Virus record (IMG/VR): IMGVR_UViG_3300036715_004472
Location: 1-35,182 of that record
Reading direction: 5' to 3' (one strand)
From: a virus
Length of the DNA stretch: 35,182 nucleotides
Each line of letters begins with the position of its first letter. Positions within the stretch are counted from its first letter, which is position 1. Positions 1-35,182 of this stretch are shown here, in pieces. The position numbers and the translations under genes were made by a program. The notes under the pieces are model-generated. The model ran no database searches and was not told the DNA's origin. It saw only the letters and a program-made list of their open reading frames with translations.

Positions 1-231
1 TCAGGTCTTGGCGGCCACGTTGGACTTGAACACGCCGGCGGCCTTCAGGCCGGCCACCACCGTGGTGGCCACCAGCTGCAGCGCCGGCAGCAGATCCGTC
101 AGCTCGCCGACCACGCCTTCCACCATCGAGATGGCGACGTCAAACTTTTCCTTGCCCGGCGATTCGGGCATCAAGGTCTCGACAGCCTTGATGGCGCCGA
201 TCAGGGTGGTGATCAAAAGTTTGTAGTTCAC
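1..231 (-). CDS. Small hypothetical phage protein, last gene of the late operon
   Basis: A 76-residue protein beginning at a GTG (229-231) with GGAGG five bases upstream, which is why I prefer this start to an ATG further upstream. The N-terminus (VNYKLLITTLIGAIKAVETL) and the segment LLPALQLVATTVVAGLKAAG are amphipathic to hydrophobic helices joined by an acidic linker. No catalytic motif is visible. It follows the lysis cluster in transcription order, so a helper role in lysis or membrane association is conceivable but not shown. I do not recognise the family. The stop codon coincides with the window edge. Confidence 0.6.
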   Translation of the reverse strand: MNYKLLITTLIGAIKAVETLMPESPGKEKFDVAISMVEGVVGELTDLLPALQLVATTVVAGLKAAGVFKSNVAAKT

Positions 232-312
232 GGAAACCTCCAGGGTCAGAATTTGCACGAAGCCAAGACTTCAGCGCCGTCTATGGCCGCCAGCCGCTCG
301 GCGAAGGGCTTG

Positions 313-720
313 TCATGCAGTAAGGTCAGGTTGCCCCGGTATAGGGGCCTGGCCGAGATTGACGGGGTTGGGCACAGGGGCGGCGGGCGCCACAGGTGCT
401 GGTGCCGCTGGCACTGCACTGCTGACAGCTGCACCGCCGTCGCCAGCGCCGTATCCGCCGGGCTTGGCAGGCAGGATGCCGGCCTTTCGAGAGGAAATGA
501 GGTGCACGATGAACAGCACCACGCCAGCAACAGCCAGGATGAGCTGATCATGCAGCTCCGGAGTGAGGTGGAGCGCATAGCCGTGGGCCTCCGCGACTTT
601 CAGCAGGTTGTCGATGGCCAGGCCGATCACCGGGCTGGCGGTGCCCACGCTCTTCCAGGTGTCGGGGTTCTGCACCTGGTGGCCGAAACGGAAAACGTCA
701 ACGATGGTGGAGAGGCTCAC
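313..720 (-). CDS. Single-span membrane protein with Pro/Ala-rich tail; possible holin-like lysis protein
   Basis: A 135-residue protein starting at GTG (718-720) with GAGGT seven bases upstream. Residues about 57-77 (core LILAVAGVVLFIVHLIS) form one confident transmembrane helix. Residues 83-135 are a flexible linker of Pro, Ala, Gly and Val. The gene sits among the M15 endolysin and other small membrane proteins, so a holin or holin-accessory role is reasonable, but one-span proteins with long disordered tails are not diagnostic. The 81 bases downstream (232-312) hold no gene that I can support. Confidence 0.65.
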   Translation of the reverse strand: MSLSTIVDVFRFGHQVQNPDTWKSVGTASPVIGLAIDNLLKVAEAHGYALHLTPELHDQLILAVAGVVLFIVHLISSRKAGILPAKPGGYGAGDGGAAVSSAVPAAPAPVAPAAPVPNPVNLGQAPIPGQPDLTA

Positions 721-733
721 TTCGGCACCTCAA

Positions 734-976
734 TCATTTGCCAGCCGGGCGCTTGTCCAGGCCCTTCTCGGCCAGCAGCGCGGCCAAGTCATCGATGTGC
801 AGGCAGTCGCACATGCAGGCGGAAGTCACGGGGTTTTGCGTCGGGGCAATGTAGCCGTTGCAATAGTCGTTGCCAGGCGTGGCGCTGTGCAGCACACCAG
901 AGGCGGTGATCTTGCCGCCATTCAACTGGACGATGGTGTCGCCATTCTTGGCCTCGCGGCCGTTGCGGTAGTGCAT
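734..976 (-). CDS. Small hypothetical phage protein (80 aa)
   Basis: The ATG at 974-976 is preceded by a strong AAGGAG six bases upstream. The N-terminal half (MHYRNGREAKNGDTIVQLNG, then a segment ending GVLHSATPGNDYCNGYIAP) resembles a small beta-barrel of the kind seen in short phage proteins. The C-terminal half has a CMCDCLHIDDLAALLAEKG stretch with clustered cysteines (CxCxC), which could bind a metal. It lies between two other short lysis-region genes in the same orientation and is probably co-transcribed. I cannot name a function. Confidence 0.65.
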   Translation of the reverse strand: MHYRNGREAKNGDTIVQLNGGKITASGVLHSATPGNDYCNGYIAPTQNPVTSACMCDCLHIDDLAALLAEKGLDKRPAGK

Positions 977-1000
977 GGAATACTCCTTCAGGGTTTACGC

Positions 1001-1192
1001 TCAGATGAGCACTTTGAGATTGCGGTCGTCCAGCAGCTCGCGGCACCCGGGGTGCGCGGCTGTGAGGACCTTGCGACAGGGGCACTCGACGCGCGAGCAT
1101 TCCCATGTTTCGGGTTTGGGCGTGCGGCCGCATTCGGCGCACTTGGTTTCTGCGGGCTCTGGTGTGCGCTCGCCCGCATTGGCAAGACTCAT
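1001..1192 (-). CDS. Small cysteine-rich protein, possible zinc ribbon
   Basis: A 63-residue protein with ATG at 1190-1192 and AAGGA upstream, beginning just beyond the endolysin stop. It carries CAEC near residue 18, then CSRVECPCRK and one further Cys (AHPGC), a pattern expected of a small zinc-binding fold. The tight spacing after the endolysin gene suggests the same transcript. Function unknown. A longer overlapping frame (988-1185) is rejected because it has no ribosome binding site and an Arg/Pro/Ser-biased shadow composition. Confidence 0.6.
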   Translation of the reverse strand: MSLANAGERTPEPAETKCAECGRTPKPETWECSRVECPCRKVLTAAHPGCRELLDDRNLKVLI

Positions 1193-1195
1193 GGT

Positions 1196-1657
1196 TCAGT
1201 CCTTCTGGATGCTGCACACATAGCCCTTGCCGCGCAGGGTGAGGATGCGGTTGATTTGCTTCAGGGGAAGGCGCACCGAGGTGTGCACCCAGGTGTGCTC
1301 ATAGATCAGCTGGCCAATGTGCAAGTCGTCCACCAGGCCGGCCAGCGTCTCCGCGATTTGGTAGGGCGTGCCAAACGTCGGGGCTTTGAAGTCCATGGCC
1401 ATCGCCCGGATGTGGTCGCTGGTGTCGTCGCTGCCAATGGCACGGTTCAGCGCCAGGCACCGGTAGCCGCTGCTGGGCAGGATCGGCACCGGGTGGCCGG
1501 CGATCTGCGACAGGGCATCGCGGATGCGCTCGGCCATCATGCAGGTGGCCACGGCGGTATCCATGAGGTCTGCCGGCAGCGTGTTGTCGATGCCCAGGCG
1601 CAGGGCCGTGTCGCTGGAGGTGAAGGCCTCCAGCGTGAAGTGCTCAGTCAGGTTCAT
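1196..1657 (-). CDS. Peptidase M15-family endolysin
   Basis: Predicted zinc-dependent peptidoglycan peptidase that degrades the host wall at the end of infection. The start MNLTEHFTLEAFTSS (ATG 1655-1657) is chosen because GGAG lies seven bases upstream; the open frame extends further but without a binding site. Metal ligands fit the M15A pattern: SGYRC at 63-67, H82 and D89 in SDHIRAMAMDF, E120 and H125 in YEHTWVHTSV. At 153 residues it is a bare catalytic domain with no signal peptide or wall-binding domain, as usual for phages of Gram-negative hosts, so a holin must release it. It overlaps the putative holin gene by four bases. Confidence 0.88.
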   Translation of the reverse strand: MNLTEHFTLEAFTSSDTALRLGIDNTLPADLMDTAVATCMMAERIRDALSQIAGHPVPILPSSGYRCLALNRAIGSDDTSDHIRAMAMDFKAPTFGTPYQIAETLAGLVDDLHIGQLIYEHTWVHTSVRLPLKQINRILTLRGKGYVCSIQKD

Positions 1658-1917
1658 GGCTTTCTCCGGATGCGGTGCCAGAAGTTGCGGTGGTGGCTGA
1701 TGCGGAAGTGCTCGCCCATGGTCCAGCTCAAGTACCATTGGCTGGCCACGTAGACGGCGGCCAGCAGCCAGACCACCAGGGTGTCGAACTGGGCGACGAC
1801 AAGGGCCAACACCAGCACGAGCAGGTTGTCCAGCAGGCGGTCGGCGTATTTGCCGATCACCTGCAGGGCCGGCCAGGCGGTGACCAGGAGCCGGCGCCGC
1901 AGCCGGCGCGCCTTCAC
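1654..1917 (-). CDS. Putative holin (two transmembrane helices)
   Basis: An 87-residue protein starting at GTG (1915-1917), overlapping the upstream stop as GTGA and the endolysin start by four bases. It has a very basic N-terminus (KARRLRRR), two closely spaced hydrophobic helices at about residues 28-44 and 46-65, and a polar His/Arg-rich tail. Size, topology and position immediately before the endolysin fit a class II-like holin that opens the inner membrane for the endolysin. No family signature beyond this is visible, so the role is inferred from topology and context. Confidence 0.6.
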   Translation of the reverse strand: MKARRLRRRLLVTAWPALQVIGKYADRLLDNLLVLVLALVVAQFDTLVVWLLAAVYVASQWYLSWTMGEHFRISHHRNFWHRIRRKP

Positions 1918-2213
1918 TTGCCCTTGTCCATCCGTTCGACGATCTTTTCCACGCCGCGCTTGACCTCGGTCATGGTGTCCTTCAGCTCGACGTAGCGGTC
2001 GTTGGCGCGCTGGTCCTGGCTGCCGTCACGCAGCTCCTGGGTCTTCTTGGCCTCTTCGAGCATGGCGATGCGCTTGTCCATGGCGTTCCACGCCGTGGCA
2101 CCGCCCAGGAGCATGCCGGTCACGGTCAGCACGTGGCCCAGCGAAATGATTGGTTCAAAGCGAATGCGTTTGCGTTCGCGACGGTCTGGTCCGTCGAAGT
2201 GCTGGTTTGCCAT
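1914..2213 (-). CDS. Membrane-anchored coiled-coil protein, possible spanin or lysis accessory
   Basis: A 99-residue protein with ATG at 2211-2213 overlapping the stop of the upstream gene. A charged N-terminus (DRRERKRIRFE) is followed by one transmembrane segment at about 23-44 (IISLGHVLTVTGMLLGGATAW) and then a long charged helix (about 45-99) with coiled-coil character. That layout resembles inner-membrane spanins (Rz), and its place beside holin and endolysin supports the idea. No outer-membrane spanin partner with a lipobox was seen. An equally possible reading is a generic phage membrane protein of unknown role. Confidence 0.6.
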   Translation of the reverse strand: MANQHFDGPDRRERKRIRFEPIISLGHVLTVTGMLLGGATAWNAMDKRIAMLEEAKKTQELRDGSQDQRANDRYVELKDTMTEVKRGVEKIVERMDKGK

Positions 2214-2707
2214 CAGTCGGGCTCCACAAGGTAGGTGACAGCGTTGGGCCGTGCCTGCGCGGCGCGCACGACGGCGGTGGGGGTGGCTTTGTCGCCCAGG
2301 TCGATGCCGTCCTGCTTGGCGATGTTCAGGGCCAACTCGGCGCATTCCCACAGGCCATCGGGCTTGAGGTTGTGGAAGAAGGCCTGCATGGCCTGCAGCT
2401 GGCTGTAGGGCTCGCCGACGTGGGCCAGGGCGTACTCCTCGGTCTCGGGCATCCACGGCGCGCGCTGGGGCAGCCAGTAGAACTCGCCCAGCTTGGACAG
2501 CGGGTAGATGCGCACCAGGGGCATCACCGCCTCGATCACCAGCACCCGGCCGCCGACCACCCATGCGGTGGCCACGTGGCTGTATTCGGACTGGGTGAAG
2601 GCGCGCACCATCTGGACCTTGAAGTCGTGCCAGGTGGACCAGCCGCGGTGCGACCAGGCCAGCAGGTCACCGGACTGGATGCGTGGGCGGGCGGCGGCGT
2701 AGTTCAT
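2213..2707 (-). CDS. Permuted papain-like (NlpC/P60, YiiX-type) cysteine hydrolase
   Basis: A 164-residue protein starting MNYAAARPRIQ (ATG 2705-2707, AGGAG upstream, ATGA overlap with the preceding stop). It has the circularly permuted NlpC/P60 order: GDLLAWS near the N-terminus, a histidine in SEYSHVATAW (H44), E60 in VLVIEAV, then the likely nucleophile in LWECAELA (C122). Families with this order hydrolyse amide or ester bonds, often in cell-wall peptides or lipids. Sitting between fibre genes and the lysis cluster, it may be tail-associated and help penetrate the wall, or act at lysis. The substrate cannot be read from sequence. Confidence 0.72.
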   Translation of the reverse strand: MNYAAARPRIQSGDLLAWSHRGWSTWHDFKVQMVRAFTQSEYSHVATAWVVGGRVLVIEAVMPLVRIYPLSKLGEFYWLPQRAPWMPETEEYALAHVGEPYSQLQAMQAFFHNLKPDGLWECAELALNIAKQDGIDLGDKATPTAVVRAAQARPNAVTYLVEPD

Positions 2708-3258
2708 CGGGCTTCTCCTGCGATGAACAGGGCGTCGAGCTGGGCGTCGGTAAGGCCCAGGGCGGTGGCGAGCACGGCGACGAAGCCGTTGGCACGGACC
2801 ACGCTGCTGCTGTATTCCCATTCGATGCGCGCGCGGGTCTTGGCGGGCTCGCTGAGCGCATTGATGGCGGCGTCTACTGCGTCGAGCATGCCGGCCTGCA
2901 GCAAGGCCAGGCGGGCCTGGCGCATGGTGATCTGCGCGGGCACAGTGGGGGGCAACGTGGGCGGCTCAGCCGTAAGGCCCAGGCTGGGCAGGGTATCGCC
3001 CAGGGCGGTGATGGTGACCGCCCTGCCCTGCGCATCATAGCCGACGGTGCCGCGCCAGTCGGCCACCAGATACCACTCTGCGGCGCCGAGCACGGCTACC
3101 TGGTGCGCGCCAGGCTGGGGCGGCGCCAGCGTGGTGGCGCCGGCGGGGATGAGCCACTCGGGCTGGTCGGGATCGAAGGGGCCGAAGGCGGGGTTGCGGC
3201 GAGCGGGCTCGGTGCGCAAGTATTCGCCGGTAGCCTGGTCGAAGTGGTGCAGATCCAT
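2704..3258 (-). CDS. Tail fibre assembly-type / phage tail accessory protein
   Basis: A 184-residue protein from MDLHHFDQATGEYLR (ATG 3256-3258). The N-terminal half carries elements common in tail fibre assembly and related proteins: a 'Y in, features out' opening, then FDPDQPEWLIPAGATTLAPP, and a WYLVADWRG segment. The C-terminal half is helical (about 130-184) and contains AQITMRQARLALLQAGMLDAV, a motif widespread at the end of fibre-associated proteins of Betaproteobacteria phages. It directly follows the collar-domain fibre gene, ten bases away, which supports a chaperone or fibre-assembly role. Assignment is by pattern and position. Confidence 0.65.
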   Translation of the reverse strand: MDLHHFDQATGEYLRTEPARRNPAFGPFDPDQPEWLIPAGATTLAPPQPGAHQVAVLGAAEWYLVADWRGTVGYDAQGRAVTITALGDTLPSLGLTAEPPTLPPTVPAQITMRQARLALLQAGMLDAVDAAINALSEPAKTRARIEWEYSSSVVRANGFVAVLATALGLTDAQLDALFIAGEAR

Positions 3259-3268
3259 TGCGGGCCTC

Positions 3269-4165
3269 TCAGAACTTGATGATGGGCATGACGTTGACGT
3301 TGAGCGGGCGTGTCTCATTGCCGCCGGTGCTGCCGGTGCTGCCGGCGTCGATGATGGGCGCAGCGCTGCCGTTGGCGTAGGTGGTACCGGCCACCATCAC
3401 GCCGCCGTGGGTGTGGGCCTTGAGCTGGTCGGCCTGCAGGGTGCCGACGTGGTCTCCGGCAGTCATGGTGGCGCCGGTGGCGCCCAATGCCGTGCGGCTG
3501 GCGCGGTCGGGGTCGTTGCTGGAGCCGTGGGCCCAGAAGCGGGGGAAGCGGCCACGCAGGTCGGGCAGGTTGAAGTGGGTGCCGTCGGCCGCGCCGTAGG
3601 TGGTGCCGATGGCGGCGAAGAGCGCGGCATAGGTGCCGGCGCGCAGCAGGCTGGAGCCGTCGCACTCCAGCCAGCCGGTGGGCGGCGTGTCGGTGAACCA
3701 CAGCGCGCCGGAGCCGGGGCGCACGGCATAGTCAAACGTAGTGCCGCCGGCGCCGTCGGCCAGCAGGGCCTTGCCAACGGCCACGTTGGTAGGGTCGGCC
3801 ATGAGGGGGAACAGCAACCACTCGGATGCAACGCCTGGCACCTTGGTGGTGACGTCGGCCAGGTTGCTGAGCAGCACGTAGAGCTTGCCGCTGTACGACA
3901 CCGTGGCGGGGATGGCCAGCGGGCCGCTGAGGCTGGACCAGGGGCCCTTGTACGCTGCGGCCGCGGCGGCGGTGGCGGCAGCTGCAGACGCGGTGCTGGC
4001 GTAGCCCGGTATCAGCGCGATGTCGGGCACGTTGGCATTCCATTCGGTGACCAAGCGCGGCAGCTCGGTGCCGAGCAGGGTGTCGCAGGCCTGGGCGAAG
4101 TCGGTCTTGGACATGTTCAGGCGCTGGGGCACAACGCTGAACGGGGTCATGGCGGAGATGGTCAT
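3269..4165 (-). CDS. Tail fibre protein with phage tail collar domain
   Basis: A 298-residue structural protein, start MTISAMTPFS (ATG 4163-4165, overlapping the upstream stop). Residues 60-72 are an Ala-rich helix. About 73-150 form a short beta domain, and 150-210 are a recognisable tail collar domain (GALWFTDTPPTGWLECDG through FNLPDLRGRFPR). The C-terminal part contains HTH at 251-253, expected to bind metal in trimeric fibre tips, and ends in the common ETRPLNVNVMPIIKF tail. It probably forms part of the host-recognition apparatus. Its neighbour at 2704-3258 may assist its folding. Confidence 0.85.
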   Translation of the reverse strand: MTISAMTPFSVVPQRLNMSKTDFAQACDTLLGTELPRLVTEWNANVPDIALIPGYASTASAAAATAAAAAAYKGPWSSLSGPLAIPATVSYSGKLYVLLSNLADVTTKVPGVASEWLLFPLMADPTNVAVGKALLADGAGGTTFDYAVRPGSGALWFTDTPPTGWLECDGSSLLRAGTYAALFAAIGTTYGAADGTHFNLPDLRGRFPRFWAHGSSNDPDRASRTALGATGATMTAGDHVGTLQADQLKAHTHGGVMVAGTTYANGSAAPIIDAGSTGSTGGNETRPLNVNVMPIIKF

Positions 4166-5082
4166 GTGAGGCCCTCGATGGACAGGCTCAGCTCGGAGGC
4201 GCTGGGGCCCTGGATGGAGAGCTCCCAGTCCTTGACGAAGCCGAAGATGAAGGTGGACTGGAAGCTTTGCAGGCCGATGAACACGGTGGGCGTGGCGCGC
4301 GCCTCCTCCAGCAGCGCGGCGACGGCGTCCACGCTGGCGTTGGGCACCACGATGGCCAGGTCGGCCCGGCGGCTGAAGCCGCGGCGGATGATGGTGTAGC
4401 CGCCGAAGGTGTCGGCCTGCTTGGTGCTGTAGTCGATGATGCCGAAGCGCATGCCGCGCTGCACCTTGCCCATGGCGAAGGCGCGGCCCATGCGGAACAC
4501 ACCGCAGGAGGCGGTGTCGCCGATGTTGGTGAAGGTGATGGTCCAGGTGGCATTGGCGTAGGGCGGCAGGTTGTCCAGGAAGAGGTCGGTGCGGGGCACC
4601 ACGTCGTCGAAGAAGTAGCTGTACCAGTCGGCCACAAGGGTGTCCTGGGCGGTGTAGAGGGTGGTGTCGAGGATGGTGCCGTCCACCGGGTCCACGCCCA
4701 CCACGCGGATGCTGGCGGCCTGGGTGTTGAGGAAGGAGAAGCTGCCCGGTGGCACGCCTGGCGCCAGCACCACGGTGAAGGTGTTGGCCGCGCTGCTCTG
4801 GGTGCCGGTGCTGTCGTCGAACATGGCCCAGCGGTTGGTGCTGCCCATGTCGTCCCACCAGGCGCTGTTGGCCGGGTTAGTGGGGTCGTAGCCCACATTG
4901 CCGTTTTGCTTGGACTGGTAGTTGCGGTGCACGCCGGTGGCGTTGACGGTGACCAGCGCGCCCAGGGCGTAGGTGGTGCCGGCGTTGTAGGCGGCGTTGT
5001 CGGTGGCGCTGATGGTGCTGCTGGTGAGCACCGCGTCCGTCACCGGCACCTCGCGGATGAAGATGAAATCGCCCTGGCTCAT
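4162..5082 (-). CDS. Putative minor tail / tail tip structural protein
   Basis: A 306-residue protein (ATG 5080-5082, overlaps at both ends). The N-terminal ~90 residues contain a carbohydrate-binding-like stretch with conserved Trp and Tyr (YNAGTTYALGALV, HRNYQSKQNG, SAWWDDMG), resembling modules used to bind polysaccharide. The rest is beta-rich (ADWYSYFFDDVVPRTDL, TWTITFTNIGD, CGVFRMGRAFAMGKV), ending in a WELSIQGPSASELSLSIEG segment. Being between the tape measure and the fibre it is expected in the tail tip. I do not recognise an exact family; virion location is inferred from position. Confidence 0.65.
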   Translation of the reverse strand: MSQGDFIFIREVPVTDAVLTSSTISATDNAAYNAGTTYALGALVTVNATGVHRNYQSKQNGNVGYDPTNPANSAWWDDMGSTNRWAMFDDSTGTQSSAANTFTVVLAPGVPPGSFSFLNTQAASIRVVGVDPVDGTILDTTLYTAQDTLVADWYSYFFDDVVPRTDLFLDNLPPYANATWTITFTNIGDTASCGVFRMGRAFAMGKVQRGMRFGIIDYSTKQADTFGGYTIIRRGFSRRADLAIVVPNASVDAVAALLEEARATPTVFIGLQSFQSTFIFGFVKDWELSIQGPSASELSLSIEGLT

Positions 5083-5369
5083 GATGGCGATGCCTCCCCT
5101 TGCTGGGAACCGCTGGCCTCCATCAGTCGGTTTTCCAAAGCGACGAAGAGTTCATCCATAGGCGCTAACCACTTCACGGTCTCCTCCGGTCTCGCCTTGA
5201 TCAGCAACTCCAAAGCAGCATTGAGTTGAGGCCGACTCTTGATCAGCGTTGTGGCTGCAAGGATGACTTGGCTTTGGCGCGCACAGGCTAAGCCGGCACG
5301 CATCTTGATCACGGTCTCTTCTACGATCTGTCTCGCGTCGGCAATCTGCTCCGAGGTGAAGGTGTCCAT
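5079..5369 (-). CDS. Small helical phage protein next to tape measure gene
   Basis: A 96-residue protein with strong AGAGGAG before ATG (5367-5369), 11 bases after the tape measure stop. It is predicted nearly all alpha-helical (SEQIADARQIVEETVIKM; LNAALELLIKARPEE) with no membrane span or signal peptide. The position corresponds to where small minor tail proteins lie in lambda-like phages, but the sequence shows none of their motifs. Function unknown. Confidence 0.65.
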   Translation of the reverse strand: MDTFTSEQIADARQIVEETVIKMRAGLACARQSQVILAATTLIKSRPQLNAALELLIKARPEETVKWLAPMDELFVALENRLMEASGSQQGEASPS

Positions 5370-5380
5370 GCTTGCTCCTC

Positions 5381-8300
5381 TTAAGTCACCGACTTGCTGT
5401 TGATACTGCTGTCACCATTCACGACGTCGTCAAGCGTGCGGCTGGTGGCCTTGGTATTGCGCGCGATCGTGGCCAGCAGGGTTTCGACACGCTGGTTGAG
5501 CAGTGCCGTTTGGGCGCGTTCGACCTTGAGCTCTGCCACCAGACCCTCAATACCTGGGCTCGGGTTGCGCAGGCGGGCGAACAGCTCGCGGTTGTCGGCC
5601 GCGGGCAGCACGCGCTCGTCCTTGTGCAGCAGGGCCAGCATGTCGGCGGGCACCTGGTTGATGCCTACCGCGAAGCCGGGGATGCCGAAGGCCTTGGCCC
5701 AGGCCTTGGTGCCGGGGTCCAGCGCGGCGCGCTGCTCGGCCGTGAGCTTGCCGAAGAAGTCGGCGAGCGAAGCAACTTGTGGTGCCAGCGCGGCCACTTT
5801 GACCGGGTCCAGGCCGGTAGGTGACTTGTTGAGGCCGACAAAAGCCGTGCTGTAGATGGCCGCCAACAGCGCACGGGCGGCCTCTGCCGTGCTGAGGGAC
5901 TTGACCTGGTCGTTGGTGTAGGTGCTGACGCCGTTTTGGCCGCTGTTGCCTAGCAGAAAGGCCGCAGCGGTGGCGGTGACCGTTTTGCCTTCCCCCACAT
6001 TGCTCCGGCCCGTGATGGCGGCAGACAACGCCGCAATGGCGGAGGAAACGGACTTGACGGAGTCGTCAATGCTATAGAGCGCGTTGACCTGGGCCTGGGC
6101 GGTGGCGAGCTGGTTGTCCAGAGCGGAGAGCTGTTCGTCGGCGGCTTTCTTGGCGGCGTCGCGCGCGTCCTGCGTGGCCTTGAGCTGCTTTTGGGCGATG
6201 CTGAGGCCGTCGTCGGTGAGGCCGGCCAGCTCGCTGAGGGTGGCGGTGGTCTTGTTGACATCGCCCAAGTAGGCGGCGCGGGAGGCGTAGGCGGCCGGGT
6301 CCACCTTGCTGAGGGTGCCGATGGCGCCGGTGAGCGTGTCGCTGGGGGTGACGGTGCGGCCGGCGCGGGCGTCGCTGAGCGCGGCCTCCACCATGGCGCG
6401 GGCCTGGGCGCGCTGCTGGTCGGGCGTGAGCGACGACGCGCTGAGGGTGGACAGCGCGCTGCGCAGTGGGTTGGCCAGGCTCTGCAGGCTGTTGATGGTG
6501 TCGCCCAGGCTGCTGATGCTGCTGGCGAAGGCGGCGTCCTTCAGGTTGAAGGCGTCGGTGACGCGCTGCTTTTCGGCGTCGACGGCGCGCTGCACGCCGC
6601 TGAGGGCGTTTTGCACGTTGGTGTCGGCCTGGCTGCGGGCGTCGGCCAGGGCCTGGCGGGCATTGTCGATCGCCGTCTTGGCGGCGTCGGAGGCGGTCTT
6701 GAGGGCATCCGCTGCGGCGGTGGCGGCGTCCTTCAGATCGAGCTGGGCGTAGTACTGCCGAATGATGGCCTGGGTGGCGGCATCGGTGACGCCGGCCAGG
6801 TCGTTTTGCAGGTCGACGGCGCGCTGGGTGGTCTTGCCCTGCAGCACGTCGAGCTTGTCTTGCCAGGCCTGGCGGGTGGCGGCGACCTGGGCCATGGTCT
6901 TGGCCAGGTCGTCCACGGCAGTGCCGGCGTCTGCAGCGGCGGGCACCAGGTCATTGAACTGGCCGGCGACGCTGAGCAGCGCGGCATAGAGCTTGCCGCC
7001 GTCTTGCGCAATGGTGGTGCTGGCCGCCTGGACGATGGCGCGGAACTGGTCGCGCGTGGCGTTGGCCACCTGGTCAGCCGACACGTTGAGCCCGGCGGCG
7101 CCCAGCGTGCGGGTGATGCTGGTGATGGTGTCGGCGCGTTTTTCTTCAGCGGTGGCGAAGGCGTCGTAGTAGGTGCGCAGGTTGGCGGTGAAGGTGTCCA
7201 GGCCGCCGGCGTTGGCCACCAGGGCCTGCAGGGTGTCGGTGCTGGCGGCCTTGAGGCTGTCGAAGGCGGCGGGCAGCTGGTCCAGCGCCTTGTGCACTGA
7301 GGCAATGGCCTGGGCATCGGCCAGGGCGGCGTCGATCTGCGCCTGGGTGGCGCTGGCGGGGGTGAGGCCGTCGAACACCTTGCGCAGGTAGTCCGGTATG
7401 TCGCTGCCCTCCAGCGCAGCCAGCAGGGCGCGGCTGGTGGCGAGCTTGACGGCGTCGTCGGTGAGCTTGGTTTCGCCCTGCACGAAGCTGCTGCTGCCGG
7501 CGGCGCCGCCGAGGCCGAACTGGGGGTCTTTGCCGTCCTTGCCGGTGTTGCCGCTGTAGCTGAAGTTGGTGACTGCGGCCTTGATGCCCAGGTTGGCGAC
7601 CGTCTCCAGATAGGTCTTTTCCAGCTGGGCGACGACGGCTTCGCTGTTGCTGCTGGGCGTGGGCGTCCAGCTGGTGGGGCCAAAGACGTTGCGCGTGAGC
7701 GCCTTGCCTGTGGCATCGAATGTGGCGTTGGAGTCGCCCATCGAGGACGTGGGCGTACCGCGGTTGCTGCTGATGATGGCGCTGATCGCCGCCACGCCAA
7801 GGGCTATGGGCCCCAGTGCGCCCGCCACCACGCCCAGGCCCGAGGCAATGCCAGCGGCAGTGCCTGTGCCGATCAGCGAAGCACCGGCGCTTAGCGCGCC
7901 AGTGAAACTTGTGGCCCCGGTCAACCAGCCGGCGCCCGCCGCCAGTGAGCCGGTCAGGCCACCAGCACCAAACAGGCTTGCGGCGCCGCCCACGTTGCCC
8001 AGCAGGCTGCTGCCCCCACTGCCAGCGGCATTTGCGGCGCCCGAAGCGCCCGCCAGGCCCAGACTGCTGACGATGCTGCTGGCGATCGGATTGACGATGG
8101 CGTTGACGATGGGCCGCAGGACCAGGTTCTTGAACAGGTTGACGACGCTGTCGCGCAGCTCCACGAAGAGGGATTTGCCGCTGTCCACCGCGCGCACAAA
8201 GGCGTCGGTGATGTCGTTGCTGACGGTGTCGGCGGCGCGCTGCCATTCGTCGACGTAGGCCTTGCGGGCGACGTTGTCAGAGGCCAGGGCGGCCTTGGCG

Positions 8301-10543
8301 CGCTCCTGGGCGATGAGCGCGCCCTTTTGCGTCAAGTCCAGATTGGTGTCGTGCTCGATGTTGTAGATGCGCTGCTTGAGCGCCAGCTCGATGCGCAGCT
8401 GCTCCAGGGTGACCTGGCGCTGTGTCTGGGTCTGGCCGCCAAGGGTGAGCTGGTAGGCCAGCAGCGTGTTCTCAGCCTGGATGGCCTCCACCTGGCGGTA
8501 GATGGCAGCGCCCTGGTTCTCGAAGTTGCGGCTCTTGTTGACGATGTCCAGGGCCTTCTCGGCCTGGTACTGCTCGATCTCGGCGGCGGTGACGGCAGCG
8601 ATGGCAGTCAACAACTTGTACTTGGCAATTTTGAGCTGATCGGTGCCCTGCAAACGTACAGTGTTGGCATCGAGGTCTGCCTGGGCGATCTGCGCGCTGA
8701 GCTGAGCCTGCTCGCGCTCGGTGTTCTGCTTGCTGCGGGCAATGCCCAGCTCGCCCTGCAGGGCCTGCTTGCGGATGGCAATGGCGTCCAGTTCCAGCTG
8801 GGTGTTGGCCTTGATGTAGTCCTCTTCGGTGATGAACCCTGTTTTGCGCGCAGTGTCCAGCTCGATCTGGCCGCGCTTGACCAGCTCCAGGCGCGCCGAC
8901 TCGGCTTCCTGGATCTGGACCAGGTTGACGCCGGTGTCGTACTGCTGGTTGACCAAGCCCAAGGCGGCGGCCAGCTTCTTCGCGCCCTGCTCCTGCGTGT
9001 AGACGCCCTGGGCGACGGCGGCGTTGATCTCGTTCGTGCGGTTGAGTTCTTCGTCTTGTTTGCGCAGGGCGTTGGACTTGTTGTCCAACAGGAATTGATC
9101 CAGGCTGACGGCCTGCTTGCGGGCCTCGTTGTAGGCCCCCGCAGCCTTTGCAGCTTCCTGCTGCTGATTGACGATGCCGGCGAGCGCCGCCTCCTGGGCC
9201 GCCAGTTGCTTGTCTGCGGTGCCCGCCTGGGCTTGCGCATCTTTTACTGCGCCGGCCATCCAGCCCGAATTGCCGGTGAAACCAGTGTCAGTTTGGCTCG
9301 CCAGGGCTGCCCGCTGTGCGCGAATTGCAGCGAGCTGCTCTTCAGGGGTGAAGCCACGGCCCACATCCGCGATGGAGTCCTTCACCTCCCCGGTGGCCTT
9401 TTTCACCGCGTTCCATGCGCGTTCGACCAGGCCAAGGTTTTGCACGACCTGGCGCGACATGCCGTCGGACGCGTTGGCGTAGGCGTCTTGCGCGATGCGG
9501 GCCGCCTCCTGGGTCTTGCCCTGCTCTTCCAACGCGCGCACCTGGCTGTAGACCGACGCCGTGAGAAAGTTGTATTTTTCGTCCAGCTTCTGGAGGGCGG
9601 CAGTCGGGCTTCGGCCAAGCTCCTCAAAATTCTTGACGGTCTCGCCGATGGCGGTGCCGAGTGCCTTGTTGGCATTGACTGCGGTGGCACCGAACTTGAC
9701 CAGGTTGTCACCGGAGACCTTGCCGGTTGCGGCAAGTGCGGCGACAGCTTCGGCTGCTGCCGTTTTCGTCGCACCGCTGAAGCTGGCGATTTGCGCTGAT
9801 GCCAACGCCATCTGGCCGGCTGTGGTGCCGGCCGCGTTGCCGGAGGTGATGAGCGACTTCTTGAACTCTTCGGCCTCCTTTTGGCCGGTGACGTAGCCAT
9901 ATGCCACCACGCCCACCGCCGCCGCCAGCACGGTGTACGGGTTCACCAGGCCCAGCACATACCCGCCCAGCGCCTTGGCTGCGGCGCCGGCGCCGCCGAA
10001 CATGTCCTTCAGCTGGCCGCCCTGCTGCAGCAGCACGGTGAGCGGCGCCTGGCCGCCCTGCAGGCTGGTGATGATGTCGGTGAACTGGGCGGGCACGCCG
10101 CGCAGGGCGGCGGCGGTTTGCTTGGCGGAGATGCCCAGGTTGTCGAGCACGGGCTTGCCGGCCTGCAGGGCGGCATTGGCAGCGGGCTGCTTGGCCTGGA
10201 CGGCATCGAGCTGGTCCAGGTAGGGCTTGAGGACGGCCAGGTCAACGCCCTTTTGCGAGGCGAGGACTTCGAAGTACTTGGAGTTGGCGCGGCTGCCGGC
10301 TTCCACCTGGGCGGTGGTGCGCTGGATGGACTGCACCAGGCTGGAGGTGGCGCGGTCGAACTTCTGCGCGCCGGCCTGGGCGCCGGCGGTGATGCCGTCC
10401 ACGCCCTTGCTGGCCTTGCCGGAGACGGCGGCGACGCCGTCGGCCATGCGCTCGGCAGCGGCCTCTACCTGGGCAAAGCCGGCGGCGGAGGGGCCGGCAT
10501 CTACCTCAACAGGTATCTGGATCTTGCGGTCTTCGGTGGTCAT
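5381..10543 (-). CDS. Tail length tape measure protein
   Basis: A 1720-residue scaffold that sets tail length and is expected to pass into the host envelope during ejection. The N-terminus (to about residue 270) matches the prophage tail length tape measure domain: YFEVLASQKGVDLAVLKPYL, then GVPAQFTDIITSLQGGQAPL and LLQQGGQLKDMFGG, followed by a hydrophobic helix near 185-215. A long coiled-coil region runs to ~780. A lambda gpH-like segment follows near 780-820 (VVNLFKNLVLRPIVNAIVNP), then a Gly/Ala-rich hydrophobic stretch at about 835-935. The remaining ~780 residues are again helical. Using the usual ~0.15 nm per residue, the tail would be roughly 250 nm if the whole chain were counted. 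The gene overlaps the chaperone stop as ATGA. Confidence 0.93.
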   Translation of the reverse strand: MTTEDRKIQIPVEVDAGPSAAGFAQVEAAAERMADGVAAVSGKASKGVDGITAGAQAGAQKFDRATSSLVQSIQRTTAQVEAGSRANSKYFEVLASQKGVDLAVLKPYLDQLDAVQAKQPAANAALQAGKPVLDNLGISAKQTAAALRGVPAQFTDIITSLQGGQAPLTVLLQQGGQLKDMFGGAGAAAKALGGYVLGLVNPYTVLAAAVGVVAYGYVTGQKEAEEFKKSLITSGNAAGTTAGQMALASAQIASFSGATKTAAAEAVAALAATGKVSGDNLVKFGATAVNANKALGTAIGETVKNFEELGRSPTAALQKLDEKYNFLTASVYSQVRALEEQGKTQEAARIAQDAYANASDGMSRQVVQNLGLVERAWNAVKKATGEVKDSIADVGRGFTPEEQLAAIRAQRAALASQTDTGFTGNSGWMAGAVKDAQAQAGTADKQLAAQEAALAGIVNQQQEAAKAAGAYNEARKQAVSLDQFLLDNKSNALRKQDEELNRTNEINAAVAQGVYTQEQGAKKLAAALGLVNQQYDTGVNLVQIQEAESARLELVKRGQIELDTARKTGFITEEDYIKANTQLELDAIAIRKQALQGELGIARSKQNTEREQAQLSAQIAQADLDANTVRLQGTDQLKIAKYKLLTAIAAVTAAEIEQYQAEKALDIVNKSRNFENQGAAIYRQVEAIQAENTLLAYQLTLGGQTQTQRQVTLEQLRIELALKQRIYNIEHDTNLDLTQKGALIAQERAKAALASDNVARKAYVDEWQRAADTVSNDITDAFVRAVDSGKSLFVELRDSVVNLFKNLVLRPIVNAIVNPIASSIVSSLGLAGASGAANAAGSGGSSLLGNVGGAASLFGAGGLTGSLAAGAGWLTGATSFTGALSAGASLIGTGTAAGIASGLGVVAGALGPIALGVAAISAIISSNRGTPTSSMGDSNATFDATGKALTRNVFGPTSWTPTPSSNSEAVVAQLEKTYLETVANLGIKAAVTNFSYSGNTGKDGKDPQFGLGGAAGSSSFVQGETKLTDDAVKLATSRALLAALEGSDIPDYLRKVFDGLTPASATQAQIDAALADAQAIASVHKALDQLPAAFDSLKAASTDTLQALVANAGGLDTFTANLRTYYDAFATAEEKRADTITSITRTLGAAGLNVSADQVANATRDQFRAIVQAASTTIAQDGGKLYAALLSVAGQFNDLVPAAADAGTAVDDLAKTMAQVAATRQAWQDKLDVLQGKTTQRAVDLQNDLAGVTDAATQAIIRQYYAQLDLKDAATAAADALKTASDAAKTAIDNARQALADARSQADTNVQNALSGVQRAVDAEKQRVTDAFNLKDAAFASSISSLGDTINSLQSLANPLRSALSTLSASSLTPDQQRAQARAMVEAALSDARAGRTVTPSDTLTGAIGTLSKVDPAAYASRAAYLGDVNKTTATLSELAGLTDDGLSIAQKQLKATQDARDAAKKAADEQLSALDNQLATAQAQVNALYSIDDSVKSVSSAIAALSAAITGRSNVGEGKTVTATAAAFLLGNSGQNGVSTYTNDQVKSLSTAEAARALLAAIYSTAFVGLNKSPTGLDPVKVAALAPQVASLADFFGKLTAEQRAALDPGTKAWAKAFGIPGFAVGINQVPADMLALLHKDERVLPAADNRELFARLRNPSPGIEGLVAELKVERAQTALLNQRVETLLATIARNTKATSRTLDDVVNGDSSINSKSVT

Positions 10544-10833
10544 GGTGGCGGTGTGTCCGGTGTCATGGCGTCGATGGCTTCGAACTCCATGACGCGAACG
10601 TCCTGGAGCAGCAGCTCGTGGTCTTCTTCGGTGAGCTGCATGCGGGCCAGCCGCGTGTACAGCACGTTGTAGTCAAGCCCGATGAGGCAGGCGGGGCCCG
10701 CGCGCCACTGGCTGCGCATGAAGCTGAAGAGGAGGTAGGCCTCCCAGTTCTCGGGCCAGACCTCGGTGGAAGGGATGTCTGCTTCGGTAAGGCCGGCGGC
10801 CTTCCATTCGGCCATGTCCACCCGGGTGAACAT
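10540..10833 (-). CDS. DUF1799-like tail assembly protein (T part of the G-GT pair)
   Basis: A 97-residue frame with Met at 10831-10833 and four-base overlap with the tape measure gene. Features: a DMAEWKAAGLTEADIP opening, aromatic WPENWEAYLLFSFMRSQWR, then a GLDYNVLYTRL segment typical of the small DUF1799-type proteins found after tail chaperones. The frame is open upstream of this Met back through the end of the preceding gene, where a slippery GGGAAAC lies. It is therefore most likely made mainly as the C-terminal part of a frameshift fusion, as lambda GT is; independent initiation is possible but lacks a clear binding site. Confidence 0.75.
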   Translation of the reverse strand: MFTRVDMAEWKAAGLTEADIPSTEVWPENWEAYLLFSFMRSQWRAGPACLIGLDYNVLYTRLARMQLTEEDHELLLQDVRVMEFEAIDAMTPDTPPP

Positions 10834-10850
10834 GGCGCGGCTTACCGCTC

Positions 10851-11258
10851 TCAGTTTCCCAAGCGGCCTTCGGTGATGGCGGCGCGGTAGGCCTCCATGG
10901 CGGCGACGATGGCGCCGGGGACTTCGTCGTTGAGCTGCTCGATGTTGTCCAGGGTGAACGCATCGGGCAGGTCCCAGCCGTTGGCGGCCTCCAGGATGTA
11001 CTTGGCGTTGCTCTCGTTGGTGCTGGCCATGAGGTCGGCCATGCTGAAGGCTGCCGGGCTGCTGGCGACGCTGGCGGCCGCTGTGTCGTCGCCGGCCTTG
11101 CGGGCATCAGCCACGACGCTGTCGATGAAGGCGCCGAACTCTTTGCGGGTGCGATATTTGAAGTCCCACTGGATGACGCCGGTGGTGCCATCGAGCAGAG
11201 GAAACTTGACCGGAGTGCGGAAGCTGGTGGGGCGCTTGCCCAGGGTGATTTTTGACAT
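10851..11258 (-). CDS. Tail assembly chaperone (lambda gpG-like)
   Basis: A 135-residue protein with ATG at 11256-11258. It has the common opening of siphophage tail chaperones (MSKITLGKRPTSFRTPVKFP, then a GVIQWDFKYRTRKEFGAFID segment), an Ala/Ser-rich linker, and a C-terminal helix (NIEQLNDEVPGAIVAAMEAY). Such proteins coat the tape measure protein and recruit tail tube subunits. It lies between tail tube and tape measure genes exactly as expected and ends on the frameshift signal, so two products, short and extended, are predicted. Confidence 0.88.
   Translation of the reverse strand: MSKITLGKRPTSFRTPVKFPLLDGTTGVIQWDFKYRTRKEFGAFIDSVVADARKAGDDTAAASVASSPAAFSMADLMASTNESNAKYILEAANGWDLPDAFTLDNIEQLNDEVPGAIVAAMEAYRAAITEGRLGN
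10854..10860 (-). other. Programmed -1 ribosomal frameshift site GGGAAAC
   Basis: Read on the minus strand, the end of the chaperone gene is TTG GGA AAC TGA. The heptamer G GGA AAC is in the correct X XXY YYZ register and immediately precedes the zero-frame stop. A -1 slip places the ribosome on GGG AAA CTG AGA GCG GTA AGC CGC GCC ATG, which is open into the DUF1799-like frame. The product would be 135 residues of the first protein plus 104 more, 239 in total. Lambda uses GGGAAAG at the same place. Confidence 0.85.
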
Positions 11259-11282
11259 GGTGTGCCTGTATGTTGTGAAGGG

Positions 11283-11338
11283 AAAAAGGCCCGTGACCCG
11301 GAGCGACCGGCGGGCTTGAAAAGACCCGCTAGAGCGGG
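11283..11338 (-). terminator. Two tandem terminator-like hairpins after the tail tube gene
   Basis: On the minus strand the first hairpin is CCCGC TCTA GCGGG followed by TCTTTTC (11318-11338). The second pairs GCCCG with CGGGC around an inner CCGG-AGCGA-CCGG-type stem and is followed by TTTTT (11283-11315). Both sit between the tail tube stop and the chaperone start. They look like Rho-independent terminators, possibly partial, that would lower expression of chaperone and tape measure relative to the abundant tube protein. Confidence 0.6.
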
Positions 11339-11367
11339 CCTGTGGCGCTCAACCAACTGGTGGCGGA

Positions 11368-12012
11368 TCAGGTGCTGTAGCGCACCGGGCGGCCCTGCAG
11401 GGCGACGCCGGTCTTGACGGACATGAGGTTGCCCTTGCTCATGGAAGGGGTCTCGTCGAAGGCGAAGATGCCGTTGTAGGCGATGTAGCCGCCCTGCGGC
11501 AGGGTGGCCCGCAGCGGGGTGGTGACGCGGGTTTGCGCGGCGTTCTTGATGGCGATGTAGCCGGCCAGGGTGGGGTCATCGGCAATTTCCAGCGCCAGGC
11601 TTTGCGCGCTGGTGGTGGTGGGGATCTGCGTGTCGTAGTTCTGCTCCAGGAAGGAGTAGGTCTGGTACTGCGGGTCGCCACCGGAGCTGGTGCAGTTGAG
11701 CACCTGGGTGATCTGCTGCCAGGTGTTGATCTTGGTGACCGTGCCGACACCGGAACCAGCCGGGAACAGCGTGGTGCTGGAGGTGTCGTAGCCTTCCAGC
11801 ACCAGCGTGGTACCGCTGGGCGACTTGACGCGGAAGACACGGTTGTTGGCATTGGCCCAGCCGCTGGAGAAGCTGACCCAGTCGCCAGCCGAATAGGTGT
11901 TGGTGGCGGTGAGCACGCATTCCGCAGCGTTGGAAGCGGCGGTGACCGTGACGGGAGTGCCAAATGCGGTTGCGATGGCGAAGACGATGCCGTTGGGCAA
12001 TTGGACAGACAT
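11368..12012 (-). CDS. Major tail tube protein
   Basis: A 214-residue protein, start MSVQLPNGIVFAIATAFG (ATG 12010-12012); an upstream extension is rejected because it would be coded by the terminator hairpins. The composition is beta-rich with many Thr, Ser and Ala. The central part (GDWVSFSSGWANANNRVFRVKS, TTLVLEGYDTSSTTLFPAGSGVG, TKINTWQQITQVLNC) resembles the tube proteins of long-tailed siphophages that carry an extra Ig-like or SH3-like insertion. Position between the DUF3168-type terminator and the chaperone supports it. It should be the most abundant tail protein. Confidence 0.82.
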   Translation of the reverse strand: MSVQLPNGIVFAIATAFGTPVTVTAASNAAECVLTATNTYSAGDWVSFSSGWANANNRVFRVKSPSGTTLVLEGYDTSSTTLFPAGSGVGTVTKINTWQQITQVLNCTSSGGDPQYQTYSFLEQNYDTQIPTTTSAQSLALEIADDPTLAGYIAIKNAAQTRVTTPLRATLPQGGYIAYNGIFAFDETPSMSKGNLMSVKTGVALQGRPVRYST

Positions 12013-12031
12013 GGCGTTGGGCCTTTCAAAT

Positions 12032-12128
12032 AAAAAAACCCGCAGCGCGGGCAACAAAAAGGCCGCTGCCGAATTGCTTCGGAGCGGCCTGCGACAAAGG
12101 CCCGCCGGACTTGCGCCTGGCGGGCCTT
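12032..12128 (-). terminator. Three tandem terminator-like hairpins upstream of the tail tube gene
   Basis: Read on the minus strand: a 10-bp stem AAGGCCCGCC/GGCGGGCCTT (12097-12128); then a 12-bp stem with one bulge, GGCCGCT-CCGAA-GCAA-TTCGG-C-AGCGGCC, followed by TTTTTG (12056-12089); then CCCGC-GCT-GCGGG followed by TTTTTTTATTT (12032-12051). The last two have the form of Rho-independent terminators. They stand in the 133-bp gap right before the tail tube start, so they would cut transcripts from the head genes unless antiterminated, or act as stabilising 5' structures. Confidence 0.7.
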
Positions 12129-12145
12129 ATTCGGGGGCGGTCAGC

Positions 12146-12502
12146 TCAGCGGTCTGACCAGATGGAAAAATCCTGGCTGGTGGAATACAGGCCGAGATCT
12201 GGCTCGGCGCCGCCTACCGGGCCGGACTCGGGCGCGGCCTGGAAGGCGGTGGCGGTGATGAGGGCACTTTCGATGGCCAGGGCCAGCGCGGTGGACTCCT
12301 GCCGGGTGCTGGCCCAGGTGACGATCTGGTAGCGGCCGTTTTTCTTGCTGGGCACTTCGCGGCCCAGGAAGCTGACGACCTGGCCGCCGATCTGCTGGTA
12401 GACGGTGTAGGGCTTGGGGGAGCTGAGGGGCGCCCAGTCGGGGTAGACGGTGGGGACGATGCCGAGCAGCACCGTGCGGAGGTCTTGTTCAACGGTGCTC
12501 AT
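12146..12502 (-). CDS. DUF3168-type tail terminator / tail completion protein
   Basis: A 118-residue protein with ATG at 12500-12502, overlapping the gp10-like stop by four bases. It opens with MSTVEQDLRTVLLGIVPTVYPD and contains KPYTVYQQIGGQVVSFL and GRYQIVTWASTRQESTALALA, the pattern of the DUF3168 family, which includes tail-to-head joining proteins that cap the tail tube. Its position before the tube gene is the standard one. Role is taken from the family and the gene order. Confidence 0.85.
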   Translation of the reverse strand: MSTVEQDLRTVLLGIVPTVYPDWAPLSSPKPYTVYQQIGGQVVSFLGREVPSKKNGRYQIVTWASTRQESTALALAIESALITATAFQAAPESGPVGGAEPDLGLYSTSQDFSIWSDR

Positions 12503-13038
12503 GTGTTGATGTGCTCCACAAGGGTGGCCTCGATGGCGTCGACGGCGGCGGCGGCGTGGTCCAGCGCGGGGCGCACGAAGGGCTTGGCGGGGACCTGGCG
12601 GGGGCCGTTGGCCAGGGTGACGTAGTAGGCGTCCTTCACGGCCTGGCTGGCGCGGCGGCCGGGGCGCGGCTTGCCGCGCATTGAGGGGCGCACGGCGGTG
12701 TACCAGTTGCCGTCTTTGCCGATGTAGCTGGCGTAGCGCTGGATGTGGCCAAACTCCACCAGCTGGCCATGCGGGGCCTTGGCGGCGTTCCAGCTGATGT
12801 GGTAGGTGGCCTTGATGTTGGGGACGCTGTTCTCCTTGCTGTAGGCCTGGTAGACGGCGGCCTGCAGGTTGCCGGAGTACTTGCCGAGCTTGCTGACGTT
12901 GAGCTTGACGGCGTCGTAGATCACCTGGGCACCAGCTTGGGCGGCGGGGCGCACGGCCTTGGCCATGTTGTCGCGCAGGCGGTCCATGACGGCGGCGATG
13001 TTGGCGCGGTCGGGGCGGATAGTGACGGTGGTGCTCAT
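12499..13038 (-). CDS. HK97 gp10-like neck/tail protein
   Basis: A 179-residue protein (ATG 13036-13038). Residues 10-60 form the helical part usual in gp10-like proteins (MDRLRDNMAKAVRPAAQAGAQ). The core holds HISWNAAKAPHGQLVEFGH, where the VEFGH/T element is a hallmark, followed by a basic loop (RGKPRPGRRASQ) and a C-terminal PAKPFVRPALDHAAAAV segment matching the family's conserved PF.RPA. Such proteins act at the head-tail junction during tail completion. Start and stop overlap neighbours by four bases each. Confidence 0.87.
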   Translation of the reverse strand: MSTTVTIRPDRANIAAVMDRLRDNMAKAVRPAAQAGAQVIYDAVKLNVSKLGKYSGNLQAAVYQAYSKENSVPNIKATYHISWNAAKAPHGQLVEFGHIQRYASYIGKDGNWYTAVRPSMRGKPRPGRRASQAVKDAYYVTLANGPRQVPAKPFVRPALDHAAAAVDAIEATLVEHINT

Positions 13039-13355
13039 GTGGACATCTCGCAGGCCAGGTCGACATAGGCGCGGCCGGCCTTGTCGGGCAGGACGGCGGT
13101 GATGCGGTATACATCGCTGCCGCAGACCACGCGCATGGCTGCGGTGAGGTCAGTGCGGTAGCCGCGCAGGCGGATGCTGACGCGCACGATGCTGGCGTCC
13201 GCATTGGCGCGCAGGGTCTCCAGGCCGCTGAGGTTGCGGATGTCGGCCCAGCCGGTGCAGAAGTCTGTCCAGGCGCCGGTGGGCTGGCCTGCAGCGTCTT
13301 GCGCGGTGGGCGGCTGCTGGATGGTGATGAAGTCTTTGTACTGGCCGGCACCCAT
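13035..13355 (-). CDS. Head-tail adaptor (SPP1 gp16 / HK97 gp7-like)
   Basis: A 106-residue protein starting MGAGQYKDFITIQQPP (ATG 13353-13355). The phrase RD/KD-FITIQQP followed by GQPTGAWTDFCTGWADIRNLSG is typical of head closure/adaptor proteins, which attach below the connector ring and receive the tail. The second half is beta-rich (RVSIRLRGYRTDL, MRVVCGSDVYRITAVLPD). It is two bases from the connector gene and overlaps the next, indicating tight translational coupling. Confidence 0.87.
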   Translation of the reverse strand: MGAGQYKDFITIQQPPTAQDAAGQPTGAWTDFCTGWADIRNLSGLETLRANADASIVRVSIRLRGYRTDLTAAMRVVCGSDVYRITAVLPDKAGRAYVDLACEMST

Positions 13356-13357
13356 GG

Positions 13358-13933
13358 CTACATCTCCCAGATCTTGTAGGCGTCGAGCATGCGGTCGTGG
13401 ATGCCCAGGGTGAGCATCTGCGCGCGCTGGATGACTTCGCTCTCGCGGTTTTCGTACAGGGTGCCGACGCACAGCTTGATCCAGTCCTTGAAGGCGTCAG
13501 GGACGCTGGCGGCGTCGGCATAGCCGGCGACGTACTGGAGCTTGACGGCGTTGATCTGCACGCACGTGGCCGGCCAGGTGGTGCCGTAGGCGGGCACCAC
13601 GTAGGCGCTGCCGTTGTCGTCGGCGTTGTCCAGCAGGTACTGGTTGCTGGCGAGCGTCTGCGCGATCCCATTGACGTCCACGTAGATGAGGCTGGCCACG
13701 GACTGCACGGGCACGCGGGTGAGCCTGAAGGCGCTGGGGAAGGCGTCCAGCGTCAGCTCATGCGTTTGCGGCATGACGGCGCGGCCGGTGGCCTGCTCGG
13801 CCATGCGGGTGGCCGTGCGTATCCAGCCGTCGACCAGCGAGTCTTCCACGCTGCCGCTGATGCGGGCGGCCAGCTTGGCGTCGGCGGTGAGGACTGCTGG
13901 CGCGCTGGGCGGGGTGATGAGTCTCAGGGCCAT
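13358..13933 (-). CDS. Head-tail connector (HK97 gp6-like)
   Basis: A 191-residue protein with AAGGT before ATG (13931-13933). It opens MALRLITPPSAPAVLT and continues with a helical region (AARISGSVEDSLVDGWIRTAT, RMAEQATGRAVMPQTHELTLDAFP) and the LTRVPVQSVASLIYVDVNG strand region characteristic of gp6-like connectors. The length exceeds the HK97 protein because of a C-terminal helical part ending KIWEM. It forms the ring beneath the portal. The family's usual partner order (connector, adaptor, gp10, terminator) is kept here. Confidence 0.87.
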   Translation of the reverse strand: MALRLITPPSAPAVLTADAKLAARISGSVEDSLVDGWIRTATRMAEQATGRAVMPQTHELTLDAFPSAFRLTRVPVQSVASLIYVDVNGIAQTLASNQYLLDNADDNGSAYVVPAYGTTWPATCVQINAVKLQYVAGYADAASVPDAFKDWIKLCVGTLYENRESEVIQRAQMLTLGIHDRMLDAYKIWEM

Positions 13934-13935
13934 GG

Positions 13936-14853
13936 TTACCTTGGGTTCCTACCGGTTGACTGTGTGTGGGCGGGTCTGCCCGATGCCTGGCTGTTGGCCG
14001 GGCGGGTACCTGGTGCGTGGGGGCGGTTGCCCACCAAAGCGCCATATGTCACGACCACCGGCTGCGTGCCGCTGAGCGCGATGGTGGTGCTGGGCCGTGC
14101 AGACGTGTGCACGGCATAGGGCCACGGTTGCACCGGCGGCAGCACCACCGGGGTGCGCAGGATCTGCACGCCGAGGATGGGAACGAGGGCCGCGATCTCC
14201 AGCCAGGGCTGCTGCGTAGCGTATGGCCAGGTGGCTTGGCCAAGCTGGGGCAACGTGGCGAAGGGAACCTGTGTCGGCGCTGATGGCATGGACCTGGCCA
14301 CAAGTTGCTGCGCCTGTGCCGCTTGCGGCCGCGGCGCCATCGCCACCTGGCCGGGCGGGATCTTGGTGCCCAGATTCGGCACCAGGGCGGCGATCTCCAG
14401 CCAAGGCTGCTGGGTGACGTAGGGCCAGGTGGCCTGGCTGAGCTGGGGCAGCGCGGCGAAGGGAACCTGTGCCGGCGCAGGCGGAATGGCCCTGGCCACC
14501 GGCTGCTGGACTGGCACGAAGGCCGGCTGCGCCACGCGCAGCACTGGGCTGGGCGGGATCTGCGTGCCGATGGCCACCGGCAGCACGGCGGCCAGCTCGA
14601 CCATTGGCTGCTGGGTGGCATAGGGCCAGTCGGCCGCCCTGCCCTGCGCCAGTTGACCAGGCGGCACCGCTGCGGCCGGGGACACGATGGGCGCCCGAGC
14701 GCGCGGCTGGGCGGCTGCGTAGGCCCAGGGTTGGGCCTGGACCGGCATCTCCACATTGCTGGCGGGAACGACCGGGCCGCTGGCGCCGGTGACGAACAGC
14801 GCCAGACCGGCGACGATGACCTGCGGTGATGCTGGTGGGCGGAAGAGTGCCAT
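13936..14853 (-). CDS. Proline/alanine-rich repeat protein of unknown function
   Basis: A 305-residue protein (ATG 14851-14853, coupled to the previous stop). It starts with a hydrophobic stretch (about 10-30, VIVAGLALFVTGASGPVV). It then repeats a unit beginning WPYATQQP...EIAALVP...IPP: full copies at about 76-142 and 143-208, a shortened one at 209-243, and degenerate copies at 41-75 and from 244. The C-terminus is Arg/Pro/Ser-rich. The repeats are visible in the DNA at about 200-bp spacing. Pro-rich and evenly spaced Trp/Tyr suggest an extended structural or surface protein. Its place in the head gene block suggests a head-associated role. No known family recognised. Confidence 0.6.
   Translation of the reverse strand: MALFRPPASPQVIVAGLALFVTGASGPVVPASNVEMPVQAQPWAYAAAQPRARAPIVSPAAAVPPGQLAQGRAADWPYATQQPMVELAAVLPVAIGTQIPPSPVLRVAQPAFVPVQQPVARAIPPAPAQVPFAALPQLSQATWPYVTQQPWLEIAALVPNLGTKIPPGQVAMAPRPQAAQAQQLVARSMPSAPTQVPFATLPQLGQATWPYATQQPWLEIAALVPILGVQILRTPVVLPPVQPWPYAVHTSARPSTTIALSGTQPVVVTYGALVGNRPHAPGTRPANSQASGRPAHTQSTGRNPR
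14125..14628 (-). repeat. In-frame tandem repeats (~198-201 bp) in the proline-rich gene
   Basis: Units at 14428-14628, 14230-14427 and a partial one at 14125-14229. The second and third begin with nearly the same coding sequence (WPY-TQQPWLEIAALVP) and the first two share PAPAQVPFAALPQL / SAPTQVPFATLPQL. High nucleotide similarity shows recent in-frame duplication rather than convergent composition, and makes the locus prone to copy-number change. Confidence 0.8.
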
Positions 14854-14854
14854 T

Positions 14855-15877
14855 TCAGTGGGCCAGGAGGGCCATCATGGAGGGACGGTGGAGCGAGTCT
14901 TCTAAGTAGGTGGAACCACCACCGCCGCTAACGAACTGCCAGCAGCCACCGTCATTACTGGCGCCGCGCGTCGTGCCGGCGATGTCCACCGGCAAATTGG
15001 TGTTGTCCACAGTACCCGCTCCAATCAAAGCGCTGCTGGACTTCAGCCGGAAGTCGCGCGTACTGTCAACGGTGTTTTGGAAGCCGCTGCCAGTGGTCGT
15101 GTCATAGGTGACGGTTGTCCACCCTGTTTTGGTGCCGTCACACTGAGAGGTGGTGATATTGCTCGTGATATTGGCTGACGCCGCGCATGGTTCGGTGGCA
15201 CCAAATACCGCGCAGTTCTTGAAGTTCCAGGTGGTGTACGAGCCAGCCACACCGTTGGTTGCCTTTGTCAGGTCGGACGGGCAGACAAAGTCGCAATTGT
15301 AGAAATTGATCGTTCCGCTGTCGGCGCGAACGATCAACGAAGAGCCACTTGTGCGCTGAACCACCAGCGTGTTCTTGAGCGCTCCGCTGGTGCTGCACGA
15401 CATCCGCAGCACACCGCCATAGGAGTCGGTGCAAGACCCCTCGACAATCAGGCCATCAATGACTGCGCCTACTGCGGCATCAACCGCCAAAGATATGGTG
15501 TGGGCCGAGCTGCTGCTGAACTGAAGCTTGCTGATGCGACTGTAGTTCTCCGTGGTGAGCACCAATGGCGCATAGCTGACATTTCCCGAGATACTCGCGC
15601 CGTTTGCCGTGTTGTAACGCAACGCGTTGGTTTGCACGCTGCTGTCACGAAAGCTCGCGCCCGCTACTGTCGTCAGCTCCTTGTAGCGCGTTGCATCACT
15701 CGTGGTCCCAGCTATGGTCAGCAGCGTTCCGCTGGTGACCGGGAAATTCTGATTCTGGCACTGTCCCTGCCAGACTTGATCAACAGCAGTCAAATCAGCA
15801 GGTGCTGCATCCTCCCAGGCTTGAAGCGTCGAATAGTCGCCGGTGCTGCCTATGGTCTTGACGACGGTGGTGGTCAT
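14855..15877 (-). CDS. Beta-helix-type structural protein, possible head fibre or decoration
   Basis: A 340-residue protein (ATG 15875-15877). The N-terminus (KTIGSTGDYSTLQAWEDAAP) is the 'G..DY.tlq.w' entry motif often seen before parallel beta-helix domains. It continues through short Asn/Ser/Thr-rich strands (about 90-250: ISGNVSYAPLV, ISLAVDAAVGAVIDGLIVEG, INFYNCDFVCPSD, WNFKNCAVFG) and ends with DFRLKSSSALIGAGTVDNTN plus a GGCWQF element, common at the end of such repeats. No catalytic residues were identified. It lies in the head module, not among the tail fibres, so a capsid-surface adhesin or fibre is a plausible inference. Confidence 0.68.
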   Translation of the reverse strand: MTTTVVKTIGSTGDYSTLQAWEDAAPADLTAVDQVWQGQCQNQNFPVTSGTLLTIAGTTSDATRYKELTTVAGASFRDSSVQTNALRYNTANGASISGNVSYAPLVLTTENYSRISKLQFSSSSAHTISLAVDAAVGAVIDGLIVEGSCTDSYGGVLRMSCSTSGALKNTLVVQRTSGSSLIVRADSGTINFYNCDFVCPSDLTKATNGVAGSYTTWNFKNCAVFGATEPCAASANITSNITTSQCDGTKTGWTTVTYDTTTGSGFQNTVDSTRDFRLKSSSALIGAGTVDNTNLPVDIAGTTRGASNDGGCWQFVSGGGGSTYLEDSLHRPSMMALLAH

Positions 15878-16281
15878 AGCACATTGGGGTCAGTCAGCGG
15901 CGGCTTGGCGATCTTCAGCGCCAGCAGGCCAGGCAGTGAGAGGCTGGCGCGCGCCGATGGGTTCTGGCGCTTGTGGTCAGCCATCACACCCGCCACGGCT
16001 GCCGGCAGGTTGGCAATATCCAGCTTGAACGCACGCCGCTGCAGCACGCGGCTTGGATTGTACGGATCGATGTCGAACTCGGGACCGAGGAAGGCGCTGG
16101 CCTGCGACACCGTGATACCTGGCACCTTGACGATGCGCCAATCCGGGTTGGAGTACTCTTCGCGGCCCCACACCCAGCCATCTGGCTGCACGACGATCAC
16201 ATCACCGCGTTTGGTGCACTTGGCATCCAGATAAGGATCGGCGTTGACCTTATCGACAACACGGACCAGCAGCTCGGCCAT
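15874..16281 (-). CDS. Hypothetical head-block protein (135 aa)
   Basis: ATG at 16279-16281 overlapping the next gene's stop, and a four-base overlap with the beta-helix gene. The N-terminal half (LLVRVVDKVNADPYLDAKC, KRGDVIVVQPDGWVWGREE) looks like a small beta domain also found in phage head genes that handle coordinates such as 'DPYLDAKCTKRGDVI'. The C-terminal half is helical. No catalytic motif. Function unknown; co-expression with head genes is evident from overlaps. Confidence 0.65.
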   Translation of the reverse strand: MAELLVRVVDKVNADPYLDAKCTKRGDVIVVQPDGWVWGREEYSNPDWRIVKVPGITVSQASAFLGPEFDIDPYNPSRVLQRRAFKLDIANLPAAVAGVMADHKRQNPSARASLSLPGLLALKIAKPPLTDPNVL

Positions 16282-16613
16282 CAGGCATAAGCCTCAGTCC
16301 AGCCGTCGTAGGCTTGCACTACCTCGCCCTGCGCATCGCGGTGGGCGTAGATGCAGTGGCCCATGCTCGCATCTTCCAGCGCGGTCAGGCGGTGGCACAC
16401 ATCAGCCCTGACCAATACCCAGTTGTGGCCATCGCTGGCGCGCTTGACGACAGTGTTCTCCACCGAGCCATCGGCGTCCAGGCGCTCGATCTTGAGCGCG
16501 CCACGCGCGACGTAGGTGGTGTGGTCGAAGTTGTGGGCGTGGCCTTCAACCACGTCGCCAGCCTTCTCGAACCGCATCTCGCGGATAAAGATGTTGCCTT
16601 GCACGTATTCCAT
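16281..16613 (-). CDS. Small cupin-like protein
   Basis: A 110-residue protein from MEYVQGNIFIREM (ATG 16611-16613; longer frame rejected because it would read into the neighbouring gene). It has a cupin-like motif 1, GHAHNFDHTTYVARGAL, with H25, H27 and H31, and a second histidine region, ADVCHRLTALE (H74). This suggests a small metal-binding beta-barrel. In phages such proteins occur as virion or head-block proteins without known activity. Catalysis cannot be inferred. Overlaps at both ends place it in the head operon. Confidence 0.65.
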   Translation of the reverse strand: MEYVQGNIFIREMRFEKAGDVVEGHAHNFDHTTYVARGALKIERLDADGSVENTVVKRASDGHNWVLVRADVCHRLTALEDASMGHCIYAHRDAQGEVVQAYDGWTEAYA

Positions 16614-16939
16614 CAGGCCACCACGCGCGTCTGTTCCTGCCGAATGCACGCCAGCAGGTGCAGCATGGTCATGTTCAGCGTGGTGTTCTGGCCCAGCGGT
16701 GCACCGGTGGCGGGATCAACCATGGGAATGGGATCATTTCCGGCATTGGCCAGGTCAATGGACCGGCTGATGGTGGGCAGCTCCTGCAGTTTGCGGATGG
16801 AGCCGTCGGCCAGCTTCACCGCCAGGCCTTGCACGATCTCCATGCTGGGCGGCAGACCGCTGTCCGGATAGTTGATGGTGATCTTGTACCCGCGATCATA
16901 GGGGACACCGACCTGCGAGGTATCGTAGTTGCTTGCCAT
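16613..16939 (-). CDS. Hypothetical head-block protein (108 aa)
   Basis: GAGGT lies seven bases before ATG (16937-16939). Contains YDRGYKITINYPDSGLPP and VQGLAVKLADGSIRKLQELP, suggesting a small beta-rich domain, followed by PMVDPATGAPLG and a helical end (NMTMLHLLACIRQEQTR). No motif that I recognise. Stop overlaps the cupin-like gene's start, so translation is probably coupled. Confidence 0.65.
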   Translation of the reverse strand: MASNYDTSQVGVPYDRGYKITINYPDSGLPPSMEIVQGLAVKLADGSIRKLQELPTISRSIDLANAGNDPIPMVDPATGAPLGQNTTLNMTMLHLLACIRQEQTRVVA

Positions 16940-16948
16940 GATTCGACC

Positions 16949-17302
16949 TCAGTCCGTCAAAATTTGTTTCTGGCTGGCGTCGGCATGCCCAATAGGCAGC
17001 ACACGCTGCAGCCAGTTGATCGGGTAAGCGTAGACGCCGGCATTCAGCTTGCGGCCGAGGTCATCGATCAGCTCGACCTCGCTGACCCACTCGTCCACGC
17101 GCTGGCCGCAGTGTTCGCAGTAGATGGTGCCCAGCACCGGATCGTTGACGACACGCACCAGCAAGCCGGTTTCTTCGCTGCCGGGGACGCAGCGGTGGTC
17201 GCGCTTGACCACCGCCTTGTCGCCCGCGCGCGGCGTGACTGGGGAGAGCAGATGGCTCTTCCAGAACGCCGAGCGCAGATCGGCAGAAACGCGATCAGGC
17301 AC
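16949..17302 (-). CDS. Hypothetical head-block protein with CxxC pair
   Basis: A 117-residue protein starting at GTG (17300-17302), overlapping the preceding gene by eight bases. The sequence includes DKAVVKRDHRCVPGSEETG and YCEHCGQRVDEWVSE, giving a CxxC plus a further Cys/His pair that may bind zinc. The rest looks like a small beta-barrel. The pattern resembles small phage proteins encoded near capsid genes, but no function can be assigned. Confidence 0.62.
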   Translation of the reverse strand: MPDRVSADLRSAFWKSHLLSPVTPRAGDKAVVKRDHRCVPGSEETGLLVRVVNDPVLGTIYCEHCGQRVDEWVSEVELIDDLGRKLNAGVYAYPINWLQRVLPIGHADASQKQILTD

Positions 17303-17774
17303 CGCGCAATTCCATAAACACCAGCTCGCTGAACCAGGTGGAGTTGAAGGCGGTCAGCAGGGTCTGGGCAATGATGCCGCCCTGGGGCACGATGACTCGC
17401 TCCTCCGGGGTGTACACCGTTTCCTGACCATTGAGCACATTGAAGCCGCGCGACAACGTCTGTTCGCCGTTGGTGCCCTCGGCCGAGGCCGTGATGCCGG
17501 TGGCGGACGTTCCGAGCGATGCGTCGGTGGTAGGCGCGTTGCCATTCTGCTTGAGCAGCGTGGTGCCGGCCACGGCGGTGGTGACGGTGGCGGCGGCCGT
17601 CTTGCGCTGCAGCGTCATGCCCACCTGGGTGGAGGTGACGGAGCCGGACTGCGTCAGCGAATGGCGCAGGATGGCCACGGCGCCATTGGTGCCGGCCTTG
17701 AGCTGCGCGGCGGAAACGGCGCCCGCGAGGGACACACCGTTGTTCTTCAGGATGTAGGACTGAAAGGTGAACAT
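17295..17774 (-). CDS. Putative virion structural / decoration protein
   Basis: A 159-residue protein with GGAG before ATG (17772-17774). It is rich in Gly, Ala, Ser and Thr with alternating hydrophobic residues (VSLAGAVSAAQLKAGTNGAV, QVGMTLQRKTAAATVTTAV), then TVYTPEERVIVPQGGIIAQTL and TWFSELVFMELRGA at the end. This profile, a small all-beta protein, matches phage surface or decoration proteins rather than enzymes. It lies three genes downstream of the capsid gene. The role is inferred from composition and position only. Confidence 0.62.
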   Translation of the reverse strand: MFTFQSYILKNNGVSLAGAVSAAQLKAGTNGAVAILRHSLTQSGSVTSTQVGMTLQRKTAAATVTTAVAGTTLLKQNGNAPTTDASLGTSATGITASAEGTNGEQTLSRGFNVLNGQETVYTPEERVIVPQGGIIAQTLLTAFNSTWFSELVFMELRGA

Positions 17775-17812
17775 GAGTTTTCTCCAGGTAGTGAGTCGGT
17801 ACGGCGGGCGGG

Positions 17813-18067
17813 TCAGTCGGCCTGAACCACTGCGCAGCCGGCAAAGGCTGCGGCGTCGGCCAGGTCGTCGTGGGTGAACATGGCCGTGGCGTCGGCCTCG
17901 GTGTCGTACTTGATGGCCTGCGCCACCGTGACGGCCGCAAATTCCGGCTCCAGGATGGCCTGGGGATCGGTCATGGCGGGGTTGCCCGCGCGCGGGATGT
18001 ACTTGGTTTCAACGACGCGGTTGCCGCTGTAGAACAGACCTTGAGGATTTTGGATGGCGAAGCGCAT
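17813..18067 (-). CDS. Small hypothetical head-block protein (84 aa)
   Basis: Start MRFAIQNPQGLFYSG (ATG 18065-18067) with GGAG upstream; a longer start at 18157 would be coded through two strong inverted repeats and is not preferred. The sequence reads like a compact mixed alpha/beta domain (KYIPRAGNPAMTDPQAIL; AAVTVAQAIKYDTEADATAM; DDLADAAAFAGCAVVQ). No known motif. It is preceded by an unusual pair of hairpins (18109-18156). Confidence 0.6.
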   Translation of the reverse strand: MRFAIQNPQGLFYSGNRVVETKYIPRAGNPAMTDPQAILEPEFAAVTVAQAIKYDTEADATAMFTHDDLADAAAFAGCAVVQAD

Positions 18068-18108
18068 GGCGTGGATCTCCGGGTTGGGTGGGTGGGCGTT
18101 GCTCTGCA

Positions 18109-18156
18109 ATGCGCTGCCGGTGGGCAGCGCATCACGCAGCAGTGCAGACGTCTGCA
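18109..18156. repeat. Strong inverted repeat plus 14-bp palindrome
   Basis: 18109-18132 is a perfect 10-bp stem with a four-base loop (ATGCGCTGCC/GGCAGCGCAT). 18143-18156 is the perfect palindrome TGCAGACGTCTGCA. Neither is followed by a T-run on the minus strand, so a simple terminator is unlikely; an RNA processing signal, protein-binding site or partial terminator is possible. Confidence 0.6.
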
Positions 18157-18167
18157 TGGCGCCGGGC

Positions 18168-18509
18168 TTACTGGGCGGGTTGGTTTTGCGGTAGGGTCAG
18201 GGCGTAGGCGACGGCGGCTTTGTCGGCATCTGCTACGCCAAGGCCCAAGGCCTCTTGTGCTGCGGTTGCTGACAGGGTGACCACATCATTGACTTTGCCA
18301 TGCAAGCACTCGGCCAGCAGACGGATGCGCACGGGCTTGGTGTTGGGCGCAGCCGCTTCAGGGTCGGCGTAACGGGCCAGCTTTTCGTTGACCAGGACGG
18401 CAGCGCGAGCGTCCTCGGCTTCAAATTCAGCGCCGGTGGCGATGGCCACGGAGTCGGCTGACAAAGCGCCTGCAGCGATGATTTCCAGGGCAATGAGTTT
18501 TTTGGGCAT
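18168..18509 (-). CDS. Hypothetical head-block protein next to the capsid gene
   Basis: A 113-residue protein starting MPKKLIALEIIAAGALSAD (ATG 18507-18509, GGAG seven bases upstream). It contains GAEFEAEDARAAVLVNEKLA and PVRIRLLAECLHGKVNDVV, a pattern seen in small proteins encoded right after the capsid gene of HK97-like phages that sometimes act as head stabilisation or DNA-packaging accessory factors. The remainder is helical. No experimental role is implied by the sequence alone. Confidence 0.68.
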   Translation of the reverse strand: MPKKLIALEIIAAGALSADSVAIATGAEFEAEDARAAVLVNEKLARYADPEAAAPNTKPVRIRLLAECLHGKVNDVVTLSATAAQEALGLGVADADKAAVAYALTLPQNQPAQ

Positions 18510-18534
18510 TAAGTTCTCCAGTTCGCGGGGCTTA

Positions 18535-18570
18535 AGAAATGCCGGGCGCGACAACTACGACGCGCCCGGC
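18535..18570 (-). terminator. Terminator-like hairpin after the major capsid gene
   Basis: A perfect 10-bp GC-rich stem (GCCGGGCGCG/CGCGCCCGGC, ten-base loop) at 18541-18570 is followed on the minus strand by ATTTCTT. A second inverted repeat, ACAACTG/CAGTTGT (18601-18621), abuts the capsid stop codon. The T-run is imperfect, so termination may be partial, as expected for setting capsid gene dosage. Confidence 0.55.
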
Positions 18571-18620
18571 AAAGGCCGACCTGGTGGGGCCGGCCAGGAG
18601 ACAACTGAAACGGCCAGTTG

Positions 18621-19868
18621 TTAGGTTGCGCTGTGCTGGTACAGCTTGACGGCGTTGGTGTCCAGCAGGTTGCCGCCGGTGCGGGCCCAGGCCATGAAGC
18701 CGATCTGGCCCAGCTTGATGTAGGCCGAATCGTCAAAGCGGAACATGGTCATTTCCATGGCGTCGCGGATCATGTAGCGGTCTAACAGGCCGAAGGCCAG
18801 GGACTTGGCATTGGCAGCGGGCACGGGCATGTCGTTGTTCAGGTTGACCGGATAGCCCAGCAGCAGGTCGGGCATGCCAACACCCATGCCACCGTCGTAG
18901 CTGGGCGTCCAGATCGGACGGCCGGCGGTGTCCTTGATCTTGCGGATGACGCGGCGCAGCGTCTGCGAGAACATCCAGGACGGAAGGCCGTTGACGTCCT
19001 TGTCGGTGCCGGAGTGCGACAGGTAGGCTGCGTCCAGGCTGTCCGCCATGTCGACCAGGTCGTCATAGATGATGGTCAGGGTCTGGCCGGTGGTGCCGGT
19101 CTTACCGACCGAGGCCTGGGTGACCAGGCCGAACGGGTCAGTGGTGCCGCCGCCGGTGGTGTAGCCAACGTTGCTGATGCGGCCGATACGGTCGCGCAGC
19201 CGCTTGAACACCATGGCCTGGATGTCGATCTGGCTGTCTTGCAGCAACTCGAACGGCACGGCCACCACTTTCGACGAGGCTTTGAACACGTTCAAGGCGA
19301 CGGTACCGAAGGTCGGGTCTGCACCGGTGGCCGTGGTGTTCTGCGCAATCCACTCGCCGGTTTCCGACGTGCCATCGGTGGTGGGGAAGGACAGCGGGTT
19401 GCCCATCGCGGTACTGAGCTGGGAGGCCACGCGGCGCATGAAGCCGTAGGCCTTCAGCAGGTCAATCAACTGGTTGGCAACTTCGGACTCGACGCTATAG
19501 CCGCCCTGCGAGCCGGTGGTGGTGCTCATGGTGTTGCGCACCAGCAGGGCTTCTTCCACCGTCATGTCCTTGAACGACTTGCGCATGAAGACGTTCAGGG
19601 CCTTCATAGCGGGCGTTAGCTGCTTGCCGTTCTTGGCATTGCGGTCGATGCGGTGATCGTCAACATCGGTGAAGTTCTCTTCACGGTCCTTGGCGATCAT
19701 CTTTTCGTGGGCGGCGATCTGGCGCTGGGTGCGCTCAACGTCGTCCATCAGGTCGTCGAACTTCTTCTGGTCATCCTTCGACCAGACTTGAGAACCTTTG
19801 TCGGCCAACAGGGCGTTGGCTTCTTTGTTGGAGGCTGCTACGCGCTCCCGGAGTGCTTGAATGCTCAT
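18621..19868 (-). CDS. Major capsid protein, HK97 fold
   Basis: A 415-residue precursor (ATG 19866-19868; AAAGG six bases upstream). Residues 1-~100 are a charged coiled-coil delta/scaffolding domain (ALRERVAASNKEANALLADK; FDDLMDDVERTQRQIAAHEK). The mature HK97-like body starts near STTTGSQGGYSVESEVANQL and includes the usual DGTSETGEWIAQN, GTVALNVFKASSKVVAVPFE and a C-terminal FGLLDRYMIRDAMEMTMFRF domain. The delta domain should be removed by the protease encoded upstream (19942-20685). This should be the most abundant head protein. Confidence 0.95.
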   Translation of the reverse strand: MSIQALRERVAASNKEANALLADKGSQVWSKDDQKKFDDLMDDVERTQRQIAAHEKMIAKDREENFTDVDDHRIDRNAKNGKQLTPAMKALNVFMRKSFKDMTVEEALLVRNTMSTTTGSQGGYSVESEVANQLIDLLKAYGFMRRVASQLSTAMGNPLSFPTTDGTSETGEWIAQNTTATGADPTFGTVALNVFKASSKVVAVPFELLQDSQIDIQAMVFKRLRDRIGRISNVGYTTGGGTTDPFGLVTQASVGKTGTTGQTLTIIYDDLVDMADSLDAAYLSHSGTDKDVNGLPSWMFSQTLRRVIRKIKDTAGRPIWTPSYDGGMGVGMPDLLLGYPVNLNNDMPVPAANAKSLAFGLLDRYMIRDAMEMTMFRFDDSAYIKLGQIGFMAWARTGGNLLDTNAVKLYQHSAT

Positions 19869-19895
19869 ATGTACCTTTCAAGGAATGAGACGAAC

Positions 19896-19920
19896 AAAAA
19901 AAGCCGCTCGGGTGAGCGGC
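19896..19920 (-). terminator. Rho-independent terminator between prohead protease and capsid genes
   Basis: On the minus strand: GCCGCTC-ACCC-GAGCGGC followed by seven T residues. It lies in the 73-bp gap between the protease stop and the capsid start, only about 28 bases before the capsid start codon. A promoter does not obviously fit in that space, so either the terminator is bypassed by antitermination or the hairpin serves as a 5' structure of a processed capsid transcript. Confidence 0.8.
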
Positions 19921-19941
19921 CTCGGTATCGACGCGGGAGCG

Positions 19942-20685
19942 TCAGATAGGGGTGACCAGGCGCAGGCGGTTGCGGTTGCGCTGGATCTGCGCGGCGGCCA
20001 GGGCGGCCAGATCGGGCTCGGGCTCTTTGGGCTCGGGTTGCTTGGGGGCGTTGGGATAGGCGGCCAGGTTCCAGCGGGCCTGGGCCTTGCTGTCGGTTTG
20101 CTTGGTGTTGGAGTCGATGGCGTCGATGAACTTGGCGTCCAGCGCTTCCTGGGCGGTGAACCAGGTGGTGGCGTTCATCCAAGTGGCCACCTGCTCGGCG
20201 CTGGCGCCGGTCTTGCGCTGGTAGTCCGCGGCGATGGTGCCGTCGATCTTGTCCAGCAGGTCGGCCGTCTCGCGCAACTCGTTCTTGTTGCCGTAGGCAA
20301 ACGTCCAGCTGTTGTGCACCATGAACAGGCCGCCATCGGTCATGCGGACCTCGTTGCAGGCCAGGGCCAGGTAAGTGGCGGCGCTGGCACAGATGCCGTC
20401 GATATGCGCGACGACGGTGCCTTGATGAGCCACCACAGCCGCAGCCATTGCGCGAGCCTCGAACACATCTCCGCCTGGGCTGTTGATGTGCAGGTGGGTG
20501 ACCTTGTCGGTGCCCACGGCTGCCAGGGCGGTGATCAGCGCTGAGGCGCTGGCGCCCCAGTAGCTGTCGATCACGTCGTTGACATAGACGTGGCTCTCTG
20601 CGTCGGTGGTTTCCTGGCGGATGGGCACCGGGCCTTCCGCGCGGGCGTTGTCCTTCAGCAGCTGCATCAGGTGATTGAGTTTCAT
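19942..20685 (-). CDS. ClpP-like prohead protease
   Basis: A 247-residue serine protease (start MKLNHLMQLLKDNARAE, ATG 20683-20685) that should remove the capsid delta domain during head maturation. ClpP fold signatures: HLHINSPGGDVFEARAM at 64-80 (oxyanion/substrate loop), nucleophile S101 in DGICASAATYLALA, catalytic H124 in FMVHNSW, and WFTAQEALDAKFIDAI near 175-190. The third catalytic acid of ClpP is not obvious (N171 lies there), as in several phage members. The C-terminal 45 residues are a Pro/Glu/Lys-rich tail (PKQPEPKEPEPD) probably autoprocessed. Overlaps the portal stop. Confidence 0.92.
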   Translation of the reverse strand: MKLNHLMQLLKDNARAEGPVPIRQETTDAESHVYVNDVIDSYWGASASALITALAAVGTDKVTHLHINSPGGDVFEARAMAAAVVAHQGTVVAHIDGICASAATYLALACNEVRMTDGGLFMVHNSWTFAYGNKNELRETADLLDKIDGTIAADYQRKTGASAEQVATWMNATTWFTAQEALDAKFIDAIDSNTKQTDSKAQARWNLAAYPNAPKQPEPKEPEPDLAALAAAQIQRNRNRLRLVTPI

Positions 20686-22052
20686 GCGGGTTCTCCGTCC
20701 GTGGTGTCGGGTTTGGTGGGTTTGGCGGTGGTGCCGGCCTGGGCCTTGAACAGGGTGTCCCCGTTGGCCTTGGGCGGCAGGTGCTGCAGGCGGCGCACTT
20801 CGTTCTGCGACATCCAACCGTCGCCAGAGCCGGGGCCACCGAGCGCTGCCTTGTAGAACTCGGCCAGCGCCTTGCTGTCGCCGCGCAGCAGGTCGGTCAT
20901 GTCGAACTCGACGTACTGGCCGGCGCGGCGGAACAGCTTGCGGTTCAGTTCGTCGCGCCAGACCTTGGCCATGGGCTTGACGGTGAACTTGACATAGCCC
21001 AGAGTGATCTGCTCGATGCCGGCGCCCCAGGCGCTGACCTTTTCGGTCTTGCCGATCAGCACGGGCGGCACGCCGGTGACTTCGTTGATGGCGGTGGACT
21101 CGAAGTTGCGCATCTCCAGCAGTTGCATATCCACCGGGCTGATGCTGAGCTGCTTGACATCGCCGCCCTCGGTCAGCACCAGGGGGAACTTGCGGTTGCC
21201 GACGCCGGAGTAGGTGGCGACAAAGCTCTCGCGCAGGGCCTGAGCCTGCTCCTTCGTCATCTTGTTGGCAAACTTCAGCGCGATCTGCGGCATGGCGCCC
21301 TCGCCCACGGTGCGGCCGGTGTACTCGGCGGCGGCCAGGCTGTTGCCTACGGCCTGGCGCGCTGCGTAGGTGATGGCACTGAGCGAGCGCACACCGTCAA
21401 AGCCTAGGCCGGTGAAGTGCAGCATGTCGTCCTGGTCGACGGTGTCCACCTGACCGGTGAAGCGGTCCAGGATGTCGTACACCAGGCGCTTGCTGCCGTC
21501 GTCGGCAACCCAGACGCGGGGGATGACGAAGTCGGGGTGCAAGGGCTCCAGGCCGGTGACCTGGCCACCCTTGTTCGCGCTGCTGCGCAAGATGCGGGTG
21601 TACTGGTCGCCGCGCAAGGCAACGCAGCGGACGATCCACTCCTTCCAGTTGCTGGCCGTCCACATGGGGTGCGGCTGCTCGTTCAGCAGCCACCAAAGGC
21701 TGCTGTTGCGCACCTGGTCGCGGTTGCCCTCCTTGTCTTCGGTGTACTGGTTACAGGGCAGCTGCAGCATTGCGCCTGCGTTGATGCGGATGCAGGCGTA
21801 AACGGTGCTGACCATCATGGCCGAGCGCTCGTTCACCGGGAAACCGCTGGCGGACAGGATGGGCTGAAACAACTCCTTCATGGCGCCGCTGTCGGAGCTG
21901 ACCACCGGGTAGGTGCGCTGGTTGCTGACCTGGAGCGTGGTGCCGACAGTGGATTCGTAGCCGGTGCGCTCGGCAAAGCCCGGGCGTGACGCGGCCCACT
22001 GCGCCAGCGCGCGCGAGGTGTAGCGCGTTACGTCCAGGTTGATGTGGGTCAT
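20682..22052 (-). CDS. Portal protein, HK97 family
   Basis: A 456-residue dodecameric ring subunit through which DNA enters and leaves the head. Family landmarks: VNERSAMMVSTVYACIRINA (about 73-92), LPCNQYTEDKEG, SSLWWLLNEQPHPMWTASNW, DDMLHFTGLGFDGVRSLSAI, and ESTAINEVTGVPPVLIGKTE near 320-340, followed by an EQITLGYVKFTVKPMAKVWRD-type helix. The C-terminal 60 residues include GWMSQNEVRRLQHLPP, a helical crown element. It overlaps both the terminase and protease genes by four bases. Confidence 0.94.
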   Translation of the reverse strand: MTHINLDVTRYTSRALAQWAASRPGFAERTGYESTVGTTLQVSNQRTYPVVSSDSGAMKELFQPILSASGFPVNERSAMMVSTVYACIRINAGAMLQLPCNQYTEDKEGNRDQVRNSSLWWLLNEQPHPMWTASNWKEWIVRCVALRGDQYTRILRSSANKGGQVTGLEPLHPDFVIPRVWVADDGSKRLVYDILDRFTGQVDTVDQDDMLHFTGLGFDGVRSLSAITYAARQAVGNSLAAAEYTGRTVGEGAMPQIALKFANKMTKEQAQALRESFVATYSGVGNRKFPLVLTEGGDVKQLSISPVDMQLLEMRNFESTAINEVTGVPPVLIGKTEKVSAWGAGIEQITLGYVKFTVKPMAKVWRDELNRKLFRRAGQYVEFDMTDLLRGDSKALAEFYKAALGGPGSGDGWMSQNEVRRLQHLPPKANGDTLFKAQAGTTAKPTKPDTTDGEPA

Positions 22053-23722
22053 TGAAGTACTACAAAGCCTTGTTGGATTTCGCCGGTGTCATTGGCCAGC
22101 GCACGACCGAGGGCCATCAGCATGGCCATGGGGCCGTCGATCTTGTTTTCTTCGCGCTCCTTTGTCGGGGAGCGCAGCTCGTTGAACTTGGAAATCTTGA
22201 CCACCAGGTTGGAGACCATCCAGGTCATGACCGGGTTGCCGTCAAACTTCAGCTTCTTTTCCAGCACCAGGTTCTCCACCTGGATCAGCGGCGGCGTGTA
22301 GAACATCGCGCGCTGGGTGATCTCCACCAGCGGCAGGCCTTCCTCGATCAGCTTGCCGGCGAAGTACATGGACAGGGCCGGGTCGAAGGCGATCTCTTGC
22401 ACGTCGAACTGGCGGCAGTAGCTGCGCATGTCCTCGGCCACCACGTCGAAGTCCGTGATGTCGCCATCTGTGACCTGCACATAGTTTTGCCTGGCCCAGC
22501 CGCTCAGATGGGCGTTGCCGCTCTCATGCACCGCCAGCTCGTTCAGGTAGAGCCGGATGAACACGTACCAAATGCCCTCGCGGTAGAACACCAGGCAGAG
22601 GGCGGCGAAGTCTTTCTTCTGCGCCAGGTCCAGGCCCATGAAGCAACGCTCGCCCTGGAAGTCGGCCAGGCTCATGCAGACGTCTGCACAGCGCGCCCAG
22701 GCCACCATGTCCATCCACGGGCTCTCACCGCTAACCCAGACGTTGAGCCGCTTGGTCAGGAAGTTGTTCATCGCCGACGGCATGGCGGCGGCCTTGCGGG
22801 CGGCGGCTTCCATGTCGTCCAGCAGAACGGAGACCAGCCAGTTCGGGTTGGCCTTGGCCCAGCTGCTGGGCAGCAGCGGGTCGTCGCCTTCGTCGATGGT
22901 GTAGATGATCCCGAACATGCTCGGGTCATCGATCACGCTCTCCAGCACCTTGGTGATGTGGGTGCGGCGCTCGTAGCAGATGCCGCTGCGGTCGCTGCCG
23001 GCGGTGGTGATGTTCCACAGCAGGGACTGCTCGCGGGCGCCGCGCGCGGTGTCGATCACATCATAGACGGCGCGCGTCTTGTGCGCGTGCAGCTCGTCGA
23101 TGCAGGCGAAGTGGATGTTTAGTCCGTCCAGCGTGCTGCCCTCGGACGCCAGCGGCAGGAACTTGCTGGCGGTGGCCGCGACCGTGATGCTGTGCTGCAG
23201 GATGGCCACGCCCAGGTAGGTGCGCAGATCCGGCGTGCGCTCGGCCATGGCCTTGGCATCGTCGAACACGATGCGTGCCTGGTCGCGGGTGGTGGCGGCG
23301 GAGTAGACCTCGGCACCGTGCTCGCCGTCGCCGGCCAGCATGAAGAGGGCGATGCCGCTGGACAGCGTTGACTTGGCGTTCTTGCGGGGCACCTCGATGT
23401 AGGCCTCGCGGAAGCGCCGCAGGCCGGTGTCGCGGTGAATCCAGCCGAACACCGTGGTGATGATGAAGCACTGCCAGGGCTCCAGCTTGATCAGCCGGCG
23501 CTCGCGTGCCCACTTGCCCTTGATGTGCGGCAGGCCTTCAATGAAGTCGCAGGGCTTAGTGGCCAGGGCGGCGTCGAAGATCCACGGCCATTCGGCAGAG
23601 GGTTCGCGCGCCAGATCTGCGGCCTGGCGCTCCACGGCCAGGCGCACCCATTTGCAGGCCGGGATCTCGCCCGCCTGGATGCGCCGCGCATATTCGTGCG
23701 CAGCGATGACGTAGCGGTTCAC
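22049..23722 (-). CDS. Terminase large subunit
   Basis: A 557-residue packaging motor with ATPase and nuclease. It starts at GTG (23720-23722), overlapping the small subunit stop as GTGA. N-terminal ATPase: Walker A variant VPRKNAKST at 111-119, Walker B FACIDELHAH at 205-214, and the C-motif-like WNITTAG at 236-242. C-terminal RNase H-like nuclease: GLDLAQKKDF (D365, D371), IAFDPA (D447) and KIDGPMAM (D529). All acidic residues expected are present. The length and order match the Terminase_1/HK97-like class. Confidence 0.95.
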   Translation of the reverse strand: MNRYVIAAHEYARRIQAGEIPACKWVRLAVERQAADLAREPSAEWPWIFDAALATKPCDFIEGLPHIKGKWARERRLIKLEPWQCFIITTVFGWIHRDTGLRRFREAYIEVPRKNAKSTLSSGIALFMLAGDGEHGAEVYSAATTRDQARIVFDDAKAMAERTPDLRTYLGVAILQHSITVAATASKFLPLASEGSTLDGLNIHFACIDELHAHKTRAVYDVIDTARGAREQSLLWNITTAGSDRSGICYERRTHITKVLESVIDDPSMFGIIYTIDEGDDPLLPSSWAKANPNWLVSVLLDDMEAAARKAAAMPSAMNNFLTKRLNVWVSGESPWMDMVAWARCADVCMSLADFQGERCFMGLDLAQKKDFAALCLVFYREGIWYVFIRLYLNELAVHESGNAHLSGWARQNYVQVTDGDITDFDVVAEDMRSYCRQFDVQEIAFDPALSMYFAGKLIEEGLPLVEITQRAMFYTPPLIQVENLVLEKKLKFDGNPVMTWMVSNLVVKISKFNELRSPTKEREENKIDGPMAMLMALGRALANDTGEIQQGFVVLQ

Positions 23723-24306
23723 ACCCTGGTGGCGAACTGCGCGAAGCGGCTGACGTTCGACTGGGCCGGCTCTTCCAAGCCAGGGATTGGCACCTGGGTG
23801 GACACGAAGTTGGAAGCCTGCACGCGGCCGCGCGCCGCCGGGCTTAGGCCGAAGTGCATCAGGTAGCGGTTCACCTGCTCACGGTGCTTGCCGAGCAACT
23901 GCACAATGACGCTCTGCTGCTCGTAGCCGCTGGGCGTGGTGGATCGGCTGGCCTGGTAGACGGCCTCGGCGTAGTCGCCCTTGCCGCCCTTCGCTTGCTT
24001 GTCCGCTTCAACAAAACGGGAGACCTTGCCCTCGAAGGCCAGCTCCAGCTCAGCCAGGCGGCCGGCGGCTTGGCAGTAGAGCGCAAGCGCGGTGCGGTCC
24101 AGGCCGCTGATCAGGCCCAGCTCTTCCAGCAGCGGCGTGATGCGCTTCCACTCCTTGCGGGCTTCCGGGCTCAAGTGCCGGGGCGGCGACGGGATCTCGA
24201 TTCGCGGATTGACGCCGCCAGACAAATCGAGCGCGCGCTTGCCCGGATTCCCTTCCAGTACCTTCAGCTGGACTGGCTTCGGCAACGGACCCCGACTACC
24301 TGACAT
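23719..24306 (-). CDS. Terminase small subunit, P27 family
   Basis: A 195-residue DNA-recognition subunit (ATG 24304-24306). The N-terminus has the P27 hallmark GPLPKPVQLKVLEGNPGKR, followed by PSPPRHLSPEARKEWKRITP and helical regions (LDRTALALYCQAAGRLAE; SVIVQLLGKHREQVNRYL). Its ATG follows a run of seven G on the coding strand that may serve as ribosome binding site. The packaging recognition site is likely near the gene, as in other phages of this class, but no cos or pac sequence can be read directly. Confidence 0.92.
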   Translation of the reverse strand: MSGSRGPLPKPVQLKVLEGNPGKRALDLSGGVNPRIEIPSPPRHLSPEARKEWKRITPLLEELGLISGLDRTALALYCQAAGRLAELELAFEGKVSRFVEADKQAKGGKGDYAEAVYQASRSTTPSGYEQQSVIVQLLGKHREQVNRYLMHFGLSPAARGRVQASNFVSTQVPIPGLEEPAQSNVSRFAQFATRV

Positions 24307-24376
24307 GGGATACCCCCCCCATCAATACTTGCGCATGTGAAAAATTGGCGAACCGTTCGGTTTCCGGTCTGTCCGC

Positions 24377-24745
24377 CTACCCTTTTGCCCTCCCCCCTAC
24401 CCCTCTGGCCCTCAATCTTTCGGCCAGCGATTTCGCCTCATGGCAGCCATCACACAAGCCCTGGGCGTTGTCGTTTGTGTCCTCACCGCCCTCGCCCAGT
24501 GGCACGATGTGATCGCGCTCTGTAGCGAGTCTTACGAAGCCGAGCTTGCGGCACTCCACACACAGAGGGTTGCGGGAGAACAGATCAGCACGCAGCTGCT
24601 GCAGCTTGCGACCAGTGATCCGCTTGGTTACTGTGGTCTTCTTCGACCAGACCGGACGCGGGTGAGCCTCGCATCGGCCGGTACCGTCACGCACCAGCAC
24701 GCCACAGCCTGGATGACTGCATGGCTTCGGTGGTGCACTGGGCAT
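24377..24745 (-). CDS. HNH endonuclease
   Basis: A 122-residue nuclease (ATG 24743-24745 with GAGG upstream). Two zinc-binding CxxC pairs (CVEC and CDGC, residues in the second half) flank the catalytic core, whose ATERDHIVPLGEGGEDTNDNAQGLC contains the DH pair and Asn residues of HNH motifs. An N-terminal CSHPGCGVLV adds another small zinc site. Encoded right before the terminase genes, it fits the HK97 gp74-like class where the nuclease works with terminase during packaging, an inference from position and family. Confidence 0.9.
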   Translation of the reverse strand: MPSAPPKPCSHPGCGVLVRDGTGRCEAHPRPVWSKKTTVTKRITGRKLQQLRADLFSRNPLCVECRKLGFVRLATERDHIVPLGEGGEDTNDNAQGLCDGCHEAKSLAERLRARGVGGRAKG

Positions 24746-24838
24746 GATGGCCTCAGAGGTTTCGGCTTGCTAAAGGCCTGGAGTGTCCCGATTCCACTTT
24801 CGGAATTGCTTCCGAGCCAGGCGGCGGCATGTGTCTCG

Positions 24839-24941
24839 GTGCAGCAGTACGATTCGAACGTACGTAGACCGGTGCGTTGGCTCCATTCGCCCCACCGGCC
24901 CTGTTGAAATGGTCACCCTTAAGCCACTCAGGCATGCCGCA
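24839..24941 (-). ncRNA. Degenerate tRNA-like sequence
   Basis: In the 314-bp gene-free stretch 24746-25059, the minus strand shows tRNA landmarks. These are a 7-bp acceptor (TGCGGCA/TGCTGCA, one G-U), a D-arm-like CCTGAGTGGCTTAAGG, and a perfect T arm (GTACG-TTCGAAT-CGTAC). A variable-arm-like CCGGTG...CACCGG helix lies between. The central part is too long by about 14 bases, and the only loop resembling an anticodon loop (TTTCAAC, anticodon TCA) is flanked by poorly pairing stems. No CCA end is coded. It may be a decayed tRNA, a recombination remnant or a tRNA-like element; functional tRNA is doubtful. Confidence 0.4.
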
Positions 24942-25059
24942 TAAATAAGAAGGCTCAGCAAGGTCTCCCCTGCCGGGCCAGGCTGTCAACTCGATTGGTG
25001 GTGCCACACGAAATCCACAGCTTGCCTGAAATGTACCAACAATGTCTATGGTGTAAAAC

Positions 25060-25479
25060 TCATTTCGCGCGACGCAGCGTGCCTATGACGCGCAGTTGCG
25101 TTTGTGCAACGACTAGCGGCTTGGGCCTGGCATCGAACCAGTCACGCAGCGCGCGATCGGCTGCTGCCAGGTTTGCGTGCACTGTGGATGGCGATGTGCA
25201 CTGAAGCTTGGCTGTGCCGTTGATACCCTTGCCTTCCAGGTAGTACAGCTCCAAGGTCCGAAAGAGGATCGGCCGTGGAATCTCCAGCGACTTCACCGCT
25301 TGATCCGTGACGCTGGCATCCACCTCGTCAACTGGGATTGTTGACTCACGATAGCGGTCAGTGTTGGCATCATTCAAAAAAGCCGACTGGCTGCTGAACC
25401 CCAGCCCGCCACCCATCTCCTTCGACTTGTACAGCGCCCAGTTCTTCAGCTTCTGCTCCACCCATTCAATGCGTGCCAT
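25060..25479 (-). CDS. Putative late transcription regulator (Q/RinA/ArpU-like helix-turn-helix)
   Basis: A 139-residue protein (ATG 25477-25479). The opening IEWVEQKLKNWALYKSKEMGG recalls antitermination/late regulators of Proteobacteria phages (Trp in a short N-terminal helix). The middle has EVDASVTDQAVKSLEIPRPIL and a sigma-region-4-like end, LELYYLEGKGINGTAKLQ, then STVHANLAAADRALRDW, compatible with a DNA-binding helix-turn-helix. It sits directly ahead of the nuclease-terminase-head operon, as Q-type factors do. The terminator-like hairpins within that operon would fit an antiterminator. Family assignment is tentative. Confidence 0.55.
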   Translation of the reverse strand: MARIEWVEQKLKNWALYKSKEMGGGLGFSSQSAFLNDANTDRYRESTIPVDEVDASVTDQAVKSLEIPRPILFRTLELYYLEGKGINGTAKLQCTSPSTVHANLAAADRALRDWFDARPKPLVVAQTQLRVIGTLRRAK

Positions 25480-25795
25480 GGGCCACCCCCTCGGTGCAGA
25501 CGTTTGCAGTGGGCATGTCGGGCTGCACTGCAGCTGCGCCGCCCCATATCACCAGGAACGTGTAGCCGTAGAGCCCGACCAGCTCATCCAGCCTGCGGTA
25601 CATGGTCCGGTCGGCCGGTGGCACGCCCACAACCCTGTTGCGCTCCACCGCGTAAAAGCAACCGCCCTCGCCCTTCAACCCACGGCGCACCAGCGCGTAG
25701 GCCTCATTGCCGATCTGCCGCGTCTTTTCCTGAATGGCCCTGTAGGTCATTGGCATGCTAGCCTTGATGTCTGCAATCTGCTCTTCCACTGTCAT
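25466..25795 (-). CDS. Hypothetical phage protein (109 aa) ahead of late regulator
   Basis: Strong AGGAG precedes ATG (25793-25795), and its end overlaps the next gene by 14 bases. N-terminal helices (VEEQIADIKASMPMTYRAIQ) and a GLKGEGGCFYAVERNRVVGV segment, then a hydrophobic YGYTFLVIWG. In many betaproteobacterial phages a gene of this size lies just before the late regulator. I cannot assign a function. Confidence 0.68.
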   Translation of the reverse strand: MTVEEQIADIKASMPMTYRAIQEKTRQIGNEAYALVRRGLKGEGGCFYAVERNRVVGVPPADRTMYRRLDELVGLYGYTFLVIWGGAAAVQPDMPTANVCTEGVAHGTH

Positions 25796-26169
25796 GGTGT
25801 TCTCCTACCCGTCCAGACGTCCACTTAAATCCATTGATGTCATCACACACACAAACCTGCTCGCGCACACGTGTGCGCGCGCACCCGCCCACATCACGTG
25901 CGCCCGTTGGAACCCTCGCGCGCGTTGGACAATGCAGCGGCTCAACCCGGTGTTTCCTCAGAACTACCGTGCTGGTGCGCTCCATGCCAAACGGTGGACG
26001 CCTGGACGTCCACGCCGGCGCGACCCGTGCGCGCTACGTCATCGGTGCATGGACCGATGTCCCCGCCACCGCGCCACAGCACCGACCGCCAATCTTGCGT
26101 CTAGGCAGTGCTGCTACGCGGCAGGTTTCCCACACCACGACCTTTTCGGGCGCGCATGCCCTTCGCTGG
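25796..26169. promoter_or_regulatory. Gene-free region with palindromes; candidate origin or late control region
   Basis: No supportable gene lies in these 374 bases. They hold an 18-bp perfect palindrome CGCGCACACGTGTGCGCG (25862-25879), the inverted repeats GTGGACG/CGTCCAC (25994-26013) and CATCGGT/ACCGATG (26040-26059), and a direct repeat GACGTCCAC at 25816 and 26005. The region directly follows the primase-helicase gene. A replication origin or promoter/operator for the late regulator are the two leading readings. No convincing sigma-70 hexamers were found on inspection. Confidence 0.5.
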
Positions 26170-28815
26170 TCAAAATGGCGTGTCATCGTCTACCTCGTTG
26201 TTTCCCCCTGCGCCGGGGGCCTCGTCCTCGCCGGCGGCCTGCGCCGGCTCCTCGTCATCCAATATCCGGGGCGGCCACACCGCCGGCTGCTTGTAGCCGC
26301 GCCGGCGCGCACCCCCGCCCTCGCGGCCGTGTTCCCAGCCGTGGGCCTCCAGCCAGCCGCGTATCTGGCTCTCCAGCAGGCTGCTGCTCTTGGCCGGGTC
26401 CGCGCCCAGGGCCACCACCAGGCTGTCCAGCGTCACGAACGCAGTCAGCTGGTTCAGGCCCACCGTCGCCTTGCCCTCAGTGCCTGGCGCACCCTCACGC
26501 GTCAGCAGCTCATACAGGCGGCTCTGCACCGCCGTCTCCACCAGGCGCAGGCGCTGCTCGGGCTCGAAGAACTCTATCTCCTCCTCCGGCGTGGGCGCGT
26601 AGCGCTCCCCCTGGCGGTACAACGCCATGGCCTCGGCAAACAGCAGCGCGCGGTATTTGCGCAGCCACTCCAGCTTGATGCGCTGCTCGATCCAGATCGG
26701 CCAGAAGCGCCGGTTGCCGGTCAGGTCATACAGGTAGACCTTCTTGTTCGTGCTGCAGAAGATCACGCACTGGCGCGGGTGCGCCTGCACGAATCGCCCA
26801 TACGCACCCCGGAAGCGGTCAATGGTGGAGCTGAAGAACTGCTTCACCTGCTCGCTGTCCGCCTTGCGCAGGGCCGTCAGCTCGCTCAGCTCGTAACCCC
26901 AAAGGCCCTCCAGCTGCTCAAAGCCATCCTTGCCGTTGCCAATGTCAAAGTGCGTGTCGCTGAAGAATTCCTCGCCCACCAGGGTCTTGACGAAGGTGCT
27001 CTTGCCCACACCAGGCAGGCCCTCCAGCACCGGCGAGTAGTCAAACTTGCAGCCCGGCTTCATCACCCGCGCCACCATGCCGATCAGCAGGAAGCGGCCC
27101 ACCATCTCCAGGTAGCGCTTGCGCTTGGGCTTCAGCTTGGCCGGGTCCATGCCCAGCACGTGGATCAGCCATTTATCGATGCGCGTGGTGCCGTCATGCT
27201 CCAGCTCACGCAGCCAGTCGCGCACCGGGTGAAAGCGCCGCTCATCGGCCACCGTGTCCATGGCCTCGGCCAGGGCCGCGCGTGACGCCGCCTTGATCTT
27301 GTACGTGGTGCTCAGCCAATCACCCAGCCGCAGATCGTCGCTGTCTTTCAGCGGCCCCGCTTCCGCCCGCCAGGGCCACGGCACGATGGTGGATGGCGCA
27401 CCCGTCAGCTCGTTGAAGCCCAGGCACTCCCGCAGCAGCGGCGCCTTGCGCAGGGCGTTGAGAATCAGCTTGCGCGTGGGCTGGATCTCGTGCACGCCCT
27501 TGAGCTTCATCTCCTCGACCATGAACCGCAGCACATCGGCAAACGCATCATCGCCGTCCCCAGGTTCACCGGGGCCATCGCGATTTTTTTCCGCCAGCGC
27601 TGGCGGCTCGGGCTCGCCGTCCTTGCGGGCGCGGGCGGCCTGCAGCGGCTGCGCCTGTCCGAAGAAGGCAGCGATGCGCTGCCAGTCCCACCCATCGTGC
27701 AGGATCGCGTCCGCGCAGTCCCAGCCGTCCGGCACAGCCAGCGGCTCGGGAATGGGCAGCAGCTGCACCGTGCAGCCCTGCTCATCGCGCAACAGCGCGC
27801 CAATGCCCACCATCGCGGCCATGCCCGGTTGCTTGTCCACCGGCAGCAGCAGCTTGGTCATCTGCGCGATCTGGCGAGCCATGTCATCAGCGCAGGCCTC
27901 GCGCTCGGCCTTGGTCAGCGGCTCGCGCTTGGCGTCGCAGTCGGGCCACAGCAGCACGGTGCTGCTCTGCAGCCAGGACCACTCCGCCTTGCGCCAGGCC
28001 TTGCTGCCACCTGGCCAGCTGGCCACGATGTAGACGCCCGGTGTGTGCTCCTGCAGCAGCTGGTGCAGGATGTCGGCCTTCTTCTCCCCTTCCACCAGCA
28101 CCACGGTGGGCACCATGTCAGGAAAGGTTGACGACTGCGGCGGCGCCTTGCCGCCCGGAAAGTACAGCGGCCGCGGTTCGTCCCATTGCTTCCAGTGCCA
28201 CTTGCTGGCGCCATCGCGCCCGCTGGTGCACCAGGTGTAGGGCAGCGTCTCCTTGCCGCCCTCGCTGGTCTTGAACCGCACCACATAGCCATACAGCGCG
28301 CCGTCGATCTCATAGCGCGCCGTGTGCTCAATGTCCTCAGCCTTGCGGTTCCAGTGCTTGAAGGTGGCGGCCGGCGCGTTGTCCGGCACCGGCGTCACGG
28401 TGCGCCAGCCCTCATCGCTCTTGGGTGGTGGCGGCGGCGGCGGCGGTGGCGGCCGTGGCGCGCGCAGTTCCGGCGCCGGGCCAGGCGCGGCCACCACGCC
28501 CGCCACATCCTCCAGGCCATGCTCCCGCGCCAGCTCCACGGCGGCCTTGCCCATGGTGAGGTCGTGCACCTTCGCATACAGGCTGACCAGGTCGTTGCCC
28601 TTTTCGTCGCTGGCGAAGTCGGCCCATTTGCCGTTGGTGAGGTTGACCGAGCAGCTGCTGCCCGCCCCGCCGCTGAGCGACCCGCACACGTATTCATGCC
28701 CGCGCTGCGCACCGCCTGGCAGCCACATCGGCACCAGGGTGTGCGCCAGGGGGAGCAGCGCCGCTGCCAGTGCCGAGAAGTTGATCGGCGGCAGATGGTT
28801 GTTGCCAGTGGCCAT
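26170..28815 (-). CDS. Primase-helicase with TOPRIM-like and VirE/VapE-type ATPase domains
   Basis: An 881-residue replication protein (ATG 28813-28815, AAGGT upstream). The N-terminus (about 30-105) resembles a primase zinc-like or DUF3987-type entry (GGAQRGHEYVCGS; WADFASDEKGNDLVSLY). Ten consecutive prolines at 122-131 form a linker. A TOPRIM-like core follows (VVLVEGEKKAD at 238-248, PDCDA at 291-295). The C-terminal VirE/VapE ATPase has Walker A EGLPGVGKST at 598-607, then LEGLWGYELSEL and FRGAYGRFVQAHPRQCVIF with a following CSTNK sensor. It probably primes and unwinds phage DNA. The acidic C-terminus (DDEEPAQAAGEDE) may contact partner proteins. Good coding quality throughout. Confidence 0.9.
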   Translation of the reverse strand: MATGNNHLPPINFSALAAALLPLAHTLVPMWLPGGAQRGHEYVCGSLSGGAGSSCSVNLTNGKWADFASDEKGNDLVSLYAKVHDLTMGKAAVELAREHGLEDVAGVVAAPGPAPELRAPRPPPPPPPPPPKSDEGWRTVTPVPDNAPAATFKHWNRKAEDIEHTARYEIDGALYGYVVRFKTSEGGKETLPYTWCTSGRDGASKWHWKQWDEPRPLYFPGGKAPPQSSTFPDMVPTVVLVEGEKKADILHQLLQEHTPGVYIVASWPGGSKAWRKAEWSWLQSSTVLLWPDCDAKREPLTKAEREACADDMARQIAQMTKLLLPVDKQPGMAAMVGIGALLRDEQGCTVQLLPIPEPLAVPDGWDCADAILHDGWDWQRIAAFFGQAQPLQAARARKDGEPEPPALAEKNRDGPGEPGDGDDAFADVLRFMVEEMKLKGVHEIQPTRKLILNALRKAPLLRECLGFNELTGAPSTIVPWPWRAEAGPLKDSDDLRLGDWLSTTYKIKAASRAALAEAMDTVADERRFHPVRDWLRELEHDGTTRIDKWLIHVLGMDPAKLKPKRKRYLEMVGRFLLIGMVARVMKPGCKFDYSPVLEGLPGVGKSTFVKTLVGEEFFSDTHFDIGNGKDGFEQLEGLWGYELSELTALRKADSEQVKQFFSSTIDRFRGAYGRFVQAHPRQCVIFCSTNKKVYLYDLTGNRRFWPIWIEQRIKLEWLRKYRALLFAEAMALYRQGERYAPTPEEEIEFFEPEQRLRLVETAVQSRLYELLTREGAPGTEGKATVGLNQLTAFVTLDSLVVALGADPAKSSSLLESQIRGWLEAHGWEHGREGGGARRRGYKQPAVWPPRILDDEEPAQAAGEDEAPGAGGNNEVDDDTPF

Positions 28816-28818
28816 GCG

Positions 28819-29130
28819 CTACCTTGCCGGCCAGCCTGAAATGATGCGCTGCAGGTCCATCGCGGTGAACTCGTTCAGGTCCACGAAGGGCGCGCGGTCT
28901 GCGTCGGGGGGCGGGTCGGGCAGGTCATACACCACCTTGGGGCGGTTGCGGTCGGCCTCTTTGACCTCTTCCTTCTGCACCAGCTTGTTGGCGCGCACCA
29001 GGTTGCGCAGCTGCGCCAGTGCCATGGACTTGCCCACGTTGGCGCGCGCGGCAATCTCGGCGCCGGTGCCTGGGCCTTCGCGCTGGATGGCGCCGATCAG
29101 CGCCAGGCTGGTTTCGCCCAATGGCCTCAT
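28819..29130 (-). CDS. Small winged-helix DNA-binding protein
   Basis: A 103-residue protein from MRPLGETSLALIGAIQ (ATG 29128-29130, overlapping the upstream stop). Residues 8-60 are a clear winged helix-turn-helix: LIGAIQREGPGTGAEIAARA, then NVGKSMALAQLRNLVRANKL and the wing VQKEEVKEADRNRPKVVYDL. It may regulate its own operon or help load the primase-helicase, whose gene starts three bases after its stop. The long frame extending to 29496 is rejected in favour of this internal ATG. Confidence 0.75.
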   Translation of the reverse strand: MRPLGETSLALIGAIQREGPGTGAEIAARANVGKSMALAQLRNLVRANKLVQKEEVKEADRNRPKVVYDLPDPPPDADRAPFVDLNEFTAMDLQRIISGWPAR

Positions 29131-29471
29131 GCGCGGCGCCGCTCCTCGATCACCTGCTCCATGATGGACAGGCCCTCGCGGTACATCAGCCACTGGCTGA
29201 TGACGCGGTTGCCGCACGCGTGCTGAAACACCTGGATGTGCTCGGCCGGCAAGTTGCGCTTGCCCGGCTTGGCGCTCACGTAGTCGGTGATGTGCGCGGC
29301 ATAGAGGCCGGTCTCCTCGGCCAGCTGCGCCTGCGTAAGGCGCGGGCGCGTGCGCTGCAGCCAGCAGGTGTGCACCGCCTCGCGGTACGACTGGATGGAC
29401 TCCACCACAGTCTGAGAGAGAAAGCTGGGCCCCTTGTAGAGGGTCAGCATCGGAAGTTCGAGTTGCATCAT
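29127..29471 (-). CDS. HTH-domain protein, first gene of leftward operon
   Basis: A 114-residue protein starting at 29471 (or two codons later). Residues about 42-75 have a helix-turn-helix of the Cro/C1 type (LTQAQLAEETGLYAAHITDY, then VSAKPGKRNLP), followed by helices (HIQVFQHACGNRVISQWLM). N-terminal residues 1-25 are a short leader. It is the first gene of the leftward operon, and its upstream region carries three copies of a 10-bp repeat (29493, 29544, 29556) that may be its own binding sites. A role in replication control, like lambda cII or O-region regulators, is possible. Confidence 0.75.
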   Translation of the reverse strand: MMQLELPMLTLYKGPSFLSQTVVESIQSYREAVHTCWLQRTRPRLTQAQLAEETGLYAAHITDYVSAKPGKRNLPAEHIQVFQHACGNRVISQWLMYREGLSIMEQVIEERRRA

Positions 29472-29681
29472 TTCCAGGCACCACCTTGAAAAACACCAGT
29501 TGAGAGCCGCTAAGAGCGGGCGTTATTAATAAATTTCATCGAAACACCAGTTGCCACACCAGTTGAATGAGGGCGAAAATTTTTTTGATGCACCCCTCAC
29601 GAATCAAGAATTGGCGGACTCCCGCAATCGGTGGAAAATGCCGGCAGATCATCTCCAACACCACCACCGAAAGGGGAGCCC
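29472..29681. promoter_or_regulatory. Divergent control region with three copies of ACACCAGTTG
   Basis: Between the leftward operon (start 29471) and the rightward gene at 29682, the 10-mer ACACCAGTTG occurs at 29493-29502, 29544-29553 and 29556-29565; the last two are 12 bp apart, about one helical turn. The minus strand has an AT-rich TTTATTAAT just after them that could serve as a -10 element. A small inverted repeat CCGCT-AAG-AGCGG sits at 29507-29519. The rest is AT-richer than its surroundings. Confidence 0.6.
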
Positions 29682-29942
29682 ATGAAACAAGAACGCAAGA
29701 CGGAACTGCTGAGCCGCCTACCCATGTACGACGACCAGGGACGCGAGGTCGTGGTGCCCGTAACTGGGCAATACATGCGCCAGCAATTCCAGGACGGCAC
29801 GTGGACCGATTGGCTCTTGGAGCACATGACGTTCAGCTGTCCTCAAGGCCCGGTGAACAAGCTGGACGGCCTGGAGGGAGAGTGGTTCGAGATTGTTTCG
29901 ACGGGCACTCGGATTCGCCTTCGTCCAGCGGCACAAGCCTGA
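29682..29942 (+). CDS. Hypothetical early protein (86 aa)
   Basis: Starts MKQERKTELLSRLPMYDDQG with a strong AAGGGGAG before the ATG (29682). Beta-rich: GREVVVPVTGQYMRQQF, WTDWLLEHMTFSCPQG, then WFEIVSTGTRIRLRP. It resembles small phage proteins of unknown function with a compact fold. Its last 110 bases overlap, antisense, the end of the minus-strand gene at 29833-30144. I do not recognise the family. Confidence 0.7.
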   Translation: MKQERKTELLSRLPMYDDQGREVVVPVTGQYMRQQFQDGTWTDWLLEHMTFSCPQGPVNKLDGLEGEWFEIVSTGTRIRLRPAAQA

Positions 29943-30144
29943 ATCTCGTCACGGCCCGTGCAGCCAGGTCCCCACTGCCAGGCGGAAGGCACTTCACCAC
30001 CGTCAGCATGGGGAAGCTGCTACCTTCAATGTGCAATGTGGCCGACACAATGCGGGCAGGGTCCAGGCCAGCAGCCTTGAGAAATGGCAAGAATGCCTTA
30101 TTGACCTCGGTTGGGACCGGGCCTTTTGCCTGTTCATCAGCCAT
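29833..30144 (-). CDS. Hypothetical small protein overlapping an opposing gene
   Basis: A 103-residue frame with an excellent AAGGAG six bases before ATG (30142-30144). Residues 1-60 look genuine (NKAFLPFLKAAGLDPARIVS, ATLHIEGSSFPMLTVVKCLPP), while the last ~37 residues lie opposite the 3' end of the rightward gene and have shadow-like composition (SKQSRTTLPPGRPACSPG). The true protein may be the N-terminal part with a dispensable tail. Function unknown; it stands in a small cluster of leftward genes between 30144 and 31022. Confidence 0.6.
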   Translation of the reverse strand: MADEQAKGPVPTEVNKAFLPFLKAAGLDPARIVSATLHIEGSSFPMLTVVKCLPPGSGDLAARAVTRFRLVPLDEGESECPSKQSRTTLPPGRPACSPGLEDS

Positions 30145-30209
30145 GCGTAGCTCCTTGTGTTGCGCCGGCCTGCCCGGCGCAAAATGGATGGTTCAGGAGG
30201 CATTGATTC

Positions 30210-30506
30210 ATGACACCCGACCAGTTGCTGAGCACGCTGCACCGTCAGCGCGCGGACCTTGCAGCCATGCGTGGAGCGCTTGCCGCTCTTGCGGAGTCGC
30301 TTCCAGCAGAGCTGAAGCGCGGGTGGCATGCAACTCTGCAAGCTCGTATCGAAAGAGCCCAAGAGCAGGCATCCAGTCCTCGGCTGAACCCGGACGAACG
30401 TCAGGGCATGGAAGACCTTGTGGCAGCGCAAGAGCGCCTGCTGCGTGCGCTGGACCTGGAGCCAAAGCCGCCATCACTGGGCGTGCCTGGTGGGGGAATG
30501 CGTTAG
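30210..30506 (+). CDS. Small helical protein, paralogue of the 32681 gene
   Basis: A 98-residue protein with AGGAGG nine bases before ATG (30210). Nearly all helical: LLSTLHRQRADLAAMRGALA, AALAESLPAELKRGWHATLQ, ERQGMEDLVAAQERLLRAL. The pattern of leucines, LP, a Trp and a final helical hairpin aligns by eye with the protein at 32681-32989. The stop codon overlaps, convergently, the stop of the minus-strand gene at 30503. The competing minus frame (30208-30510) is considered a shadow. Function unknown. Confidence 0.62.
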   Translation: MTPDQLLSTLHRQRADLAAMRGALAALAESLPAELKRGWHATLQARIERAQEQASSPRLNPDERQGMEDLVAAQERLLRALDLEPKPPSLGVPGGGMR

Positions 30507-30757
30507 GCATTGGCCACCCCCTGCTGCGCGCCGGCCTGGGCCAGCTCTGGCGCCCCGTTCATCGGCAAGAAAACGAATTCAAGGGTGCTGCCCTCGGGCA
30601 TGCGGGCCAACACCTTGCGGCGTATGTCGGCCTGTTCATCAGCCGTCAATGGCAGCCTGGTGTGGATGGCCAAGCTTTCAGCGACGTGCACGCGGCCGAG
30701 CGGCATGCTGAGCAGCGGTGATCCGTCGGGCATCCTGATGACTTGCGTTTCAGCCAT
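30503..30757 (-). CDS. Small hypothetical protein coupled to the YdaS/Cro-like gene
   Basis: An 84-residue protein starting MAETQVIRMPDGSPLLSMPL (ATG 30755-30757); the ATG overlaps the stop of the regulator gene (ATGGCTGA) and the GGGGGTGG before it serves as binding site. It contains ESLAIHTRLPLTADEQADIR and VLARMPEGSTLEFVFLPMNG. The C-terminal 13 residues (LAQAGAQQGVANA) nearly repeat those of the upstream regulator (LAQSGTQQGVAHG), reflecting a DNA duplication. No known function; it should be expressed early together with the regulator. Confidence 0.65.
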   Translation of the reverse strand: MAETQVIRMPDGSPLLSMPLGRVHVAESLAIHTRLPLTADEQADIRRKVLARMPEGSTLEFVFLPMNGAPELAQAGAQQGVANA

Positions 30758-30793
30758 GCGCCACCCCCTGCTGCGTGCCGGACTGGGCCAGTT
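30514..30793 (-). repeat. Pair of 33-bp direct repeats at gene junctions
   Basis: 30514-30546 and 30761-30793 match at 30 of 33 positions (start CCACCCCCTGCTGCG, end CTGGGCCAG). Each encodes the last residues of a leftward gene plus the ribosome binding site for what follows. The copies are 247 bp apart and probably arose by duplication of a gene-end module. Confidence 0.75.
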
Positions 30794-31022
30794 GCTGTTG
30801 GTAAGAGGCCCGGAGGTAGGCGAAATCCTCCGCGCGGTCGGGCCGGAGCTGTTCACAGCGCACCTGACCGCTTGTTACCCGCTCGATGGCGATACAGTGC
30901 TCCACCGGCACCGTGCCACCGCGCGCGCGCCAGTTGGAAACGGCGGCCTGGACAACGCCCACCGCCTTTGCCAACTTCACCACGCCACCGGCGATATCAA
31001 TTGCTCGATCAAGCTCGTTCAT
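30750..31022 (-). CDS. YdaS/Cro-like transcription regulator
   Basis: A 90-residue protein from MNELDRAIDIAGGVVKLAKA (ATG 31020-31022). The N-terminal part is a YdaS/Cro-type helix-turn-helix (GGVVKLAKAVGVVQAAVSNW, then RARGGTVPVEHCIAIERVT), followed by the family's RPDRAEDFAYLR. It diverges from the repressor at 31097 over three operators, as lambda Cro does. The predicted promoter (-10 TAGAAT at 31035-31030) puts the transcript start about at the ATG, so translation may be leaderless or nearly so. It likely represses the lysogenic repressor and favours lytic growth. Confidence 0.82.
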   Translation of the reverse strand: MNELDRAIDIAGGVVKLAKAVGVVQAAVSNWRARGGTVPVEHCIAIERVTSGQVRCEQLRPDRAEDFAYLRASYQQQLAQSGTQQGVAHG

Positions 31023-31029
31023 TCGGCGC

Positions 31030-31057
31030 ATTCTAAACACGTTTGTGATTTTGTCAA
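31030..31057 (-). promoter_or_regulatory. Leftward early promoter of the YdaS/Cro-like gene (PR-like)
   Basis: Minus strand -35 TTGACA (31057-31052) and -10 TAGAAT (31035-31030), 16-bp spacer. An operator (31035-31050) fills the spacer, so bound repressor would occlude polymerase. Both hexamers are close to consensus, so this should be a strong promoter in the absence of repressor. Confidence 0.78.
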
Positions 31058-31102
31058 AACACCATCGTGATCGCTTGTTTTCTGACAATCACAAATGTGA
31101 AG
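31035..31102. promoter_or_regulatory. Three-operator switch region between repressor and Cro-like gene
   Basis: Three 16-bp sites share the core TCACNNNNGTG: 31035-31050 (AATCACAAACGTGTTT on the minus strand), 31057-31072 (GATCACGATGGTGTTT, minus) and 31087-31102 (AATCACAAATGTGAAG, plus). Centres are 22 and 30 bp apart. The third spans the GTG start of the repressor. The organisation matches OR1-3 of lambda-like switches. A weak plus-strand -10 (GACAAT 31084-31089) would give a leaderless repressor mRNA. Confidence 0.8.
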
Positions 31103-31510
31103 ACTCTCGCCGACAGGCTTAAATTCGCGCGCGAACTGCGCGGCATGTCTCAAAAGGAGCTTGCCGTCGCGTCGAAGTGCGCCCAAAGCGCCATCGGCAA
31201 TGTGGAAAGTGGCGAACGCCACACGCTGCGCAACCTGGTGATCGTTGCCAGGGCGCTGCGCATCTCAGCAGATTGGCTTTATGACGGCAAAGGCCCCAAG
31301 CCGACAAAAGACGACTGGCTTACCGGCCCGGCCCCCAGCCCGCTGATGGTCGCAGAGCGCGCAAAGGCGGACCCCTGGACCAACGAGGCCATGCTCATAT
31401 TGGGCAAGCTCAACGACCACCAGCGGGCCGCCGCTATAGCAAGGCTGCGAGAATTCGTCAGCCAGCTCGGCCCGCCCCGTGACGGCCAAACTCTACCAGT
31501 GGCCGCATAA
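31097..31510 (+). CDS. Lysogeny repressor, XRE/CI-like, without protease domain
   Basis: A 137-residue protein. I choose the GTG at 31097 (MKTLADRLKFARELRGMSQ) because it aligns with the start of CI-like repressors and falls just after a possible -10. An earlier Met at 31067 would read through operators. Residues 4-60 are an XRE helix-turn-helix (QKELAVASKCAQSAIGNVES, then GERHTLRNLVIVARALRIS, DWLYDGKG). The C-terminal part (about 75-137) is a helical segment (PWTNEAMLILGKLNDHQRAA) with no S24 Ser/Lys protease site, so induction should not depend on RecA-stimulated self-cleavage. No clear Shine-Dalgarno: leaderless translation is likely. Confidence 0.85.
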   Translation: MKTLADRLKFARELRGMSQKELAVASKCAQSAIGNVESGERHTLRNLVIVARALRISADWLYDGKGPKPTKDDWLTGPAPSPLMVAERAKADPWTNEAMLILGKLNDHQRAAAIARLREFVSQLGPPRDGQTLPVAA

Positions 31511-31641
31511 ATAGAGGGGACAGCGTGGCAACAACAAACATACCAGCCACGCGCAAGCACAATTCGATTTTGAAGGCGTTGGGAATTTTCGGCAGGCCGA
31601 GCTGGCTGAGCTATGGACTGTCCCTGCCCAAGGAGAAGCCA

Positions 31642-32286
31642 TTGAACACCATTCGGACCGCGTTAATTGCACTGTTGTGCCTTTACTCACACACCCTTCT
31701 CGCCGACCCTGCATCGAAACAAGCCGTCCCGAGCAGCCGGAAACCTGATGCCCAAGCGAAACGTGGCGCCGCATGGCCGCAGGAGCCTACGGCAGTAATC
31801 GGTGTCAAACTGGGCTTGCCCATTGAGGAAAGCAACCTTATCTCGTGCGATGTGTTGGAGAAGGACCCAACCGCTGCTGCGCGCCCATGCTTAGCCTATT
31901 TATCCCCCAATTCGCGCAAGGAAATACAGGAGCTGCGATACCACGGCATCAGCCAGGTCAGTCGAGCCACGGTGAACATGGACAACGGCATGGTGAAGGA
32001 CCTGACGCTGTCCCTTGCTTCAAAGGACTTTGACGCTATGGCCGCCATCCTTCGGGAGCGATATGGCCCACCGGCCAAAGTGACGAACAGCACCGTCACC
32101 ACCAAAACCGGCGCAAAATTTGATCAAGCGATCTTGTCCTGGAAAGGAAAGGTCAACAGCATCCAACTCGTCCAACGTGTGTACACGATCAACGATGCAG
32201 CCGTCATCTTTTACTCAAACAGGTCATTGGAGAAGAGCAAGGAAGCAGACGAACAGGCGGCGAAGGAGGCCGCAGCGAAATTCTAG
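31642..32286 (+). CDS. Secreted protein behind the repressor, candidate lysogenic-conversion gene
   Basis: A 214-residue protein. I choose the TTG at 31642 because AAGGAG stands six bases upstream and it begins an ideal signal peptide (MNTIRTALIALLCLYSHTLLA, cleavage before DP); a GTG at 31525 with GAGGGG is an alternative that adds 39 residues. The mature part is beta/alpha (VIGVKLGLPIEESNLISCDV, ATVNMDNGMVKDLTLSLAS, MAAILRERYGPPAKVTNSTV) and ends in a charged helix. It is periplasmic or surface-exposed by prediction, has no enzyme motif, and lies right after the repressor in the same direction. That suggests expression in the lysogen, e.g. for superinfection exclusion. Confidence 0.78.
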   Translation: MNTIRTALIALLCLYSHTLLADPASKQAVPSSRKPDAQAKRGAAWPQEPTAVIGVKLGLPIEESNLISCDVLEKDPTAAARPCLAYLSPNSRKEIQELRYHGISQVSRATVNMDNGMVKDLTLSLASKDFDAMAAILRERYGPPAKVTNSTVTTKTGAKFDQAILSWKGKVNSIQLVQRVYTINDAAVIFYSNRSLEKSKEADEQAAKEAAAKF

Positions 32287-32307
32287 AAAACAGCCTCGCG
32301 CCGTTTC

Positions 32308-32350
32308 AATCACAAATGTGTTGACAAGATAAATCACGTTCGTGTTTAAT
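32308..32350 (+). promoter_or_regulatory. Rightward early promoter with two repressor operators (PL-like)
   Basis: -35 TTGACA (32321-32326), 18-bp spacer, -10 TTTAAT (32345-32350). Operators AATCACAAATGTGTTG (32308-32323) and AATCACGTTCGTGTTT (32332-32347) overlap the -35 and spacer/-10. They share the core TCACNNNNGTG with the three sites at 31035-31102, so the same repressor should silence this promoter. It drives the rightward early genes from 32389 on. Confidence 0.82.
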
Positions 32351-32388
32351 TCACTCCAACCCGCCATGGTGGCGGGAAGGAGTGGAGA

Positions 32389-32937
32389 GTGTCAACACCC
32401 GTTTCCCCGGCAGCGCAACCCGCCGTTGCCCCCAGCCCGCACCCTAGCCGCAGCCAGCCGACCTGCGCGCGGTGCAAGCACGCCGTGCTCTCGCGCGCCG
32501 GCTTGCCTTCCGAGACCATCTATTGCGGCCACCCGGCCGCACCCATTGACCCGGTCAGCGGCAATCCCGCGCTGACAGCCTGCGAGGCGCGCGCACCGGG
32601 CCAGCGCAAGCCCTACCGCACCCTGGAAGACGGCCTGATTCCCGCCCTGTGCGGGCCGGAAGGCCGCTTGTTCGAGCCCATCAATCGGGCGAGCGCCCCT
32701 GCCGAATCTGCGCCACCGCCGCCGGCGCATGGTGAAGCATTTTCTCCATCCGTTGCTTTGCAGCAGACATGGATTGAAGAGATTCTGGAGCTGCACCGCC
32801 TGCAATCCACACCCGCTGATGGTTGGCTTCAAGCATTTGCCACGCATGCATCAGCGCATCGTGCGTCTCTTTGGGCAGCGCTGCGGCGATGGCTTGTATG
32901 GCCAGGTGCAGCACGAACTGCTCGGCCCGCAAGTTGA
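32389..32937 (+). CDS. Small zinc-ribbon-like early protein (3' half uncertain)
   Basis: Starts at GTG 32389 after GGAG (MSTPVSPAAQPAVAPSPHPS). Residues 26-88 hold CARC (C26, C29), CGH (C46, H48), C65 and C88, a likely metal-binding module, followed by GLIPALCGPEGRLFEPI. From about residue 98 the frame runs antisense to the gene at 32681-32989 and its composition becomes less convincing, although the frame stays open to 32937. It is the first gene behind the early promoter, so an anti-host or recombination role is possible. Function not recognised. Confidence 0.68.
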   Translation: MSTPVSPAAQPAVAPSPHPSRSQPTCARCKHAVLSRAGLPSETIYCGHPAAPIDPVSGNPALTACEARAPGQRKPYRTLEDGLIPALCGPEGRLFEPINRASAPAESAPPPPAHGEAFSPSVALQQTWIEEILELHRLQSTPADGWLQAFATHASAHRASLWAALRRWLVWPGAARTARPAS

Positions 32938-32989
32938 GCAGCAGCCGCTTGACCTCTGCGTCACTGACCTTCTCTCCCGACTTTCCCAT
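32681..32989 (-). CDS. Small helical protein antisense to the early gene
   Basis: Start MGKSGEKVSDAEVKRLLLNL (ATG 32987-32989, GAGG eight bases upstream; two GTGs slightly upstream are alternatives). Mostly helical (VLHLAIQAIAAALPKETHDA, LMHAWQMLEANHQRVW, LQSMSAAKQRMEKMLHHA), and it aligns by eye with the rightward protein at 30210-30506, making them paralogues. It overlaps the 3' half of the rightward gene by 257 bases, so at least one reading may be truncated in vivo. Function unknown. Confidence 0.6.
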   Translation of the reverse strand: MGKSGEKVSDAEVKRLLLNLRAEQFVLHLAIQAIAAALPKETHDALMHAWQMLEANHQRVWIAGGAAPESLQSMSAAKQRMEKMLHHAPAAVAQIRQGRSPD

Positions 32990-33023
32990 GAGCACCACCT
33001 CGTTTCAAAAGGAGTTATCGTAG

Positions 33024-33686
33024 ATGACCGAAGCATCTGCAACCATCGCTCCTGCGGCACCCGTGCCGCAGCCCATCACCCATCAATCGGCCACACAGGC
33101 CTTTGAGGACTGGGAGAACAAATACCGCGCCGAGCCGGCCACCTTCCTGACCGTGGAAGAGTGCGCCGCCATGGACGGTGGTGCCGGCATGAAGGCCGTG
33201 CGCTTATCGCAGCTGCGTGAAGCGCAGCAGTGCGCGCACCGCGTCCTGCACAGCAGCCGTGTCCCTGTAGCGCACCTGGCCAACCGAGTCATGCACGTGT
33301 TGTCCGCCATCGGTGCATGTCTTGTAGCGGGCCAAGGCCTCAGTGAAGCTGCGCCGCTGCCACCAGTGCAGCCGCCGCTGCAGACGGTCTATGTCGGCAG
33401 CACTCACCCTGTTGGCGTAGGGCGAAGCAGCCTCCAGCTCAGCCAGCCAAACGGCACGGATGGGTTCGGCTACTTCATTGAATTCCTTGCGCATGTCCCG
33501 CCAGAGTGCCATGCGGTGGCCTATATACATGCCCAGGAAAAACGCGAGGGCCGACCAACTTGCGGTGGCAAAGAACTGCTCAGCCAAGGTGAACTCCTCC
33601 TGAATGCGTTTCTGGTGCTGGGTTTGCCGCTGGTGGGCGGGCTCATTGTAGGCATGGCGCCGCTGGCGCGCGGGATAAAGCCATGA
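33024..33686 (+). CDS. Early-region protein with C-terminal membrane segment; middle part uncertain
   Basis: AAGGAG nine bases before ATG (33024). The first ~58 residues look real (ATQAFEDWENKYRAEPATFL, TVEECAAMDGGAGMKAV). Residues about 61-188 are opposite the convincing minus-strand gene 33204-33587. The C-terminus contains LLLNAFLVLGLPLVGGLIVG, a transmembrane helix, and the stop overlaps the next gene's ATG as ATGA. Either one real long gene tolerates an antisense gene, or two shorter genes became joined. Function unknown. Confidence 0.5.
   Translation: MTEASATIAPAAPVPQPITHQSATQAFEDWENKYRAEPATFLTVEECAAMDGGAGMKAVRLSQLREAQQCAHRVLHSSRVPVAHLANRVMHVLSAIGACLVAGQGLSEAAPLPPVQPPLQTVYVGSTHPVGVGRSSLQLSQPNGTDGFGYFIEFLAHVPPECHAVAYIHAQEKREGRPTCGGKELLSQGELLLNAFLVLGLPLVGGLIVGMAPLARGIKP
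33204..33587 (-). CDS. Small membrane protein antisense within the early operon
   Basis: A 127-residue frame beginning at TTG (33585-33587) with a very strong GGAGGAG six bases upstream. N-terminal helix WSALAFFLGMYIGHRMALW spans the membrane; the remainder is a soluble helical domain (DMRKEFNEVAEPIRAVWLAE, RVSAADIDRLQRRLHWWQRR) ending in DAVRALLRFTQLR. Residue composition and start signals favour this frame over the opposing one. It could be expressed from a promoter upstream at about 33600-33680 on the minus strand. Function unknown. Confidence 0.6.
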   Translation of the reverse strand: MAEQFFATASWSALAFFLGMYIGHRMALWRDMRKEFNEVAEPIRAVWLAELEAASPYANRVSAADIDRLQRRLHWWQRRSFTEALARYKTCTDGGQHVHDSVGQVRYRDTAAVQDAVRALLRFTQLR

Positions 33687-33802
33687 GCGCCATCCTCAAG
33701 CGCTGGCTCAGCGCCGCCTGCATCGCCCTGCTGATCAGCCTCACCTGGCACCTGGACGAGCCCGCCCAGCTGCAAACGTCTGCACCGGAGGCCCGCCCAT
33801 GA
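33683..33802 (+). CDS. 39-residue single-span membrane peptide
   Basis: ATG at 33683 overlapping the upstream stop as ATGA and its own stop overlapping the next ATG, so translation is coupled at both ends. The peptide MSAILKRWLSAACIALLISL continues TWHLDEPAQLQTSAPEARP: one transmembrane helix followed by an acidic/Pro tail. No separate Shine-Dalgarno. Such short membrane peptides are usual in early regions, function unknown. Confidence 0.6.
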   Translation: MSAILKRWLSAACIALLISLTWHLDEPAQLQTSAPEARP

Positions 33803-33990
33803 ACGCCCCCGGCGACTTCCACCGCCAGTGCGCCACTGGCGAAGATTTCTGGCTGCCGGACGACGACCAACAACACCCGCTCACCCTCACCTGGTGGGAG
33901 AAGCTGCTGCTGCTGGCCGCGCTGTTCCTCAGCGTGTCGCTGGTGGCTGGCGCGGCCGGCTACGTGTGCGCAAGGCTGAGCCAGGCATGA
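33799..33990 (+). CDS. 63-residue membrane protein
   Basis: ATG at 33799, coupled to the preceding gene. N-terminal soluble part (HRQCATGEDFWLPDDDQQHP) followed by a transmembrane helix (WWEKLLLLAALFLSVSLVAG) near residues 32-55. Ends by overlapping the next ATG. Function unknown; likely works with its neighbour at the membrane. Confidence 0.65.
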   Translation: MNAPGDFHRQCATGEDFWLPDDDQQHPLTLTWWEKLLLLAALFLSVSLVAGAAGYVCARLSQA

Positions 33991-34373
33991 GCGCCCAGCT
34001 GGCCCAGGCTCCGCACGTGGAGCACTTCTACACCGGTCGCCTGGTCACCCCAGCCACGCTGTGCTGGTTGCCGCATGACCACGGCAGCAGCGTGCCCGGC
34101 GTCAAGTTCACCATGCAGGTGGGCCGGTATGGCCACGTGGACGTGGAGGTGCCCTTTGCCGAGGGCGCCGACGCCGCCGCCCGCGCCTTCGCACAGGGTT
34201 TGCACGTGGGCGACCCGTTCACCGCCCGCGTGTACATCCGCCACGTGCACCTATGCCTGCACAAGGTGCCGGCGCGCAACTACACCGGCGACCCCGCCGC
34301 GCCCGCCCCGGGCGACCTGACGCCGGCGTCTGCCCAGGCGCCGGCCGAGGCCGATCTTTTCTCGCAAGTCTGA
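33987..34373 (+). CDS. Hypothetical early protein (128 aa)
   Basis: ATG at 33987 in a four-base overlap. The core is beta-rich (GVKFTMQVGRYGHVDVEVPF, then GDPFTARVYIRHVHLCLHKV) with a Pro/Ala-rich tail (GDPAAPAPGDLTPASAQAPA), a layout that recalls small OB-fold single-strand-binding or related proteins: a barrel then a disordered acidic end (EADLFSQV). That resemblance is by shape only; it lies directly before a nucleotide kinase gene, which would suit a replication role. Confidence 0.65.
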   Translation: MSAQLAQAPHVEHFYTGRLVTPATLCWLPHDHGSSVPGVKFTMQVGRYGHVDVEVPFAEGADAAARAFAQGLHVGDPFTARVYIRHVHLCLHKVPARNYTGDPAAPAPGDLTPASAQAPAEADLFSQV

Positions 34374-34390
34374 ACACAGGAGCACTACCC

Positions 34391-35182
34391 ATGAACATCA
34401 CCGCCCACCGCTACCCCTTTGTCATCGGCCTCACCGGCCCCAAAGGCAGCGGCAAAGACACTGTGGCCGATATCCTGGTGGCCGACCACGGCTACCGCAA
34501 GGTGGCCTTTGCCGACGCGCTGCGCGCCGAAGTCTCCAAGGCCTGGGGCCTGCCCGAGACCATGCTGACCGAGCCGGCCACCAAAGAGCACCCCATCAGC
34601 GCCCTGGCGTTTGAGCTGTGCCTGGACAGCGCCTTCATCGACCTCGTGTGGCGCGTGATGAACCACACCCGCGAGCAGATGGCCGCGCCGCGCTCGCCAC
34701 GCGAGATCATGCAGCTGTGGGGCACTGAGTTTCGCCGCGCGCAAGACGGCAACTACTGGGTCAAGCGCGTTGGCGAGTTGATCATCAACACCGACTTCGA
34801 CTACGAGGATGCCACCATCAACGACGGCAGCTCACAACCCGTCCTCGCCCGCCGTGTCGTCGGCATTCCGCGTTGGGTCATCACCGACTGCCGATTTTTC
34901 AACGAAGTGAAGCTCGTGGACAAGGCGAAAGGTCTGCTGTGGAAAGTCAGCCGCCCCGGCCACGCCGTCCCACCCGGTTCGCACGTGAGCGAAACCACCG
35001 GCATCGAGTTTCAGCCTGACGAGACGCTGGACAACAGCGGCAGCCTGCCCGCCCTGCGCGACCAGGTCAACGCCGCGCTGAACCGGCACTTCCACCGCCA
35101 GCAGCAGCAAGGCCTGGACATGGACCGCGTGCACCCGCTGCGCGACGGCGTGGTGCAGGGCGAAGTGCGCGTGGTGGGCTGA
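34391..35182 (+). CDS. Deoxynucleoside monophosphate kinase
   Basis: A 263-residue kinase (ATG 34391, CAGGAG eight bases upstream) ending at the window edge. P-loop GLTGPKGSGKDTVADIL at 13-29 with K20 and T24. Downstream elements characteristic of phage dNMP kinases: YRKVAFADALRAEVSKAWGL, SPREIMQLWGTEFRRAQDGN, WVITDCRFFNEVKLVDKAKG and the GSHVSETTGIEF loop. It should phosphorylate dGMP/dTMP and possibly modified dCMP to diphosphates, raising DNA precursor supply for phage replication. The gene is complete. Expressed from the early rightward promoter. Confidence 0.86.
   Translation: MNITAHRYPFVIGLTGPKGSGKDTVADILVADHGYRKVAFADALRAEVSKAWGLPETMLTEPATKEHPISALAFELCLDSAFIDLVWRVMNHTREQMAAPRSPREIMQLWGTEFRRAQDGNYWVKRVGELIINTDFDYEDATINDGSSQPVLARRVVGIPRWVITDCRFFNEVKLVDKAKGLLWKVSRPGHAVPPGSHVSETTGIEFQPDETLDNSGSLPALRDQVNAALNRHFHRQQQQGLDMDRVHPLRDGVVQGEVRVVG

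Follow-up and report, generated by a model that had tools for sequence, protein, structure and literature searches.

In a viral DNA sequence of 35,182 nucleotides (IMG/VR record IMGVR_UViG_3300036715_004472; hereinafter, the window), the capsid and connector genes are separated by an insert that consists of two portable modules, namely module A (g2-g3-g4 together with the Pro-rich g9) and module B (g5-g8). Conserved terminal peptides are encoded beside g3 family genes in related loci. We consider the chances to be about even that the insert is a swappable virion-fiber cassette built on a jelly-roll hub that works like the head spikes of RcGTA.

The capsid-connector interval

Nine open reading frames, all on the minus strand (13936-18509), fill the interval between the HK97-type capsid gene (18621-19868; PF05065, 2.7e-52) and the connector gene (13358-13933; TIGR02215, 9.4e-25), in agreement with the initial annotation. 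The head genes of the host phage come in the order TerL, portal, protease, Phage_capsid, connector, which is an HK97-type siphovirus module syntenic with that of VarioGold. The block is unusually long compared with the six isolates inspected. In VarioGold, the closest of these, the interval is 509 nt with one gene, and the other five isolates have one to four annotated genes in this place, the largest gap including two homing-endonuclease genes. The first gene of the block, g1 (18168..18509; 113 aa), shows 42% identity to VarioGold p06 (3e-21) and a weak match to phrog_2616 (E 0.009); because this is the ordinary post-capsid gene of VarioGold, the insert proper is g2-g9. A curated Pfam cutoff was reached by none of the nine block genes.

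The overlapping stops and starts that had been ascribed to the block are present at g3/g4, g5/g6, g6/g7 and g7/g8, whereas the remaining junctions are gaps of 1 to about 100 nt; the proposed membership in the late structural (head) operon is supported. The third-position GC content is 0.71-0.80 in g5-g8 compared with 0.86-0.94 for nine core genes of the head and tail; it is 0.81-0.88 in g2-g4, 0.82 in g9 and 0.67 in g1. The low values of g5-g8 are compatible with a later arrival of these genes, although g1 is lower still.

Two portable modules

Module A includes g2 (17813..18067; 84 aa), the core gene g3 (17295..17774; 159 aa) that encodes the predicted jelly-roll hub, g4 (16949..17302; 117 aa) with a GTG start and a CEHC pair, and, beyond module B, g9 (13936..14853; 305 aa), a repeat protein with 17% Pro, four WPY repeats and the N-terminus MALFRPP. 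Module B comprises g5 (16613..16939; 108 aa), the cupin-like g6 (16281..16613; 110 aa), g7 (15874..16281; 135 aa) and g8 (14855..15877; 340 aa), a predicted right-handed beta-helix protein. Judging from relatives and ribosome-binding sites, the most likely starts are 16613 for g6 and 18067 for g2, the latter within a longer frame from 18157. The cysteine-pair, cupin-like, beta-helix and proline-rich descriptions originally given to g4, g6, g8 and g9 hold.

We identified 15 relatives of g3 in 18 loci searched, after removal of L003-L005 and L007-L009, which lie in the contigs of L012, L014-L017 and L021. Both g2 and g4 are present in 8 of the 15 g3 loci, their profiles matching an identical set (L006, L012, L014, L016, L018, L019, L021 and L022). 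Module A is found in environmental phages with other terminases; it is located upstream of the terminase in L012, L016, L019 and L022, and between apparent tail-tube and tape-measure genes in L056. Module B recurs at other places in other phages and in L027, as judged by eye, lies between the terminase and the portal. The identity of g3 to its counterpart in L005/L015 is 64%, as against 45% for the capsid protein and 37% for the terminase, which together with the varying positions shows that the modules are mobile. The g5 protein is 60% identical to that of L027 and 50% to that of L002, whereas g7, which directly follows g6 wherever both are found, is 70% identical to that of L027 (alignment of 7). 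Both g2-g3-g4 and g6-g7-g8 have been repeatedly co-transferred as units. Rather than the single nine-gene system first suggested, the block combines an ordinary gene with two modules that move independently, and it is not a trait of the capsid-connector site given that, in the survey of related loci, the modules of relatives also reside elsewhere.

The proposed hub and the adjacent terminal peptides

The g3 family (alignment A9) and the MGRMYS family are homologous (hhalign 99.2%, E 9e-20). The g3 model (pLDDT 60.9) contains 10 predicted strands and has structural matches up to Z 8.6, with many TNF/C1q-like matches (Z 6-7.4), among them ExsF, solved with its anchor peptide (Z 6.5-6.8), and the trimeric cement protein of Helicobacter phage KHP40 (Z 6.8). 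Given the moderate quality of the model and the absence of Foldseek matches in the PDB at E<=0.001, the resemblance in fold is no more than suggestive, and g3 is predicted with moderate confidence to be a jelly roll. A BFVD search with g3 retrieved mostly uncharacterized phage proteins. At E<=0.01, PHROGs contains no family matching g3 or g7, with all aligned relatives scanned, and the same holds for six hubs of the MGRMYS type. Solved chains searched with profiles from the alignments of g3, MGRMYS, g7 and g8 yielded nothing convincing, with a single chance-level match for A9. VarioGold has no match to the g3 profile, and in 50,697 phage records there was no DNA match to the block and no tblastn match to g3, g4, g5, g6, g7 or g8. 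When genome contigs were scanned with the g3 alignment, none of the 28 pattern matches proved to be a relative, so g3 has no known host, Burkholderiales being a guess based on VarioGold.

In the relatives, the gene just upstream of the g3 family gene encodes mutually unrelated proteins with a common NTLLRM-type C-terminal peptide: 25 motif-bearing proteins fall into 23 groups, between which the protein bodies show no BLASTP similarity. We scanned 2.9 million viral contigs for the motif at the DNA level, which provides a test on loci found by the motif, and obtained 26 matching contigs. In 13 of these, the motif ends a frame of at least 229 codons, and a g3 family gene detected with the g3 profile follows directly in all 13 (with g2 in between in one case), compared with none of the 13 chance-like matches in frames of at most 60 codons. 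Among 28 loci not chosen by the motif, RM ends the upstream gene in 11, compared with 14 of 4764 other ORF ends (Fisher p 1e-19); this test used loci found by hub sequence and, for g3 loci, is not independent of the motif definition, the regular expression and tail classes having been defined after viewing these loci. Even by loose reading, the upstream motif is unrecognizable in 11 of the 28 unselected hub loci. In the window itself, g1, which lies upstream of g2, ends in NQPAQ and lacks the motif, and the sole candidate C-terminal peptide is a weak match at the end of g8 (MMALLAH).

On the other side of the hub, a (V/F)YRRP-like motif opens the next gene product at 26 of the 36 hub loci, against a background of 1.5% of starts; the window counts as a miss because g9 is 2.4 kb from g3. 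The genes of relatives in the place matching g9 begin with FR/YR motifs. Loci that repeat or nearly duplicate another (L017, L025, L028, L031, L051, L052, L062, L064, L065, L067, L070, L073, L078, L079 and L083; L017, L028 and L031 judged by hits only) were excluded from the set of 36 hub loci or from that of 25 proteins.

Under the proposed mechanism, the virion (head, neck or tail) would carry g3, probably as a trimer, and this small jelly-roll protein would serve as a hub. In relatives, it would hold the upstream-encoded protein by the C-terminal N-T-L-L-R-M-type peptide, and it would hold the downstream repeat-rich protein (g9 here) by an N-terminal (V/I/F)-(Y/F)-R-(R/P)-P-type peptide, with g2 and g4 as small helpers. 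That the terminal peptides dock into g3 we rate a little below an even chance. It is rather unlikely that the peptides are true anchors for the capsid, portal, collar or each other, with g3 being a co-transferred neighbor such as a cement protein. A co-transferred cement protein would account for the constant adjacency of the peptide and g3 just as well, g3 does resemble such a protein, and there is no clear covariation between hub and peptide (r -0.07, p 0.76 for 25 loci; r 0.35, p 0.013 in a Mantel test of 15 unselected loci, from which L071 and L075 were dropped because their protein bodies are related to others in the set; r -0.08, p 0.64 for the g3 clade alone). Against this stands the observation that, while terminases and capsid genes differ from contig to contig, the g3 family is the only constant neighbor. 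Cement proteins are small proteins on the phage head that clamp capsomers; g3 is like the KHP40 type in its small size and model match, but its neighbors suggest a fiber mount instead. Given the mixed results, hub-peptide co-evolution was set aside as evidence. The alternative that the peptides bind the HK97 shell in the manner of encapsulin cargo peptides was likewise dismissed, the hub cassette occurring with several capsid types.

Module B, alternative readings and known systems

In this phage, a second cassette (g5-g8) would have been inserted between g4 and g9. The g6 protein has four invariant His (HxHxxxH and a later H) in all 8 aligned sequences, and its profile weakly matches solved cupins (E 0.0014-0.002), with no Pfam match at E<=1; it may be a metal-site cupin, with g5 and g7 as two small partners. 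The g8 protein (alignment of 6 sequences) is modeled as a right-handed parallel beta-helix at about residues 1-233, mostly with pLDDT 70-89, followed by a low-confidence tail ending in SMMALLAH. The model matches pectin methylesterases, lyases and tailspikes in the PDB (Z 16-19), with no BFVD match at E<=0.001, and g8 probably binds or cuts surface polysaccharide. Pectate-lyase-like beta-helices are known in phage tailspikes; g8 shares the fold but is short (about 233 ordered residues), and its gene lies in the head operon alongside that of a cupin-like protein. Among 10 upstream proteins scanned, one contains a concanavalin-A-like lectin domain (3.3e-24) and another a carbohydrate esterase domain (5e-21), with no Pfam domain in the other 8. 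We lean slightly toward the view that the appendages serve adsorption to host glycans.

The weak matches of the g6 profile to enzymes and those of g8 to pectin methylesterases and lyases could also suggest a loose collection of accessory genes (morons), unrelated to one another and gathered where insertion is tolerated, with some of the products, such as a cupin enzyme, acting in the cytoplasm; each of the six isolates carries one or more extra genes here, including the one with two homing endonucleases. The strict gene order, coupled starts and recurrent joint transfer within each module argue against such a set, which we consider improbable. Finally, it is highly improbable that the C-terminal RM is a by-product of a translation signal, with AGG-ATG-stop providing a Shine-Dalgarno site for the gene that follows. 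In many motif loci, AGG does stand two codons ahead of the stop and the following gene begins within 15 nt, and AGG was required by the motif scan itself. A pure Shine-Dalgarno origin was nevertheless set aside given that it leaves N-T-L-L unexplained, that arginine is encoded by CGN codons in L014, L015, L074 and L075 (three of the four with their own separate ribosome site), and that the motif is kept with the next start 39 (L069), 60 (L015) or 106 nt (L071) away. As for the virion decoration envisaged in the initial annotation, these undescribed genes most likely encode appendages (fiber, glycan-binding and repeat proteins), and a hub with plugged-in fibers fits the data better than a capsid surface layer.

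The RcGTA head spike consists of a jelly-roll base, Rcc01079, and a fiber, Rcc01080, that binds capsule polysaccharide; the flexible fiber is held by the base through its terminal peptide, which is short and rich in leucine and occupies hydrophobic pockets (PMC7296036). If g3 is a jelly roll that docks the terminal peptides, the two systems would be alike in these traits. The RcGTA base binds the fiber N-terminus, whereas here the main motif is C-terminal and the second motif N-terminal; also, the RcGTA base is a pentamer seated on capsid pentamers. In the ExsF/BclA/F-Anchor system of the Bacillus exosporium, a trimer takes short anchor peptides of fibrous proteins in its inter-subunit clefts (PMC11952670). 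This, however, is a spore coat and not a virus, and the ExsF peptides are longer and located near the N-terminus; the profile search of solved chains detected no sequence link between g3 and ExsF. Our literature searches, limited to open-access articles outside bioRxiv, turned up no account of the motif or the cassette.

Tentatively, and with some doubt, environmental podo- and siphoviruses may share an undescribed plug-and-socket display with a conserved jelly-roll hub, a C-terminal NTLLRM-type peptide on one class of adhesins and an N-terminal VYRRP-type peptide on a second, repeat-rich fiber, in which adhesins are swapped through the gene body before the constant plug. If so, unrelated phages would exchange receptor- or glycan-binding proteins without matching interfaces, the short constant peptide being the whole interface. 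Gene families without a PHROG or Pfam match would gain a testable role, and the peptides would provide a signature for finding adhesin genes in uncultured phages and possibly a new peptide-tag system to display proteins on particles.

Layout of the inserted block

The minus strand of the 35,182-base window encodes, in this order, TerL (22049-23722), the portal (20682-22052), a ClpP-like protease and an HK97-type capsid protein (18621-19868), followed by nine ORFs (13936-18509; g1 to g9, numbered from the capsid side) that lie, as placed by the initial annotation, ahead of the connector; head completion, tail completion, tail tube, chaperone and tape measure genes come next. For seven of the nine ORFs, Pfam returns no family at E<=1, and g3 and g7 have below-threshold matches only; PHROGs yields only weak matches for the nine. 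The closest isolate by capsid, Variovorax phage VarioGold (58% capsid identity), is syntenic with the window from the small terminase to the tape measure and has a single gene, p06, in its 509-nt capsid-connector gap. Because g1 is a homolog of p06 (42%, 3e-21), the insert proper consists of g2-g9, approximately 4.1 kb. Five other isolates that were inspected contain one to four annotated genes in this gap. The insertion is real and unusual.

The tape measure protein (5381-10543) has 1720 residues vs 948 in VarioGold, with similarity found in the N-terminal part only. Past this gene (2704-5380), VarioGold minor tail proteins M and L, NlpC, J and the tailspike have no detectable homologs; all that is encoded there is a phrog_6278 protein of 306 residues, a tail fibre of the collar type and a fibre-assembly-like protein.

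Recurrence of two gene modules

Judged by sequence comparison, g2-g9 are two apparently portable modules: module A (g2-g3-g4 plus the Pro-rich g9) and module B (the small protein g5, cupin-like g6, g7 and the beta-helix protein g8). Direct search identified 7 g3 loci and alignment search 16, partly on the same contigs; profile search of 18 loci detected g3 in 15, with g2 and g4 also present in 8 of these. Module A is often followed by a gene for a Pro- or repeat-rich product, 280 to 910 residues long. This module is located upstream of TerL in L016, where only ~600 nt separate capsid and connector, far upstream of the capsid gene in L012, L019 and L022, downstream of the capsid in L015 and L018, and upstream of the connector in L020. 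Identity between the window and L005 is 64% for g3, 37% for TerL and 45% for the capsid. In L056 (2939-11404), the cassette of the hub (the g3-family protein, a predicted jelly-roll) is found between genes that by eye resemble those for major tail and tape measure proteins, an arrangement that argues against a role confined to the head.

Other genes identified by eye on g3-carrying contigs include one for a 495-residue protein with a methyltransferase-like start inside the capsid-side block of L018 (7137-8624) and two or three tandem, apparently paralogous genes for 360-370-residue proteins between the capsid side and the hub in L013 (6202-9562) and L015 (6063-8272).

Module B has the same order, g5-g6-g7-g8, in L027 (70% for g7), preceding a large ORF that by eye is portal-like; g6-g7-g8 are present in L011, L029 and L030, and g6-g7 in L032 ahead of a 3127-residue protein. 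Across seven contigs (L010, L011, L027, L029, L030, L032 and L033), the g3 profile detects no hub, and the profile of the second hub branch, MGRMYS, gives one weak hub-like match (L032, 8.9e-7) that adjoins g6. Third-position GC is 0.71-0.80 in g5-g8, whereas nine core genes of the head and tail gave 0.86-0.94; given that it is also low in g1 (0.67), g4 (0.81), g2 and g9 (both 0.82), this fits a later arrival of module B without singling it out. The L010 phage contig, 186 kb long and with many fibre-like genes, contains a g6-like cupin gene directly 5' of a gene for a long protein that looks beta-helical by eye (7968-11179), so that cupin and beta-helix genes may be paired outside module B as well.

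Peptide motifs flanking the hub

Dissimilar proteins encoded just before g2/g3 share similar C-termini, namely NTLLRM, NTLLRR, NPILAR, NALLVN and STHLRM; a loose pattern matches 14 of 3094 ORF ends, 9 of these just before g2/g3. In a g3-free test, 2.9 million viral contigs were searched at the DNA level for NTLLRM-stop, with AGG required as the codon for arginine. Among the 26 matches, 13 close an open frame of at least 229 codons and 13 a frame of at most 60; a g3-family gene was detected downstream in all 13 long-frame matches vs none of the short-frame ones, by a g3 profile whose source loci had been identified through the g3 sequence. In one long-frame match, L064, this gene lies behind g2. 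The long-frame contigs comprise four already-known g3 loci, one near-duplicate of another and eight new ones; seven of the eight new hubs belong to the MGRMYS-type branch, which hhalign shows to be homologous to g3 over its full length (99.2%, E 9e-20).

The opposite scan, with the MGRMYS hub instead of the peptide, yielded 18 loci. Among 28 hub loci that were not peptide-selected, 11 have an upstream gene product that terminates in RM, compared with 14 among 4764 ORF ends elsewhere (p 1e-19), and a looser reading that also admits NPILAR, NALxVN and RR ends raises this to 17; in 11 of the 28, the window among them, the C-terminal motif was not found upstream of the hub. The bodies of 25 motif-bearing proteins fall into 23 groups between which BLASTP detects no similarity at 1e-3: the terminal peptide, or putative plug, stays constant and the body is exchanged.

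The motif might in principle stem from a translation signal, with AGG-ATG-stop serving as the ribosome site of the next gene. The NTLLRM scan, which demanded AGG, is uninformative on this point. Two observations argue against such a signal as the full explanation: arginine is encoded by CGN codons in L014, L015, L074 and L075, and the motif is kept even where the next start is 39, 60 or 106 nt away.

On the downstream side, a gene with (V/I/F/L/A)(Y/F)R(R/H/Q/P/S/L) in the first 16 residues lies within 700 nt of the hub in 26 of 36 loci, against a background of 1.5% of start positions. The real difference is somewhat smaller, since one or more of the 26 (L016 included) look like wrong-frame matches and each locus was tried with more than one start position. 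The window's g9, which begins MALFRPP 2.4 kb from g3, was scored as a miss.

Predicted folds and a putative fibre mount

The g3 model is mostly beta, with ten strands (pLDDT 61). It has structural matches of intermediate strength, to part of a Klebsiella phage baseplate (Z 8.6), APRIL (7.4), the tail fibre of an Agrobacterium phage (7.1), the KHP40 cement protein (6.8) and BxpB/ExsF (6.5-6.8), including ExsF solved with its anchor peptide; Foldseek alone finds nothing in the PDB at E<=0.001. The g8 model is a right-handed beta-helix over residues ~1-233 (Z 16-19), with the last hundred residues modelled at low confidence. Four histidines of g6 are invariant in all 8 relatives, and a profile search with it reaches cupins of solved structure (foremost a cellulose oxidative enzyme, TM1459 and, at a weaker level, the pectin-degradation protein KdgF), a lead rather than an assignment. 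Ten upstream proteins of hub loci include one with a concanavalin-A-like lectin domain and another with a carbohydrate esterase domain; the other eight have no Pfam match.

In the proposed mechanism, g3 would be a virion mount into which fibres plug by their short ends, and the plugged-in fibres would contact host surface glycans. Docking of the peptide into g3 itself is inferred from the constant adjacency of g3 to the peptides; tests of hub-peptide covariation had a mixed outcome. The RcGTA head spike works on this principle, with no claim of kinship or membership: it is described as a jelly-roll base that grips a capsule-binding fibre by the fibre's leucine-rich N-terminal peptide (PMC7296036). 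Likewise, and again as an analogy only, docking would parallel that in Bacillus ExsF, where trimer clefts are described as holding anchor peptides of collagen-like fibres (PMC11952670).

In the window, the hub, g2, g4 and the N-terminus of g9 fit the cassette, with no clear C-terminal plug. After a Gly-rich stretch, g8 ends in MMALLAH; this end is absent from aligned module-B relatives and could represent a diverged plug or a chance resemblance. Topic searches of the open-access literature listed no description of the cassette, which is apparently undescribed. The insertion leads to a widely scattered cassette with a putative virion location, docking mode and function, for which a virion mount with plug-in fibres for host glycan contact is the best fit.

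Follow-up and report, generated by a model that had tools for sequence, protein, structure and literature searches.

A predicted temperate-phage immunity switch with five common operators, a third operator over the repressor start codon and a leader hairpin at the distant early promoter

Genes, promoters and candidate operators at the locus

The window analysed here is the whole 35,182 nt of the virus record IMGVR_UViG_3300036715_004472, and it carries divergent genes for a CI-like repressor and a Cro-like protein, a gene in the slot that rex occupies in lambda and hex in 434, and a distant early promoter (PL) with its first gene (Table 1). The repressor matches Pfam HTH_3 (E 7e-11) and has no PF00717 match; its AlphaFold model (pLDDT 84) aligns in Foldseek to 434 Cro with a target-normalised TM of 0.97, and its best PDB relatives by profile search and Foldseek are 434 Cro and the 434 repressor, indicating that a 434/P22-type helix-turn-helix (HTH) is present. 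Foldseek matches over the whole repressor (DdrO and others) were set aside beyond the HTH, with rmsd above 10. The score of the repressor against the NCBIfam DicA model is 25.5 bits, under the cut-off of 101, which places it outside that model. The Cro-like protein matches Pfam YdaS_toxin (E 4.6e-23) and P22_Cro (47 bits against a cut-off of 30); its ATG follows the PR -10 element by about 8 nt, a similarly short distance being found in most relatives, and a scan of viral contigs with this protein returned zero relatives. The longer open reading frame of the slot gene corresponds to phrog_16676 and has no Pfam match, and searches of Pfam, PHROGs and NCBIfam gave no match for the first PL gene.

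Table 1. Coordinates of the features discussed, numbered from the first nucleotide of the window
Feature	Position	Strand	Description
Cro-like gene	31022-30750	-	90 aa; ATG at 31022; mRNA predicted to have little or no leader
PR	31030-31057	-	TTGACA 31057-31052, N16, TAGAAT 31035-31030; 11/12 consensus positions
OR1 AAACACGTTTGTGATT	31035-31050		Within PR spacer; matrix 25.5 bits, rank 1 of window
OR2 AAACACCATCGTGATC	31057-31072		Matrix 18.7 bits, rank 5 of window
Candidate -10 (GACAAT) of repressor promoter	31084-31089	+	Predicted; picked by eye
OR3 AATCACAAATGTGAAG	31087-31102		Own GTG is the repressor start codon; matrix 21.6 bits, rank 4
Repressor (CI-like) gene	31097-31510	+	137 aa; 434-type HTH and small helical tail; no S24 peptidase
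Rex-like-slot gene	31642-32286	+	214 aa; TTG start; AAGGAG upstream; signal-peptide-like N-terminus
OL1 AATCACAAATGTGTTG	32308-32323		Overlaps PL -35; matrix 24.0 bits, rank 3
PL	32321-32350	+	TTGACA 32321-32326, N18, TTTAAT 32345-32350
OL2 AATCACGTTCGTGTTT	32332-32347		PL spacer and start of -10; matrix 25.5 bits, rank 2
PL leader hairpin	32350-32386	+	CACTCC 32352-32357 (anti-SD) paired to GGAGTG 32379-32384; inner stem 32360-32376
First PL gene	32389-32937	+	182 aa; GTG start; SD GGAG 32379-32382; Cys-rich N-half

Five TCACN4GTG sites are at issue, three in 31035-31102 and two in 32308-32347. They are 16-bp sites of AATCACN4GTGATT-like form with the half-site AATCAC, and ATCAC is also the outer part of lambda's TATCACCGC. 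The bare TCACN4GTG pattern was dropped as evidence by itself, since with 13 matches in the window against 5.9 expected, seven of them elsewhere in GC-rich sequence, it is unspecific. The clustering is specific, with three sites within 70 bp in none of 300 simulated windows, and when the 35 kb are scored with a weight matrix derived from 187 operators in relatives, the window excluded, the five sites take ranks 1-5 (18.7-25.5 bits), the sixth, at 10.9 bits, lying elsewhere. All five sites described in the initial annotation are present in their places, as is the strong TTGACA-N18-TTTAAT promoter it had put about 1.2 kb off, here on the plus strand. An operator does lie inside the spacer of both promoters, as had been proposed, and the operators also reach the hexamers (31035 in PR; 32345-32347 in PL). 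The description of three sites between the two genes holds for two of them, whereas the right-hand GTG of the third is the GTG of the repressor at 31097-31099.

Relatives with the same geometry and the reader of the sites

The two nearest relatives (contigs L002 and L003), found by similarity of the repressor protein only and not by the operator pattern, carry three sites in the cro-cI region and a further pair some 1.8-2 kb downstream, at near-identical spacings with different intervening genes. A scan of viral contigs with the PL pattern, using DNA only, yielded 68 stretches, about 59 of which adjoin cI/cro relatives in the same arrangement (53 in the same fetched stretch and six in a second stretch of the same contig); relatives found through the operator pattern are biased towards having it, and the relatives as a whole are not independent lineages. 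In the window and at 49 of 65 distinct PL sites the starts of OL1 and OL2 are 24 bp apart, and they are 23-25 bp apart in 62/65, with 20-30 bp allowed. PL lies 422-2166 bp from the cI start (median 1133), and the slot between them holds unrelated genes among relatives, encoding lipoprotein-like, SNase-like, zinc-ribbon membrane, LuxR-like and other proteins. In 26 non-redundant members, the window included, the operators are placed at about -60 (OR1), -37 (OR2) and -7 (OR3) relative to the start of cI; in the other members OR1 and OR2 are kept, the third site is displaced or degenerate, and the start codon is mostly ATG.

The clustered motif is absent in AsXd-1, a Helicobacter prophage, AbIPP1, PHL101 and 434, which among named phages have the most similar repressor N-domains, and a sample of 399 genomes from one order gave one match, with no repressor relative in the fetched stretch. 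The repressors retrieved from genome contigs with an alignment of three repressors were all of the Acinetobacter type or from Nitrosospira and differ in the recognition helix; these were set aside as relatives and serve as negative controls, having other repeats between cro and cI, of the TTAGG type where readable.

The motif had been put forward as a key for finding relatives and matching immunity groups. It does find relatives, but it cannot alone sort immunity groups, since its core is common to repressors that are mostly only 22-63% identical to the window repressor; at most, the motif alone separates two specificity subclasses. One of these is tied to a feature of the repressor: all seven repressors with an RGYG loop after the recognition helix have CACT..AGTG-type operators at PL, and at OR too where visible, against about 1 of the 45 other repressors (Fisher p 6e-8, not corrected for descent), and almost all non-RGYG members have a purine at that operator position. 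Where a related HTH repressor has another recognition helix, its operators differ as well and the CACN4GTG cluster is absent. Because of this loop-operator co-variation and the other operators of helix-different repressors, we take the repressor, and not a host factor, to be the reader of both clusters, and its control of all five predicted sites is, from sequence, well supported. The OR/OL plan of the initial annotation, with the repressor acting at both clusters, gains support from the conserved geometry and from the co-variation at OR and PL alike. One slot protein of about 205 aa occurs in both L003 and L060, two loci of different operator subclasses.

The sites are palindromic and lie on promoters, as would be expected if a host regulator, for example of the CRP/FNR type, bound them instead of the phage repressor. 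We consider this extremely improbable, however: the half-sites point outward (TCAC..GTGA), unlike the CRP motif TGTGA-N6-TCACA, the window has no high-scoring sites outside the 3+2 set at cI/cro and PL, and the operator subclass tracks the repressor loop. A stronger contender, though still an unlikely one, is that the operators serve chiefly the Cro-like protein, or that Cro and the repressor compete at all five, as first proposed. A P22_Cro/YdaS-type gene does adjoin the sites, and in the RGYG-subclass loci the Cro recognition helices are likewise distinct (QSV[VI]SNW in 6/6), but at least two very different types of Cro protein (the ASAPSMW and CSQS.I.A.. forms) are found beside the same operators while the repressor N-domain is constant, and in phiKO2, the closest studied switch, OR3 is the only site bound by Cro (PMC4997575).

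The repressor start codon and the PL leader

In all 26 relatives that have the third site, cI is in frame with the right-hand GTG of OR3, and no Shine-Dalgarno (SD)-like motif precedes this codon in 25 of the 26; in L012 the alignment to cI begins seven codons later, with the GTG still in the same place. The element GACAATCAC, conserved before the OR3 GTG among the nearest relatives, is -10-like and stands at leaderless-transcript distance from this codon. From these sequence features the repressor mRNA is probably leaderless, starting with the right-hand GTG of OR3, and leaderless cI and cro mRNAs are plausible here because both were found by RACE in PY54 (PMC4488713). In-frame GTG/ATG triplets are also present upstream, in OR2, so the repressor start given here is a predicted one. 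An open frame from OR2 to OR3 (25/26) was judged a weak sign of an upstream start, being mostly fixed operator sequence, with a stop in one relative. A search of open-access full texts turned up nothing relevant on a GTG start combined with OR3.

Since PL is downstream of cI on the same strand, it would have to be insulated from cI read-through. The PL leader of the window folds into a hairpin of -25.8 kcal/mol (z -4.5), and across relatives the 50 nt after the PL -10 are far more stable than their shuffles (mean z -2.2; 29/54 below -2), compared with a mean z of -0.1 to -0.3 and 8/162 windows below -2 in controls 60, 120 and 180 nt downstream. The 3' arm of the hairpin contains the SD of the first gene, at least three SD bases pairing with the first 16 nt in 25/33, and the CACTCC-like anti-SD lies within the first 7-8 nt after the -10, ahead of the expected start site; read-through RNA is therefore predicted to be translationally silent and PL-initiated RNA to be translated. 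Over 31 loci the median SD accessibility is 0.003 in read-through RNA, 0.57 in PL-started RNA and 0.34 after shuffling of the upstream part (Wilcoxon p 1.5e-8 and 7e-4), and in the window the unpaired probability of the SD is 0.00 in read-through RNA against a modest 0.28 in RNA starting at 32358. A start 3-4 nt earlier than expected would put part of the anti-SD arm into the PL RNA. A terminator-like hairpin between cI and PL was found in 32/47 loci (3/47 when shuffled), usually 16-80 nt before PL; the window itself has none in this interval. At the level of sequence these features suggest that PL is insulated from repressor-operon read-through in this group, the hairpin being one means; by masking the SD it probably prevents RNA that reads through from the co-directional repressor operon from being translated.

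The proposed switch and its relation to known systems

We propose, with a probability of roughly 0.8, that the locus is a temperate-phage immunity switch consisting of a short, non-self-cleaving repressor, five operators, OR3 on the cI start and an insulated PL. Repressor bound at OR1 and OR2 would turn off PR, which drives cro and the leftward early genes, and repressor bound at OL1 and OL2 would turn off PL, 1.2 kb away, with the rightward early genes. Because OR3 covers the start of the repressor gene, high repressor, or Cro, probably silences cI. The genes between cI and PL would be cargo expressed in lysogeny, like rex of lambda and hex of 434, and two means may keep PL insulated: a terminator-like hairpin ahead of PL in many relatives, and the leader hairpin in many, including this phage. 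Bolder is the combined claim that in this widespread group an RNA device insulates PL, leaving only RNA begun at PL open to translation, that an operator half-site is a leaderless GTG start and that the operators are common to SOS-cleavable and non-cleavable repressors; we advance it tentatively, at slightly less than even odds.

RecA-stimulated self-cleavage of the window repressor is unlikely, judging from its sequence, because it lacks an S24 peptidase, and induction may instead proceed through an antirepressor, a guess by analogy with the Gifsy and Qin prophages. A search of the window recognised no antirepressor, and LexA boxes in it are below chance expectation, where the host's own LexA motif may differ and the flanks are missing from the record. 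An S24 peptidase was found in 15 repressors of the 47-member operator group, the other 32 lacking it, so operator specificity and induction chemistry are separable within the group. The label lambda-like, given to the switch at the outset, accordingly fits its layout and DNA-binding fold and fails at the repressor C-terminus.

The PL hairpin could alternatively be an mRNA-stabilising 5' stem, the target of an RNA-binding protein or a put-like antitermination element. Lambda-type early operons do use leader RNA elements, and the inner stem stays in the PL RNA of many relatives; a function of this kind is nonetheless doubtful, although it merits serious consideration, as the PL leader hairpins of relatives have no common sequence or loop, Rfam gave zero matches over 30900-32600, and the paired arm, which specifically complements the SD, precedes the expected start. 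It is very improbable that the whole locus belongs to a decayed prophage remnant with a non-functional switch: no integrase was seen among the open reading frames searched, in a record that may be a fragment, but the frames of the repressor, Cro, terminase, portal, major head protein and primase/helicase are intact, and five intact operators sit on two strong promoters.

Its closest known counterparts are 434/lambda by layout and repressor fold and N15/phiKO2 by operator number and size and by the non-cleavable repressor. With 434 and lambda it has in common divergent cI/cro with three OR sites (434 record OL657226), an OL about 1.1 kb beyond cI with an extra gene (hex/rex) between, and the 434 fold of the repressor N-domain; it differs from them in having two OL sites and not three (the window's sixth-ranked site, of 10.9 bits, is elsewhere), 16-bp operators and a repressor without S24 peptidase. 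The OR3 of 434 lies upstream of an SD-preceded start whereas OR3 here contains the repressor start codon, and the 434 stretch has no CACN4GTG sites (OL657226). The linear plasmid prophages N15, phiKO2 and PY54 likewise have, in immB, five 16-bp operators as three OR and two OL (PMC4997575), and the N15/phiKO2 repressor CB lacks self-cleavage residues (PMC4997575) as the window repressor lacks a self-cleavage domain; the leaderless cI and cro mRNAs of PY54 (PMC4488713) have their counterpart here as a prediction. However, N15/phiKO2 operators are of the T-A-N10-T-A and not the CACN4GTG type, and their OL controls repA. Short repressors without peptidase are also known in Gifsy GfoR/GtgR and in DicA, of 135 aa (PMC3121763, PMC10448788). 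The window repressor, with 137 aa and an HTH only, resembles these, and DicA too is paired with a divergent Cro-like protein and has a second promoter under repression close by, but the window repressor scores under the DicA family cut-off. The window, with its flanks missing, has no recognised antirepressor and no LexA box above chance.

What is new here is the PL leader hairpin, whose anti-SD arm falls after the -10 box and ahead of the expected start. Hairpins that sequester ribosome-binding sites (RBS) are known for the T4 genes e, soc and I-TevI, and the I-TevI RBS is hidden in early and middle transcripts and not in the transcript of its own late promoter (PMC2988022). The T4 hairpins and the one at PL are alike in masking the RBS in RNA from upstream promoters and not in RNA from the gene's own promoter; in T4, a lytic phage, the distinction is between early/middle and late promoters, whereas here it would set the cI operon of the lysogen apart from PL in a temperate phage. 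As a concrete and testable proposal, the PL hairpin could explain why lytic genes are not translated off repressor read-through in a lysogen.

With one short DNA pattern, a large group of temperate-phage switches of fixed geometry can be recognised, which allows operator prediction, immunity prediction and tests of the repressor-operator code across dozens of uncultured phages. The common operators and interchangeable repressor C-termini of this group suggest separate evolution of operator specificity and of the induction route, whether SOS-cleavable or not.

Operator classes among the relatives

Among the viral contigs of relatives with the same operator layout, operators of the CACT..AGTG type (in L010, L014, L025, L027, L058, L060 and L061) form a second subclass beside the CACG type. 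This second subclass goes with the loop RGYG after the recognition helix of the repressor and also with Cro proteins bearing QSV[VI]SNW; here nature may have switched specificity by changing a single base pair. The negative controls from genome contigs (L087-L092) encode prophage repressors of the Acinetobacter type and related ones, most with the recognition helix KPPSVSDW, and the repeats between their cro and cI genes, of the TTAGG type where readable, are an operator family of their own.

The PL leader and the right end

The hairpin in the leader of PL, the distant promoter with two operators, is predicted to mask the Shine-Dalgarno sequence; in the window its anti-SD arm follows the -10 box and precedes the expected start site, and in many relatives its position is conserved and its sequence is not. 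Within 28800-35182, the deoxynucleoside monophosphate kinase gene alone resembles named phages at the DNA level, namely Variovorax phage VarioGold and Arthrobacter phage BaileyBlu.

Features of the PL region and the cI-PL slot
Feature	Location	Remarks
PL leader hairpin	window 32350-32391	stable
Rex-like slot gene between repressor and PL	window 31642-32286	TTG start; N-terminus signal-peptide-like
Deoxynucleoside monophosphate kinase gene	window 34253-35182	rightward (PL) direction
205-aa protein in cI-PL slot	L003 5514-6131	nearly identical protein in L060

Cargo of the cI-PL slot

The product of the slot gene in the window, whose C-terminal half is covered by a phrog_16676 match, may be a lysogenic-conversion or exclusion protein. 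Since L003 and L060 share nearly the same slot protein and differ in operator subclass, an exchange of cargo between switches is suggested.
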